A stretch of 64,000 nucleotides of DNA from Macrolepiota albuminosa (taxonomy: Eukaryota > Basidiomycota > Agaricomycetes > Agaricales > Agaricaceae), in contig JAMWFC010000116.1 in NCBI GenBank assembly GCA_027475525.1, positions 2,975,826 to 3,039,825 of the forward strand, written 5' to 3'. Of this stretch, positions 1 through 64,000 are shown in pieces. A program made the position numbers and the translations under genes. The notes under the pieces are model-generated. The model was not told the origin of the DNA and made no database searches. It was given only the letters and a program-made list of their open reading frames with translations. Numbering within the stretch: the first letter of the stretch is position 1; each line of letters begins with the position of its first letter.

Positions 1-2650
1 TTGCTTCAGGTACGGTTCTCTTGCAGCGACAGGTACTCGATCTAAAACCACCCTTCTCCCGTACTCTCATGGTTAATGTATATTTATTGTTTTCAGGAAA
101 GGGGTACGTATAATCTGAACCACACGACGCCGATTCTCATCCAGGTGTTAGTCATCATACTCCTCAGGCAATACTTCTTGGTTTAGAGGGTCAGCTCCGT
201 TGATTCTCGACGCTTCTCCGTACAACTCATATATGACAATGGGGTTTGAAGGCTCGGACCCAGAAACTATTGACACTGGCACTATTCCCGTCCGCTACAA
301 ATCGATATTGGCTAATAAAACTCTTTTCCTGGGGGGAAAACACCGAATCTCATACAACATAGAGCGCGACATGGTCTGGCACTGGGATCGCGTGCTGAAC
401 ACTCATCCCAACGGAATGCGCTTCAGCGTTTTTGGAGAGGATGGTGACCTTTTGGCAACAAACGAGTATTTCAGCGTCGGAGGTGGTTTTGTTGTAAACG
501 ACAAGACTAAAGGTGTGTGGATTACCAACTTTAAATCTATATAGCTGATACCTGTCAGTCGATGAAAATATGTTTTATAAGGCAATCGACAAACGAGCGG
601 TGCATGGATCGAGACTTCACCAAAGCAATTCTTTTTCTTATCCAGCGGACACCCAGCCGACAGTTTCTATGAATCCCCCTATCATCTCAGTCGGAAATGC
701 AGCCAATGGTTTCCAATCCGCTGTTGACCACCCGCCTTATCCTTTCTTTTCAGGCGATTCGCTTTTGGCTTTAACGGCAAAACACAACGTTCGTATCAAT
801 TGGCCCTCGCTATTGTTTGGTTAACCTACAATTACAACAGTTGACAATTGCGCAAATTGTGTATGATAACGAGGTCTGTTGCACCCTAATTATATTCTCA
901 CTGTTTATGACGTACATGGAAGAAATCCTTTGGCTACAGTGACGAGGAAATATATGCTAAGGTCTGTGACCTTGGTTTCCAACCGTGGTCGGCTACGTGC
1001 CTCATGTGCAACCATGTAGATCATGAAAATATGGTCCGTCATGGATGAATGTATTCACACAGGAGTGACGACCTCCGAAACCACCCTGCCCGGGCGTTTA
1101 GGCTTGAGGCGACGAGCTCCCAACCTTTACCGGAGACTGATGCGCGGGTAAGCAGGACCATAAAGGAACATTATTGACACGGAAGATGATCTTGCTCTAA
1201 ATTCCTTTAGAATATATCCTGAAATAGCGAGCCGAAACTTACTTCAAATTGACACTCCTTCGCAAGTGCATACCACAATATCCTCCCCTCCTGATTACAT
1301 TGAGGTTGACCAGAAGAGTTCCAATGTTGAGTCAAGTCCTAGACAACTTCGGAATAAGTTCCGAAGTCTAGCGGCACGCGCACCTCTAGTTGTCGGGTCA
1401 TTTGACCATGCTATCTTGCCTATGGCTCCTGTAAGCAGTTCCGTCATAATTTATAATCCTATGTTGAAACAAGCAAAATATGTATGAAGCGAAAATCCGA
1501 TATCCCTGCCATGGATTTCTTGTCTTGTTATGCAATCGCTGTAAACGAAGTAAACGCATCGGGAGGGCGTATTGTAACATCTCCAACGAATGGGGCTGCG
1601 GGCGTTATACCAGCTGTCTTGAAATACATTGTTGAGGTCAGTCCTAACGGCACTCGTGTTGCATTTCTACTGATTACCCACTTCTTGTATCCCCTGCAGT
1701 TTTTAAGCGATAACCCAGAAAAAAGCATCCAAACCTTTTTGTTGACTGCTTCTGTAAGTTGGGATTTTCTTTGTGTGGTAGGGAGTTTCAACTGATTTTC
1801 AGGCAATTGGAATGCTTTTCAAGCGAGGCAGTACTATATCTGCCGCTGAAGGTGGGTGTCAGGCGGAAGTTGGAGGTTCGTACTCTCGGACACCCATGTT
1901 TGGCTTGCTCATGTGTGATTTGTCAATAGTCGCATGTTCGATGGCAAGCGCAGGATTTGCGGCGTGCATGGGTGGTGAGGAAACTTCTGTCCAATAAAAT
2001 CTTGTTCGTCGAGCTTATTCCGGCTAGCTTCCCCGGAGACAGTGCTTCAGGTATGTTCCTCGATGGTGTGGGAAACAGGAATGGTTTACAATCTCACACA
2101 GGCAGCAGAGATTGGAATCGGTGATTCATATATTAGAGAGACGTGTTAGAGATGCTCACGCCTCTATCAGAACACAACCTTGGGCTGACTTGTGATCCCA
2201 TTGACGGTCTTGTGCAAGTTCCGTGCATAGTAAGTATCGTGTCACCTTTTTCTACTTGGAACCTCACCTAGTTTATTAAGGAACGGAACAGTTTAGGGGG
2301 TTAGTCAGTACTTCTGCCTCTGTTAATAAGTGTTAAATGCTCGGGGACATCTTCCAGCTGTCAAAGCTGTCACGGCCGCTCAATTATCTATGGCTAGCGA
2401 TGGAATTTACAGTGTCACACTTGACGAGGCTATAGAAGCTATGCGACTTACTGCCCAGGACATGAGCGTCAAATACAAGGAAACCAGCCTTTCGGTATGT
2501 ATTCCTTTGTCTTCGAGGGCCGATGATGCCACATTAATACCTTCCTTTCAACAGGGTCTTGCAGTAAGTTCAAACTTTCTCTTTCTTCAGATGCTACAAA
2601 CAGTCTCGCAGAAAACTGTCAAGATACCGCTCTCCGTACCTGCTTGGTAA
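1..2650 (+). CDS. L-serine dehydratase (L-serine ammonia-lyase), iron-sulfur type, 5' partial
   Basis: Deaminates L-serine to pyruvate and ammonia. The product is a single-chain fusion of the bacterial-type beta and alpha domains. The window opens inside the beta domain: small exons give [10 protein letters not shown] and [13 protein letters not shown], then [16 protein letters not shown] and [10 protein letters not shown]. The alpha domain follows with [48 protein letters not shown] and [16 protein letters not shown]. The cysteines of GGCQ, TCDP and VPC match the 4Fe-4S ligands of this family. The last exons read [26 protein letters not shown] and KIPLSVPAW, with TAA at 2648-2650. At least ten introns of about 50 bp with GT/AG ends separate the pieces, so no long single ORF exists. 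The start codon and N-terminus lie outside the window. Identity is secure from motif order; exact exon edges are my reading. Confidence 0.93.
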
Positions 2651-3360
2651 GCTCATCTTCTACTCAGAAAGTGCTGTTTCACAGCTTATCTCTGAACAGC
2701 TAGTCCATTTCTCACGATAGATTTGAGGATATTGCTTGTACAATCTGTCGACATAATATAGTTTCGCACTGTTCTACTTATGACTCCGTCTTTGATGTTC
2801 AAGGGACAGGCCTCTCAAGTTCAGACATGAGAAATTAGACCGTTGTTGATCATCCCTATGAATTGTGGAGGATGAATAGAGGACAATTCATAAGAGAATG
2901 TGCCAACCATTTAAATGGTCTGTTAAATGGTTCTAACATGATGCAAAAGTCAATGGTGACAGGCTAATGAGCCCTCTTTTGAGAATGTCATGATTCATCA
3001 GTGTCTCTGAAGCTAATGCTTTTTACCATTCAGTAAAGGGTACTGACCTTGCACAAGAAGTACTGTGATGATAAGTTGTGTTTGAAAACTGGCTGGGAGA
3101 CATTTCAAGGGGAGCCCAGAAACATTATGCCAATATCTACCACTTAACTACCATAACATACGTTGAAATTAGTTTTAGCTTTCTCGAAATCGAGGACTTA
3201 ATGTAGTTCACGCTGCGAGACTCTGAACAGTGTGCCGTGACTATATTCGGAAGTGTCTGCCGAGCCATCGTCAGTGTTGTTGAGGGTGTCAGTTTGTAAA
3301 TGTATCTTCTGAGACCCACAACCGACATCGACCCAGAACGTTAATACTAGAAGAATTCGA
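2651..3360. other. Intergenic region between serine dehydratase and UCH gene
   Basis: About 710 bp with no ORF resembling a protein in either strand. It should hold the dehydratase 3' UTR and terminator and the promoter of the downstream ubiquitin hydrolase. I see no tRNA, repeat or clear motif. Confidence 0.6.
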
Positions 3361-4494
3361 ATGCCTAGCAACCGATGGATTCCACTTGAAAGCAATCCAG
3401 AGGCACGATTGTATGCCAATTATTGAGAGCTTACTGACCGTTGATGGTGGATCAGGTTCTCAACTCTGTCAGGCTACGACTGCTTTCTTCAAAATGTATA
3501 TGCTCACTATCTGATTGACAGTGGTCACGGAAAGCGGGCCTCGTCCTATCTCATGCACACTTCGAAGATGTCTATGGTTTGGATCCCGAGGTATTATAGA
3601 TTTCTATATCTAATAACTCTAGTTTATTTTCCGTACTGTAGCTCCTGGCTATGGTACCTCGGCCTGTCAAGGCTGTCGTACTATTGTTCCCCATTTCTGA
3701 ATTATCAGAGAACAAGCGAAAAGAAGAGGATGAAAAGGTCAAGCAAGAAGGACAATCTCTTGTGGATCCCACCATCTTTTGGATCAAGCAAACGGTTCAT
3801 GCAACATCTTCACGTTCGATGGCGTATCTCATTAAGTATGTACATTCATAGATCTCCAACGCATGTGGCACAATTGGATTGTTGCACGCCTTGGCAAATG
3901 TGAGTGAACGTTCGCACTTGTTGATCTAATCATTGTAATCCAATCCGCCTGCTTTCTGATCTAGTCCAATATCACACTCTCTCCTGAAGGTGCCATCGCA
4001 CAGTTTATCAACATATGCAAAGGTATGCATGCATGTCAGCTTCAAACTCTGCCTGGAACAGTCTCTTCACCATTACAATAGACAAGACACCTGAAGAACG
4101 GGCGAAACTGCTGGAAACTACTCCCCTCTTTGCTGATATCCATGCTGAGGCTGCTTCCAGTGGACAGACCCAGGTCCCAACCGATCTTGACACGGACCTC
4201 CATTTTACGTGCTTTGTTTCTGCGCCTCGGGTGAGGGGGCCAAAAAGCCTGGGCGAATACCGAATTGTTGAATTGGATGGGCGGAGAGCGGGACCGGTTG
4301 ACAGGGGGGAATGTGAGGGCGATTTCTTGCAAGTGAGTCGTGATCATCACTACATCAAGCATCATAATTGTAAGCTCCTCTCACAGGCAGTGGCAAAGAT
4401 CGTCAAAGAAAATTATCTTGCCAATTCGTCGAGTATGCAATTTAGCATGGTCGCACTTTGTCCTGGTTCAGGTGATTGTGAGGCGGATAGATGA
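3361..4494 (+). CDS. Ubiquitin carboxyl-terminal hydrolase, UCH (peptidase C12) family
   Basis: Cysteine protease that removes small adducts from the C-terminus of ubiquitin (UCHL1/UCHL3/Yuh1 family). ATG at 3361 begins MPSNRWIPLESNPE. Splicing then gives VLNSWSRKAGL, FEDVYGLDPE, LLAMVPRPVKAVVLLFPIS, a charged stretch and IFWIKQT. The next exon (about 3850-3899) gives ISNACGTIGLLHALAN with the catalytic cysteine. Later exons give EERAKLLETTPLF, DLHFTCFV with the catalytic histidine and ELDGR with the catalytic aspartate, and the protein ends in a family-typical SMQFSMVALC stretch before TGA at 4492-4494. Six or more short GT-AG introns are needed. Length is about 230-250 residues, normal for the family. 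All three catalytic positions are present, so the gene looks functional. It ends 23 bp from the convergent gene on the minus strand. Confidence 0.92.
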
Positions 4495-4517
4495 TGAAAG
4501 TAAAATACATTGTCTAG

Positions 4518-5282
4518 TCAGACTCTGAATCTCATGTATGCCATTAACAATGCAGAGCATCCGGTAACTTTGCGAACAAGATGAAGGTGGGTACCATGGG
4601 AAGAAGGGTGGCGAGGACATACCAAAACCAACAAGATACTGCAAGGTTGTCGCCTAGCAACAGGAAGTCGATTTCAACTTGCAAAGGTGAAGGTGAGATG
4701 TGACTCGCCTTGGAAGCCTGGATGGTGGTACGCAGTCCAGCAATCTCCTGCTCAATGCGCGTGTCAACCTCCTTTATCTTGAGTTCCTGCTGGCTGCTCT
4801 CTTCACGCATGCGTCCTTTCTCGAGATTGAGATCGAGGCGCACACCGGCTTGCGTGCGAGTGATCTCTTCGCGCAATCTCTGCTTCAGCTTCTCAACATC
4901 TGCGACCAGGCGATCATTTTCTGCCTTGATCATTGCAAGGTCGTTCTTTTCCATGAGCTGTAGTTCGGATTTGATCTGTGCAAAGTCAACTTGCTGGGTA
5001 TAATGCCGCTATAGAGACGAGCAAGATGAGGAGGTTGAGCAGCACTGCGTCTTAAAAACGCGCCTTTTCGTACTCAGCCTTTGTGACCATGTTGCTGGTC
5101 ATGTTGCGTATGCTCTCGTCTATGACCTCTGCCATTGCAGACATGATGCCCTCGGCCTGTGCACGGTTAAGCCCCTCGCGCTCGAGACGCTGGACAAAGT
5201 GGTGAGTGTCGAAATGGAAGTCATGTCTATATGGGGTGGAAGAAAAAGCGCGAGTAAATGCTCGAGGAAGACGGAGCGACAT
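4518..5282 (-). CDS. MCUR1/CCDC90/Fmp32-type mitochondrial inner-membrane coiled-coil protein (DUF1640)
   Basis: Family of mitochondrial inner-membrane coiled-coil proteins linked to calcium uniporter regulation and cytochrome oxidase assembly. The chosen ATG (5282-5280) gives MSLRLPRAFTRAFSSTP, a typical mitochondrial presequence rich in Arg, Ser and hydrophobic residues; an upstream in-frame ATG at 5309 would only add nine residues. Then come FVQRLEREGLNRAQAEGIM, IDESIRNMTSNMV and a long coiled coil containing EKLKQRLREEITRTQAGV and KIKEVDTRIEQEIAGL. The C-terminus must be spliced: TTIQASK joins TTLQYLVGF and then VTGCSALLMAYMRFRV, a final membrane helix, with TGA at 4520-4518. The first of these junctions requires a GC-AG intron (donor gcgagt). 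Unspliced reading gives a wrong tail ending near 4544. Head-to-head with the Rho gene. Confidence 0.88.
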
Positions 5283-5338
5283 GGCGGAGGTCAAGCTGTG
5301 TGTGGTCACATGACTCGCTTTCCTTCTCCCTCTCCCTC
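5283..5338. promoter_or_regulatory. Short bidirectional promoter / 5' UTR interval
   Basis: Only 56 bp separate the two divergent start codons (5282 minus, 5339 plus). The interval ends in a pyrimidine-rich run (ctttccttctccctctccct), common upstream of fungal start sites. Promoter elements must lie within it or overlap the opposite gene. No TATA box is evident. Confidence 0.5.
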
Positions 5339-6470
5339 ATGTCTCTTTGCGGTTCCTCCTCTAGTGGACCAGGTTTCGGTCGTAAACCAGTGCGTTCAGC
5401 TCATCTATTCTCTTTTCTCACTCAATTCTGTTCCAGATACAAAGAAAGGTATCCAAATCCACAACACCCTTTTCTATGCTTTGAATGCTTCCATTCACAA
5501 GGTTGTGGTCTGCGGAGATGGAGCATGCGGTACTTAGTCTACTTTCTCCAAAGCACACTCACCCACATGAAGTCTCTCAGGCAAGACATCCTTACTCAAT
5601 GTTTTTACCCGCGGTTTCTTTACACAAGTATAGTACGCCGCTCTGCTGTCTTTCCGACCCGTACATAACACCGTGGTCACAGTGAACCTACTGTGTTTGA
5701 GAATTACGTGCAAGACATACCGGTCGATGATCAGTCAGTTGAACTAAGCCTGTGGGATACAGCAGGTATCTCTCAATTCTTTCAGGAGTAGTCTAACAAG
5801 GAGGAACCCTTCCCTTCTTCTGCAGGTCAAGAAGAATTCGACAGGCTACGGTCACTATCATATGCTGAAACCCACGTCATAATGATATGTTTCTCTGTGC
5901 GCACCACAGTCTTGGTTCAGATTCGTTAATGCTGATACAAAGAAAGGTTGATAATCCGGTATCATTGGAAAATGTTGAAGCAAAGGTAAAAGCCAATTGT
6001 CTTTTCACTCTCGTCCTCTTCTCAGAAAACACGCAGTGGATAGATGAAATTCTAGAATACTGTCCGGGAGTTAAGGTGAGAGAAGAATTGTACACCCATT
6101 TCAGCACTCAACCCATCATAGCTAGTGCTTGTAGGTTGGTATCCTTAAAACACCTATCTGCGTCTGCTCACCTCGTTTTGAGCCCTGAAATGCGATCTAC
6201 GTGATGATCGGAGTGTGAGAGAGCGTTTACAACGGTACGGCGCTCGCCCAGTCGAATACGAAGAGGGTCTAGCTGTCGCTCGACGAATACGAGCAAGTCG
6301 GTATCTTGGTAGGTCGTTTTTCTTGTCCTGCAATATTTTCATCATCATGTCTTGCAGAATGTAGCTCTAAACATAATCGGGGCGTAACTGAGGTCTTCTA
6401 TGAGGTAGCACGTGTTGCACTCAGTACGCGGACTAAGAGTAGCAAGGATGGAGGCTGTATTGTTGTGTGA
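5339..6470 (+). CDS. Rho-family small GTPase, Rho3-like
   Basis: Membrane-anchored GTP switch of the Rho3 type, known in fungi for polarised secretion and actin organisation. ATG at 5339 begins [17 protein letters not shown]; spliced exons give [20 protein letters not shown] (P-loop GDGACGKT, split by an intron), [18 protein letters not shown] (effector loop) and [19 protein letters not shown] (DTAG). Next are [33 protein letters not shown], the guanine-specificity region ending in CDLRDD, and [20 protein letters not shown]. The protein ends GGCIVV with TGA at 6468-6470; CIVV is a CAAX prenylation box. About seven short introns. All nucleotide-binding motifs are intact. The combination of [19 protein letters not shown] and the DRLRSLSYA stretch is why I prefer Rho3 over Rho1 or Cdc42. 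Confidence 0.9.
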
Positions 6471-6762
6471 GTTTCACCTCCATGAACCAAGGACAGGCTG
6501 AAGCCCTTCTGCCCATCGATGAGATCTTGCTTTATTACTGCTCTCTTTTGATTGCCTCCCCACTGATACCATCTATGTATACCTTATGATCGTTACAATA
6601 TGTACACGGGCTCGCCCGACAATAAATCGAACTCAATGCCACGAGTCCCTTTACATGAACGAGAACGTATCACATAACCATACCCATCATCCAGATTTGG
6701 AGAAAATGTGACGTGTAAATGAATTAATGTCCAATATGTAATACAAGTAGTCTTTACCACGT

Positions 6763-9700
6763 CTATAAAGCTCCAAAACCAGTCATCGTAGAAGGTATAC
6801 CATTCATCGTGGGTGCCTTCCCGGCGTACCTGAAGAAAGCTGAGTGGTAGACAAAGAAACAGGCAGAAGAAAACTCACCCGTTGGTCAGCAACAAAGTAC
6901 TTCCAAAGCCTGGGTTGATGATAGGAGCTTCAGACTCTGCCAGCTCTTTCTGAGCATCCCTCTTCGACCGCTCCTGGACTTCTTTCTCCAACAATGACAG
7001 CTGCAGAAGGATAAAAAACCACGCCTTTTGATTTCTCAGAGACTCGTACCTTTTCAACCAGCGATCGCTGTACTTGAATTTTGTAGGGCATGTAGAAATC
7101 ATGGAGACCATGTCGCCAGGATAATTCCTCAACAACGTCAGAACGGAGGAGATCGAAGCAGATGAAGAGAACTGCAGCGAAACATTCTTTGTTGCCAATG
7201 TCAACAAAATAGGATAATAGATCCTCAGCAACTTCCGTGGAACCAGACGTTGCCGCAGTGAGCATTGCGTCCTTTGACAGACGATCTCGCTTTGAAAGAG
7301 ATATCGATTCGTCCCAGTGTTTGTTTTTCTAGACAATATGAGCGACCTATCCGCAGATGAAATTCAAAATGATCGTACCTTGTAAAGATGGGCAGCAAGT
7401 CTACGGAACTCTAATAGATCGTGCTTCTCCAAGCGTTGTGCGAGACTGATGTTGTTGAAATTGTCAAAGCTGTCTATTGAGTCTCGCAGCGTTTTGTAGT
7501 CTTCTTCCTCGATAAGAAGGTCGTTGTATGCGTCGTTCACAGCTTCAATGTTTAACTGAATATTGCGCACGGTCAGCACAAGACATTCTGCCGGACCAGA
7601 CCAAAGTTTCTCCTTACATGTTGGACAGCAATAAGGTAAGACCTTATCAAAGGGATGTGATCGATCTGACGAAAGACACGGACAACACGACTATGATCGA
7701 TACGCGGAATGAGGACAGTGAGTAGATCTGTCAACAAGGTAGGTTGTTCTTGCAGATAGAAGGTCAAAGCCTTGTAGTAGCTACAATCAAGTAAATGTCG
7801 GTGGATTACTTGAGTCTATAATGTAGAGATTCTTACATCTCGACATTCGCAGCACGGACAATGACGTCCTTAAATTGATTGTGCTCCCAAGCATCTGCGG
7901 AGCGCTCAATCATTGCCAGGGCAGCATTATCCTGAATTGTTACATCAGAGCTATAGAGTCGAAATATTCGCGACAATTGAGACATACGAATTCGTCGTAT
8001 TTGATGTATAAAAAGACAAGCTCTGGCCATAAATGTGCCTTTTCCGTAGCTTTTATTACCTGAAGATATGAGTTTAATAAATTAAAAACTCAGGGTAAAA
8101 TAATGGATCATACATACCTTGGGGATGTTGATGCGAGATACAAACAACTTGAGATGTTCCATGACTAGGAACAAAACAGTTCAACAACCATTGACTTGCA
8201 AAGAAAGTTAAGCGCACGTTTCACTGGTCGATACTTGCTCAAAAGGATTGAAAGCTCCGTGAAGATACCCATGTGGGCACGCTCCAAACTTAATCCAGCC
8301 TCTAACAGGCTTACAACCTCTTCAAAGTGTCCGCGACGTTCATACATTGAAACCAGTGCAGTTAATTCCTCCTACAGCTTCGTGAGCAGATTCAGTCACA
8401 ACTACGAAAGAGAAACATACCGCATGGACTATGATGTTAAGACCACAAATCTGGGCCAGGCGGAATTCTGACTTTTCAATACAAGCAGCGTGAACCTGCT
8501 TCCAGACTCTGATCCAAGTTATATAGTACTATGTCAAATGGATGAAAACTGGTGAAAGGCTCACTGAGTATTTCCCGCCTTTCGTGCACTTTCCACAGCA
8601 GCCTGGTTTTCACCAAGATAAATCAATGTTGTCGCGAGACGAGCCCAGTTGGAGATGCTGGTAAAGAGCAGCTTTGCAGCCTGGTACAGCTCATCCTCAA
8701 AACATTTCTCCCCGACCTCAAGAACGTCCGCAACGTTTGTCATAGCGAGAAAGTCTTCCATATCATGGAGGCGATCCGTTTTGGCATATGCATAAGCCAG
8801 TTCTGTGTCAATTTTCGGTTCTCGAAGAGTCTTACGGGCCATTTGTAGGAACCTGACGAGATCATCGTGCTTTCCAGCATGGCTGGAAATTTCGATGACC
8901 TCATAGAAATTGGAAGCATCCTCTGCCTTGATATACGAATCTTAAAAGCACTGTCAATCGCACTCGAAATGAACTTAATAATATCTTACCAATGGAATCC
9001 TTGATACGAAGACCGTCAAGCTGTGCCTTTGCAAGCCTACTCCAAACCTCAGGTCGATTGACTTTATTCGCAAAGTCAAGTCCACGATCGATCGAAACAA
9101 TATGTTCAACAAGAACGTTGATGGCCATTGCAAATTGGTCGTATTTTTTGTAGATGGTCAGGGATTCTTCATATAGACCGTGATCTGTGGCAATCTTGGC
9201 AATCTCCCCGGCATCGTAGTTCTGAAGCTTGTTGATATAGCCAACAACCTTGCCTTTATCGGCACGGATAGCCGTCAACAAGAGCAGATTTTGAAGATTT
9301 TTGTTCTCGCTGAAAGGCGATGGTTCAATGATAATCTTCTCCAATAGTTCGATAAGCTCAATGGGAAGGTCCGCCTGGAGGAAAGATTTGACGGTGACAG
9401 ACACATCATCAGGATCTGTACACTCGGGAAGAGCAGTTGCGACTATCTATGTTGCTTGTTAAATAGAGCTCACGATAAGAAAACTTTGCGCCAAACCTGA
9501 TCAATAAGCTGACGACGATGCACATTGTCGTGTATAAGAACCTGGGCCCAGAGCTCGGGTTGGCGACGTTTAACCAGATAACGAGCCTGTTGCTTGAACA
9601 TCGAGTTGTCATTGGTAATTGCGATAAGCTCGTCATCGCAAAGCCCCTTAGCATACGCAATATATGCTAGGTATGGATCCCTCTTTTCACAGAACTTGCC

Positions 9701-12700
9701 GACAATGAGAGGTTCATAAAGCTAGACGGGATTAATAAAAGGTCAAAACTACTGCTGTCTTAGGACAAAAACAGAAGGAACAAACGTTATTTTCTTTAAG
9801 GAACTGTTCAGGATTATTGTTGCTGTCGATATAAATTTTCGCGAGAGCATTGAAAATGGAGGTATCCTGACTACCTGCCTGAACGCGAGCCTCAAGCCAG
9901 GGAAGAATTAGCTTTAGACGATTGCGTTCTTCGACCTCATGAACCAACTCATCGATCGGGAAATTTCCAGTGACAGAGGCAAGTAACCCTTTAATCGTGG
10001 TCTCGTCGCAATCTACATCGAGGAGACCACCGACAACCTGAGGTGTCCGGACCGAATTCACGCGCTGGACATAGATCTCGATGAACTTTGTGAGGCCGTT
10101 CTGATAAAGGTAGAGAACCAAGTCATGGACAAAGTCGAAACGATCGCAAACGATGATGAGAGGAAGCTGATCAGAGAGCTTAGTTTCCTTGAGGAAATTC
10201 TTGACTTTCTCCGGGTTGTAATAATTGCTTTCTCGGCAAATACGTTCAACTTCTCGAATCTGGCCGGTACGCGTGGCTGCTTGGATGTATTTGAAGTGCA
10301 CTTCAGGATCCTCACTTAAGTTCACGACGGAGCCAAGATAGTAGTATAGACCTGGTTTTCCTTAACAGATGGCATTAACGATGAGATAAGCGGCATACCT
10401 TCAAAGCTCCTATAACTTTCAAACAACTCAATCAATTTGACTGGTCCAAGGATGTCTGAGTACTTCGTAGCAATCTGGATAACGGCTTGGAGATTTTGGC
10501 GGATATTGACACGAAGCATCTCGTTCAAGCATGCCATCGATTGCTCCGTAGTCAAGCGACTGAAGTAATTAACGAGCCACTAAAGCTTTCGTAAGAAAAG
10601 GGGAAAAAATGTAGCAGATATCTCTTACGTCCGATTGAAGTGTCGTTGTATGCACGATAGCACGCTTAATATCAGCTAAATCTTCGTAATGCTCAAGTGC
10701 CTTAACAGAGGATGTCAGAATACATCAATCTATGAGTGACCAAAAACATACACGTTGCAATAGACCAGCCTTCTCGCACAGGTTGGCAATCCTTGGTCGA
10801 TCGTAGAAGGAAAACATTTCGTTCCCAAGGATTGCGTCTGCAACCTGTGGAGCATGAACGAGATTCATCTCCAGAAGGCGCGTCTGCAATGGCCCCTGCT
10901 CAGGTTTGTTCTCCTTGAGCGCATCAAGAAGGAAGGACGTGGCAGGTTGAATCATGTTCTGGGACATGAATATATCTACAACCTATCAAAACGTAAGATG
11001 ATGCTTGTCAAATGAGAATTGAGTGGAAACAAGCTTGCCCGGTCAATGTCGATCAAAGGACCAGTCTCATCGTTGACAAGTTGCATCGCGAATTCAGCAC
11101 CTTTCTCCGCGTTCGTACGCATGATATGTTGCAAAAGTGCGACATAATCAGGATGGTGTCCAACCTTCTTGGAGTATAACACTATTTTATCCGTCTGGCC
11201 AGTCTCCACGAAACAAGCGATAACTTTATTAGGTACATTCGCACGGAGGTAGACACTGAGGGCGAGAGTCATGTCATGTAGGCGCACAATATCACCGAGT
11301 TCTTCACTGCAACTAAGCTGTTGCAAATTTAGAATCACCAGAAATTATTATCAATCAGCTAAAAACTAATACCTTGTTCTCTTTGAGCCACTTTTCGAGC
11401 AATTGCTTCCTCCCTTGCTGCAAGACAGGACGCGCGAGTTCCAAAGACTCAAGATGATTGAGTTCACCTTTCTCCAGCAGGATGCCGAAGTACTGCAGGA
11501 TGGGAGAAAGACCACCAGGAGGAGTGGGAGCCTGCTTGAACGACTCAATGACAGCGACAGTTCGAAGGATGCCCTATAGACGATGGATGAAATGCTGCGA
11601 GTCACATAACGTCAGGTGAAACTTACCCTGGGAGAATTCGCTGCAACTTTCGCTGCCTCCCCATATTGACCAGATTGGAAAAGTGTCTGATATTGTTGGA
11701 CATAAAGATCGTCTGCACCAGGCAAATTGGCGCGACTGGCGAGTTTAAAAGCAAGATCTGTGTTATTCAGCGTTGTCAAGATATAGGGAATGACGGTCTG
11801 CTCGTCAACATTAACACTGAGGACTTGTCCCTTCTTGTTGACTCCAATTATACCATTAGTTGTCTCGTGCTCTGCAGTTACAAAGATAGTCTCCCCAGAA
11901 ATGCGATTCATGTATACACATGCACCAGTTTCGAGATCATAAAGATGAATGAAGCCGTATTTCGTGACAAGGTAGATAATACCGTGTTTCTTCGAAACTT
12001 GCATAGCGACAGGAAAGTCATTCGTTGCTTCTGGAGGAAAATAAACATCAACAGCCTTCTTCGTGAAAGGAGGGTCGGGTGCAGTGTGATCAATTTCGAC
12101 AACATGAAGCTGATGTAAGAGCTTGATCAAACAGAGTTCGGCAGTATGACTACGAGACAAACCTTTGCACCAATCGCCGTACGCACAGCAAAAGTGAATA
12201 GCTTCGTAGGCTTTTGGTGACCGTCCAATTTAATCTCGGCGAAAGATGCTGCATGACCTTCGATGGGTTGACTGACGCCACGTTCCCGGCTGTAAAGTTG
12301 CATCGAACCTTTGACTTTAAAAGCAGAAGGATTTGCTGGGTTTCCTGAGATGCCAATAAGAACTAGCCATTTCTCATCGGGGGTTGCGCGATAATTGATG
12401 ATTTGCGCGCCGGCGAGAGTTGGATGACGGTCAAAGATCTTTTGGGGCGGAGAAGTTCCATCCGACAGTGTCCAATGATAGACAGCCGTTTCAGTGACCA
12501 TCCCAATGGTGTTGTCCGACACCCACTTCCAGAAAACGACGTCTTCATTGTTGACATGCGACTTCACTTTCTGCTTCGCTTCAATGTTAAAGATTTGAAG
12601 TGTGCGGCCAGCTGGACGATTCGCCCATTCAATGGTGTGAGAAGGCGGAAATTGATTGACGACGTGCCTTTCAACGCTAGAATCTTCTGCTTCGGATGCA

Positions 12701-13035
12701 TAATCGCAGAGTCAGCAGAAATTGGTCGCCTGAGGACATTGTTGGCGTCGGTGAGGTCAATTATAACGACTTGATTCTGCTCATTGACTTTTTCCCGTAC
12801 ACAGATGAAATGATCGGATTCGAATGTGAGGGTCTGCAAGATAACCCGAGTCAATTGCTGAAATGGATTCTGGGTTATGCTACGGACAAACCTGACAAAT
12901 TTGGTCAGAATGCGCCAGCAAACATGACCCCCTTCAACATACCTGGAATGAAATTGACGCGGGTTGGACACCAAGACTCGAGAGTTGAAGGTGCTCGCAG
13001 AAGGATATGGGTTTTGAAATGTCCACCGCAGCCAT
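6763..13035 (-). CDS. Clathrin heavy chain
   Basis: Structural leg of the clathrin triskelion that coats endocytic and trans-Golgi vesicles. The first exon (ATG 13035-13033) reads [20 protein letters not shown] up to ASISFQ; splicing joins it to [16 protein letters not shown]. The N-terminal beta-propeller follows ([52 protein letters not shown]). Next come the linker and the long series of alpha-helical CHCR repeats, with landmarks such as [40 protein letters not shown] and VYISRINNYD-type motifs near 9200-9400. The trimerisation region gives [17 protein letters not shown], and a last small exon ends [16 protein letters not shown] with TAG at 6765-6763. About 20 introns of about 50 bp. The coding length fits the usual roughly 1,680 residues. 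I see no frame damage. It is convergent with the Rho gene, 292 bp apart. Confidence 0.95.
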
Positions 13036-13652
13036 CGTCGTCGTGATGGCAAGGACTGGTCAACTGAGTTTGTTTGCCCTTGTTGTCCAATTCTTCGTAT
13101 TAAGTATCCGCGAACAACCCACCCTTGGATATAAACCATTGAAATATTGACTATTTAGAGGGGGGCCTTGACCAATAACTACCACATGCATCCCTGACAC
13201 TAATTGCTGCAGAGTTTTGCCTTTTTCTGCTCCCTCACTCTGAGAGGCCTGCCTAATACATAGACATGTCACCCCCCATAATATCTCCTTCACACACAGA
13301 ACATAAGAGAAGGCCACCAGGCCCAACACCACCTTGAAAGATGACATATCTGCCCACTACATGTAAGGAACTGCACATGATGAACTTAGATATTTCCAAT
13401 AAGAAGTCTGAACAAACAGAAGAGGTATGGGTAACAATGTAGACAACTAAAGTAGATTATAGTACAGGCTATATACAGGTTATATAGTGCAATGGCAGAA
13501 GGCCATTGCAGAGGCAAGGTTGTCATACGTTAAATGTTGCTGAAGTCTCTTAACAGAGAAAATGTAATTAAAGTCCAAAAAAAAAGTATTAATGCATGGT
13601 GGCTGTATGCTAAGCACACATCAAATGAATCAAACAAAAGTCCATGAGAGGA
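13036..13652. other. Clathrin promoter region and edge of the repeat cluster
   Basis: About 600 bp without a supported gene. The clathrin promoter lies in the first few hundred bases, with pyrimidine runs on the minus strand. From about 13380 the sequence becomes AT-rich. Similarity to the second Tnp2 copy begins only at 13653, so the original left end of that transposon cannot be placed. Confidence 0.5.
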
Positions 13653-13890
13653 GAGGTATAAAGACTACTTTTGTAAGGAAGGCCTTATCTTTAACTCTAA
13701 CATCCCATATTCATCTGCATCAAACAGCACTGCTGAAAGGTCCATCAGAATTATGACTGGTGCAGTCAGAGCTATGCTAATTGATGCAATTAACTGTAAA
13801 TTTCTGATACGGTCCAGTTCAGGCTGACATTCTGCCGAGAACCTAGACAGACTAAATTTAGATTCGATTATCAATCATTTCTGCATGCTG
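13653..13890 (+). pseudogene. Ty1/copia-like integrase fragment
   Basis: Reading + strand pieces gives KDYFCKEGLIFNSNIPYSSA and then NSTAERSIRIMTGAVRAMLI, resembling the part of a copia integrase core around the catalytic glutamate (typically AERxNRT...ARxML). Only about 70 codons survive, followed by stops. The same fragment with the same flank is present in copy 2 (21646-21855). Short and divergent, so the assignment is moderate. Confidence 0.5.
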
Positions 13891-13952
13891 GCAGTGTAGC
13901 ACAACACATTCCCCACCTCTTTTTGCTTCTCCCCAACACATCCTCTCTCATC

Positions 13953-16900
13953 ATGCCTAAGAGATCTTGTGACTGCAATGTTTGCTGTGGTGCTGAAGTG
14001 TCTTCTACCATCTTTTTGGAGGCATAGAGATTGTTCTAGGCATCAGCCACATAACATATATTTCTATGATGATTTCATCCACAATCAACAGGGCACTGTC
14101 AATCAAATACAGGCATCTAGCCACTTGGCACATTCTGATCAGGATACTGACAGTGATGAAGTAGAATTAGAATCAAGGAAGTGACTGTGTATGGTATGTG
14201 AATAGCATTTTTGTATTATATACAGCACATTTCATATCAATTACAGATTAGTGATAATGAAACTATGATGGAAAATGCTGAATTGCATCAACCTCATTTA
14301 GATTTACTCCAGCAACAAGATTCAAATGAAATGGATGTGGACACTACTATAATAGGAGTAAAATTACCTGCAGCTGGACATAATTCTGGTTCTGAAGTCC
14401 AAGTTCTTGATACTGAAAGAGCTGAACTAGGCTTGGAGAATCTTGGAGACAATGCTATAGAAGAAGAAACTGTACAGTAGCCTGATATCTATATTGAAAG
14501 TCTCCATATATCTCAACAATATAGCTAGTTGATTGAAAAAGCAACTTTGGACAATGATAAACTTGATGAGGAGACTTTGTATAATCTTAGGAATCCTGTT
14601 GAAAGGCCTGTTGATATCACTAGTCCTGATAACAAGCTTTCACTTGAAATATTCACTGCAACCAATTCTAGTAAAGCTTCATATAATCAATGTTGTGCTG
14701 CCATTCTTTGGCATTATCCTGAAAGCAAAATTCTTACACTGATAGGATCCCATACAGGATCAGCACATCAACGGCAGGCTATGGCAATGCAGAACCGACT
14801 CAGGATACCTTAGCGCACGCTAATTATCCAATTTTGGCAATATTTGACAGCCGGGTACTGCAGGAAGCAGATCTGATCAAGGATAGCGCTGACGGCAGCA
14901 AGAATGACAACTGACAGATGGCATCAGTCACTGATGACAGCGCTTAGCAAGAAGATTGATGATTTATCAAAAACTGATGGACAGCCTGGCGTTTGACCTT
15001 GGCAGCTGACACCGCTTAGCGCCCCGATTTGGTGCCTGACATTGCTTAGGAATGTTGACAAACAGAAGGGTGATGGATTGATGGTTTAGCATCGTGATCT
15101 GCCGCCTGGCGCCACTAAGGGTCTTGAATAGACGGTAGGGATCTGAAACTATTGGAGCTACCCCTATAAAATTTTCTAGTTTACCGCACTTTGGCGCTAT
15201 TAGTCACTAGTGACGGTAAACTCATTGTAGTATAAAAGTACTTACCGACTTGTACATACATCACTAGAGAACAGAGTTTTCTGCTCCCCTTACTTCAGTC
15301 TCCCTTATGCTCAAGACCTTATTTACGGTCGGCAACGTCGAACTCATCGGCAGTTGCAGACTATCGCTAGCCTTCGATCTATTCGCACCTTGCAGCTATG
15401 GCAGGCATTAACGATGCTTAGATCTCGCTAAGCTTACCGTATTCTTGCCACTGACATTGCTGTGTGCACTTACTGCTTCTTTCATAGGCGCTTTATCTTA
15501 GCGCTTGATACCTGCCGAACCTCTTTTTACCGACTTTACCTCATTTTTACAGGCGCGTTCTCTGGGACCTGCCTGGAACTCCCTCATCACTTTAGCGTGC
15601 CCAACGCAAGCTTTTGGTCTGGTAACACTATTAATATATTTGTTACTGACCAAACTTTGGGCGTCATCAACACTTTATAAAGTCAAGCAGCTTATTGTCA
15701 ATGCTACTGGCATTGTTCCTATTATGGATAACATGTGCATCAATTCTTGCCATGCTTTTACTGGACCTCTTGCTGAACTTGATGCTTGTAGCATCTGTCA
15801 TGAGCCATAGTATAATGTCAAGCAGCTTGAAAAATATGATAAAAAAATACCTCAACAACAAGCATATACTTTTCCTCTTGGACCTCAAATTCAAACTTTG
15901 TGTCAGTCTGTTGAAGGAGCTCAGAAAATGTGTTATTTTGATCAAAAAATTCAAAAAGTTTCTTAGTTAATCAATAAAATCCAAAAAGATGAAAATAATA
16001 GTGCTATAATTTATGATGATATTTTTTGTGGCAATGAGTTATTGCTCATAATAATCTTCAACTTATTAGCAAAAACACTATGGTTTTTTTAATTGATGGT
16101 GTTCAGCTTTAAAAAAAGAAAAAATCAGATACTTGGATTGCTGGCTGGAAAATTGAAAATTACTTACTTGATCTATGCTTCAAAGAAAAGAAATGGCTTC
16201 TATCTCATATTATTCCTGGCTCAAATAAATTTAAAATCATGAAATCATATACTTTTTGGCCTTTCTATCATTTTGCTGCTTTACAACATGAAAATAGTTA
16301 ACAAGGTCTTGCAGTCTTGGATGCAAAAACACAGAGTATTATTAAATCACATATTATTTTTGCTTTAGCCACAGCTGATGCAGTTGGCATTACTGAATTG
16401 GATGGCTGTATTGGACACCATGGAGCATAGGACTGTAGGCTTAGTTGTGAAATAAAAAGTCAACATAAGCCTAATAGTGGACATTACTTTGCTGCTCATC
16501 TTAGGCCCAATAATTATACTATACTATGCAAGATTGCAATCATCCAGACATCAATATTTGAGAGTTCAAAATTCCTAATATCAATGTTTACAAAGAAAAT
16601 ATTTATAAACTAGTTACATCTAAAGATCAAGCTACTTATAAATGGAATCAAAAAGCTACTGGACTAAGCAAGCCTAGCATTCTCAGTGGCCTTATCCCAG
16701 AACTATCAATACCAGTTTTCAATTGTTTTCTTCTTGATCTTATGCATCTACCTGCACTCAACATTCTTAAATTACTGATTTCAATTTGGCATAATACACT
16801 TAAACATCAATGATGATGATTGGAAATGAGCAATACTTGTTGAAGATCTCTGGATAGAACATGGCAAGCTTATAGAAGCTACAACTCACTATTTTCCCTC

Positions 16901-17340
16901 CTCATTTCATCATACTCCTTGCAACCCTGCAGAAAAAATTTCAAGTAGTTATAAAGCTACAGAATGGTTTCTATATATTTATGGGCTTAGTTCTGCTTTT
17001 TTTGCACTGTTTTACCATTTATCTACTAGAAAATTTTTTGCAAACTTGTTGCAGCTATTTGCATATTTGTTTAATGAAAATTAACTAGTTCTCAAATAGC
17101 ACAGAGCCATTTATTGATTATTCAATTTATTGAGGAATATGAGAACATCTACTACAAGTGATATGTTGATTGGCTTCAAGTTTGCCATTCTTCAATACAT
17201 ACTCTTAGTCATCTTGCCAGTGAAACTGTGCAAGTTGGATCTGGAGCTTATTATTCACAATTTACTATGAAACAAATAATTGGAAGCCTTGGCAAAGAAA
17301 TTTGACAACTTTCAAATCTATATGCCAATTTGTCTCAATG
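13953..17340 (+). pseudogene. Tnp2-family transposase remnant, copy 1
   Basis: Tnp2-type transposases start with a small cysteine-rich region; here ATG at 13953 gives MPKRSCDCNVCCGAEVSSTT. Frames are broken, but an acidic spacer (14250-14480) and NPVERPVDITSP with YNQCCAAILWHYPESKILTL match the family. After the solo LTR come YKVKQLIVNATGIVPIMDNM, FTGPLAELDACSICHEPQYN and KKIPQQQAYTFPLGPQIQTL. Further on are poorly framed traces of the catalytic region: SDTWIAGWKIENYLLD, then AVGITELDGCIGHHGA and CRLSCEIKSQHKPNSGHYF (about 16100-16490). Many stops and frameshifts; not functional. Confidence 0.75.
14740..15669 (+). mobile_element. Solo LTR, family LTR-F (inside Tnp2 copy 1)
   Basis: 930-bp LTR beginning TGATAGGATCC and ending GGGCGTCATCA, flanked by the 4-bp duplication acac (14736-14739 and 15670-15673). 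Tnp2 copy 2 reads straight through this point (ttcttacactttataaag), giving a clean empty site. No internal coding region accompanies it, so it is a solo LTR left by recombination. Confidence 0.88.
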
Positions 17341-17347
17341 TGCATAA

Positions 17348-18096
17348 TGTCAGGTTCCGCTGAATCGGGGGCTTTCCGGGAAAGCGACGCCCTTACGATG
17401 CGGACTTGATCTACGGATACTCGGGTGCCTGGAACTCCGGGGCTAGGACTCCGGGGTTCAAGACGAGGACAGGGGTAATCCCGGGAGAGGGGACTATAGT
17501 CCGGGGGTTTTGGGTTGGGGGTGGCTGAGAGTTAGAGGGGGTCGAGTCGTGAACCGGAGGTTCTAAGACGAGACCAAGTTAGTAACTTAAGAGTCGCGAA
17601 GTGCGTACCAAAGCTTAGAGCACGCGAATACTAAGGCGTGCCAGTCGAAGCGTACCAAACAAGGCGTACCAGTCAAACAGAGGGCACGCAATATCCAAAG
17701 TAACAGTATGCAAAGTATGTAATATCAAGACTACCGAATACAACAGGGGGCTACACTATAAGTACTACGGGGCCGGGTCTCGGGGTTCCGGGATGTCTGG
17801 GATGGGTTCCGGGGGTTATTGAGTAGCGGCAGGGGCTGTATACCGGGATCGCGCGTGTGGGGCGCGCGATCAATTGGCGCGGATGGAGCCGTGATGCGTG
17901 ATGCGTGTTGGCCGGTACGAGTCGCGTGATCCGATCGTTGATCGGGGCTGGTGACGGCTGATGGCGGTCCTTGATGCGCGTGATGGCGGTGTCGGTGGTC
18001 GTGATGGCGGGGCGTGTCCTGTGGGGTCGGAGGGAGGGTCCCGGAGGGTGTTCCGGGGGTGTCCCGGGGTGGGCCCGGAGGGGAGGGGTCGTGACA
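17348..18096 (-). repeat. 3' LTR of chromovirus C2
   Basis: 749 bp, in reverse orientation (plus strand reads TGTCAGGTTCCGC to GGTCGTGACA). It matches the LTRs at 36260-37124 and 62752-63629. Directly to its right the plus strand reads tcacccccccctcagc, the complement of a polypurine tract. Confidence 0.88.
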
Positions 18097-18224
18097 TCAC
18101 CCCCCCCTCAGCGCCGAGACCCTCCGAGGCGCGCGTAGCCGGTGGTTCGGACCGGGGGTCAACCGTGGGATCCGGCACCTGACCTGCCACGTATCAAAAA
18201 AAAATTTTACCGTCAAGTTCAACC

Positions 18225-20033
18225 ATGTCGCGTACGCCAACGCATTCCCCGACGCCCCCGCAAACTAACGAGGTGGCGCCCCTGATGGCCTGGGAGACCC
18301 GGGATGCGCGGTACCGAGCCCGCCTGGACCGGGAGCGCGTGGCGGCGCTTGTACAACAGCGTGAGTGCTTTCGCGAGGGTCCGCTTACCGCGGCTGACGT
18401 TTCCCCTTCAGAACAAAGATCTTCCCCTGCTCCGGAGGCGGGTCCCAGCCGTCTTCCGGAGCCTGCCTCTGGTGGCCCCCCGGCGTCGTCATCCGGTCGT
18501 CCCGCGCCTACCTTCGCGCGGATGACCGTCCGCCCCCCGCGCCCACCTCCCCCTCCTCGTCCTAGGCTGACCGCCCCCCGTTTCCGCCGCTCCGGGATGG
18601 CGGTGGGGGCCATTTCCGAAGTCCCGGAGGACCGACGCGTGGAGTGGGCGGACGCCTCGCAAGAACAGTTTGGGGAGGCTCTGGAGAGGCCTCGGGGTCT
18701 GCCCACCCACGCCTGGTGTGTGAGTAACGGGCCGGTAAGCGAGTTCATACCTCTGGTTTCGCCGCTGACCTCGGTACAGTGTCTGCACTGCGCTCGCTGG
18801 GGGGTTCTCTGCTCATTCGAGGCCCCGGGCCCCTCGTCCCGCCGGGACACGTCCGTGTGCGAGGCCTGCCGCCTCAATCATGAACGGTGTTCCGTGTCGG
18901 CGCTGTGGAGGGCGCGTTGTGTCTCGAGGGAGCAAGGCTGGCCGCTGGGGGGAATTACTCGGAGGATGGGCGTCGAGGAGAGGGATTGGGTGGCGGAGCC
19001 GGAGGGGGGGTCACAGGGGGTGCCCGCGGGGGGTCCAGGAGGGGAGTCGGGGAGCGGGGGTCGCCTTCGGGTGGGGGGCCGGGGCCGGCCCGTGGTCCTC
19101 ATCACGCGCCGGGTGACCCGGGCCGGAGGGAGCCGGGAGGGGCGCGGGGGGCGCCCTGACAAGGGGAAGCGGCGGGCGTCGCCAAGCCCGTCCCCCGGGC
19201 CTTCCAAGAGGGCGCGTCTGCCCTCTGAGACCCCACCCCCGGGTTCCCCGCCGCGCCTGTCCCCAGCGGTGTTCTCCCCCTTGTCCGGGAGGCCCCTGGG
19301 CGTTAGCATCGGGGATCTGCAGGAGCGCCTGGGGCGGGCCGAGCGGGAGCGTGAGGAGGGGATTAGGGAGGAGGCTGCCATTCGGAGGGGCCTGGAGGAG
19401 GGTCGGGAGGCGGCACTCCGGGACCTGGAGGAGGCCAGGGCTGCCCGGGGGGAGGCCGAGGCTGAGCTGGAGGCGCTGAGGGCAAGGCTGGGACAGGGGG
19501 CGGGATTCCCGGAGAGTCAGGAGGGGCTGGTGGAGACCCTGCGTCGGGACGTGGTGGTCGCCCGTATGGCGTCGTTGAGTGAGTACCTCCCTCTTCGGAT
19601 TCGGCCCTCCACTGACGCCCCCAGGCTGGGCCCGGGAGCATCGCTTGCTCTTGGACGGGGCGGCCGCGGCACTCGCGGCGTTGCAGGAGGGGCAGCGCCC
19701 GGAGGTGACGACCCCTGGGGTGGAGCGGGGCCTCGGCTTGCTGGCGCGGGTGGTGTCGGCCCACCGGCGGAGAAACGTGCCGGCCCCGGGCTCTTGGTTC
19801 GAGAGGGTCTTGGACGAGGGGGAGCCCCTGCCGTCCTGGGAGCAACTGGCGGAGGAGACGTTGCGGGAGCATGGCCCGGGCGGGAGGGAAGAGGGGTTCC
19901 GGGGGTGGCCTGGGGAGAGCAACTGGCGGAGGAGACGTTGCGGGAGCATGGCCCGGGCGGGAGGGAAGAGGGGTTCCGGGGGTGGCCTGGGGAAGGGGAA
20001 GGGAGCGAGGAGGTTCCGGGGCCCCAGCGTTAG
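18225..20033 (+). CDS. Antisense accessory gene of chromovirus family C (copy C2): Zn2Cys6-like, coiled-coil protein
   Basis: Opposite strand to pol of C2, between integrase and 3' LTR. It starts MSRTPTHSPTPPQTNEVAPL 128 bp inside the LTR. Conserved splice signals, also present in the copy at 60837-62623, mark three introns: after VAALVQQ (gtgagtgc to cccttcag), before CLHC (gtaagcga to ggtacag) and before WAREHRLLLDG (gtgagtac to cccccag). The cysteine array is CLHCARWGVLC, 15 residues, CEACRLNHERC: C-x2-C-x6-C-x15-C-x2-C-x6-C, like a fungal binuclear zinc cluster with a long loop. A basic stretch (DKGKRRASPS, SKRARL) and a charged heptad-rich region (DLQERLGRAEREREEGIREE onward) follow. A 77-bp duplication at 19841 shifts the 3' frame; without it the frame ends at TAG 20033. 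Very GC-rich. Function unknown; a nuclear DNA-binding role is inference. Confidence 0.7.
   Translation: MSRTPTHSPTPPQTNEVAPLMAWETRDARYRARLDRERVAALVQQRECFREGPLTAADVSPSEQRSSPAPEAGPSRLPEPASGGPPASSSGRPAPTFARMTVRPPRPPPPPRPRLTAPRFRRSGMAVGAISEVPEDRRVEWADASQEQFGEALERPRGLPTHAWCVSNGPVSEFIPLVSPLTSVQCLHCARWGVLCSFEAPGPSSRRDTSVCEACRLNHERCSVSALWRARCVSREQGWPLGGITRRMGVEERDWVAEPEGGSQGVPAGGPGGESGSGGRLRVGGRGRPVVLITRRVTRAGGSREGRGGRPDKGKRRASPSPSPGPSKRARLPSETPPPGSPPRLSPAVFSPLSGRPLGVSIGDLQERLGRAEREREEGIREEAAIRRGLEEGREAALRDLEEARAARGEAEAELEALRARLGQGAGFPESQEGLVETLRRDVVVARMASLSEYLPLRIRPSTDAPRLGPGASLALGRGGRGTRGVAGGAAPGGDDPWGGAGPRLAGAGGVGPPAEKRAGPGLLVREGLGRGGAPAVLGATGGGDVAGAWPGREGRGVPGVAWGEQLAEETLREHGPGGREEGFRGWPGEGEGSEEVPGPQR
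19841..19994. repeat. 77-bp-period tandem duplication (C2 antisense gene)
   Basis: The segment beginning agcaactggcggaggag at 19841 recurs at 19918. It shifts the antisense gene from the frame used after the last intron into the frame that ends at 20033. Confidence 0.9.
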
Positions 20034-20312
20034 GGGGTTCCCTCTTTTCTTGTCGTATCGTCGTTTTTTTTTTTTTTCTTGTCTTGTTCCTACACTGTAG
20101 AATTTTGTAGCTATAGAAAATGTATATACTCGGTTTCGTACTCGAAATGGTGTAAGTAAAGTGGCAGGAAAAACGAGGAAGTGTACCTTGCCCAGAATCC
20201 GGGGCGTTACTGTGAAGAAAGTACTAAAAGAGAGTAAGATCTAGAAAGGGAAAGCAGAAAATATACATGGGAGTTGAATCCCTACTGAACCCAGAGGCGG
20301 GGGTTACGCCCA
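20034..20312. other. Convergent 3' region between antisense gene and pol of C2
   Basis: Separates the end of the antisense gene from the end of pol. It contains a T-run at 20066-20080 and an AT-rich segment, which may carry polyadenylation signals for both strands. No ORF. Confidence 0.5.
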
Positions 20313-21347
20313 CTACTGCCGTCTGTGAGTCCTGCGCCCGGGAAGGTCATTCCCCGGGTGCCGCTGTTGGTAGTTCCGGAGTTTGTCGGGGGCGCCCTCG
20401 AGGTTTCGGCGCGGTTCCCAAGTGTCGTCTTCCGGGCCGTATCCCTTCCATCGTACGAGAAAGTGGGGTCGTCCACGAATGTTCCGGGAGTCGAGGATGT
20501 CTTCGACCTCGTAGTGGTACTCGTCCTCGACCTCGACCGGGGGAGGGGGTTCGGGGCGTCGTTCAGGAAAGGGATCCGGGGAGTGTCGTTCCAGGAGGTG
20601 GACGTGGAATACCAGGTGCAGACCTTTTAGTCCCGGGGGGAGCTCGATCTTGTAGGCGTGGGATGAGACCTTCTTCAATATTTTGAACGGGCCGAGACGC
20701 TTGTGATCGAGTTTTGGGGAGGGCCAGCGGGTGCGGAGGTGTCGTCGATCTAACCATACCTTTGTCCCGGGGGCCCAGTCGGGGGTGTCTTCCCGTTTCC
20801 GGTCGGCGTGTTTCACGTAGGCCCGGTTCGCGGTGTCGATCTCTTCCCGGAGGAACTCGTGAAGGGATTGGAGATCCCGGGCGACCTCGTGGGCGGCGTG
20901 CAACGGGATGTTCCGGAGCGAGAGCGTCAGTCGAGGGTGGTATCCCTTGTTGGCGAAGAAGGGCGATACCCCGGTGGCAGAGTGTGGCGTGTTGTTGTAG
21001 GTGAACTCGGCCAGGGGGAGCTCGGCGCGCCAGTTGTCCTGCAAGTAGTTGACGTACAGCCGGAGGTACTGTTCAAGGGACTGGTTGACCCTTTCGGTTT
21101 GACCGTCGGTTTCGGGGTGGTAGGCGGTAGAGAGGTTAGTCTTTACTTCAAGTGCCTTACACAGGGAAGTCCAAAACTTGGACACGAAGAGGGGGCCCCG
21201 GTCGGAGACGATGTCGTCCGGGAGACCATGCTTGGCGAAGACGTGCTCGAGGAACAGCCGGGCGAAGTCCGGGGCGGTATCCGTGGTGTGGCAGGGTAGG
21301 AAGATGCCCTGTTTGGTTAGCCTGCACACAACGACGAGAATGGCATC
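20313..21347 (-). CDS. Ty3/gypsy integrase with C-terminal chromodomain (C2), partial
   Basis: C-terminal part of Pol. From the gap it reads [20 protein letters not shown], the second catalytic aspartate in [13 protein letters not shown], and [20 protein letters not shown] with the catalytic glutamate. [20 protein letters not shown] follows, then the chromodomain [12 protein letters not shown] with [20 protein letters not shown], ending GRRTHRRQ. The visible part is one open frame. The first catalytic aspartate, reverse transcriptase and Gag are hidden by the gap. The chromodomain places the family in the chromoviruses. Unlike element C, the integrase glutamate is intact here. Confidence 0.88.
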
Positions 21348-21447
21348 NNNNNNNNNNNNNNNNNNNNNNNNNNNNNNNNNNNNNNNNNNNNNNNNNNNNN
21401 NNNNNNNNNNNNNNNNNNNNNNNNNNNNNNNNNNNNNNNNNNNNNNN
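21348..21447. other. Assembly gap (100 N)
   Basis: Exactly 100 N, the usual placeholder for a gap of unknown size. It replaces the 5' half of chromovirus C2, expected to be several kilobases from comparison with element C. Confidence 0.97.
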
Positions 21448-21645
21448 CTGTTTTTGCGTCCTGGACATCCGGCTTCCTTCCGAGAGAATGCCACACCATG
21501 CATCCATGAAAATAAATTTATAAGTTTCTAGTAAAGATACTAGCCTACCGATACCTGAAATCCGATCAGAAAAAGGTGGGCCCGATGTGCCGCAATTGTT
21601 GATTTTGTGAAAAGTTTTGCAACACCCAATTGGTAATAGTAAAGA
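21448..21645. other. Unassigned short sequence between gap and Tnp2 copy 2
   Basis: About 200 bp with no match to other parts of the window and no ORF that can be supported. It is unlike the flank of Tnp2 copy 1; similarity starts at the motif taaagactacttttg. Confidence 0.5.
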
Positions 21646-23020
21646 CTACTTTTGTAAGGAAGGCCTTATTTTTAACTCTAACATCCCATATTCATCTGCA
21701 TCAAACAGCACTGCTGAAAGGTCTATCAGAATTATGACTGGTGCAGTCAGAGCTATGCTAATTGATGCAATTAACTGTAAATTTCTGATACGATCCGGTT
21801 CAGGCTGACATTCTGCTGAAAACCTAGACAGACTAAATTTAGATTCGATTATCAATCATTTCTGCATGCTGGCAATGTAGCACAATGCATTTTCCACCTC
21901 TTCTTGCTTCTTCCCAACACATCCTCTCTCATCATGCCTAAGAGATCTTGTGACTGCAATGTTTGCTGTGGTGCTGAAGTGTCTTCTACCACCTTTTTGG
22001 AGGCATAGAGATCGTTCTAGGCATCAGCCACATAACATATATTTCTATGATGATTTCATCCACAATCAACAGGGCACTGTCAATCAAATACAGGCATCTA
22101 GCCACTTGGCACATTCTGATCAGGATACTGACAGTGATGAAGTAGAATTAGAATCAAGGAAGTGACTGTGTATGGTATGTGAATAGCATTTTTGTATTAT
22201 ATACAGCACATTTCATATCAATTACAGATTAGTGATAATGAAACTATGATGAAAAATGCTGAGTTGCATCAACCTCATTTAGATTTACTCCAGCAACAAG
22301 ATCCAAATGAAATGGATGTGGACACTACTATAATAGGAGTAGAATTACCTGCAGCTGGACATGATTCTGGTTCTGAAGTCCAAGCTCTTGATACTGAAAA
22401 AGCTGAACTAGGCTTGGAGAATCTTGAAGACAATGCTATAGAAGAAGAAACTGAATAGTAGCCTGATATCTATATTGAAAGTCTCCATATATCTCAACAA
22501 TATAGCTAGTTGATTGAAAAAGCAACTTTGGACAATGATAAACTTGATGAGGAGACTTTGTATAATCTTAGGAATCCTGTTGAAAGGCCTGTTGATATCA
22601 CTAGTCCTAATAACAAGCTTTCACTTGAAATATTCACTGCAACCAATTCTAGTAAAGCTTCATATAATCAATGTTGTGCTGCTATTCTTTGGCATTATCC
22701 TGAAAGCAAAATTCTTACACTTTATAAAGTCAAGCAGCTTATTGTCAATGCTACTGGCATTGTTCCTATTATGGATAACATGTGCATCAATTCTCACCAT
22801 GCTTTTACTGGACCTCTTGCTGAACTTGATGCTTGTAGCATCTGTCATGAGCCACAGTATAATGTCAAGCAGCTTGAAAAATATGGTAAAAAAATACCTC
22901 AACAACAAGCATATACTTTTCCTCTTGGACCTCAAATTCAAACTTTGCATTAGTCTGTTGAAGGAGCTCAGAAAATGTGTTATTTTGATTAAAAAATTCA
23001 AAAAGTTTCTTAGTTAATCA
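21640..23020 (+). mobile_element. Decayed Tnp2 (CACTA-like) transposon, copy 2, truncated
   Basis: Nearly identical to copy 1 from 21640 onward, including the copia-like fragment (21646-21855) and the cysteine-rich start MPKRSCDCNVCCG (ATG 21934). The Tnp2 stretch ASYNQCCAAILWHYPESKIL runs without interruption into LYKVKQLIVNATGIVPIMDN, because this copy lacks the solo LTR. It stops abruptly at 23020, where copy 1 continues for over a kilobase. Frames are broken at the 5' end; 22510-22953 is one open stretch. Confidence 0.78.
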
Positions 23021-24037
23021 AGAGGTCACAAAGCTCTGGCAGACATCAGTAAACATGGTTTGTTTAGGCACCTGGGGCCATCAAAGATTAAGCGCTAAGA
23101 TTTAGCGATCTTGGAATGAATGCTTATGACATATAAAGAAACGCTGCAAGCAGGGAGGTTAACCTTGGGACGAGTTAACAACGTAATAAAAAGAGATAAG
23201 AAGATGGACTTACCATGCGCTTGGGAGGACTGGAACAAGTAGTAGGGGTACGCTTAATAACGACGGCAAAGTTTCGTGGAGGACCATGGGGAACAGAACG
23301 GGAAGGGCCTACTCTAGGCTCAGTGGCAGGAACGGCGATCTGCTTGATGGCCAAATGAGGGGGGCCAGGACGGATAGGTGAAGCGGTGCCACAAAAAGGA
23401 CTGCCAAGCGCGAGCAGGGCAGAAGATGAAGGGGCGCTGAGAAGAGCGGCGAGGGTCAGCAAAGTTTGGGCTGACTAAGGAAAAGTTAAAATCACTGGCA
23501 TGGGATACAACAGGGAACCCACCTCGCTAACTTCGGTACTGGCAAGCAATGCATCAATCTTGTTGGATAAGGAAGGAGCCTATGTAGGCACCAAACTTTA
23601 GCGCCACGAAAATCAAAATCAAAATCTAACTTATGAATGATCTCGCAAAAGGACGCAACCAGTTGGCACCTTCATACTCCCAGTACCAAGCCATGCACTA
23701 TTCACGAACTTTGGCTTTGCATGCCCAGGAGCTGTCAGGGCCATGCACCATCAACCATTGCTGATAAAGCCGCATTATGGCAGGAACGTTTTGTGGCGCA
23801 TTGGCGGCGCTGGTAGCTTTAGTGCAGTCAAATAGATAGAAAGCTTTGGCAAGAAAGTTAGGGAGGGCAGAAGGAGCAAAACCAGACATTCTGAAAAAGG
23901 TGGGAGGAAAAACACCAGTGGAAGGCGACATTTAGAAACAAGCTTATAAGGTGCCGGCAGCATTATATGGACTGTAGCGCAGTCAAATCAATGACAGTGT
24001 TTGACTGAGGACAGTCAATTTTTCAGTTGGGGGGAGA
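23021..24037 (-). pseudogene. Fragment of the A/B-family antisense gene 1 (element D)
   Basis: Minus-strand pieces match the start of the antisense gene at 55702-59256. They include ALPNFLAKAFYLFDCTKATS and NVPAIMRLYQQWLMVHGPDS (about 23700-23890), a short exon encoding NKIDALLASTEVSE, and PPRNFAVVIKRTPTTCSSPP (about 23200-23460). Copy D has the uninterrupted intron sequence ttagcgccacgaaaatc near 23600 where copy B carries a solo LTR. The polypurine tract gttggggggaga directly precedes the LTR at 24038. The left edge at 23020/23021 is an abrupt junction with Tnp2 copy 2. Confidence 0.7.
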
Positions 24038-25082
24038 TGATAGGCTTCTACTCAGACTGAGCGCATCAAGAGACACACTACAGGTCTATGGACACAGGCC
24101 ATACTTGAGACTCTAGCGATCTTCTTGGACACAGGAAACCACGGACCTTAGCGCTCAATTATAGGTGCTGGATATCAGCCTGAACTACCACGACTAAGCC
24201 TTCAGCATATACCATTTATTGACCTTGGAGGATTAAGAGACCAAGGACTCAGGATGCTAGTACAACGGCGGGGACACGACTTTGACCAAACCCCAATCAG
24301 TTCCATAAAGGGGTTAGCATTAGGTGCTGCCATTGGACGAGGCACTTTAATCAGAAGTTTAAAGAATCAGCAGCAACAGAACAGGATATACTCTAGCCCA
24401 ACATTCTATTCATCAAAAATTGATACTAGACTTAGCGCCAGCAGCAGAACTCATGGCGTCTGTCAAGGATTTTTTGACCATACTCTGCCAAGGCCTGGCC
24501 AATCGGAATTATACTAAAAAGTGAGCAGACTCCTACAAAGTTTAAGTCAGTTTAGAGTCACCGTGGCCAATGGGCTATAACGCTGTTGGTTGCCATTGAC
24601 AGGTCGCTGTTAGCTACAACCATGAGGAGAGGCACTAATTGGTAGCGCCGCTAATGGACTCATTTTTAAAAATATAGTAGCGCATAGTATAAAGGATAGC
24701 TACTCTGGATGTACATAAGAACGAATTGTAACCTCTTGAGCACCCAAGTTACCCTTAGCATTCAAATCGCGCTAGCTTGCTCGAACTTTGTCACTAAGTT
24801 GGGCACTAGCCTCATTTATCTCATCCTCGTTGTTTACGGTGCCACCTACGGGCACACTACGCTGCACTACTTGTCTTTTCCTCTATATTTTTATGTAAAC
24901 TACGATGCTTACTGTTTGCCAGGTAGCATGCAAGGAGCTATCATCTAGCGCATCATTTTATCATCTTTGCTCAAGCACACCGGAACTCTGTCAGGACTCC
25001 TTATAACTACACACGCCAAGTGCTGGAGACAGCGTTTTACTGCGTATACATCCAGCGCACCCAACTACAGTTAGCATCATCA
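24038..25082 (+). mobile_element. LTR of the A/B family (3' LTR of truncated element D)
   Basis: About 1,045 bp, from TGATAGGCTTCTACTCAG to AGTTAGCATCATCA. It is preceded by a polypurine tract, so it is the 3' LTR of an element whose upstream part is lost. It lies directly against gag sequence of relic E, suggesting D integrated into E and was later truncated. Confidence 0.8.
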
Positions 25083-26558
25083 ACGCTGGTCTCTCTAATA
25101 GATATCATGCTCTTGCTCAGCGCAACTTTGCTGCTTCTGAGAAATGTCCTAATGGCAGTTATTGCCCTACTGCACCAATCTTTGACATAGAGAAGTCCAA
25201 TCATGTCTTTAGTCACATCATGAAAACTCCAGTCATGCTCTCTGTTGAAGAACTCTGCAGTATCACTTCCGATATTAAGAACCAGGTTAAAACAGCAGTT
25301 ACACCTTAATGACCCTTGGCGACCACCATTACTGAGATCAACGAGTTGGACAATGCACTTCCTAGCTTCTCTGTGACCACCAACCCTCCTGTTACTCTTA
25401 GTGCCAACACTTTTGCTGCTGACCCAGTTGCTAACGCTACCTCAATCGATCTAGTAGAAATATATATGCAGTTGCTAAAGCATGGAGAAGAAAGATCCTG
25501 CTATCCTTACTGTTGCTCAGGACTCCCATGCCATTAGGTCTATCATGCTTACTATTGACAACAAAAGTGACGTTGAGGCCATTGTGAACAGTGGTTTCCA
25601 GATCATTTCTATGGCTGCAGAAGTCGCTAATGAGCTAGGATTGATTTATGACCCTACTATTGTCCTGAACATGCAGAATGCTAACAGCACTGTCGACAGA
25701 TCTCTCAGTCTCACCAAGAACGTACCATGCACTATTGGTGACATTACATTCTACCTACAGATCCACATCCTATGCTCACCCACCTACAACCTCCTACTCA
25801 GTAGACCTTTTGATGTCCTAGTATGCTCAGTAGTCAAGACCCTTACCAATGAAGAAACAACTTTGACCATTAGTGACCCCAATTTCGGCATCCGATACAT
25901 GGTACCAACATTTCCTAGAGGGCAATGGAAAGATACATGCAGCAAGCCACCAGAATTCACTGAACATCATGCCAGTGAGCAACCTCACTGGTGTTTTTAC
26001 AGACTGTTGAGGAGGTGATTGGCAATGATCATGGAAATGTAGCGCTCACGCTAGAATATGACTATGTCAGAGGTCTTGTACATATTTTGAAAATGGCCTT
26101 TCTTGATACAGAAATACTTTCTACTACACCTAATCTCGCTACTGAAAATCCACAGAAAACCATACAAACTATTACTGACTCCTCTTTTGCCTACTTGTAC
26201 CTTACCGCTTCAGACTTTTTTCAGAAAATTGCTACAAAAGACACATATCTTACTACTCTTCTTGGAGCCTCTGCTTGCCGTTCTTGGACTTTCTGCACCC
26301 CACTCTATATTTACTGATCTTAATCTCCTTTTTGCCTCTGTTTATAGTAACGCTAACATTCCCAAGAGAAAAAGCATTCAGGTGAAGAAGAAATACAAGC
26401 CCATTGCGCTGAAAACCAAGCCCATAGCTGCTCATTCCTCTGAAGCTTTCCAAATTAAATGCCATATCCTTGGCAATCCCCTTGCCAACATCCCAACTCT
26501 CACGCTGCTGATGATGCCCAAAAGTAGATCAGTAGCAGATATGGTTTACGGCTACTGA
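25083..26558 (+). pseudogene. Gag-protease-pol relic of the A/B family (element E)
   Basis: Matches the 3' end of Gag (CPTAPIFDIEKSNHVF; SVEELCSITSDIKNQVKTAV), the protease (IMLTIDNKSDVEAIVNSGFQ) and the start of pol (PKRKSIQVKKKYKPIALKTK) of elements A and B. The protease catalytic Asp-Ser-Gly is NSG here, so the site is lost. Frames are broken at about 25310 and 26290, and similarity ends near 26515. No LTR of its own is seen. It is the most diverged copy of the family in the window. Confidence 0.78.
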
Positions 26559-26663
26559 CCTGTGTAACAATGCGTTGGGCATGCTAAGATTGAAGAAGTC
26601 ACAAGCAGTTCTCAGAGAACAAGTCACAAAAAGAGTTAAATGGCAAAATTCAGTGAAAGTCGG
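26559..26663. other. Unassigned spacer before element A
   Basis: Short sequence with an open reading containing NNALGMLRLKKSQAVLREQ, which I cannot assign. It ends in tcgg, the left flank of element A. Confidence 0.4.
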
Positions 26664-27706
26664 TGATAGGCTTTTACTCAGACTGAGCGCATCAAGGGAC
26701 ATTATAGGCTGACCAACACTTGACACACTAGAGACTCTAGCGACCAGCCTTGGATACAGAGCAGCCCTAGCGCGGGCGCTCTATGGCAAGACTTATCCAT
26801 TCATCTCAATCACCAGTATCAGCCCCTCAGCGCACTCCACTCAGTTACTTTGAAGACCAAGAAGGCTCAGAACTCATAGCGCTAGCACAACAGCGGGAGG
26901 TGACTCTGACCAAACCCCGATCAATACCGAAAGGAGTTAGCAATTGGCACTGTCAATCACCAAGGCACTTCAATCAGAAGTCTAAAGGAATCAATGACGA
27001 CGAGACAGGATACACGCAGACCCGACATTTAAATCTATTAAAAGATGGTACAATGTTTAGCGCCGGAATTAGCGCTCACGGCGTCTGTCGAGGATTCCCC
27101 AACCATACCCTGGGATGGCATGGACAATTAAATTACATCAAAAAGTGAGCAAACTCGTACCATTTCTAAGTAGTTTTAGAGTCGCCGTTGGTCGCCGTCA
27201 TCCATGTGCTGCAGGTCGCCGTTGACAGGTGGCCGTTAGCTACAGTCACGAAGAGAGGCGCTAATTGGTAGCGCCGTCAATGGACTTATTTTGGAAATAC
27301 CGTAGTGCATAGTATAAAAACTAGCTACTTGCCATGTATATACCAACAAATCGTAACCTCTTGAGCACCCAGTTACACTTAGCATTCAAATCACGCTAGC
27401 ATTGCCTGACTTTGTCACCAAGTTTGGCGCTAGCTTTGTCTATCTTGTCTTCATCGTTTACGGTGCCACCTACGGGCACGCTACGCTGTGCTATTCGTTT
27501 TATTCTCTATAACTTCTCCTAAACTACGACGCTTACCACTTGCTAGGTAGCACCTGAGGCGCTATCATCTAGCACATTGCCCTATCACCTCTGCTCGAGC
27601 ACACCGGGACCCTGCCGGGACTCCTCACAAACCCGTACGCCAGGCGCTGGAGACGGCGTTGTACTGCGTATACGTCCAGCGCACCCAACTACAGTTGGCG
27701 TCATCA
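26664..27706 (+). repeat. 5' LTR of element A
   Basis: 1,043 bp, TGATAGGCTTTTACTCAG to GTTGGCGTCATCA. Same length as the inverted solo LTR at 52238-53280. A TATA-like tagtataaaa stands near 27310, about 400 bp before the LTR end. Confidence 0.88.
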
Positions 27707-27709
27707 TTT

Positions 27710-27727
27710 TGGAGCCCACCGCGAGGG
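27710..27727 (+). promoter_or_regulatory. Primer binding site of element A
   Basis: TGGAGCCCACCGCGAGGG starts three bases after the LTR. It begins with TGG, the complement of tRNA 3' CCA, as expected for tRNA-primed reverse transcription. The tRNA is not identified. Confidence 0.6.
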
Positions 27728-28097
27728 GTTCTATTAAGGCAGAATTCCGCCAGAAACTTGAGCCCAGTGACAGCGCCGCCTCCTATTGGAGAGCGCATTT
27801 GGACAAACATTGACTGAATCACCACACTTACCAGGCGCACTACCGAGGCAAACTTTAGACCAGGAACTTGAAGCCGCTCCAGATAGCTTGGCTGAAAGCT
27901 TCTTTCCGTTTTTCCGACCGTTCAAATACTTAGCAGGTGAAAACCATACACCACTTACTCCTTTGGAAGAGCTGTCTAGGTCATTATCGCCAGAATCTAG
28001 CAATTCAGAACTACCCGAGCCAGTACCGACTACGACCATGCCCAGCGAAACTACTACTAACACCACTATTCCTACCACGACATCGACGCCAGCTAAT

Positions 28098-29625
28098 ATG
28101 GAGCAGGCAAACACACCACGCATGCTGCCAAGAAACCACTTCTCTTCACTAAAATGGGACGAGACGAAGCCTCGTGAGCTAACACAGTATTTCTGAGAAT
28201 TGGAATATTTATTATGCGACTGCTGAGTTACTGACAACACACAAATGAAAGAATACACCACCAGATACGTTTCATACGATACCACAGAATCCTGGACAGG
28301 ACTGGACGAGTTTCAAGGATTAACACAAGATGCGGTGCCAAGACCGTTTACCTACAAGAAATGGAAAAAGGCAATCATTAAACTGTACCCTGGCGCTGAA
28401 GAATCCACGCGCTATACAGTCCTTGAAATCCAGAAACTGGTACAGGATACCTTTGCAACGGGCATTTATACGTTAGGCATGCTATCTACTTATTATCGAG
28501 ATTTCCAGCGAATTGCACAATGGCTAGTACAGAACGGCAAACTCTACAGGAATGAGGAATGGCGCCTGTTCCAACAAGGGATTCCGACATCGTTATGGAC
28601 TCAAATAGCACGTTGCTTAGAAATTCTTAAGTCTGACCACCATCCTGAGGAACCCTACGATATAGAAGACGTCTTTGAAGCAGGTAAATGGATACTGAAA
28701 GGCATGGATACTGGCATCCCCTTCCAGCGACCCTCTAGTACTGATAACGGAGGAAAGGCGCTGCCCATTGTGGTGCCAGCGCCTAGCGCGACTAACAACC
28801 AGGGAGGCTTTGTTAAGAAGGAGGATCTAGAAAACGCAGTCAACATGGCCATCGCAAACGTTATGAGCAAATTGGAAACGTTAATCTCGACTAGCCTTAA
28901 CGTGCCACGAGGTAATATGCAACCTGGGCTTTGTCACTTCTGTGGTGAGGCGGGACATATGATGACTCGAGGGCGCTGCACTATCCTTGAACAGTATTTA
29001 CGCCAAGAAAAAGCATGTCGGGGTGCCGATGGTAAAATAATCCTACCCTTGGATGCTAACATCCCTCTATATTCCGAGCACCGGACTTTCCAGGGAAGAA
29101 TTGATGAATGGCACCGACGAAACCCTGGGAACTTAGCGACGGGCAACCTCAATAGTATGGCCGCGATGGAGGCAGAGGCAACTCCACAACAGGCGCTAAT
29201 CCATGAAGTACTCCAGCTTAACGCTGTTAGTGAGCGACCGATGTTGTCACAAGAGGAGAGGATTGAGACATTGGAAAGGGAGCTAAAGTCGCTAAAGAAT
29301 CAGGTTTTCAACAGGGTCGAGATTAAAAAGAGCAAGCAACCATTGAAAGACTATAGACCCTCAGGCGCTACGTCAGATCCAGCGCTAGCGAAGCCCTCGA
29401 ATTCCAGCATCAACGACGACACATCCGATATGGCCAAAGCATCAGCTAGCACGGAACCGCCACTACACCCATATTCAGAACTTGCTGGTAACTACGCTCC
29501 GCCTGTCAATCAAAACTTTGGGGTGCCAAACAAGCCAGCAGGAGGCTACCGACCAACGGCACCAATCTACGACATAGAAAAATCCAAGCAAGTATTCGAT
29601 CACATTATGAAAAGTCAAGTCACAA
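28098..29625 (+). pseudogene. Gag of element A, damaged and cut by a solo LTR
   Basis: Capsid-like Gag with a zinc knuckle CHFCGEAGHMMTRGRC (C-x2-C-x4-H-x6-C; spacing longer than the usual x4) at about 28930. A possible ATG is 28098 (MEQANTPRM). The same frame is open upstream to 27786 and conserved with B, but has no ATG there. Two stops (about 28194 and 28224) replace Lys/Arg codons of B. From 28245 one frame is open to the LTR insertion. Near the end it reads RPTAPIYDIEKSKQVFDHIM. Confidence 0.8.
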
Positions 29626-30558
29626 TGATAGGACTCCATACAGGATCAGCGCATCAACGGCAGGCTATGGCAACACAGCACAGGTCCAGGATACCTTAGC
29701 GCGTGCTAACTAACCAATTTTGGCAATATTTGACGGCCGTGCACGGCAAGAAGCAGATCCGATCAATGATAGCGCCGACAGCAGACAGAATGACAACTGA
29801 CAGATGGCATCAGTCGCTGACGACAGCGCTTAGCAAGAAGCCTGATGATCTATCAAAAACTGACAGACAGCTTGGCATTTGACCTTGTTGGCATCTGACA
29901 CCGCTTAGCGCCTCAATCTGGTGCCTGACATTGCTAAGCATTTTGGACAGACAGAAGGGTGATGGATTGATGGTTTAGCTTCGCGATCTGCTGCCTGGCG
30001 TTGCTAAGGTTCTTAAATGGACGGTAGGAATCTGAAACCGTTGGAGCTACCCCTATGAAATTTTCTAGTTTACCGCACTTTGGCAATGGTTGGTCACTAG
30101 CGATGGTGAACTCATTGTAGTATAAAAGTACTTACCGACTTGTAAATAGAACAATAGACCAGAGTTTCCTGCTCCCCTTACTTCAGTCTCCCTTACACCA
30201 GAGATTTCATTTACAGTTGGCAACATCGAACTTGTCGGCAGTTGCAGACTTCATCGCTAGCCTTCGACCTATTCACGCCTTGCAGCTACAGCAGGCATTT
30301 ACAACGCTTAGACTTCGCTAAGCTTACCGTGCTCTTGCCACTCATGTTGCCGTGTTCACTTACTGCTCTCTTCATAGGTGCTTTACCTTAGCGCGTTACG
30401 CTTGCCGACCCCCTTACCGACTTTTCCTCATTTTCATAGGCGCGTTCTCTGGGACCTGCCTGGGACTCCTCACATTACTTATAGCGCGCCCAACGCAAGC
30501 TATTGGTATGGTAACATTATAGTTATATTTGTTGCTGACCAAACTTTGGGCGTCATCA
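29626..30558 (+). mobile_element. Solo LTR-F inserted in gag of element A
   Basis: 933 bp, TGATAGGACTCC to GGGCGTCATCA. Flanked by acaa (29622-29625) and acga (30559-30562), a 4-bp duplication with one change. Element B is uninterrupted here (gttacgctatcggtagg at about 47690). Confidence 0.85.
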
Positions 30559-31320
30559 ACGATGTCGGTAGGGGAGCTATGCAGTGTGGCGCCAGATGTC
30601 AGGAATCAGATGCGTACAGCAGTTACCCCTCGACGAAACGTAGCTAACAATGTAATGGCAGTGGACAAATGCGACGACGCGCTACCTGGATTCGCGTACA
30701 TAACAGAGACGGTAGCACTGGAAATCAAAGAAGAAGCTGAGCCACCCAAAGAAGCTACGTCAATTGACCCAGTCGAAACCTACCTTAAGTCGCTAAGATC
30801 TAGCGACAATCCTGCTGTCCTCACTGTAGCCCAAGACTCTCACGTGATTCGCTCGATTATGTTGACAGTTGATGGAAAAAGCAAGATAGAGTCTATCGTG
30901 GACAGCGGATCACAGATTATTTCAATGGCTGCCGACGTCGCTAACAAGCTTGGCATCATTTACAACCCAACCATCATTCTTAATATGCAAAGCGCTAACA
31001 GCACTATTGATCAATCCTTGGGAATGGCCCGTAACGTGCCATGTGCTGTTGGCAATCTTACGTTTTACCTTCAAATCCACATTCTTAGATCACCTGCGTA
31101 CGACTTATTATTAGGAAGGCCCTTCGACATCTTAGCACGATCGGTAGTCAAGACGACATCTGAAAACGAAACGACGCTAACTATTAGCGACCCTAATTCA
31201 GGCATCAGGAGAATGGTACCGACGTTTCCCCAGGGGAAATTCCAGAAGCCAGGACCGAGAAAGCAACCTTATGTTAGCGATGACCCTTACAAGTGTTTTC
31301 CAGCGCCATCGAGGAGATGA
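30559..31320 (+). CDS. Gag C-terminus and aspartic protease of element A
   Basis: Continues the Gag-Pro frame after the solo LTR: VGELCSVAPDVRNQMRTAVT, then the retropepsin-like domain with catalytic triad DSG in SIVDSGSQIISMAADVANKL (about 30890), and PAYDLLLGRPFDILARSVVK as the C-terminal flap/ILG-like region. It ends FPAPSRR with TGA at 31318-31320. The protease triad is intact in A, unlike B (DSR) and E (NSG). Pol begins at the overlapping ATG 31317. Confidence 0.75.
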   Translation, partial: TMSVGELCSVAPDVRNQMRTAVTPRRNVANNVMAVDKCDDALPGFAYITETVALEIKEEAEPPKEATSIDPVETYLKSLRSSDNPAVLTVAQDSHVIRSIMLTVDGKSKIESIVDSGSQIISMAADVANKLGIIYNPTIILNMQSANSTIDQSLGMARNVPCAVGNLTFYLQIHILRSPAYDLLLGRPFDILARSVVKTTSENETTLTISDPNSGIRRMVPTFPQGKFQKPGPRKQPYVSDDPYKCFPAPSRR

Positions 31321-34300
31321 GTAATGAGGATCATAGAGATGAAGCGCTTATCTTGGACTATAACCATCGGACTGGGCAAGTAAACTTTATATCACATACC
31401 CCTTTAGCCCATGAAATCTTGAATTCTTCTTCGTCGCTTACTAGCGAAGCGTTATCCTACTTATACCTCACTGTGTCAGATATTACTGAAAACCTTTCAA
31501 CAGACACTTATTTTGTTTCTACTCCCGACTCTAAAGAACCTTTGATATCAGGTTTCACTAGAAACCATGACTCTATTTATAATACGTTTGCTAACAATAG
31601 TACCCCTAAGCGCAAAGGGGTTCAGGTCAAGAAGAAATATAAACCCGTAGCGCTTAAAACAAAACTGGTAGCAAGCGCCGTACCCAAGGAATTTTGCATC
31701 AAAAGAAAAATAATAGGCGACCCTTTGGCTACCCTGCCAAAACTCGACCCAAATCCACCACCCTTCAAACCAACAGGACGATTTACAGAGGAACAAAAGG
31801 CGCTATTTCTTAGCACCCACAATACCGGCTTTCTCTCGACGGAGGAAATGGACGTATTAGTCGACATCATGCAAAAACAGAATGAGGCTTTCGCATGGGA
31901 GGACTCAGAGCACGGTAAACTTAGAACTGACTTCTTTCCACTAGTGGTTATACCAACAATACCACAGGTACCCTGGACTAAGCATAACCGACCCCTACTC
32001 CCAGGCATCGAAGCTAAGGTCTGCCAAATTATTCGCTCCAAGATAGCGGCAGGTGTATACGAGCCTTCTAATTCGGCCTACTGCTTGAGATGGTTTTGCA
32101 TACTAAAGAAAAACGGGAAGCTACGTATAGTTCACAGCCTAGAACCGCTAAACAAAGTCACAATTCATCATTCAGGAGTACTGCCATTTCCCGATCACGT
32201 CGCTGAATCTTTCATGGGAAGAATATGTGGCGCTATTCTGGATTTGTACGTTGGCTATGATGAGCACTTAATCCATCCTTCCTCTCGCAACTTAACGACA
32301 TTTCAAACGCCATTTGGAGCACTAAGACTAGTCACACTTCCTATGGGATGAACAAACTCGGTACCTATCTTTCACGACGATATTACGTTTATCCTACAGC
32401 CTGAAATACCCCACCATGTGCTCAGCTTCATAGACGACGTAGGAGTTAAAGGCCCGAAGGATTGGTGCCTGGTGGATGGCAGGCCCGCAGTACACCCAGA
32501 AAATCCTAATATCCATATGGCGCTATGAGACTTCTTTCAACTGGTTAACCGAGTACTTCAGCGCATGAAATATTGTGGCGGGACGTTTTCAGGGCACAAA
32601 CTCGTTCTTTGTGTGCCGCAGTTTAAAATTTTGGGGCACATTTGCACACCAGAAGGCAGGATTCCAGAGGAGAGCCGATTAGCACTGCTGGAGAAATGGG
32701 GGGTCTGTCATAACCTCTCGGAAGTTCGTGCGTTCTTGGGCACTGTAGAGGTGCTGCGCATGTTCATACACCATTTTTCACATCGCGCAAATACCCTTAA
32801 TCGCCTAACCCATTCAGGGGTCCCCTTCAAATTCGGACCCAATCAAATCAATGTCCAGAAGGACCTAGTAAAGGCGCTACAGGAAGCGAAATCATTGGTG
32901 CCCATCGACTATACTACTGCCGATCCCATTATACTTGCCGTTGACACTTCATATATCGCCGTTGGCTTCTTTTTATGCCAGTGTGATGGCGCGAACTGGA
33001 AAATCAGGTGCTACAATTGCTTTGGATCGATTACCCTTAATGACCAAGAATCACGCTACAGTCAGCCCAAGCTAGAGTTATATGGCTTGTTTCGATCGTT
33101 TCAGGCGCTGTGCATGTACCTCATTGGGGTACAAAATCTGATTGTCGAGGTCGATGCACAATACATCAAAGGAATGCTTCAGAACCTTGATATTCAACCT
33201 TCGGCCAGTATGAACTGCTGGGTAGTAGCGATATTAATGTTTCACTTTGAGTTAGTACACGTCAGAAGTGCGTTTCACGGGCTGGACAGATTATCTAGGC
33301 GACTCAGACAACCAGAGGATGAAGTGCTAGACGATAGCAACAATGACGTATTTGATGACTGGATTGATTGATTGCATGGTTTCATGCATATCATTCAGTT
33401 GCCTATTCTGGTGCTTCGTGAAGACCAGCCAGTTTTAACTTGGCTTCACTCTATTGTTCTGTACCAGCCCCAACCATATCAGGCATCATCGACTTTTTAC
33501 ACGGCCAGTATCTATAACGTCGCTAAGCCGTCTAACAATCTAAAGATAGTCGAGGAACCAAGACCCTTGCGAGAAGACAGTCAGAACCTGCCATATTCAG
33601 CGGTACCTCGAAGCGCCAAAGCTAAGTCAGAAGATCAGCGAGTGGACCAGGTTAGGAAGTGGCTACAGGATTTGCGACGACCATCAGACCTTACGGATAC
33701 GGAATACGCCACCTTCATTTGATATGCGACGACTTTCTTTATAGTGGAAGACCGACTTTGGCGACGAAATAGAGATGGCGCCCATAAGCTAGTAATTAAA
33801 CCAGATAATCGAGTTAGGATTCTACACGCTATGCATGATGACTTGGGACACCGAGGACTCTACGCGACAAGGACAAACCTTTTGGAGCGCTTTTGGTGGC
33901 CGCAAGTTAGCGCCGATATTGCGTGGTATATTCGCACTTGTCATCTCTGTCAAATCCAGCAGACACGTCAGGTTGGCCGCAAGTTAGCGCCGATATTGCG
34001 TGGTATATTCGCACTTGTCATCTCTGTCAAATCCAGCAGACATGTCAGGTCCTGATTCCCCCAACAGTAGCGACTCCAGCGCCGTTATTCGGAAAAATAT
34101 ATATCGACACCATGCACATGCCCAAGTCAGGGCGCTACAAGTATATCATTCAAGGAAGGTGTTCCTTGGTACATTGGCCGGAGTTTCGTATGCTCCAGCG
34201 AGAAAATACAGACGCTATAGCTAAGTGGCTCTTTGAGGACGTTATCTGCCGATGGGGAGCCCTTCACGAGATCATCACAGACAACGGAGCGCCAATAGTC

Positions 34301-35075
34301 AAGGCGCTCACTTATCTTGCCAAGAAATACAACATACAACACATCCGAGTCTCAGGATACAATAAACGCGCCAATGGAATCGTAGAAGGGCCTCATTTTG
34401 ATGTTTGACAGGCGCTATTCAAGGCGGTCGATGGTGACGAAAGTTGCTGGAGCGAGGCGACTTATTTGGTCTTCTGGTCGGAGCGGGTTACCGTACGAAA
34501 GAGGATGGGCTGCTCTCCCTACTATGCGGCGACTGGCACCCACCCCTTGCTACCTGCGGACGTGGTGGAAGCGACGTACTTACAACCCCCACCGAACTCA
34601 ATACTATCCTCTACCAACATGATCGCTAGACGCGCTATAGACTTACAACAATGCATGGAGGATCTCAAGTGCTTACACGAGGTAGTATTCCAGGCTAGAC
34701 GACAAGCTGCACTATGGTTTGAAAGCGAGCATAGCGCCATGATTTGAGACTACAACTTCACCTCTGGCGCCCTCGTACTAATGCGCAACTCAAAGATCAA
34801 AGTTACCCATAACAAAAAGATGCGACCTCGGTATCTGGGACCCCTAATAGTGGTTTCCTGCAATAGGGGAGGCGCCTATGTACTCTGCGAGTTGGACGGC
34901 TCAGTTTTACATCAACCGGTAGTGGTGTTTTGGCTTATTCCCTACCTAGCCACGTGAACACATTTCATTACCTTTGTCGGCGCTGGACATTGACACGGCT
35001 AAACTACGAGAACTTGAAGAAACTGAGCTAGTGGATGATGACGAGACCACTCCTGATGACGACGCCGAGCAGTAA
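31317..35075 (+). pseudogene. Pol (reverse transcriptase, RNase H, integrase) of element A, with stops
   Basis: Starts at ATG 31317 inside the Gag-Pro stop (ATGA). The RT has RWFCILKKNGKLRIVHSLEP, TLPMG then TNSVPIFHDD, and active site SFIDDVGVKG. RNase H begins PIILAVDTSYIAVGFFLCQC; the integrase zinc region has HDDLGHRGLY and TCHLCQIQQT. The DDE core has YIDTMHM, ITDNGAP and GIVEGPHF. Stops at about 32350, 32527, 33369, 33720, 34407 and 34746 correspond to Trp TGG or Arg CGA codons of B changed to TGA. It ends LRELEETELVDDDETTPDDD with TAA at 35073. Not functional. Confidence 0.85.
33897..34050. repeat. 77-bp-period tandem duplication (integrase of A)
   Basis: tggccgcaagttagcgccg at 33897 recurs at 33974, with one C/T difference. 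It breaks the integrase zinc-finger frame after CHLCQIQQT. Element B has a duplication of the same size in almost the same place (51174). Confidence 0.9.
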
Positions 35076-35229
35076 ACAGGGACAAGAGGATAGGCGCTAA
35101 CCGCTAGCGCCTCTAGTGAAGTGTGGCCACGCACTTAAGGGACCAAAAAGCCATAATTCGATGTCATTGAGAAGGACTAACAATGCTACAAATACACTAC
35201 AAGTACATCCAAAACAGGCCTACGATTCC

Positions 35230-35968
35230 CTACAAGGCTGGCTGGAAGAATTGACCCTGCCGCCTAGACAGGGGCACACAAGGTAGTTCTTGAGGACGGG
35301 GAGGCACAGGTGGAGCGCGTGGTGGAGACTCAGGAGGAAAAGTCTGGAAAGATGGAGGGGCCATAGAAGAATCAGGAGAGGACGGATCTGGCCCAAGGTC
35401 GGGCACTAGGGGCAAAAAAGGGATAATAGTGCGTGCCAGCGTGGCCCTTCAAACCTCGGCAGTGATAAGGGCGGGTAAGGAAAGCCAAGTGAGCTCCTTC
35501 AGAGCAAAAAGGATCAATGGACACGTGGAGGGAGAAAAGGTTGAAAGGACTAATCAGTTTACCGCTCTCCTCTAGGAGTCGCTTCAAACAGGAGGAAGAA
35601 GGAGAGATGGAAGACTAGCGGACTAAGTAATAACCCTCGACAATACGCGAAAGAGGAGGTGCTTTATTTAGCGACAATCAGAAAAGAAGGAAGCAGAAAT
35701 GGCAATAGCGCACCTGAAAAAGATGACTGAAGAACTTCTCCATACCAAATTGCATCAGAGGTTTGCTGTCTGACCAGATCTCACAGGCCACGTGCAGCAA
35801 TTGGCAGCAACGACCTAATTCGAGGACACCGTTGTCCAGCTCTGGCACGCCGCCAGCAGAGTAGTGGTGAAGAAAAGAGGTAACACACTCCAGGAAAGTA
35901 GGGGGATCCATCATTACATGGGCTCGATCACAGTTGGGAGTCCACACCAGGCTGGTCGGGCTGGCCAT
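35230..35968 (-). pseudogene. Antisense ORF 2 of element A (fragmentary)
   Basis: Minus-strand ORF after the pol stop, starting MASPTSLVWTPNCDRAHVMM at 35968 and containing DPPTFLECVTSFLHHYSAGG and LGRCCQLLHVACEIWSDSKP. It matches the copy in B (53546-55175). After an intron-like donor (caggtgcgctattgcc) coding is lost; a Pro-rich piece at 35230-35415 resembles the Pro-rich end in B. Function unknown. Confidence 0.5.
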
Positions 35969-36656
35969 TGCAAAGACTGATGAGATCCAGGTGATGCATA
36001 TGCAATTTATAGGACACGGCTAGCGTTTTGACGAGCGACAGCGTGGGAGGACGTTTCACAAGAAACGAGGACCCTGGCAAAGATACTAGCCAATGAGAGG
36101 CGCTTGACTCATTGTTGGATCACGCAAAAAGGAAATCGACATTCTAGACCTAGCGCTTGTGATCACCATCACTGAATAGCCACAAAGTGATCACTGGCAC
36201 TCTATTACTTTATAGACTAAACTTCTTGCATGGATCCACTTATTATTTACAGACGATACTGTCACGACCCCTCCCCCCTGGAACCTCCCTGGGACACCCC
36301 CGGAGCCTCATCCAGGAACCTCTTTCGTCAATCCCACAACACACCCCGCCCCCACAGCTGCCGACGCTGCCATCACATGCATCAACGACTGCCATCAGCC
36401 GTCAATGATCACTATCAGCCAGCCCCCCCGGGACCCCTGCATCATGGACCCCGGGATCAACCACCATCAACGATCGGATCACGCGGCTCGCATCCAGCCA
36501 TCACGCATCACGCACCACGCATCACAACTCCCTCCATGCCAATTGATCGCGCATCCCCACACGCGTGATCCCGGTATACAGTCCCTGACCGCTACTCAAT
36601 GGCCCCTGGAACTCATTCCAGACACTCCGGATCCCCGAGACACGATCCCGTAGTAC

Positions 36657-36810
36657 TTATAGTATAGTTCTCCGCTGTATTTGCTAGTCTTGATATTACA
36701 TTGCATTACTTGGATTGTTGCGTGCCCTCTATTTTATAGTATAGTTCTCCGCTGTATTTGCTAGTCTTGATATTACATTGCATTACTTGGATTGTTGCGT
36801 GCCCTCTATT
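36657..36810. repeat. 77-bp-period tandem duplication (5' LTR of C)
   Basis: ttatagtatagttctccgc at 36657 recurs at 36734. The 3' LTR of the same element lacks it here, so it was not inherited through reverse transcription. Confidence 0.9.
36686..36698 (+). promoter_or_regulatory. Putative self-primer (5' end of R) of chromovirus C
   Basis: AGTCTTGATATTA is the exact reverse complement of the 13 bases directly after the LTR (37125-37137). It lies about 30 bp after a TATA-like sequence, where the transcript would start. This is the arrangement of Tf1/sushi-type self-priming. Confidence 0.65.
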
Positions 36811-37105
36811 CAACTGGTACGCATTGACTGGCACGCTTGGATAATCGCGTGCTCTAAGACTGGTACACACTTCGCGACTTTAACTTACTAACTTGGTCTC
36901 GTCTTAGAACCTCCGGTTCACGACTCGACCTCCACCCGAACTCCCCAGTTACCCACCACCCAAAACCCCCGGACTAAGTCCCCTCTCCCGGGATTCCCCA
37001 GTCCACGCCTTGAACCCCGGAGTCCTAGCCCCGGAGTTCCAGACACCCGAGTATCCGTGGGTCAAGTCCGCATTGTAAGGGCGATTGCTTTCCCAGAAAG
37101 CCCCC

Positions 37106-37259
37106 AACTCAGCGGAACCTGACATAATATCAAGACTCTCTCCTTACACCGTTCTTGATGGCTACGTATACTCACACCTACTAACTCAGCGGAACCTGAC
37201 ATAATATCAAGACTCTCTCCTTACACCGTTCTTGATGGCTACGTATACTCACACCTACT
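37106..37259. repeat. 77-bp-period tandem duplication (LTR end, PBS and leader of C)
   Basis: aactcagcggaacctgaca at 37106 recurs at 37183. It doubles the LTR terminus, primer binding site and gag start codon (ATG 37158 and 37235). Confidence 0.9.
37125..37137 (+). promoter_or_regulatory. Primer binding site of chromovirus C (self-complementary to LTR)
   Basis: TAATATCAAGACT directly follows the LTR end CTGACA. It does not begin with TGG, so tRNA priming is unlikely. It pairs over 13 bases with 36686-36698. Confidence 0.65.
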
Positions 37260-37440
37260 ACTCCACGGGCTACCAGACCGACTCCTACGGGCGCCCGGTA
37301 CCCAATCATTACTCTGCACAGACCCCCCGCCCCATCTATCCACCCCTCCTGTATGAACCTCCGTACCTCCACCGCCACTGGGCCCCCAACCCATCCCTCT
37401 ATGATCTGGGGCCCTCAGCCAGCTAGGCCCCTTCGCCCAA

Positions 37441-37594
37441 CTTAGCCATGGCACGACCCGTGGAGGTCCCCTCGTACCGGAGCATCCCCGGGGGCCTGCC
37501 GGAGACCCCACCAGTACCTTAGCCATGGCACGACCCGTGGAGGTCCCCTCGTACCGGAGCATCCCCGGGGGCCTGCCGGAGACCCCACCAGTAC
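37441..37594. repeat. 77-bp-period tandem duplication (gag of C)
   Basis: cttagccatggcacgaccc at 37441 recurs at 37518 and repeats the coding for ARPVEVPSYRSIPGGLPE. Confidence 0.9.
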
Positions 37595-38678
37595 CTAGTG
37601 GACCTCGCCCGATCCCCCCCAGCGAGGGCCCCTTTGCACCCACCCCCTACTATGGCTACCAGCGCCCCGCCCGAGGACCCCCCTACCCTGACTACCCCCC
37701 TCGTCACTATCCGGCCGCCGCTCCACCCGCTCGAACCCCTCCCTCGCCAATGGGACAACAACGCCTCGAGGAGTATGAACGGCAATGAGACGAAGTACTC
37801 CGCTCACTCAGAATCTCACCGGAGGACTTTGCGCAACAGGCAAGGGCGCTGCTTATGGAATTTGGGCACGACGACTTCAAAGGCACTCCGGAGGAATGGG
37901 CTTATTGCTTGGTCGAATTCGGGGACCGCCTCACATGAGGAGAACTCCCGGAGCAAACTATGGTAAAGTATAGGCGCAATACGATCCTCCGAGAAGAATT
38001 GCAGCAGCTGCTTGACAAAGTCCACGCGTCCCCCTCCCCTCGACCCCTCAACAATCCCGTGGACCCAGGTTGCTCGATTCACGTTCGACGGGAACCCCCA
38101 GAGCTGGCCCTGGCAGCCCCGACAGCCCCCATGGACCCCACTCCAGAACAATGACAACGGGAAGAGCGACAAAACGCCTCAGCCATATTGTGGTCCCTCA
38201 ACCCAACTGGAGGCCTCTTCGATCAACCCGCTGCCCGCACAGTAGGCTTGTCAACTCGCCGCAGGGCTAACTCCGTTCCTAGTACCTTTGAAACCTGGGG
38301 ACAGCCCTATAGACCCCTGGAACCCCTCCCGCAAACAGACAACGCTCAACCCCTGGCCCCGGCGAACCCTGGTAGACCCCGCGCGGACACCCCTAGCACG
38401 GACGACACACTGTGCTACATCGACGAGCTCACGCGTGGCAACAACGAACCACGTCCTGTGCCCGCGCCCATCCCGGTACCGCCCCTTACGTCAGCCCCGG
38501 CCCCTCTGGAACGCAACTTCCACCGCAACCTCCCGCCCCACTTCGATCTGCGGAACCCCCCATGGCCTCCGATGCAAGCGCGATCTTCCCGGGTTGAACG
38601 TCTCCCACGCAACCCAGCACCCGACCTCGCACTCGACCCCCCTCAGATCGACCCGACACCACCGAACCCTCCCTGACC

Positions 38679-38832
38679 GCCTCCGCCACCTCCAGCCGAA
38701 CCTCGAGGACGACCCCCAGGCCCCCCGCCTCTGCCAGTCCCTGCGTGGAGACCCGGCCTCCGCCACCTCCAGCCGAACCTCGAGGACGACCCCCAGGCCC
38801 CCCGCCTCTGCCAGTCCCTGCGTGGAGACCCG
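38679..38832. repeat. 77-bp-period tandem duplication (Pro-rich gag of C)
   Basis: gcctccgccacctccagcc at 38679 recurs at 38756 within the proline-rich Gag region. Confidence 0.9.
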
Positions 38833-40169
38833 GGCCTTCCTCTGGCAGGAACGAACCCCCCTGGGACAACGGACCTCCCGGGCGCGGACCTCCAGGTGAG
38901 CCACCCGGAGGAGGCCCTCCAGGCAGGTGGGGTCCCGCCCTCAGCACTTTTCCTCCACAAGGAGGGGGGGGGTAATCATTACTACTACTACTACAATGCC
39001 GGCCCTCCCCCCCGCAACACTGCCGGACCGGACGACGCTCGCAATGCCCTCACCCGTGAAGGACGCCTGGACATTCAGAAACCCAATGCATTCATGGGCC
39101 GGGACCCCCAAAAATGGCGTACATTCCTCACTCAGTGTCTCAATACGTTTCAGGCGAAACCACTCACGTTTCAGGTTGACAGCTCCCGAGTGGCCTTTGC
39201 CGCCTCGTACCTCCAGGGGATCGCCTTCGACCACTACACGGCCCTCATCCAGTTTGACTCCAACAACCCGGCACTCGCCCGCTGGCAAGCCTTTGTCAAC
39301 GAGTTCTTCGGGAAGTTCGGGATCTACGACACCGTGGCTGAGGCCGAGGACAACCTCTTCAACCTCCAGATGCGCTTGGAAGAACGATTCACTACCTTTA
39401 TCGTACGTTTTAAAAAGGAAGCTTACGAGACAGGTTAGAATTACAGCGCCCTCCGGTACGCCCTCCGCCGTGCCCTGCCCCAACGTATCAAGGACGTTCT
39501 CCGACTCGCCTCGAAACAACCCTCCTACGACGGATACAAGGCCCTCGTCATGCAGATCGACCAACGCTACTGGGAAGACCGCAGCGAGTACTCAAACTTC
39601 CGACTCTCCTGGAACCCTAGAGGAGGACCCCCTTGGCCCTCCGGTGAAACCCCCAACCCCCAAAGTCGGAACCCTGGTCCCCCCGCGTTCCCCAGCGGCT
39701 GACCCCCGGTGAGTCGTGGCCCGCCCAATACTAACCCCAGCAGTGGCGTCCGCCCCCAGGCCCAACTCAACGCCGCCATGGCCGCCCACAACCCAGGCGA
39801 CGCGCCAAGCCCTGAGGGACCCCCGGAAGACCCCGAAGACTTCGACTTCAACGACGAATGGGACGAGGAGGCCCTCCGGGCCAACCGGCTTCAAAAGAAG
39901 GGACGATCCTGGATCGAAGTCCTGACGGATGTGCAGGAACGACGGAGAAGAGAGGGTGTCTGCATACTTTGTGGTGAGAAAGACCATTTCATCTCTGAGT
40001 GCCCCAAACGACAGGTCATGGGACGTGCCACCTGGACCTTCGAAGGGGAGGACGCCACCTACGAGTATTCGGAAAACGACCCGGCGATTTAGACCCGGAA
40101 GACGCCCTAAATCGCGGAATCGACCCTGACGTCTTCTCTGCCCCGGTCTCACATCTTTGCTCCACGACA

Positions 40170-40323
40170 CTCATACAGGACACCCTCACGGCCTACCTAC
40201 CCTCCCACTCCTCGCACTCCCTCCTCCTCAAAACCCGCCTCACCCCCTCATACAGGACACCCTCACGGCCTACCTACCCTCCCACTCCTCGCACTCCCTC
40301 CTCCTCAAAACCCGCCTCACCCC
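40170..40323. repeat. 77-bp-period tandem duplication (protease leader of C)
   Basis: ctcatacaggacaccctca at 40170 recurs at 40247, just upstream of the first DSGAT motif, and shifts the frame. Confidence 0.9.
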
Positions 40324-40475
40324 CTCTGGAACCCCCCTCGACACCCTCGTTGACAGTGGCGCCACCGACAACTTCATCGACAAAGCATGGTCTACCCTCG
40401 CCCCGGAACCCGCTCAGCGACTCCTGGTTCCGGTACGGCTCTGCCTCTTTGACGGAGACGCCTCTACGGCGGGGG

Positions 40476-40629
40476 ACATCACTCATTTCGTGCGTATGCC
40501 CGTTACTTTCGCCAACGGACAGACTCACACCCTCTGGATGTTGATAACCAAAACATCACTCATTTCGTGCGTATGCCCGTTACTTTCGCCAACGGACAGA
40601 CTCACACCCTCTGGATGTTGATAACCAAA
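40476..40629. repeat. 77-bp-period tandem duplication (protease 1 of C)
   Basis: acatcactcatttcgtgcg at 40476 recurs at 40553; it separates the first DSGAT from its VLGLPWL partner and moves the frame to that of 40567-42024. Confidence 0.9.
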
Positions 40630-43600
40630 CTCCACCCTTTCACACCCCTGGTCCTAGGGCTTCCGTGGCTCCAAGACACCAACCCCCGCATCGATTGGCG
40701 ACATCTCACCCTTTGCCTGACCCGGGACCCGATGCCCAATGACCAGCAACTCCCCTTCGACATCCCCCACTCTCCGGACCCTACCCTGAAGGACGGGCCC
40801 CCATCACCCCCCAGACTCCAGTCCCGTTTGTCCCGATCCTTTGTCATCAATGCCAGGCTGAACGGTGCCCTAGGACCAGTACCGGCCCTCATCGACAGTG
40901 GAGCCACTGGAGTTTTCATCAGCGACGCTCTCGACCTCCCCCACGACTCCCTCAACCAGCCCCTCCGCCTGCAACGCCTCGACGGCACCCCCTCCTCCTC
41001 TGGCCCCATCCAGAGGTCTCACTTGGAACGCGTGACCCTGGACAACAACTATGAGTTCACCTCCGACTTCCTGGTCACGCGACTTCACAAATCGACCCCG
41101 ATGGTGCTGGGACTACCCTGGCTGCGCAACACGAACCCCGACATCAATTGGAGGACGCTCACCATGACCTTCCCGGGACCCGAAGACCACCTCTTGACCG
41201 CCATGCACCTCCGGGCCCTAGGAAGCGACCCGACGCCCGACACCTCCGGGACGACTGCCGCGCCCCCCACGCCTGCACTACTCACACCCGTCCGAGCCCG
41301 CAAGGCCCTTGATCGGCCCCCAAACATTCCTCGGAACAAGTACAAAGGGCCAAACTACCCTGGCCGGTCTCAGACATGTGTCACATCCGCTCCGGCCGAT
41401 GTACCCGCGACCCCGATCGACCCGAACGCACTCGACATTAGGATCATTGGGGCCGCCCCCTTCGCCCGCCTCATGAGGGATGGGACTCCCACGTTTCAGC
41501 TGCACACCTCGCCTTCTCTCCCAGAAGAACATCTACGAGGGGACGCTATTCCCCCAGAAAAGAAAACCGAGAAGCAAATCCTCCGAGAAGTAGTTCTCCC
41601 GGAGTATCACGAGTTCGCTGACGTATTCTCCGAAGAAGATGCCAAGGAGATCCCCCCTCACCGCCCCTATGATCACACCATCGACCTCGAGGAAGGAGCC
41701 ACCCCCCCTTTTAGCAAGGTATACAACATGTCGGAGGTCGAACTCTGGGCCCTCAAGGACTACCTCAACGAAATGCTTGGTAAGGGATTCATCCGACCCT
41801 CCGCCTCTGCCGCCGGAGCCCCGGTTCTATTTGCCAAGAAGAAGGATGGCTCGCTCCGACTCTGCGTCGACTATCGGGGACTCAATAAGATCACCAAGAA
41901 GAACCGCTACCCGCTCCCGCTCATCGGCGACCTGGTTGATCGACTCCGCAGTGCCAAGGTCTACACGAAAATCAACCTCCGCTCCGGTTACAACAACGTC
42001 CGCATCGCCCCGGAACACGAGTGAAAAACCACGTTCCGCACGCGGTATGGTCTGTTTGAGTACCTTGTGATGCCTTTCGGAATGACTAACTCCCCCGCCA
42101 CGTTCCAATACTTCATGAACGACATTTTCCACGACATGAGCGACATCTTTGTGATCGTCTACCTGAACGACATCCTCATTTATTCCGACTCACCGGAGGA
42201 CCACCAGAAACATGTCCGGCAAGTCCTCGAACGCCTCCGGAAGCACAACCTCCACGCCAAGCCCGAGAAGTGTTCATTCCATACGGAAGAGGTTGAGTAT
42301 CTTGGCGTCATTGTATCCCCGAACGGCGTTCGCATGGACCCCCACAAGGTCGAGGCCATCATCAACTGGCCGCAGCCCCGGAACGTCAAGGAAGTACAAT
42401 CTTTCTTGGGTTTCGCTAACTTCTACCGGAGGTTCATAGATAACTACTCCGGTATCACGAAACCCCTCAACCGGCTCACGCGCAAGGACGTTGCCTGGAA
42501 CTGGGACAGTAAGTGCCAGAGTGTCTTTAACCTGCTCAAGGAGGCTTTCACGACCACCCCCGTACTCCGGCACTATGACCCGACCCTCCCGATTATCCTG
42601 GAATGCGACGCCTCCGACTATGCCATCGCCAGGATTCTCTCGCAGATGGAACCTGATGGAGGGGAGCCCCGGCCAGTTGCCTTCTACACCCGGTCCATGA
42701 TCAACGCCGAGCTCAACTATGACATCTATGACAAGGAGCTCCTCACCATCGTCGAAGCCTTCAAGCAATGGCGAGCCTACCTCGAGGGAGCCCAGCACCG
42801 GATTCAGGTCTACTCAGATCACAACAATCTGCAGTACTTCACCACGACCAAACAGCTTAGTCGACGGCAGGCCCAATGGTCCGAGGTTCTCTCGGAATAC
42901 GACTTCACAATCCAGTACTGCCCGGGACGACTCGGAGCTAAACCCGATGCCCTCACCCATCGACTGGATGTCTATCCCAAGAAGTCGTTCGAGGCGGAAC
43001 GCAATGCGTTCAATCATCGCGTGGTGATCCCTCCTAAACATCTGAATGCTGTACTGATCTTAAACGACAAAGGAACTCTGAGCCAGATCCGCCGCGCCCC
43101 CCGGGACAAGTACTTCACCGACCATGACCCCCGCAACCCCCCCGACGGGACCGACCGGGACCCCGCCTTCTCCCTGTCCCCCGACAAAAGACTCCTCCTC
43201 TGGGATGGCCGCATCTACGTCCCGAATCACGCCTGACTCCGCTACGACGTCCTCCGTCAACACCACGACCACAAGCTCCGGGGACACCCTGGAATACGTA
43301 AGACTCTCCAGCTGATCTCCCAGACTTACTTTTGGCCAGGGTTGAAAAAGGACGTGACCCGCTACATTCGATCATGTGAACCCTGCCTCCGGGCCAAGGT
43401 CCCCCGACACCAACCATACGGACTCCTGAAACCCCTGCCAGTCGGACGACGCCCCTGGTCCTCCATATCCCTGGACCACATCGTCGAACTCCCAGAATCT
43501 GAAGGGTTCGATGCCATTCTCGTCGTTGTGTGCAGGCTAACCAAACAGGGCATCTTCCTACCCTGCCACACCATGAACACTGCCCCGGACTTTGCCCAGC

Positions 43601-44551
43601 TGTTCCTCGAGCACGTCTTCGCCAAACATGGACTCCCGGACGACATCGTCTCCGACCGTGGCCCCCTCTTTGTGTCCAAGTTTTGGACTTCCCTGTGTAA
43701 GGCACTTGAAGTAAAGACTAACCTCTCTACCGCCTACCACCCCGAAACCGACGGCCAAACCAAAAGGGTCAACCAGTCTCTCGAGCAGTACCTCCGACTG
43801 TACGTCAACTACTTGCAGGACGACTGGCGCGCCAAGCTCCCCCTGGCCGAATTCACTTACAACAACACGCCGCACTCTGCCACCGGGGTATCGCCCTTTT
43901 TCGCCAACAAGGGATACCACCCTCGACTGACACTCTCGCTCCGGGACATCCCGTCACACGCCGCCCATGAGGTCACCTGGGATCTCCAGTCCCTTCATGA
44001 GTTTCTCCGAGAAGAGATCGATACCGCGAACCAGGCCTATGCGAAACATGCTGACCGGAAACGGGAAGACACCCCCGACTGGACCCCCGGGATAAAGGTA
44101 TGGTTAGATCGACGCCACCTCCGCACCCGCCGGCCCTCCCCAAAACTCGATCACAAGCGCCTCAGCCCGTTCAAAATACTGAAGAAGGTCTCATCCCACG
44201 CCTACAAGATCGAGCTTCCCCCGGGACTAAAAGGCCTGCACCTGGTATTCCACATCCGCCTCCTGGAACGACACCCCCCGGATCCTTTCCCTGAACGACG
44301 CCCTGAGCCCCCTCCCCCAGTCAAAGTCGAGGACGAGTACCACTACGAAGTTGAAGACATCCTCGACTCCCGGAACATTCGTGGACGACCCCACTTCCTC
44401 ATACGGTGGAAGGGATACGGCCCGGAAGACGACATCTGGGAACTGCGTCGAAACCTCAAAGGCGCCCTCGACAAACTCCGGGACTTCCAACAACAGCACC
44501 CGGGAGACGACCTTTCCAGGCGCAGGACTCACAGACGGCAGTAGTGGGCGT

Positions 44552-45699
44552 TGATAGGCTTCTACTTGGACTGAGCGCATCAAGGGACATTATAGGCCAA
44601 CCGACACTTGACGTATTCAGGACTCTAGCGACCAGTTGGGAATATAGAGCAGCTCTAGCTCTGGCAAATTACTACAGGATGTGGAAATTTATCCTAACCC
44701 CTAGCTACCAGGCCTTCAGCGCACTCCTTTCACCTAGCCCAAGGATGAAGAAGGCTCATAACGTATAACGCTAACACGACGGCGGGAGAGGACTCTAACT
44801 AAACCCCGATCACTGCCAGAAGGAGCCAGCAGCAGGCGCTGCCATTTGACGAGGAACTTCAATCAGAAGTCTAAAAGGATCAATGACGGCGGCACTGGAT
44901 ATACTTAAATCCGACATCTGGACCTGCCAGGAACTAATACAATGAGTAGCGCTGACATTAGCGCTCACGGCGTCTGTCGAGGATTTTCCGAACATACCCC
45001 CTGCCAGGAACTAATACAATGAGTAGCGCTGACATTAGCGCTCACGGCGTCTGTCGAGGATTTTCCGAACATACCCCGGAACAGCCTGGCCAATCGGAGA
45101 TATAGTAAAAGTGAGCAGACTCATACAATTCTAAGTCAATATAGAGTCGCCGCTGGTCGCCGTGGGTCATAACGCCGTTGGTCGCCATCAGCCATGTGCA
45201 AAAGGTCGCCGTTGACAGGTCGCTGTTAGAGGAAACCACGAGGAGAGGCGCTAGGAGGTAGCGCCGCAGATGGGCTCGTATCTTGGCAAACACGGTAGCG
45301 CATAGTATATAAAATAGCTACTTTACATGTATATAACAACGAATCGTAACCCCTCAAACACACAGTTACACTTAGCGTTCAACTCACGCTAGCTTCTCTC
45401 GACTTCGTCACTAAGTCGGGCACTAGCTTCGTCTATCTCGTCTTCATCGTTTACGGTGCCACCTACGGGCACAATACGCTGCGCTACTCGTCTTTTCTCC
45501 AATATCTTTGTCTAAACCACGACGCTTACTGTCTGCCAGGTAGCCCCCGAGGCGCTATAATCTAGCGCATCGTTTTACTACCTCCACTCGAGCACACCGG
45601 GACCCTGTCAGGACTCCTCACAACTACATACACCAAGCGCTGGAGACGGCGTTGTACTGCGTATACGTCCAGCGCACCCAACCACAGTTGGTGTCATCA
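44552..45699 (+). repeat. 5' LTR of element B
   Basis: 1,148 bp, TGATAGGCTTCTACTTGG to GTTGGTGTCATCA. Contains a 77-bp duplication at 44924 that the 3' LTR lacks at this place. A TATA-like agtatataaaat stands near 45304. Confidence 0.92.
44924..45077. repeat. 77-bp-period tandem duplication (5' LTR of B)
   Basis: ctgccaggaactaatacaa at 44924 recurs at 45001. Confidence 0.9.
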
Positions 45700-45702
45700 T
45701 TT

Positions 45703-45720
45703 TGGAGCCCACCGCGAGGG
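45703..45720 (+). promoter_or_regulatory. Primer binding site of element B
   Basis: TGGAGCCCACCGCGAGGG, identical to the site in element A, three bases after the LTR end. tRNA-type priming, in contrast to chromovirus C. Confidence 0.6.
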
Positions 45721-46319
45721 GTTCTTTTGAGACAGAATTCCGCCGGAAACTCGAGCCCAGCGACAGCGCCGCCTCCTGTTGGAGAGCGCGCTTGAACCAA
45801 GTACCACCAAATCACCACACTTACCAGGCGCGCTACCGAGACAGACTTTGGATCAGGAGCTTGAGGCCGCACCAGACAGCTTAGCCGAGAGCTTTTTCCT
45901 GTTTTCCCGACCATTTGAGTACTTAGCAGGCGAAAACCATACGCCGCTTACGCCTTTAGAAAAGTTATCTAGGCTATTATTGCCAAAACCTAGCGACTCG
46001 GAGCTAACTGAGCTGGTACCTACGACATCGACGCTAAGTAACACGAGCACCACCACCCTTCCTACCTCGACAAACACACCTATCGGTATGGATCAGCCGA
46101 ACAATCAGCGCATGCCACCCCGAAACCACTTCTCGTCGCCAAAATGGGACGAAACAAAACCTCGCGAACTAACGCAGTACTTCAAAGAGTTGGAGTATCT
46201 GCTACGCGATTGCCGGGTAACCGACGATACACAGATGAAGGAATACGCCGCCAGATACGTCTCATACGACACAGCCGAATCATGGACAGGGTTGAAGGAG
46301 TTCCAAGGACTTACTAGTG

Positions 46320-46475
46320 ACGCACCACCCAGGCCTTTTACCTATGAGGAATGGAAAAAGGCTATCGTTCATTTATATCCTGGTGCTGAAGAAGCTACGC
46401 ACCACCCAGGCCTTTTACCTATGAGGAATGGAAAAAGGCTATCGTTCATTTATATCCTGGTGCTGAAGAAGCTAC
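46320..46475. repeat. 77-bp-period tandem duplication (gag of B)
   Basis: cgcaccacccaggcctttt at 46321 recurs at 46398. Switches the Gag frame from that of 45779 to that of 46489. Confidence 0.92.
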
Positions 46476-47959
46476 ACGTTATACGGTAATGGAAATCCAG
46501 AAGCTAGTACAAGACACTTTCGCGGCTGGAATCTATACCCTAGGAGCGCTATCAACCTATTATCGTGATTTCCAGCGGATAGCAAGATGGCTGGTTCAAA
46601 ATGGGAAGTTATATGGGAACGAGGAGCACCGTTTGTTTCAACAAGGATTCCTGACGTCGTTATGGACTAAGATTGCGCGACGCTTAGAGATCATTATGCA
46701 TGACCATCAATCACCCCGAGGAACCATACGACATAGAAAAAGTCTTTGAGGCAGGAAAGTGGGTATTAAAAGGCACGGATACAGGTATACCATTACAGCG
46801 ACCTGGCGCGGACCATGGGGGAATGGCACCCAAGATAGAGTCGCCAGCGCCTAGCGCCGCCAATGACCATAATGGGTATGTCAAGAAGGAGGATTTGGAA
46901 ACTGCCGTCAGCAATGCAGTCGCTAATGTCATGAATAAACTGGAAACCTTGATCTCGACTAGTCTTTCGGCGCCTAGAAGTAACGTACAGACGGGACTTT
47001 GCCATTTTTGCGGCGAGGCAGGACATACCATGACCAGGGGTAGGTGCGCTATCCTTGAACAATACCTGCGACAAGGGAAGGCGCGCCGGGGAATGGACGG
47101 GAAACTAGTCTTACCTTCGGGCGCTAGCATTCCCCTTTATCCCGAGCATAAGACGTTCCAGGGACGCCTTGACGAGTGGCACCGTCGGAACCCCGGGAAC
47201 TTAGCGACAGGCAACCTGAATAGCACGGCGACAACAGAAACCGAGGCAACTCCTCAACAAGCACTAATTCACGAAGTTCTTCAGCTAAACGCTATCAGTG
47301 ACCGACCCACACTGTCCCGTGAAGAGAGGATTGAGACGCTAGAGAAGGAACTGAAGTCGCTAAAGAATCAGGTCTTTGATGGGGTGGAGATCAAAAAGGG
47401 CAAGCAGCCTTTAAAGGATTATAGACCTTCGGGTGCGACGACAGGCCCCGCTCCAGCACCAGCCTCAACCTCTAGCGCTAACGACGAAGTACTAGAAGCT
47501 ACCAAGGCGCCGGCCGTTCCGGAGCCACCGCTACATCCTTACGCTGGTCTCGGGGGCAACTACGCCCCGCCCCTTAATCGTAACTTCGGAGCGCCAGATA
47601 AACCTACGGGGGGATATCGACCCACAGCGCCTATATATGATCTGGAGAAGTCTAAGTTAGTTTTTGATCGCATCATGCAAAGTCAGGTTACGCTATCGGT
47701 AGGAGAGTTATGCAGTGTGGCGCCAGACGTCAGGAACCAGATGCGTACCGCAGTTACCCCTCGACGGAACGTAGCTAACAATGTAGCGACGGTGGACAAA
47801 TGCGACGACGCGCTGCCTGGTTTCGCGTATATAACTGAGACGGTAGCCCCAGAAACCAAGGAAGAGGTCGCACCACCTAAGGAAGCCACGTCCATCGACC
47901 CGGTCGAAACATACCTAAAATCGCTAAGATCTAGCGACAATTCCGCCATCTTAACTGTA

Positions 47960-48113
47960 GCCCAAGACTCTCACGCGATTCGCTCGATTATGTTGACAGT
48001 TGATGGAAAAAGCGAGATAGAATCTATCGTGGACAGGCCCAAGACTCTCACGCGATTCGCTCGATTATGTTGACAGTTGATGGAAAAAGCGAGATAGAAT
48101 CTATCGTGGACAG
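47960..48113. repeat. 77-bp-period tandem duplication (protease of B)
   Basis: cccaagactctcacgcgat at 47961 recurs at 48038, just before the protease active site. Confidence 0.92.
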
Positions 48114-48687
48114 CAGATCACAGATTATTTCAATGGCTGCTGACGTCGCTAACGAGCTGGGTATCATTTACGATCCAACAATCATTCTTAACATGCAGAG
48201 CGCTAACGGCACGATTGATCGATCCTTGGGGATGGCTCGGAACGTGCCATGTGCTATAGGCGATCTTACGTTCTATTTGCAAATTCACATACTCAGATCG
48301 CCTGCCTACGATTTATTATTAGGAAGGCCCTTCGATGTGCTAGCGCGATCAGTAGTCAAAACGACGTCCGAGGAGGAAACGACGCTAACTATTAGCGACC
48401 CCAATTCTGGAGTCAGGAGAACGGTACCGACATTTCCTCGAGGACGGTTCCAGAAGCCAGGACTGAGAAAGCGACCTTACGTTAGCGACGAACCCTGCGA
48501 GTGTTTTCCGGCGCCATTGAGGAGATGAGTGATGAGGATCATGGAGATGAAGCGCTTATCTTGGACTATAATCATCGGACTGGGCAAGTAACCTTTATAT
48601 CACATATCCCTTTAGCCCCTGAAATCTTGAACATTTCTACGTCACTTACTAGCGAAGCTTTATCCTACTTATACCTCACTGCATCCG

Positions 48688-48841
48688 ATATTACTGAAAA
48701 CCTTTCGACAGACACTTATTTCGTTTCTACTCCTGATGCTAAAGAACCTTTGATATCCGGTTTCATATTACTGAAAACCTTTCGACAGACACTTATTTCG
48801 TTTCTACTCCTGATGCTAAAGAACCTTTGATATCCGGTTTC
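48688..48841. repeat. 77-bp-period tandem duplication (pol of B)
   Basis: atattactgaaaacctttc at 48688 recurs at 48765. Confidence 0.92.
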
Positions 48842-51173
48842 GCTAGAAACCAGAGCTCCATTTATAATACGTTTGCTAACAACAGTACCCCTAAGCGCAA
48901 AGGGGTTCAGGTTAAAAAGAAATACAAGCCAGTAGCGCTTAAAACAAAACCGGTAGCGAGCGGCGTACCCGAAGAATTTCGCATCGAAAGAAAGATCATT
49001 GGAAACCCATTAGCGACCCTTCCCGAACTTAATCCGAACCCACCACCCTTCGAGCCTACCGGACGATTTACGGAAGAATGACGGGCGCTATTCCTTAGCG
49101 CCCACGATACAGGCTTTCTATCGACAGCGGAACTAGATGTATTGACCGACATTATGCGAAAACAAAACGAAGCATTTGCTTGGGAGGATTCCGAATGCAG
49201 TAAACTTAGAACTGACTTCTTTCCACCAGTGGTTATACCGACGATACCTCACGTGCCTTGGACCGAGCATAACCGACCTATACCACCGGGTATTGAAGCT
49301 GAAGTTTGCCAAATTATTCGTTCCAAAATAGCGGCAGGAGTTTACGAGCCTTCCAATTCGGCATACCGATCACGATGGTTTTGTGTACTGAAGAAAAATG
49401 GAAAGCTACGTATAGTTCACAGTTTGGAGCCGCTAAACAAAGTCACGATTCGTCATTCAGGGGTACCGCCCTTCCCTGATCACGTCGCTGAATCGTTTGT
49501 GGGAAGAATATGTGGCGCTACCCTGGATCTATACGTGGGCTATGACGAGCGCTTGATTCACCCTTCCTCTCGCGACTTAACGACATTTCAAACACCATTC
49601 GGAGCGCTACGACTGGTTACACTTCCCATGGGATGGACCAATTCGGTACCCATATTCCACGACAACATTACGTTTATTCTACAACCCGAAATACCCCACC
49701 ATGTGCTTACCTTTATCAACGATGTAGGCGTTAAAGGCCCAAAAGATTGGCGCCTTGTAGATGGTAAGCCAGAAGTGCACCCAGAAAATCCTAATATCCG
49801 CATGGCGCTATGGGACTTCTTCCAATTGGTTAACCGGGTGCTCCAGCGTATGAAATATTGTGGCGGAACGTTCTCGGGACACAAGTTGGTTCTTTGCGCG
49901 CCTCAATTTAAAATTTTAGGGCACGTTTGCACGCCAGAAGGCAGGATCCCTGAGGAGAGCCAATTAGCGCTTCTAGAGAAGTGGGGAGTCTGCCATAACC
50001 TCTTGGAAGTTTGCGCGTTTCTAGGCACGGTAGGCGTGCTGCGCATGTTCATACACCATTTTTCACATCGAGCGCACGCGCTAAATCGCTTAACTTGTTC
50101 AGGGGTCCCCTTCGAATTCGGACCCGACCAAATTAACGCCCAAAAAGACTTAGTGAAGGCGCTGCAGAAAGCGAAGCCATTGGTACCCATCGATTATACT
50201 ACATCCGATCCTGTTATACTTGCCGTTGACACCTCTTACATCGCGGTCGGCTTCTTTTTATGTCAATGTGATAGCGCAAATCGAAAAATCAGACGCTACA
50301 ATCGCTTCGGATCAATTACCCTTAACGACAGAGAGTCGCGCTATAGTCAGCCCAAACTGGAATTATACGGATTGTTTCGAGCGTTCCAGGCGCTACGCAT
50401 GTATCTTATTGGTGTTCGAAACTTGATTGTCGAAGTTGACGCACGCTACATCAAAGGAATGCTCCAGAATCCAGACATTCAACCTTCGGCTAGCATGAAT
50501 CGCTGGGTGGTAGCGATATTAATGTTCCACTTCGAGCTTGTGCATGTCAAAAGTGCGTTTCATGGACCTGATGGACTATCTAGGCGACCTAGGCAGCCAG
50601 AGGACGAAGCACTAGACAAAAGCGATAATGACGTATTTGACGACTGGATTGATTGGTTGCACGGTTTCATACATATTATTCAATTACCTATTTCGGCCCT
50701 TTGCGAAGACCAACCTATCTCGACCTGGCTACACCCTATCATTCCGTACCAACCTAAACCGTATCAGGCTCCATCGACTTTTTACACGGCCAGTATCTAT
50801 AACGTCGCTAAGCCGTATAATGATCTAAAGATAGTTGAGGAACCAAGACCCTTACGGGAAGATAGTCGCAACCTTCCATATTCAGCAGTACCTCGTAGCG
50901 CCAAGGCTAAGTCAGAAGACCAACGAGTTGATCAGGTTAGAAAATGGTTACAGGATTTGCGCCGACCATCAGACCTTACGGACACGGAATACGCCACCTT
51001 CATTCGATATGCAACAACTTTCTTTATGGTTGAAAATCGGCTTTGGCGACGAAATAGGTCTGGCGCTCACAAATTAGTAATCAAGCCAGAGGGCCGCGTC
51101 AGGATTTTGCGCGCTATGCATGATGACTTGGGACATCGAGGACTCTACGCGACGTGGGCGAATTTATTGGAAC

Positions 51174-51327
51174 GTTTCTGGTGGCCTCAAGTTAGCGCCG
51201 ATATCGCATGGTATATTCGTACTTGTCATCTCTGCCAAATCCAACAGACGGTTTCTGGTGGCCTCAAGTTAGCGCCGATATCGCATGGTATATTCGTACT
51301 TGTCATCTCTGCCAAATCCAACAGACG
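51174..51327. repeat. 77-bp-period tandem duplication (integrase of B)
   Basis: gtttctggtggcctcaagt at 51174 recurs at 51251; repeats the zinc-finger half TCHLCQIQQT and changes frame. Confidence 0.92.
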
Positions 51328-52237
51328 CACCAAGTCCTTATTCCCCCAACCGTAGCGACTCCAGCACCCTTGTTCGGAAAAATATATATCGACACTATGC
51401 ACATGCCCAAGTCGGGGCGCTACAAGTACATTATTCAGGGAAGGTGTTCTTTGGTACATTGGCCGGAGTTCCGTATGCTCCAGCGGGAAAATACCGACGC
51501 TATAGCTAAGTGGCTCTTCGAAGATGTTATTTGCAGATGGGGAGCCCTTCACGAGATTGTTACAGACAACGGAGCACCGATAGTTAAGGCGCTTACCTAC
51601 CTCGCTAAGAAATACAACATACAGCATATTCGGATCTCAGGATACAATAAACGCGCTAACGGTATAGTGGAAAGGCCACATTTTGACGTACGACAGGCGC
51701 TATTTAAGGCGGTAGACGGCGACGAAAGTCGCTGGAGCGAAGCGACTTATTCGGTCTTTTGGTCTGAACAAGTTACCGTACGGAAGAGGATGGGCTGCTC
51801 TCCCTACTACGCGGCGACTGGCACCCATTCCCTGCTTCTAGCAGACATTGTGGAGGCAACATACCTACAACCACCACCTAACTCAATCCTGTCCTCTACC
51901 GACCTTATCGCTAGGCGCGCCATCGACTTACAACGACGCATGGAGGATCTAGAGCGCCTACATGAGGTGGTATTTCAAGCTAGACGACAAGCCGCATTAC
52001 GATTTGAAAGCGAGCATAGCGCTACTATCCGAGACTACAACTTTACAGCTGGCGCCTTAGTGCTAATGCGCAACTCAAAAATCGAAGTAACCCATAACAA
52101 AAAGATGCGACCTCAATACCTAGGGCCCCTCATAGTAGTTTCTCGCAATAGGGGAGGAGCCTACGTACTCTGCGAGTTGGATGGCTTGGTTTTGCATCGA
52201 CCGGTAGCGGCGTTTCGACTCATTCCCTACTTAGCGC

Positions 52238-53280
52238 TGATGACGCCAACTGTGGTTGGGTACGCTGGACGTATACGCAGTACAACGCCGTCTCTAGCGC
52301 CTGGCGTACGGGTTTGTGAGGAGTCCCGGCAGGGTCCCGGTGTGCTCGAGCAGAGGTGATAGGGCGATGCGCTAGACGATAGCGCCTCGGATGCTACCTA
52401 GCAAGTGGTAAGCGTCGTAGTTTAGGGGAAGTTATAGAGAAAGAAACGAATAGCGCAGCGTAGCGTGCCCGTAGGTGGCACCGTAAACGACGAAGACGAG
52501 ATAGACGAAGCTAGCGCCAAACTTGGTGGCAAAGTCAGGCAACGCTAGCGCGATTTGAACGCTAAGTGTAACTGGGTGCTCAAGAGGTTACGATTCGTTG
52601 TTATATACATGGCAAGTAGCTAGTTTTTATACTATGCGCTACATTATTTCCAAAATAAGTCCATTGACGGCGCTACCAATTAGCGCCTCTCTTCGTGACT
52701 GTAGCTAACGGCCACCTGTCAACAGCGACCTGCAGCGCATGGGTGACGGCGACCAACGGCGACTCTAAAACTACTTAGAAGTGGTACGAGTTTGCTCACT
52801 TTTTGATGTAATTTAATTGGCCATGCCATCCCGGGGTATGGTCGGGGAATCCTCGACAGACGCCGTGAGCGCTAATTCCGGCGCTAAACATTGTACCATA
52901 TTTTGATAGATTTAAATGTCGGGTCTGCGTGTATCCTGTCTCATCGTCATTGATTCTTTTAGACTTCTGATTGAGGTGCCTCGGTGATTGACAGCGCCAA
53001 TTGCTAACTCCTTCCAGTACTGATCGGGGTTTGGTCAGAGTCCCCTCCCGCCGTTATGCTAGCGCTATGAGTCCTGAGTCTTCTTGGTCTTCAAAGTAAC
53101 TGAGTGGAGTGCGCTGAGGGGCTGATGCTGGTGATTGAGATGAATGGATAAGTCTTGCCATAGAGCGCCCGCGCTAGGGCTGCTCTGTATCCAAGGCTGG
53201 TCGCTAGAGCCTTTAGTGTGTCAAGTGTTGGTCGGCCTATAATGTCCCTTGATGCGCTCAGTCCGAGTAGAAGCCTATCA
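52238..53280 (-). mobile_element. Solo LTR of the A/B family, inverted, in the end of pol B
   Basis: 1,043 bp; plus strand reads TGATGACGCCAACTG to GTAGAAGCCTATCA, the complement of the A/B LTR. Flanked by gcgc (52234-52237) and gcac (53281-53284). Element A is uninterrupted here (ctagccacgtgaacac at about 34950). It splits LIPYLA from the last 40 or so Pol residues. Confidence 0.88.
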
Positions 53281-54285
53281 GCACGCGAACACATTCCACA
53301 ACCTTTACCGGCGCTAGACATTGACACGGCCAAACTGCGAGAGCTTGAAGAGACTGAGTTGGTGGACAATGACGAGATCACTCCTGATGACGAAGAGGAA
53401 CAATAAAAGACCACAGGAAATGAGGCGCCAGTGGTTAGCGCCCCCTGTTACGGACTTAAAGCATGCGCTGGTAATCACAAAAGGGGTGCATAAACTGGCG
53501 GTACTAATACATGCAGCACTACCGAACTGTACTTGACTACCAAGTTTAAGACAACGACGAAGACCACCGACAAGGGCCCTTGACTCGCTCCTTGTGTCGC
53601 CTATAGGTGGGAGGAGCACCGGAAGGGGGACGTATGGCAGCATTAGGCGGCGCGGGAGGAGCGACTGGAGGAGGAGGCACGGGAGCGCGAGGAGGAGGCA
53701 CAGGAAGAGCGATTGTAGGTGGAGCGTGGGAAGGACCCGGGGGAGCGGCGGAACGAGTAGGAGACGAGTACCACCCGACCTCGTCCAAGCGACGCTCTAA
53801 AGCTGTGAAAGGAACTATGACGCGGTCGAGTACGGCTCTACTAGCGTTAATGTCAACAAGAACCGGAAGGGGGAGCCAGGAAAGGCTCTAGAAAAAGGCA
53901 GGGAGTTAGCTAACCGAAGCCAGGCAAAAAGGGGGTATAGGCACTAACCAAACCCCCGGTCTCGCGGAGAAGACTATGAAGACTCGAAGCGGTACCAGTA
54001 ATGGTCTGCTCCTACGACACGCATAAGCATTAACCTAAAAGCGGGCGGTAATAAAGGGTTTACGGTGACTAGAGCCGGGTCTGTATCTATCTCCCATTCG
54101 GCGGAGGCCGCTAGCAGGATCCGGTACCGGCGCACAAGAGTCAATATGTTACTGTTCTCTTGCAGAAAGCCGCCGTCAGGCATCGACACGAGAAAACGCT
54201 TGAGGCGATCTAGGATGAGAGGCCGGTGAACGAGTACGGGGTCATCAAGAAGGAGGGAAGGTTCTGGCATGATATGATACTAACT

Positions 54286-54439
54286 GGGTTAACAGCGCCA
54301 GAACCCATAAAATACCTCAAGCTACGTGCAGGGTCGCGGATACTTGGGAACTCTTACATGCGGGGTTAACAGCGCCAGAACCCATAAAATACCTCAAGCT
54401 ACGTGCAGGGTCGCGGATACTTGGGAACTCTTACATGCA
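54286..54439. repeat. 77-bp-period tandem duplication (antisense ORF 2 of B)
   Basis: gggttaacagcgccagaac at 54286 recurs at 54363. Confidence 0.9.
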
Positions 54440-54960
54440 CAAAACAATCATGAGGGGGGGGGAGGACAGTGATGCATTTCATATAACTACGACAAAAGAA
54501 ATCAACTAGCCAAAATCTGTCAGCCCGGTGGCGCCACGGAAAAGAAGGAGCCGACTTACATAAACGACATGGGAGACAGACGAGCATCAAGGCCCGGGCA
54601 GAAGGAGAGGCCTGGGAGGCCTCCAGCCTTCAGCAGGACCACGAAAAAGCCGGCCACCGGTAGACGAGCAAGGTGCCTAGTGAAGCGACGCGTTAGAAGG
54701 AAGAAAAGAGGTAATAAAATGACAAACCAGATAGTGACTCTCCTCCAGCAGCAGCTCAAGACGTTCTTTTGTTTCCTTGGTCGCGATTTGCTTGATTTGG
54801 AGACTATCAGAAGAGAAGGAGGGCAAAAAAGGCAATAGCACACCTGAAAAATCCGACTCCAGTTTTTCTCCATACCGAAACGGGTCAACGGCAGGTCATC
54901 GTTCCAGATCTCACAGGCCACACGAAGTAGCTGGCAGCAACGACCTAATTCAACGACTCC

Positions 54961-55114
54961 GTCGGTCAGTCCGGGTACGCCAACCGCTGGGTAGTGGTGG
55001 AAGAATGAGGTAGCGCGTTCCAGGAAAGTGGGGGGATGTCGGTCAGTCCGGGTACGCCAACCGCTGGGTAGTGGTGGAAGAACGAGGTAGCGCGTTCCAG
55101 GAAAGTGGGGGGAT
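54961..55114. repeat. 77-bp-period tandem duplication (start of antisense ORF 2 of B)
   Basis: gtcggtcagtccgggtacg at 54961 recurs at 55038, with one T/C difference between the units. Confidence 0.9.
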
Positions 55115-55175
55115 CAATTACGACGTGAGCACGATCACAACGGGCGGTCCACACGATGCCGGTTGGGCTTTCCAT

Positions 55176-55701
55176 CGCGAAGACTGATGAGATGCTGTCG
55201 AGGCATGGGCAATTTATAGGACTCGGACGGTGTTTCAACTAGCGACAGCGTGGGAGGGCACTTCTCAAGGGGCTTAGACCCTGACGCAGACACGAACCAA
55301 TAGGATGCGCTGGAAACCATTTTAGGTCGTACAAAGAGGGAATTAACCTTCAAGATCTAGCGCTTATAGCCACCATCACCGAATAACCACAAGTGATCAG
55401 TGGCACTCTATTTCTTACACATTAAACTTCTTGCATGAATCGACTTATTTTTCTACAGACGATACCTATTTCTTCCTAGGCTGGTGCGATATTGGCTATT
55501 GGGTCGCGCTGGTAATAGGGGTTTTTACGCCATGATGATTTACTGAGCGTTTCCCCTTTGTCTTACTTTATATTTTGATTACTTACAAACTGACAATTTC
55601 AAAACAAGGGGAGGGGAGCGTTTATTTTTAGTATGGCTATCACAGACTACGTATCAAAATTTTCAAAGTCCACAAAAATTCGAAGCGCTACGGGCCGGCG
55701 A
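55176..55701. other. Spacer between the two antisense genes of element B
   Basis: About 525 bp without a supported ORF. It contains the site (about 55455) where chromovirus C inserted in the sister element A, and an internal purine run (aaaacaaggggagggg, about 55600) that could be a central polypurine tract. Confidence 0.4.
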
Positions 55702-58700
55702 CTACGCATCAGACGCGGAGGGAGCGGGATCACCCAATGGAAGCAAGTCCCTGTCTTGAATGGCGTTACTCGCTTGCCACTCAAGCGCATCAGTGATGTC
55801 GTCATGGAGCTCAAGCAGGAGGAGCTCACGGCGCGCTAAGGTGGAGACACGAGGACGGAGGAGGGCGAGTTCGCTACCGATGACGTTGGTCGCGTCCTCG
55901 ACCTGGCGAAGTTGTTGATGGAGATCGGCGGCAGGACGAAGGGGAGTGACAGGATAAGAGAACTCATCCCCAAGCCAAGGATAGGCATCGCCGGAAACGC
56001 GCATGGCGGGGGGAGGAGTCCAAAAAGGATCGAACTTAGCGGAGGTCAGCGGAGAGGATAGGCATCGCCGAAAACGCGCATGGCAGGGGGAGGAGTCCAA
56101 AAAGGATTGAACTTAGCGGAGGTCAGCAGAGAGGCAAACTAACTAGGAAAGGCAGACTTACTCGAACGGTTACGGGAGCACGGGGGGTCCATTCATGGCG
56201 CTCATCGCCTGGGGACATGGCCCTAGCGGAAGAAAGGCGGATGCCATAGGAAGGCAAGTACCTCCAGCGGCGGCGGCGCTCGCCCTGAGCTACTAAGGTC
56301 CCTTCGGACTCAGGCGCGGTAGAGGACTCACGAGTACTGGGGAAAGAAGAGAGGCTACGAGGAGGGGTAAGAGATGGTGTAATAGGAAGGGCAATGGGGG
56401 AGGCGCTAGCCGCGACAGGCTCGGGAGCAGGGGTAGTGCCGGCAACAGCCATCACGACATCTTCGGCGGGCGGGATATCCACGACAACCAGAAGCAAAGG
56501 AGTAGGGGACCTGGTGACAAAGAGGTTAGCGCAACCTAAACAGGAAAACATGAACGCTACGCACCGATTACCACTGGAGCTGCTCTGATAAGGGTTAGTG
56601 GCGATAGGGGGAGTAATGCGAAGCAGAAGAGCGCGTACTGCCAATAGCGCATTGGTGTCGACTACAGGCCCAGCCTCATCGTCATCCTCGCCCTCAGCAT
56701 CCCTCTCGGTATCCTCGCCCTCATCAGTAGACGACTCGGTAGAAGACAAGACAACAGGAGTAGCAGGCGCTAGCTCCCGGCGCTTACCGGGACTCTTGCT
56801 AGGGGAGGCGACAATGGGCTTACGTTTCAAAGGGACGGGATGACGGGGAGAGCGGGCAAAGGGGGCCGCCACGGTGGTACCATCTTGGGTGATGGGAAGC
56901 GCTAGACTTGCAGCACTAATCACAGTGGGCTGACGAGTAGCGGCCAGATCGCGTTGCTGCAGCACAAAGGCCTGGGCATTACGAACTAGGACGGCGCGCT
57001 CGTAATTGCACTGCATGATAGCATCCCTACCATGTTCGCGAGTATGAATCCCATTGAAGGCACAGCCCCGTTTCAACGCATCGCAGCGGTAGCAGGGAAG
57101 AGAAGCGGTAGGAAACCAGCAACCCTCGGGATCGTTTTCAGACCAGCATTTATCGCACTGGGAAAGAATTTAGCGACGTCATCAACCTTTCAGAGACGAA
57201 CAAGTACTTACCGCACCAATCTTCGTCCTAAAAGCGCGGCGCTCCACGGGTGCCACTGTAACCTTCTTCTTAGCACCGAGTACTTGGACACCAGCCGGGA
57301 GGCCAGTATCAATAACAGTAGTGTCGCGACGAAGGCGCAACAGATCACGAAGCTCCACGTCGGTAAACATAGTTTGGTTGGGCGCCTAAGGAGGGCTCGA
57401 TCAGGCGCTAGAGACAAGCGATCTTGAAAGGAAACACTTACGACATACAAAGGGGCAACACGAGCAGGGAGATTGACCTAATAAGCAGAGTTAGTAGAAG
57501 AACCAAAGGCAAGAAGACAAGGACGCACGGTACGTTTAGGAGGGCTAGCGAGAGCAGGGGGCGCGCGGTTAATAACGACGGCAAAGTTACGGGGAGGAAG
57601 GCGAGAAATAGTATGGGTAGGTCCGGGCCGGGGCTCACTGGCGGTAACGGCAATCCGTTTGATGGCCGAATGAGGAGGCGCAGTACGAGTGGGAAAAACA
57701 ACGATGGGTGCAGGGCGAGCGGGAGAAGCATCGCCACGAAAAGGACTACCGAGAATGGGAGGAGGCAGAACGGAAACAGGAGCAACAGGAGCGGCCGGAG
57801 CGGAAGGAACGGTAGGGGCTGACAAGGCACTAGGAAGACTGGCAATGGTGGGCGACGTAGCAACCGACTACTCAGGGTTAACAAGGAAGATGTGAGGAAG
57901 AAGAGAAGGGGACTCACTTCGCTAACCTTGGTACTAGCCAGCAGGGCGTCAATCTCGTCGGAGAGGGAAGGAGCCTAGTATGGGCGCTGAACCTTAGCGC
58001 CACGATGATAGGACCCTATACAGGATCAGCGCATCAACGGCAGGCGACGGCAGGCTCGGCACCAGCTCCGGAAATCTTGCCGCACTCATTCCGAACTTAG
58101 CGCATGCGTTCTACCTATTTTAAGCCATTCCCGATGGCCGGACACGGCAAGAAGCAGATCCAATCAGTGATAGCGCCAATCGGCAGACAGAATGACAACT
58201 GACAGATGGCATCAGTCACTAACGACAGTGCTTAGCAAGAAGCCTGATGATCTATCAAGAACTGACGGACAGCTTGGCGTTTGACCTTGGCGTCTGACAC
58301 CGCTTAGCGTCTCGATTTGGCACCTGACATCGCTTAGGTACTCTGACGGACAGAAGGGTGATGGAGTGATGGTTTAGCTTCGCGATCTGTCGCCTGGCGT
58401 CGCTAAGGCTCTTGAATGGACGGTAGGGATCTGAAACCGTTGGAGCTACCCCTTTGAAATTTTCTAGTTTACCGCACTCTGGCGTCATTAGCCACTGGCG
58501 ACGGCGAACTCATTGTAGTATAAAAGTACTTACCGACTTGTACATAGAGGATCATAAGAGAACAATAGACCAGAGTTTCCTGCTCCCACTTCTTCAGTCT
58601 CCCTTACGCTCAAGAGCTCATTTACGGTTGGCAACGTCGAACTCGTCGGCAGTTGCAGACTCTCGCTAAACTTTGACTTATTCGCGCCTTGCAACTACGG

Positions 58701-59256
58701 CAGGCATTATCGACGCTTAGACCTCGCTAAGCTTATCGTGCTCTTGCCGCTTACCTTTGCCGTGTTCACTTACCGCATTTTCCTTAAGCGCTTTACCTTA
58801 GCGCTTGACACTTGCCGACCCCGTTACCGACTTTTACCCTTTTTCACAGACGCGTTCTCTGGGACCTGCCCGGGACTCCTCACATCACTTTTAGCGCGCC
58901 CAACGCAAACTCTTGGTACGGTAACACTATTGTTACATTTGTTACTGACCAAACTTTGGGCGTCATCAACGAACCCAAAATCAAACTTAGAAACTTACGA
59001 AAAGGTCCGCGAAAGGGCGCAACCAATCGGCACCTTCGTATTCACGGTACCGGGCCACACACCACTTGCGAACCTCGGCACCCCGCTCCCAGGAACTGTC
59101 GGAGCCGCGGACCACGAGCCAGCGCCGGTAGAGTTGCATAATGCCAGGGACGGTTTGTGGCGCATCGGCGGGACCGACAGACTTAGCGCGATCAAATAAA
59201 TAAGAGGCCTTAGCCAGGAAATTGCGAAGAGCAGAGGCATCAAAAGGAGTGGACAT
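55702..59256 (-). CDS. Antisense accessory gene 1 of the A/B family: six-cysteine zinc-cluster-like protein
   Basis: Starts about 150 bp inside the 3' LTR and reads back towards pol: MSTPFDASALRNFLAKASYL, then VPGIMQLYRRWLVVRGSDSS. Later exons: DEIDALLASTKVSE; a Pro/Ala-rich exon with LPPRNFAVVINRAPPALASP; FTDVELRDLLRLRRDTTVID to RTKIGA. A 54-bp intron (gtaagtac to tttcccag) leads into the array CDKC, 8 residues, C, 8 residues, CYRCDALKRGC: C-x2-C-x8-C-x8-C-x2-C-x6-C. A basic stretch (PLKRKP, PGKRRE), an acidic Ser-rich part and a helical C-terminal region (LHQQLRQVEDATNVIGSELA) follow; TAG/TGA ends it at 55702. One in-frame TAG at about 57480, one 77-bp duplication, and a solo LTR sitting in the first intron. 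Function unknown; regulatory DNA binding is inference. Confidence 0.62.
55978..56131. repeat. 77-bp-period tandem duplication (antisense gene 1 of B)
   Basis: ataggcatcgccg at 55981 recurs at 56058. The units differ at about four sites, all transitions, more than in the other duplications. Confidence 0.85.
58006..58968 (+). mobile_element. Solo LTR-F inside element B
   Basis: 963 bp, TGATAGGACCC to GGGCGTCATCA, with a perfect 4-bp duplication acga (58002-58005 and 58969-58972). Fragment D shows the empty site (ttagcgccacgaaaatc, about 23600). It lies in the first intron of antisense gene 1. Confidence 0.9.
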
Positions 59257-59391
59257 GTTGGGAAAGATGGAAAGGAAAACACGAGAAGGAGAAGTGCAGA
59301 AAACGACTTTTATAAGGCGCCGGCGGCATCATATGGACCGTAGCGCAGCCAAATTAATGACGGCGTTTGACTGAGGACAGTCAATTTTTCA

Positions 59392-59403
59392 GTTGGGGGG
59401 AGA
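59392..59403 (+). promoter_or_regulatory. Polypurine tract of element B
   Basis: gttggggggaga directly precedes the 3' LTR, the plus-strand primer for reverse transcription. The same tract precedes the LTR of fragment D. Confidence 0.75.
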
Positions 59404-60551
59404 TGATAGGCTTCTACTCGGACTGAGCGCATCAAGGGACATTATAGGCCAACCGACACTTGACGTATTCAGGACTCTAGCGACCAGTTGGGAATATAGA
59501 GCAGCTCTAGCTCTGGCAAATTACTACAGGATGTGGAAATTTATCCTAACCCCTAGCTACCAGGCCTTCAGCGCACTCCTTTCACCTAGCCCAAGGACGA
59601 AGAAGGCTCATAACATATAACGCTAACACGACGGCGGGAGAGGGCTCTAACTAAACCCTGATCACTGCTAGAAGGAGCCAGCAGCAGGCGCTGCGATTTG
59701 ACGAGGAACTTCAATCAGAAGTCTAAAAGGATCAATGACGGCGGCACTGGATATACTTACATCCGACATCTGGACCTGCCAGGAACTAATACAATGAGTA
59801 GCGCTGACATTAGCGCTCACGGCGTCTGTCGAGGATTTTCTGAACATACCCCGGAACAGCCTGGCCAATCGGAGATATAGTAAAAGTGAGCAGACTCGTA
59901 CAATTCTAAGTCAATATAGAGTCGCCGCTGGTCGCCGTGGGTCATAACGCCGTTGGTCGCTGTCAGCCATGTGCAAAAGGTTGCCGTTGACAGGTCGCCG
60001 TTAGAGGAAAGCCGTGGGTCATAACGCCGTTGGTCGCTGTCAGCCATGTGCAAAAGGTTGCCGTTGACAGGTCGCCGTTAGAGGAAACCACAAGGAGAGG
60101 TGCTAGGAGGTAGCGCCGCAGATGGGCTTGTATCTTGGCAAACACGGTAGCGCATAGTATATAAAATAGCTACTTTACATGTATATAACAACGAATCGTA
60201 ACCCCTCAAACACACAGTTACACTTAGCGTTCAACTCGCGCTAGCTTCCCTCGACTTCGTCACTAAGTCGGGCGCTAGCTTCGTCTATCTCGTCTTCATC
60301 GTTTACGGTGCCACCTATGGGCACAATATGCTGCGCTACTCGTCTTTTCTCCAATATCTTTGCCTAAACCACGACGCTTACCGTCTGCCAGGTAGCCCCC
60401 GAGGCGCTATAATCTAGCACATCGTTTTACTACCTCCACTCGAGCACACCGGGACCCTGTCAGGACTCCTCACAACTACGTATGCCAAGCGCTGGAGACG
60501 GCATTGTACTGCGTATACGTCCAGCGCACCCAACCACAGTTGGCGTCATCA
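59404..60551 (+). repeat. 3' LTR of element B
   Basis: 1,148 bp, TGATAGGCTTCTACTCGG to GTTGGCGTCATCA, then the target duplication gcgt. Carries its own 77-bp duplication at 59934, at a different place from that in the 5' LTR. Confidence 0.92.
59934..60087. repeat. 77-bp-period tandem duplication (3' LTR of B)
   Basis: gccgtgggtcataacgccg at 59934 recurs at 60011. Confidence 0.92.
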
Positions 60552-60836
60552 GCGTAACCCCTGCCTCTGGGCTCAGTAGGTATTCAATTCCCATGTATAC
60601 TTTCTGCTTTCGCTTTCTAGATCTTACTCCCTTTTTAGTACCTTTTCCTCAAAGTAGCGCCCCGGAGTCGGGGCAAGGTCACCTTCCAACTCTCTCGCCA
60701 CATTACAATTCCTTGTTTTAATTGTTCCGGCAAACCAAGTATATACATTTTTATAAGTACATTACTCTACAGGTTACGATAACAAAACAACGGGATGAAC
60801 AAGAAATAACAAGAAAAACCCAAAAAAACGCCGCTC
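60552..60836. other. Chromovirus C sequence downstream of pol
   Basis: Continuation of C after element B (gtaacccctgcctctgg matches the complement of 20280-20310 in C2). Convergent 3' end region of pol and the antisense gene; no ORF. Confidence 0.7.
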
Positions 60837-62623
60837 CTAGCCGGAACTCCCCTCACCAGACCTCCCCCTCAGCCAACCCCGGAAATCCTCCCCCACCCCC
60901 TCCGGACCGTGTTCCCACCATACCTCCTCAGCCAGCTGGTCCCAAGACGGGAGCTGCTCGCCCTTGTCCAGGACCCGCTCAAACCACGACCCCGGGGCCG
61001 GGACGTTTCTTCAACAATGCGCCACCACCAGCCTCCCCAACAAGTCCAGACCCCGCTCCACCCCAGGGTTCCCCGCCTCTGACCATAGCCCCTCTTGCAG
61101 GGACGCGAATGCCGCAGCAGCCCCGTCTAGGAGCAAGCGATGCTCCCGAGCCCAGCCTGGAGATATCAGTATCGACCCGACCGCGAGAGAAGAAGGGCAC
61201 TCACTCAGGGAGGCCATGCGCCCGATGACCACGTCCCGGCGCAGGGCCTCAACCAACTCCGAACTCGAGGGACCTTGCGCCGGGATCTCCACCCCCTGCT
61301 CCAGCCTGGCCCTCATAGCGTTAGCGTCCAGCTGGGCCTCGGCTCCTCCCCGGGCTACCCTCGCCTCCTCCAGCTCCCGGAAGGCGGTCTCACGGTCCTC
61401 CTCCAGCCCCCTCCGGATTGCCGCCTCCTCCCTCGCCCCCTTCTCTCGCTCCTCCCACTCCCGGTCAGCCTGCTCGAGGCGCTCCTGCAGAGCCCCCACT
61501 CCGACGTCCAGCGGTCGTCCCAACAATGGAGAAAATATCGCCAGGGAGAGGCGCACTGGGGAAGCCGGGGATGGGGACTGGGGAGCCGGAGATGGGGTCT
61601 CCACGGGCAGGTGCACCCTCTTGGACGGACCCAGTAAAGGGCTGGGCGATGCCCGCCTCTTCCCTTTGTCAAGGCGCCCCCCTCGACCCTCGTGACTCCC
61701 AGTCCCAGCCCAGGTCACCCGACGAGTAATGAGGACCACGGGCCGGCCCCGGCCCCCCACCCAGACGACCCCCTGACCCCCTGACCCCCCGCTAGACGAC
61801 TGCACGGGCGCTGCGGGCACCTCCCCCTCCGGCTCCACCCCCTCGTCCACTGGCTCCACCACCCAGTCCCGCTCCTCGACCCCCATCCTCCGGGTGATCC
61901 CCTCCAGTGGCCACCCCTGCTCCCGTACAACGCCGAGACAGAGCACTGCTCGTGGTTGAAGCGGCACGCCTCACATACTAACGTGTCTTGGTGGAACAAA
62001 GAAACTGGGACCTCGAACTCGCACGGTACCACCCGGCGGGCACAATGCAGACACTGTGACGCCGGAGTTAGCCAGGAAACCCGAGGTAAGAACCCACTCA
62101 CCAGCCCATTGCTCACGCACTAGTTGTGCGCGGGCAACCCCCGGGGCCTCTTCAGCGCCTCCTTGAACACCTCCTGCGACGCGTCCGCCCACGCGATGCG
62201 CCGGTCGTCTGGGACCACTGTAACCATCCCTACCGCCATCCTGGAGCGGCGGAATCGAGGGGCGGGCAACCTAGGGCGGGGAGGGGGCTGAGGGCGGGGA
62301 GGGCGAATGGTCATCCGCGCAAACGTAGGCGTGGGACAACCCTGATGGGACTCCAAGAGGACGCTAGGACCCGCCTCGGGGGCAGACTCCGGTTGCTGAC
62401 TGGGACCCACCTTTGGGATTGGAGTATTGAGTTGTTCTGGAATAGGAAGGTCAGTTGAGACAGGCGGACGACGCAAAAAGCACTCACGTTGCTGGACAAG
62501 CTCTGCCACGCGCTCCCAGTCGAGGCGAGCCCGGTATCGTGCGTCCTGGGCTCCCCATGCCATAAGGGACGCTACCTCATTCGTATCTGGGGGCATCGGC
62601 GAATGCGTCGGTGTTCGCGACAT
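60837..62623 (-). pseudogene. Antisense accessory gene of chromovirus C: Zn2Cys6-like, coiled-coil protein (two stops)
   Basis: Homologue of the gene at 18225-20033, in the same place relative to pol and LTR. Start MSRTPTHSPMPPDTNEVASL at 62623, 129 bp from the 3' LTR. The three introns have conserved donors and acceptors (gtgagtgc to ttccag; gtgagtgg to cacag; gtgagtgc to ctccag). The cysteine array keeps exactly the same spacing: CLHCARRVVPC, 15 residues, CEACRFNHEQC. Basic (DKGKRRASPS) and coiled-coil-like parts (LQERLEQADREWEEREKGAR) are conserved. Stops at about 62120 and 61011 replace codons open in C2. The end reads FERVLDKGEQLPSWDQLAEE with TAG at 60839-60837. Confidence 0.7.
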
Positions 62624-62738
62624 AGTTGAGTTTGATGGTAAAATTTTTTTTTCGTTACGTGGCAGGACAGGCGCCGGCTTCCACGCTCAGACCCGGTCTG
62701 GACCTCCGGCTACGCGCACCTCGGAGGGTCTCGGCGCT

Positions 62739-62751
62739 GAGGGGAGGGTGA
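62739..62751 (+). promoter_or_regulatory. Polypurine tract of chromovirus C
   Basis: gaggggagggtga directly precedes the 3' LTR. The equivalent in C2 is the complement of tcacccccccctc at 18097-18109. Confidence 0.7.
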
Positions 62752-63629
62752 TGTCACGACCCCTCCCTCCTGGAACCTCTCTGGGACACCTCCGAAGCCC
62801 CATCCGGGAACCTCTTTCGTCAATCCCACAACACACCCTGCCCCCACAGCTGCCGACGCCGCCATCACACGCATCAATGACTGCCATCAGCCGTCAACGA
62901 TCGCCATCAGCCAGCCCCTCCAGAACCCCTGCATCATGGACCCCGGGATCAACCGCCATCAACGATCAGATCACGCGGCTCGCATCCGGCCATCACGCAT
63001 CACGCACCACGCATCACAACTCCCTCCACGCCAATTGATCGCGCATCCCCACACGTGCGATCCCGGTATACAGTCCCTGACCGCTACTCAATGGCCCTCG
63101 GAACTCATCCCAGACACCCCAGATCCCCGAGACACGATCCCGTAGTACTTATAGTATAGTTCTCCGCTGTATTTGCTAGTCTTGATATTACATTGCATTA
63201 CTTGGATTGTTGCGTGCCCTCTATTCGACTGGTACGCATTGACTGGCACGCTTGACTGGCACGCTTGGATAATCGTGTGCTCTAAGACTGGTACGCACTT
63301 CGCGACTTTAACGCATTGACTGGCACGCTTGACTGGCACGCTTGGATAATCGTGTGCTCTAAGACTGGTACGCACTTCGCGACTTTAACTTACTAACTTA
63401 GTCTCGTCTTAGAACCTCCGGTTCACGACTCGACCCCCACCCGAACTCCCCAGTTACCCACCACCCAAAACCCCCGGACTAAGTCCCCTCTCCCGGGATT
63501 CCCCAGTCCACGCCTTGAACCCCGGAGTCCTAGCCCCGGAGTTCCAGACACCCGAGTATTCGTGGGTCAAGTCCGCATTGTAAGGGCGATTGCTTTCCCG
63601 GAAAGCCCCCAACTCAGCGGAACCTGACA
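62752..63629 (+). repeat. 3' LTR of chromovirus C
   Basis: 878 bp, TGTCACGACC to GGAACCTGACA, followed by the target duplication gatat. Contains the self-primer motif AGTCTTGATATTA near 63177. Confidence 0.9.
63234..63387. repeat. 77-bp-period tandem duplication (3' LTR of C)
   Basis: acgcattgactggcacgct at 63234 recurs at 63311; the 5' LTR lacks it here. Confidence 0.9.
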
Positions 63630-64000
63630 GATATCCTTTTCTTTCTAGGCTGGCATGATAATAGCTATTGGGCCATGCTGGCAAAGGGGTTTTTGCGCTA
63701 TGATGATCTACTGAGTGTTTTCCCCTTTTTACTTATTTTTCTTTTGATTACTTACAAACTGACGATTTTGGAACAAGAGGGAGCGTTTAATTTTAGTATC
63801 ACAAGCAACATAGTACGTATCAAAACTAACAAAGTCCAACAAAGTTCGAAGCGCTATGGGCCGGCAACTACGGATCATACTCGGGAAGGGCAGGATCGCT
63901 CAAAGGAAGCAAGTCCCCGTCCTGAATCGCGTTACTCGCTTGCCACTCAAGCGCATCAGTAATATTGTCATGGAGCTCGAGCAGGAGGCGCTCGCGGCGC
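63630..64000 (+). mobile_element. Element A, continuation after chromovirus C
   Basis: Matches 55455-55820 of element B (for example tctaggctggcatgataatagc versus the B version), i.e. the spacer between the antisense genes and the last codons of antisense gene 1. The rest of A, including its 3' LTR, lies beyond the window. Confidence 0.85.

Follow-up and report, generated by a model that had tools for sequence, protein, structure and literature searches.

The comparison of 22 gene copies from Macrolepiota albuminosa supports the conclusion that a gene on the strand opposite to pol codes for a protein, is under purifying selection and is part of a chromovirus family. On balance we favour the reading that it is a spliced, LTR-proximal accessory gene, the product of which may be a nuclear regulator tuning the transcription or silencing of its own LTR. 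The sample consisted of two copies in the window, i.e. the whole stretch of 64,000 nucleotides that was analysed, and 20 copies elsewhere in the genome. The positions of the features are collected in Table 1.

Table 1. Features of the two element families in the window and of the antisense genes carried by them.
Feature	Position	Strand	Remarks
Copy-1 element, 3' LTR	17348..18096 (749 bp)	-	TGTCACGACC...CCTGACA on - strand; ends read directly; repeated at 62752-63629
Copy-1 antisense gene	18225-20033	+	integrase/chromodomain ORF on - (20313-21527)
Copy 1, exon 1	18225..18360	+	ATG 129 bp from inner end of 3' LTR
Copy 1, intron 1	18361..18411 (51 nt)	+	GTGAGT...CTGAC...CAG
Copy 1, exon 2	18412..18734	+	C-terminal end ...HAWCVSNGP
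Copy 1, intron 2	18735..18779 (45 nt)	+	phase 0; immediately precedes first CxxC
Copy 1, exon 3	18780..19578	+	Cys array, basic stretch, long charged helix
Copy 1, intron 3	19579..19624 (46 nt)	+	GTGAGT...CTGAC...CAG
Copy 1, exon 4	19625..20033	+	WAREHRLLLDG...; contains 77-nt tandem duplication
Eight-Cys array, C-x5-C-x2-C-x6-C-x15-C-x2-C-x6-C-x9-C	18717..18920	+	interrupted by intron 2
Copy-1 element, integrase C-terminus and chromodomain region	20313..21347	-	92% like 43510-44551
Copy-2 chromovirus, 5' LTR	36260..37124	+	paired with 3' LTR 62752..63629
Copy-2 chromovirus, gag-pol ORFs	38155..44544	+	RT, RNase H, Integrase_H2C2, Chromo above Pfam cut-off
Family-2 gypsy LTR element	44546..60720 (right end approximate)	+	LTR pair from 44546 and 59398; pol domains
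Family-2 antisense gene, spliced	55702..59256	-	six-Cys array
Antisense gene copy 2, broken	60837..62623	-	pol on +
Copy-2 chromovirus, 3' LTR	62752..63629	+	paired with 5' LTR 36260..37124

The copy-2 element shows the features by which a chromovirus is recognised, namely a chromodomain integrase, RT-RNase H and an LTR pair. The Pfam E-values are 1.2e-10 for Chromo (the match falls in 43510-44551), 1.7e-22 for Integrase_H2C2 and 1.5e-33 for RT_RNaseH, and the gag, protease and rve matches stay below the Pfam cut-off. Its two LTRs are identical at 779 of 850 aligned positions, and the flanks GATAC and GATAT are probably a 5-bp target duplication with one mismatch. In the copy-1 element the integrase/chromodomain ORF (20313-21527, minus strand) is interrupted by 100 N at 21348-21447. 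The original prediction placed one copy of the gene antisense to pol in each of these elements, and both are present; the second one is not intact, since a TAG stands right before its first Cys and 19 nt of an exon are deleted, for which reasons it was rejected as a coding copy. In copy 1 a tandem duplication of 77 nt (19840-19993), probably an assembly artefact, shifts the C-terminal frame, and gene positions beyond 1599 were omitted from the counts because of it.

The place of the gene within the element is constant. The ATG is kept in all 22 copies, and it lies 127-130 bp from the LTR in 18 of the 18 copies in which the LTR end was found by an exact string, out of 22 examined (L010, L015, L016 and L021 gave no such match). 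The linkage of pol C-terminus and exon 3 was followed in lists holding 150 of 150 and 150 of 152 matches respectively, for which 150 of 2557 and 144 of 1193 loose candidates were scored. Among the best 150 pol C-terminus matches 64 have an exon-3 match at most 4 kb downstream, and these pairs are all on opposite strands with a gap of 608-964 nt, none being on the same strand. The other 86 are without an exon-3 neighbour among the matches listed: six of them have a match to the gene DNA 274-401 nt downstream, copy 2 with the element nested in it accounts for one more, and 79 remain; some of the elements may lack the antisense gene. Exon 3 is open in 107 of 133 genomic matches of at least 700 nt, among the matches listed. 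The LTRs of 17 of the 22 copies were aligned, L013, which has the same figures as L012, being left out together with the four copies named above. They are conserved only in short islands, including a GAACC-GGA-GGTTC repeat with 5-bp arms and the CTATAAGTACTA island, and in these 17 sequences no binding site was found and no conserved CGG palindrome is conspicuous.

Three introns with GT/AG signals had been claimed for the gene, and they are kept across the 22 copies, no site being lost in more than one copy: GT and AG are found in 21 and 22 copies for intron 1, in 22 (donor 18735) and 21 for intron 2, and in 21 and 22 for intron 3. For intron 2 the more upstream candidate donor, at 18720, was rejected, having GT in 20/22 copies versus 22/22 for the donor 15 nt downstream, where the intron most likely starts. 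From the conservation of these signals we infer that the antisense gene is spliced. Its introns can survive retrotransposition because the genomic RNA holds only their complement and leaves them unspliced. Columns with a gap in copy 1 were omitted from the splice-signal and Cys counts, so insertions of other copies are unscored there; the same columns were omitted from the substitution rates and dN/dS.

Over all pairs of the 22 copies the substitutions per site at codon positions 1, 2, 3 and in introns are 0.095, 0.087, 0.166 and 0.180 for transitions and 0.033, 0.027, 0.082 and 0.051 for transversions, that is, the rate at position 3 and in introns is about twice that at positions 1 and 2. 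The dN/dS of the gene frame, calculated with codon pairs containing a stop set aside and counted apart, is 0.26 over all pairs and not near 1, which agrees with the coding gene that had been predicted. It is 0.20 between copy 1 and the diverged copy L022, 0.23 between copy 1 and copy 2, and 0.13-0.38 in the ten pairs among five copies without premature stop. The other five frames gave 0.44-1.44 over all pairs, with more stops as well. Between L022 and copy 1 all seven exon indels are multiples of three, and all three intron indels are single bases. Intact copies are few: with splicing at the upstream intron-2 donor the usual stop is reached in 5/22, and a premature stop is absent in 7/22.

The predicted C-x2-C-x6-C-x15-C-x2-C-x6-C spacing was found in copy 1 and copy 2. 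A further cysteine precedes intron 2 and another follows the array; both are conserved like these six, which brings the total to eight, and in the eight columns of the 22 copies Cys occupies 174 of 176 cells, the exceptions being one Tyr and one gap. A KR-rich stretch and a charged, heptad-rich region had been described as well, and both could be recovered: the basic stretch DKGKRRASPSPSPGPSKRARLP, which ranks among the best-conserved parts of the protein, and a long charged helix, predicted by AlphaFold at exon-3 residues 177-238 with 46 residues of pLDDT at least 90. Over the Cys array the pLDDT is low, about 55 and 46 in two predictions, one of them made on the 74-residue array; 16 of the 22 copies, picked for an open array, entered the folding alignments.

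Fungal Gal4-type clusters have the spacing C-x2-C-x6-C-x5-12-C-x2-C-x6-8-C and are usually followed by a coiled coil. The antisense protein resembles this Zn2Cys6 type (PF00172) in its two C-x2-C-x6-C halves, in the coil farther on and in a weak Zn_clus signal, but it differs in the length of its middle loop (15 residues, compared with 5-12), in the two extra conserved cysteines and in the helix beginning only about 140 residues after the array; in the second family described below the first half is also at variance, with x8. The likening of the array to Pfam Zn_clus did not hold at the level of the profile, as the PF00172 cut-off was not reached: 13/16 array sequences match below it (best E 0.023), the first array member scoring 14.7 bits against a gathering cut-off of 21. 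The spliced L022 protein matched no Pfam family at E 1, including Zn_clus, bZIP and TRP28, and a Pfam search with the read-through sequence gave neither bZIP nor TRP28. The PDB searches found no related solved structure, the array having no significant match there. A Gal4-type fold, metal binding and DNA binding are putative properties of the protein.

A second gypsy family carries an antisense gene too, and its element in the window is nested between pol and the antisense gene of the copy-2 chromovirus. Exon 1 of the family-2 gene is at 59256-58999, the cluster exon with the six cysteines at 57157-56162, and the last exon ends at 55702, exons having been assigned outside 58000-57330. The gene is split by a 964-bp insertion (about 58005-58968) that is missing from 10 of 11 other family-2 copies; L035 matches it. 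The six cysteines are kept in 12/12 copies, and dN/dS, here too calculated with stop-containing codon pairs set aside and counted apart, is 0.24 in the gene frame and 0.35-1.63 in the other frames. A phase-0 intron enters the array at the same place as in family 1, directly before the first C-x2-C. None of 11 family-2 array members matched Zn_clus, and no homology between the arrays of the two families was found by profile comparison (probability 0.2%); because of this negative comparison, a common origin is argued for only by the intron place and the order of the parts.

Outside this genome an unnamed database protein (P0006) is 57% identical over 257 residues and has 8/8 cysteines. The homologue search with the whole protein gave none at E 0.001 among 7989 scored candidates, and the search limited to residues 118-228 gave one protein among 79 candidates. 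The relatives of family 2 are the Termitomyces proteins C0992_009841, C0992_013004, C0992_007837 and J132_04962, which carry only the name 'hypothetical protein'; they are 41-59% identical to the query at 27-29% query coverage and have all six cysteines. J132_04962 additionally matches exon 1 and C0992_009841 the last exon.

According to the reading that we favour, the gene, situated between pol and the 3' LTR with its reading direction from the LTR to pol, would be transcribed from an antisense promoter in or adjoining the 3' LTR, and the mRNA would be spliced. The protein would enter the nucleus and dimerise via its helix, the Cys array would act as a metal-bound nucleic-acid-binding module, and the LTR transcription or silencing of the element would be tuned by it, as by HBZ/APH for HTLV. 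An anti-silencing factor, which binds the element's DNA and counters its heterochromatin or methylation, by removal or by blocking, with no direct role in LTR transcription, would agree with the conservation of the basic stretch, with the high copy number of the elements and with one LTR pair differing mainly by transitions (56 of 71 differences), a pattern compatible with methylation; it is nevertheless unlikely in our opinion, since no enzymatic domain was found with Pfam, and a regulator of the LTR would have the same anatomy. A Cys-rich, basic, coil-bearing protein kept together with gag-pol might also aid Gag in RNA packaging or reverse transcription, or guide integration, but antisense transcription would decouple its expression from gag-pol and the array is without CCHC spacing, which makes such a helper improbable. 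Host origin is a usual source of accessory genes, and the weak Zn_clus signal would suit a captured host zinc-cluster-like gene whose targets are host genes and not the element; little credence can be given to this, however, as the linked copies occupy one place in the element.

The antisense RNA itself could be the functional product, controlling the sense transcript as double-stranded RNA or lncRNA, since the gene is convergent with pol and the two RNAs could overlap, and TE-antisense lncRNAs are reported in the available text on a powdery mildew (PMC10648671); this is very improbable, and an RNA-only function was rejected on the dN/dS by frame (0.20-0.26 in one frame only), along with the frame-preserving indels and the nearly invariant cysteines. 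A chance ORF in GC-rich DNA (71.5% GC in the gene region, with other frames of copy 1 open over 170-409 codons) can practically be dismissed, and so can a sense gene of env type on the opposite strand, both being rejected on the dN/dS and stops of the other frames, the splice conservation in 22 copies and the 57% identical relative.

The regulator of the LTR proposed here bears on a wider question, since what antisense accessory genes do is known for HTLV, and no function is described for those of plants. The fungal antisense gene is under selection and predicted to be spliced, was listed at more than 100 genomic places, has a parallel in the second family and has relatives in Termitomyces. 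Taken together this would point to a repeated origin of antisense regulators in LTR elements, and the fungal system would allow asking what they do. It also calls for caution, as some 'hypothetical' Cys-rich mushroom proteins may be transposon genes.

That the gene belongs to no described family, as originally stated, stands for the libraries consulted and for the papers listed in the literature searches, among which there was no fungal precedent; an antisense gene placed in this way, with pol on one side and the 3' LTR on the other, is known from plants and HTLV. Tcn1-like chromoviruses are drawn with an additional ORF (PMC2864245), and the words 'antisense', 'opposite' and 'zinc' are absent from the main text of that article. 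In Retand/Tat Gypsy elements (Grande gene23, RIRE2, Retand) antisense ORFs lie between pol and the 3' LTR in most clusters, the product is nuclear in Grande, and a DNA-binding or regulatory role has been suggested, according to the available text (PMC11963269, PMC7264820). The fungal gene has the same position, but Retand is a non-chromovirus plant lineage with TRP28 (PF04195), whereas the fungal element has a chromodomain and no TRP28 match in Pfam. A Cys array is not mentioned in the available text of the two articles, where 'zinc' is absent from both and 'intron' from PMC7264820.

HBZ of HTLV-1 and APH of HTLV-2/3/4 are antisense products from the 3' LTR with spliced forms, mostly nuclear, and reduce LTR-driven expression, as given in the available text of PMC10186651. 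The fungal gene has splice signals and lies near the LTR, and it may give a comparable spliced transcript from a 3' LTR promoter. HBZ has a bZIP and the fungal protein matched no bZIP family at E 1 in Pfam, and the function is shown in these deltaretroviruses but only inferred for the fungal gene. It is possible, and we advance it tentatively, that at least two fungal Ty3/gypsy lineages carry zinc-cluster-like regulators of a class as yet without a name, which are spliced, antisense and read from the side of the 3' LTR. Mushroom retrotransposons would then be the third case, after deltaretroviruses and Retand, of LTR elements controlling themselves by a nuclear protein encoded in antisense, the shared phase-0 intron hinting at one captured ancestor gene. 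The best reading by analogy is that the antisense protein works like HTLV HBZ and the plant Retand proteins and is a member of neither group.

At the level of sequence it was demonstrated that the antisense gene of the chromovirus family (family 1) is under coding selection, carries splice signals and has a fixed antisense position next to the 3' LTR. The gene was followed in an alignment of 22 copies, the two in the window and 20 fetched from the rest of the genome. The spliced structure of the original prediction can be inferred from conservation, GT and AG being kept with at most one exception per site in intron 1 (GT 21/22, AG 22/22), intron 2 (22/22 and 21/22, for a donor that lies 15 nt downstream of the one first considered) and intron 3 (21/22 and 22/22). 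Upstream of the acceptors, the copies inspected have CTGAC, CTGAT or CTAAC, the exception being TTGAT in intron 1 of the genomic copy L027. The introns are 43-51 nt long, and since intron 3 measures 46 nt in 18/22 copies, most copies reach the frame of the conserved exon 4 only once spliced.

Transitions per site amounted to 0.095, 0.087 and 0.166 at codon positions 1, 2 and 3 and to 0.180 in the introns, transversions to 0.033, 0.027, 0.082 and 0.051 respectively, and the coding positions kept the same ranking when CpG sites were left out. The dN/dS (Nei-Gojobori) in the gene frame, the check over many copies that had been proposed, was not near 1: it was 0.26 for all pairs, 0.13-0.38 for the ten pairwise comparisons among five copies that lack a premature stop, 0.23 between copies 1 and 2, and 0.20 between copy 1 and the diverged genomic copy L022. 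The five other frames gave all-pairs values from 0.44 to 1.44, the lowest belonging to the opposite-strand frame with coinciding third positions. In L022 the lengths of all seven exon indels are divisible by three, and all three intron indels are of one base. The identity of this copy (gene 1981-3705) to copy 1 is about 81% for most of the gene and 98% in the final 117 nt matched; the jump suggests recombination between lineages of the element. It counts against the gene that the usual stop is reached by 5/22 copies and that only 7/22 are free of a premature stop. The expectation that both window copies encode the protein was correct as to their antisense position relative to pol, but copy 2 is broken.

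A six-frame search with exon 3, in which 144 of 1193 loose candidates were scored, gave at least 150 matches, 133 of them at least 700 nt long and 107 of these without stop. Among the 150 pol C-terminus matches listed (150 of 2557 candidates scored), 64 have an exon-3 match within 4 kb downstream, in all cases on the opposite strand at a gap of 608-964 nt and never on the same strand; of the remaining 86, six are followed by a gene-DNA match at 274-401 nt, and one belongs to copy 2, which carries the nested insertion. The distance from the inner LTR end to the ATG is 127-130 bp in each of the 18 copies (of 22) where the LTR end was found. Within the LTR (17348-18096 in copy 1), some 457 bp upstream of the antisense ATG, there is a CTATAAGTACTA island whose columns are each at least 90% conserved across 17 LTRs; it is TATA-like when read antisense.

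The family-1 protein contains a Cys array, a basic stretch and a helix. It has 527-538 residues in the five copies with the usual stop (downstream intron-2 donor), and its conserved start MSRTPTHSP is followed by a Pro/Arg-rich part. The array comprises eight cysteines, C-x5-C-x2-C-x6-C-x15-C-x2-C-x6-C-x9-C, and 174 of its 176 cells are Cys (one Tyr, one gap), against a mean residue conservation of 86%. A database relative, P0006 (source tag lgn), is 57% identical over 257 residues, retains 8/8 cysteines and reads through intron 2. The spacing of the Zn2Cys6-like array that had been described is conserved; Pfam Zn_clus matched below threshold in 13/16 array sequences (best E 0.023), and the whole spliced L022 protein matched no Pfam family at E 1. 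A PDB search found no relative, and AlphaFold confidence over the array was low. The predicted basic stretch and heptad-rich charged region agree with a well conserved DKGKRRASPSPSPGPSKRARLP stretch after the array and with a charged helix modelled by AlphaFold at exon-3 residues 177-238, where 46 residues have pLDDT of at least 90.

The window, part of a 100 Mb assembly of 129 contigs, is repeat-rich. Along the minus strand the copy-1 element runs from integrase C-terminus/chromodomain region through antisense gene to LTR. Direct repeats (13659-15969 and 21640-23016, 96-97%) lie on either side of the copy-1 region, and this element, beside a 100-N gap, may occupy an interrupted repeat. Pieces of a host clathrin heavy chain gene (Pfam Clathrin, Clathrin_propel) are found at 8901-12711 (-). 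In the copy-2 chromovirus the LTR pair, flanked by GATAC and GATAT, is identical at 779/850 aligned positions; RT, RNase H, Integrase_H2C2 and Chromo exceeded the Pfam cut-off, which the matches to gag, protease and rve did not reach.

Features of the two antisense gene families and their host elements
Feature	Position	Strand	Remark
Copy 1, antisense gene	18225-20033	+	its element runs on -
Copy-1 element, integrase C-terminus and chromodomain region	20313-21347	-	cut by 100-N gap at 21348
Copy-1 element LTR	17348-18096	-	after antisense gene
Copy 2, antisense gene	62623-60837	-	belongs to + strand chromovirus
Copy-2 chromovirus LTRs	36260-37124 and 62752-63629	+	LTR pair alignment
Copy-2 chromovirus gag-pol ORFs	38155-44544	+	Pfam domains
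Second LTR element	44546 to about 60720		nested between copy-2 chromovirus pol and antisense gene
Family-2 antisense gene	59256-55702	-	pol-3' LTR side of nested element 44546-60720
Family-2 gene ATG	59256	-	about 140 bp from 3' LTR
Family-2 gene cluster exon	57157-56162	-
Family-2 gene last exon	ends 55702	-
77-nt tandem pair starts	19840, 33889, 36657, 37106, 37441, 47960, 51174, 54286, 54961, 55978, 59934

At eleven places tandem pairs spaced at exactly 77 nt were recorded; seven are identical at 77/77 and the others at 71-76/77, and one lies in exon 4 of copy 1. Among periods 40 to 160, 77 alone yields tandem pairs of at least 93% in the window (18 places in the scan). Because of this one fixed length we suspect that they are probably an assembly artefact at k-mer size 77, which shifts ORF frames.

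The nested element is a member of a different gypsy family (family 2), with Integrase_H2C2 and RNase H matches and no Pfam chromodomain match, and has an antisense gene of its own, whose structure as read covers exon 1 and the part from the MFTD exon onward. All six cysteines of its array (C-x2-C-x8-C-x8-C-x2-C-x6-C) are kept in 12/12 copies, and 10/12 are stop-free in the two exons read, including L033, which has a one-base deletion. Transitions are highest at codon position 3 (0.066 vs 0.039 and 0.021). The short intron departs from position 3 in that its transitions are fewer (0.031-0.043) and its transversions more frequent (0.027-0.032 vs 0.008). Over 66 pairs dN/dS was 0.24 for the gene frame, the five alternative frames giving 0.35-1.63. 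Four Termitomyces hypothetical proteins are 41-59% identical over the array region and keep the six cysteines; as these are the named relatives met outside the genome, its host is probably an agaric. A single multi-exon gene is supported by further matches of two of them, J132_04962 to exon 1 (31%, E 9e-10) and C0992_009841 to the last exon (31%, E 8e-14). The window copy is interrupted by a 964-bp insertion, absent from 10/11 other copies and matched in L035; this dispersed repeat (58005-58968) also occurs at 14736-15192 and 29622-30562. The right edge of the window, 63880-64000 (-), holds the end of a further copy of the family-2 antisense gene, outside the copy-2 chromovirus.

Each of the two families has a phase-0 intron whose end directly adjoins the codon for the first Cys of the first C-x2-C pair. 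A common origin of the two genes is a lead rather than a result, because profile comparison of the arrays detected no homology.

As the probable mechanism, antisense transcription would start in the 3' LTR or its leader and the transcript would be spliced; the family-1 protein would then enter the nucleus, dimerise, bind metal and nucleic acid, and control the transcription or silencing of its own element. The presence of introns agrees with an antisense gene: they would outlast retrotransposition because the genomic RNA of the element has their complement, which is not spliced.

No fungal antisense gene of this kind was among the literature matches listed, searched mainly by title and abstract, in line with the original view that no such family had been described. 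An additional ORF of unknown function appears in chromovirus maps, and the words antisense, opposite and zinc are absent from the main text of that source (PMC2864245). The nearest working analogue is HBZ/APH of HTLV, antisense products from the 3' LTR with spliced forms, which are mostly nuclear and lower LTR-driven expression (PMC10186651). The nearest structural analogue is the antisense aORF of plant Retand elements, TRP28 being encoded by 97% of their clusters (PMC11963269, PMC7264820). The family-1 gene fits neither, since unlike HBZ it has no bZIP, and unlike the Retand aORF it has no TRP28 and resides in a chromovirus.
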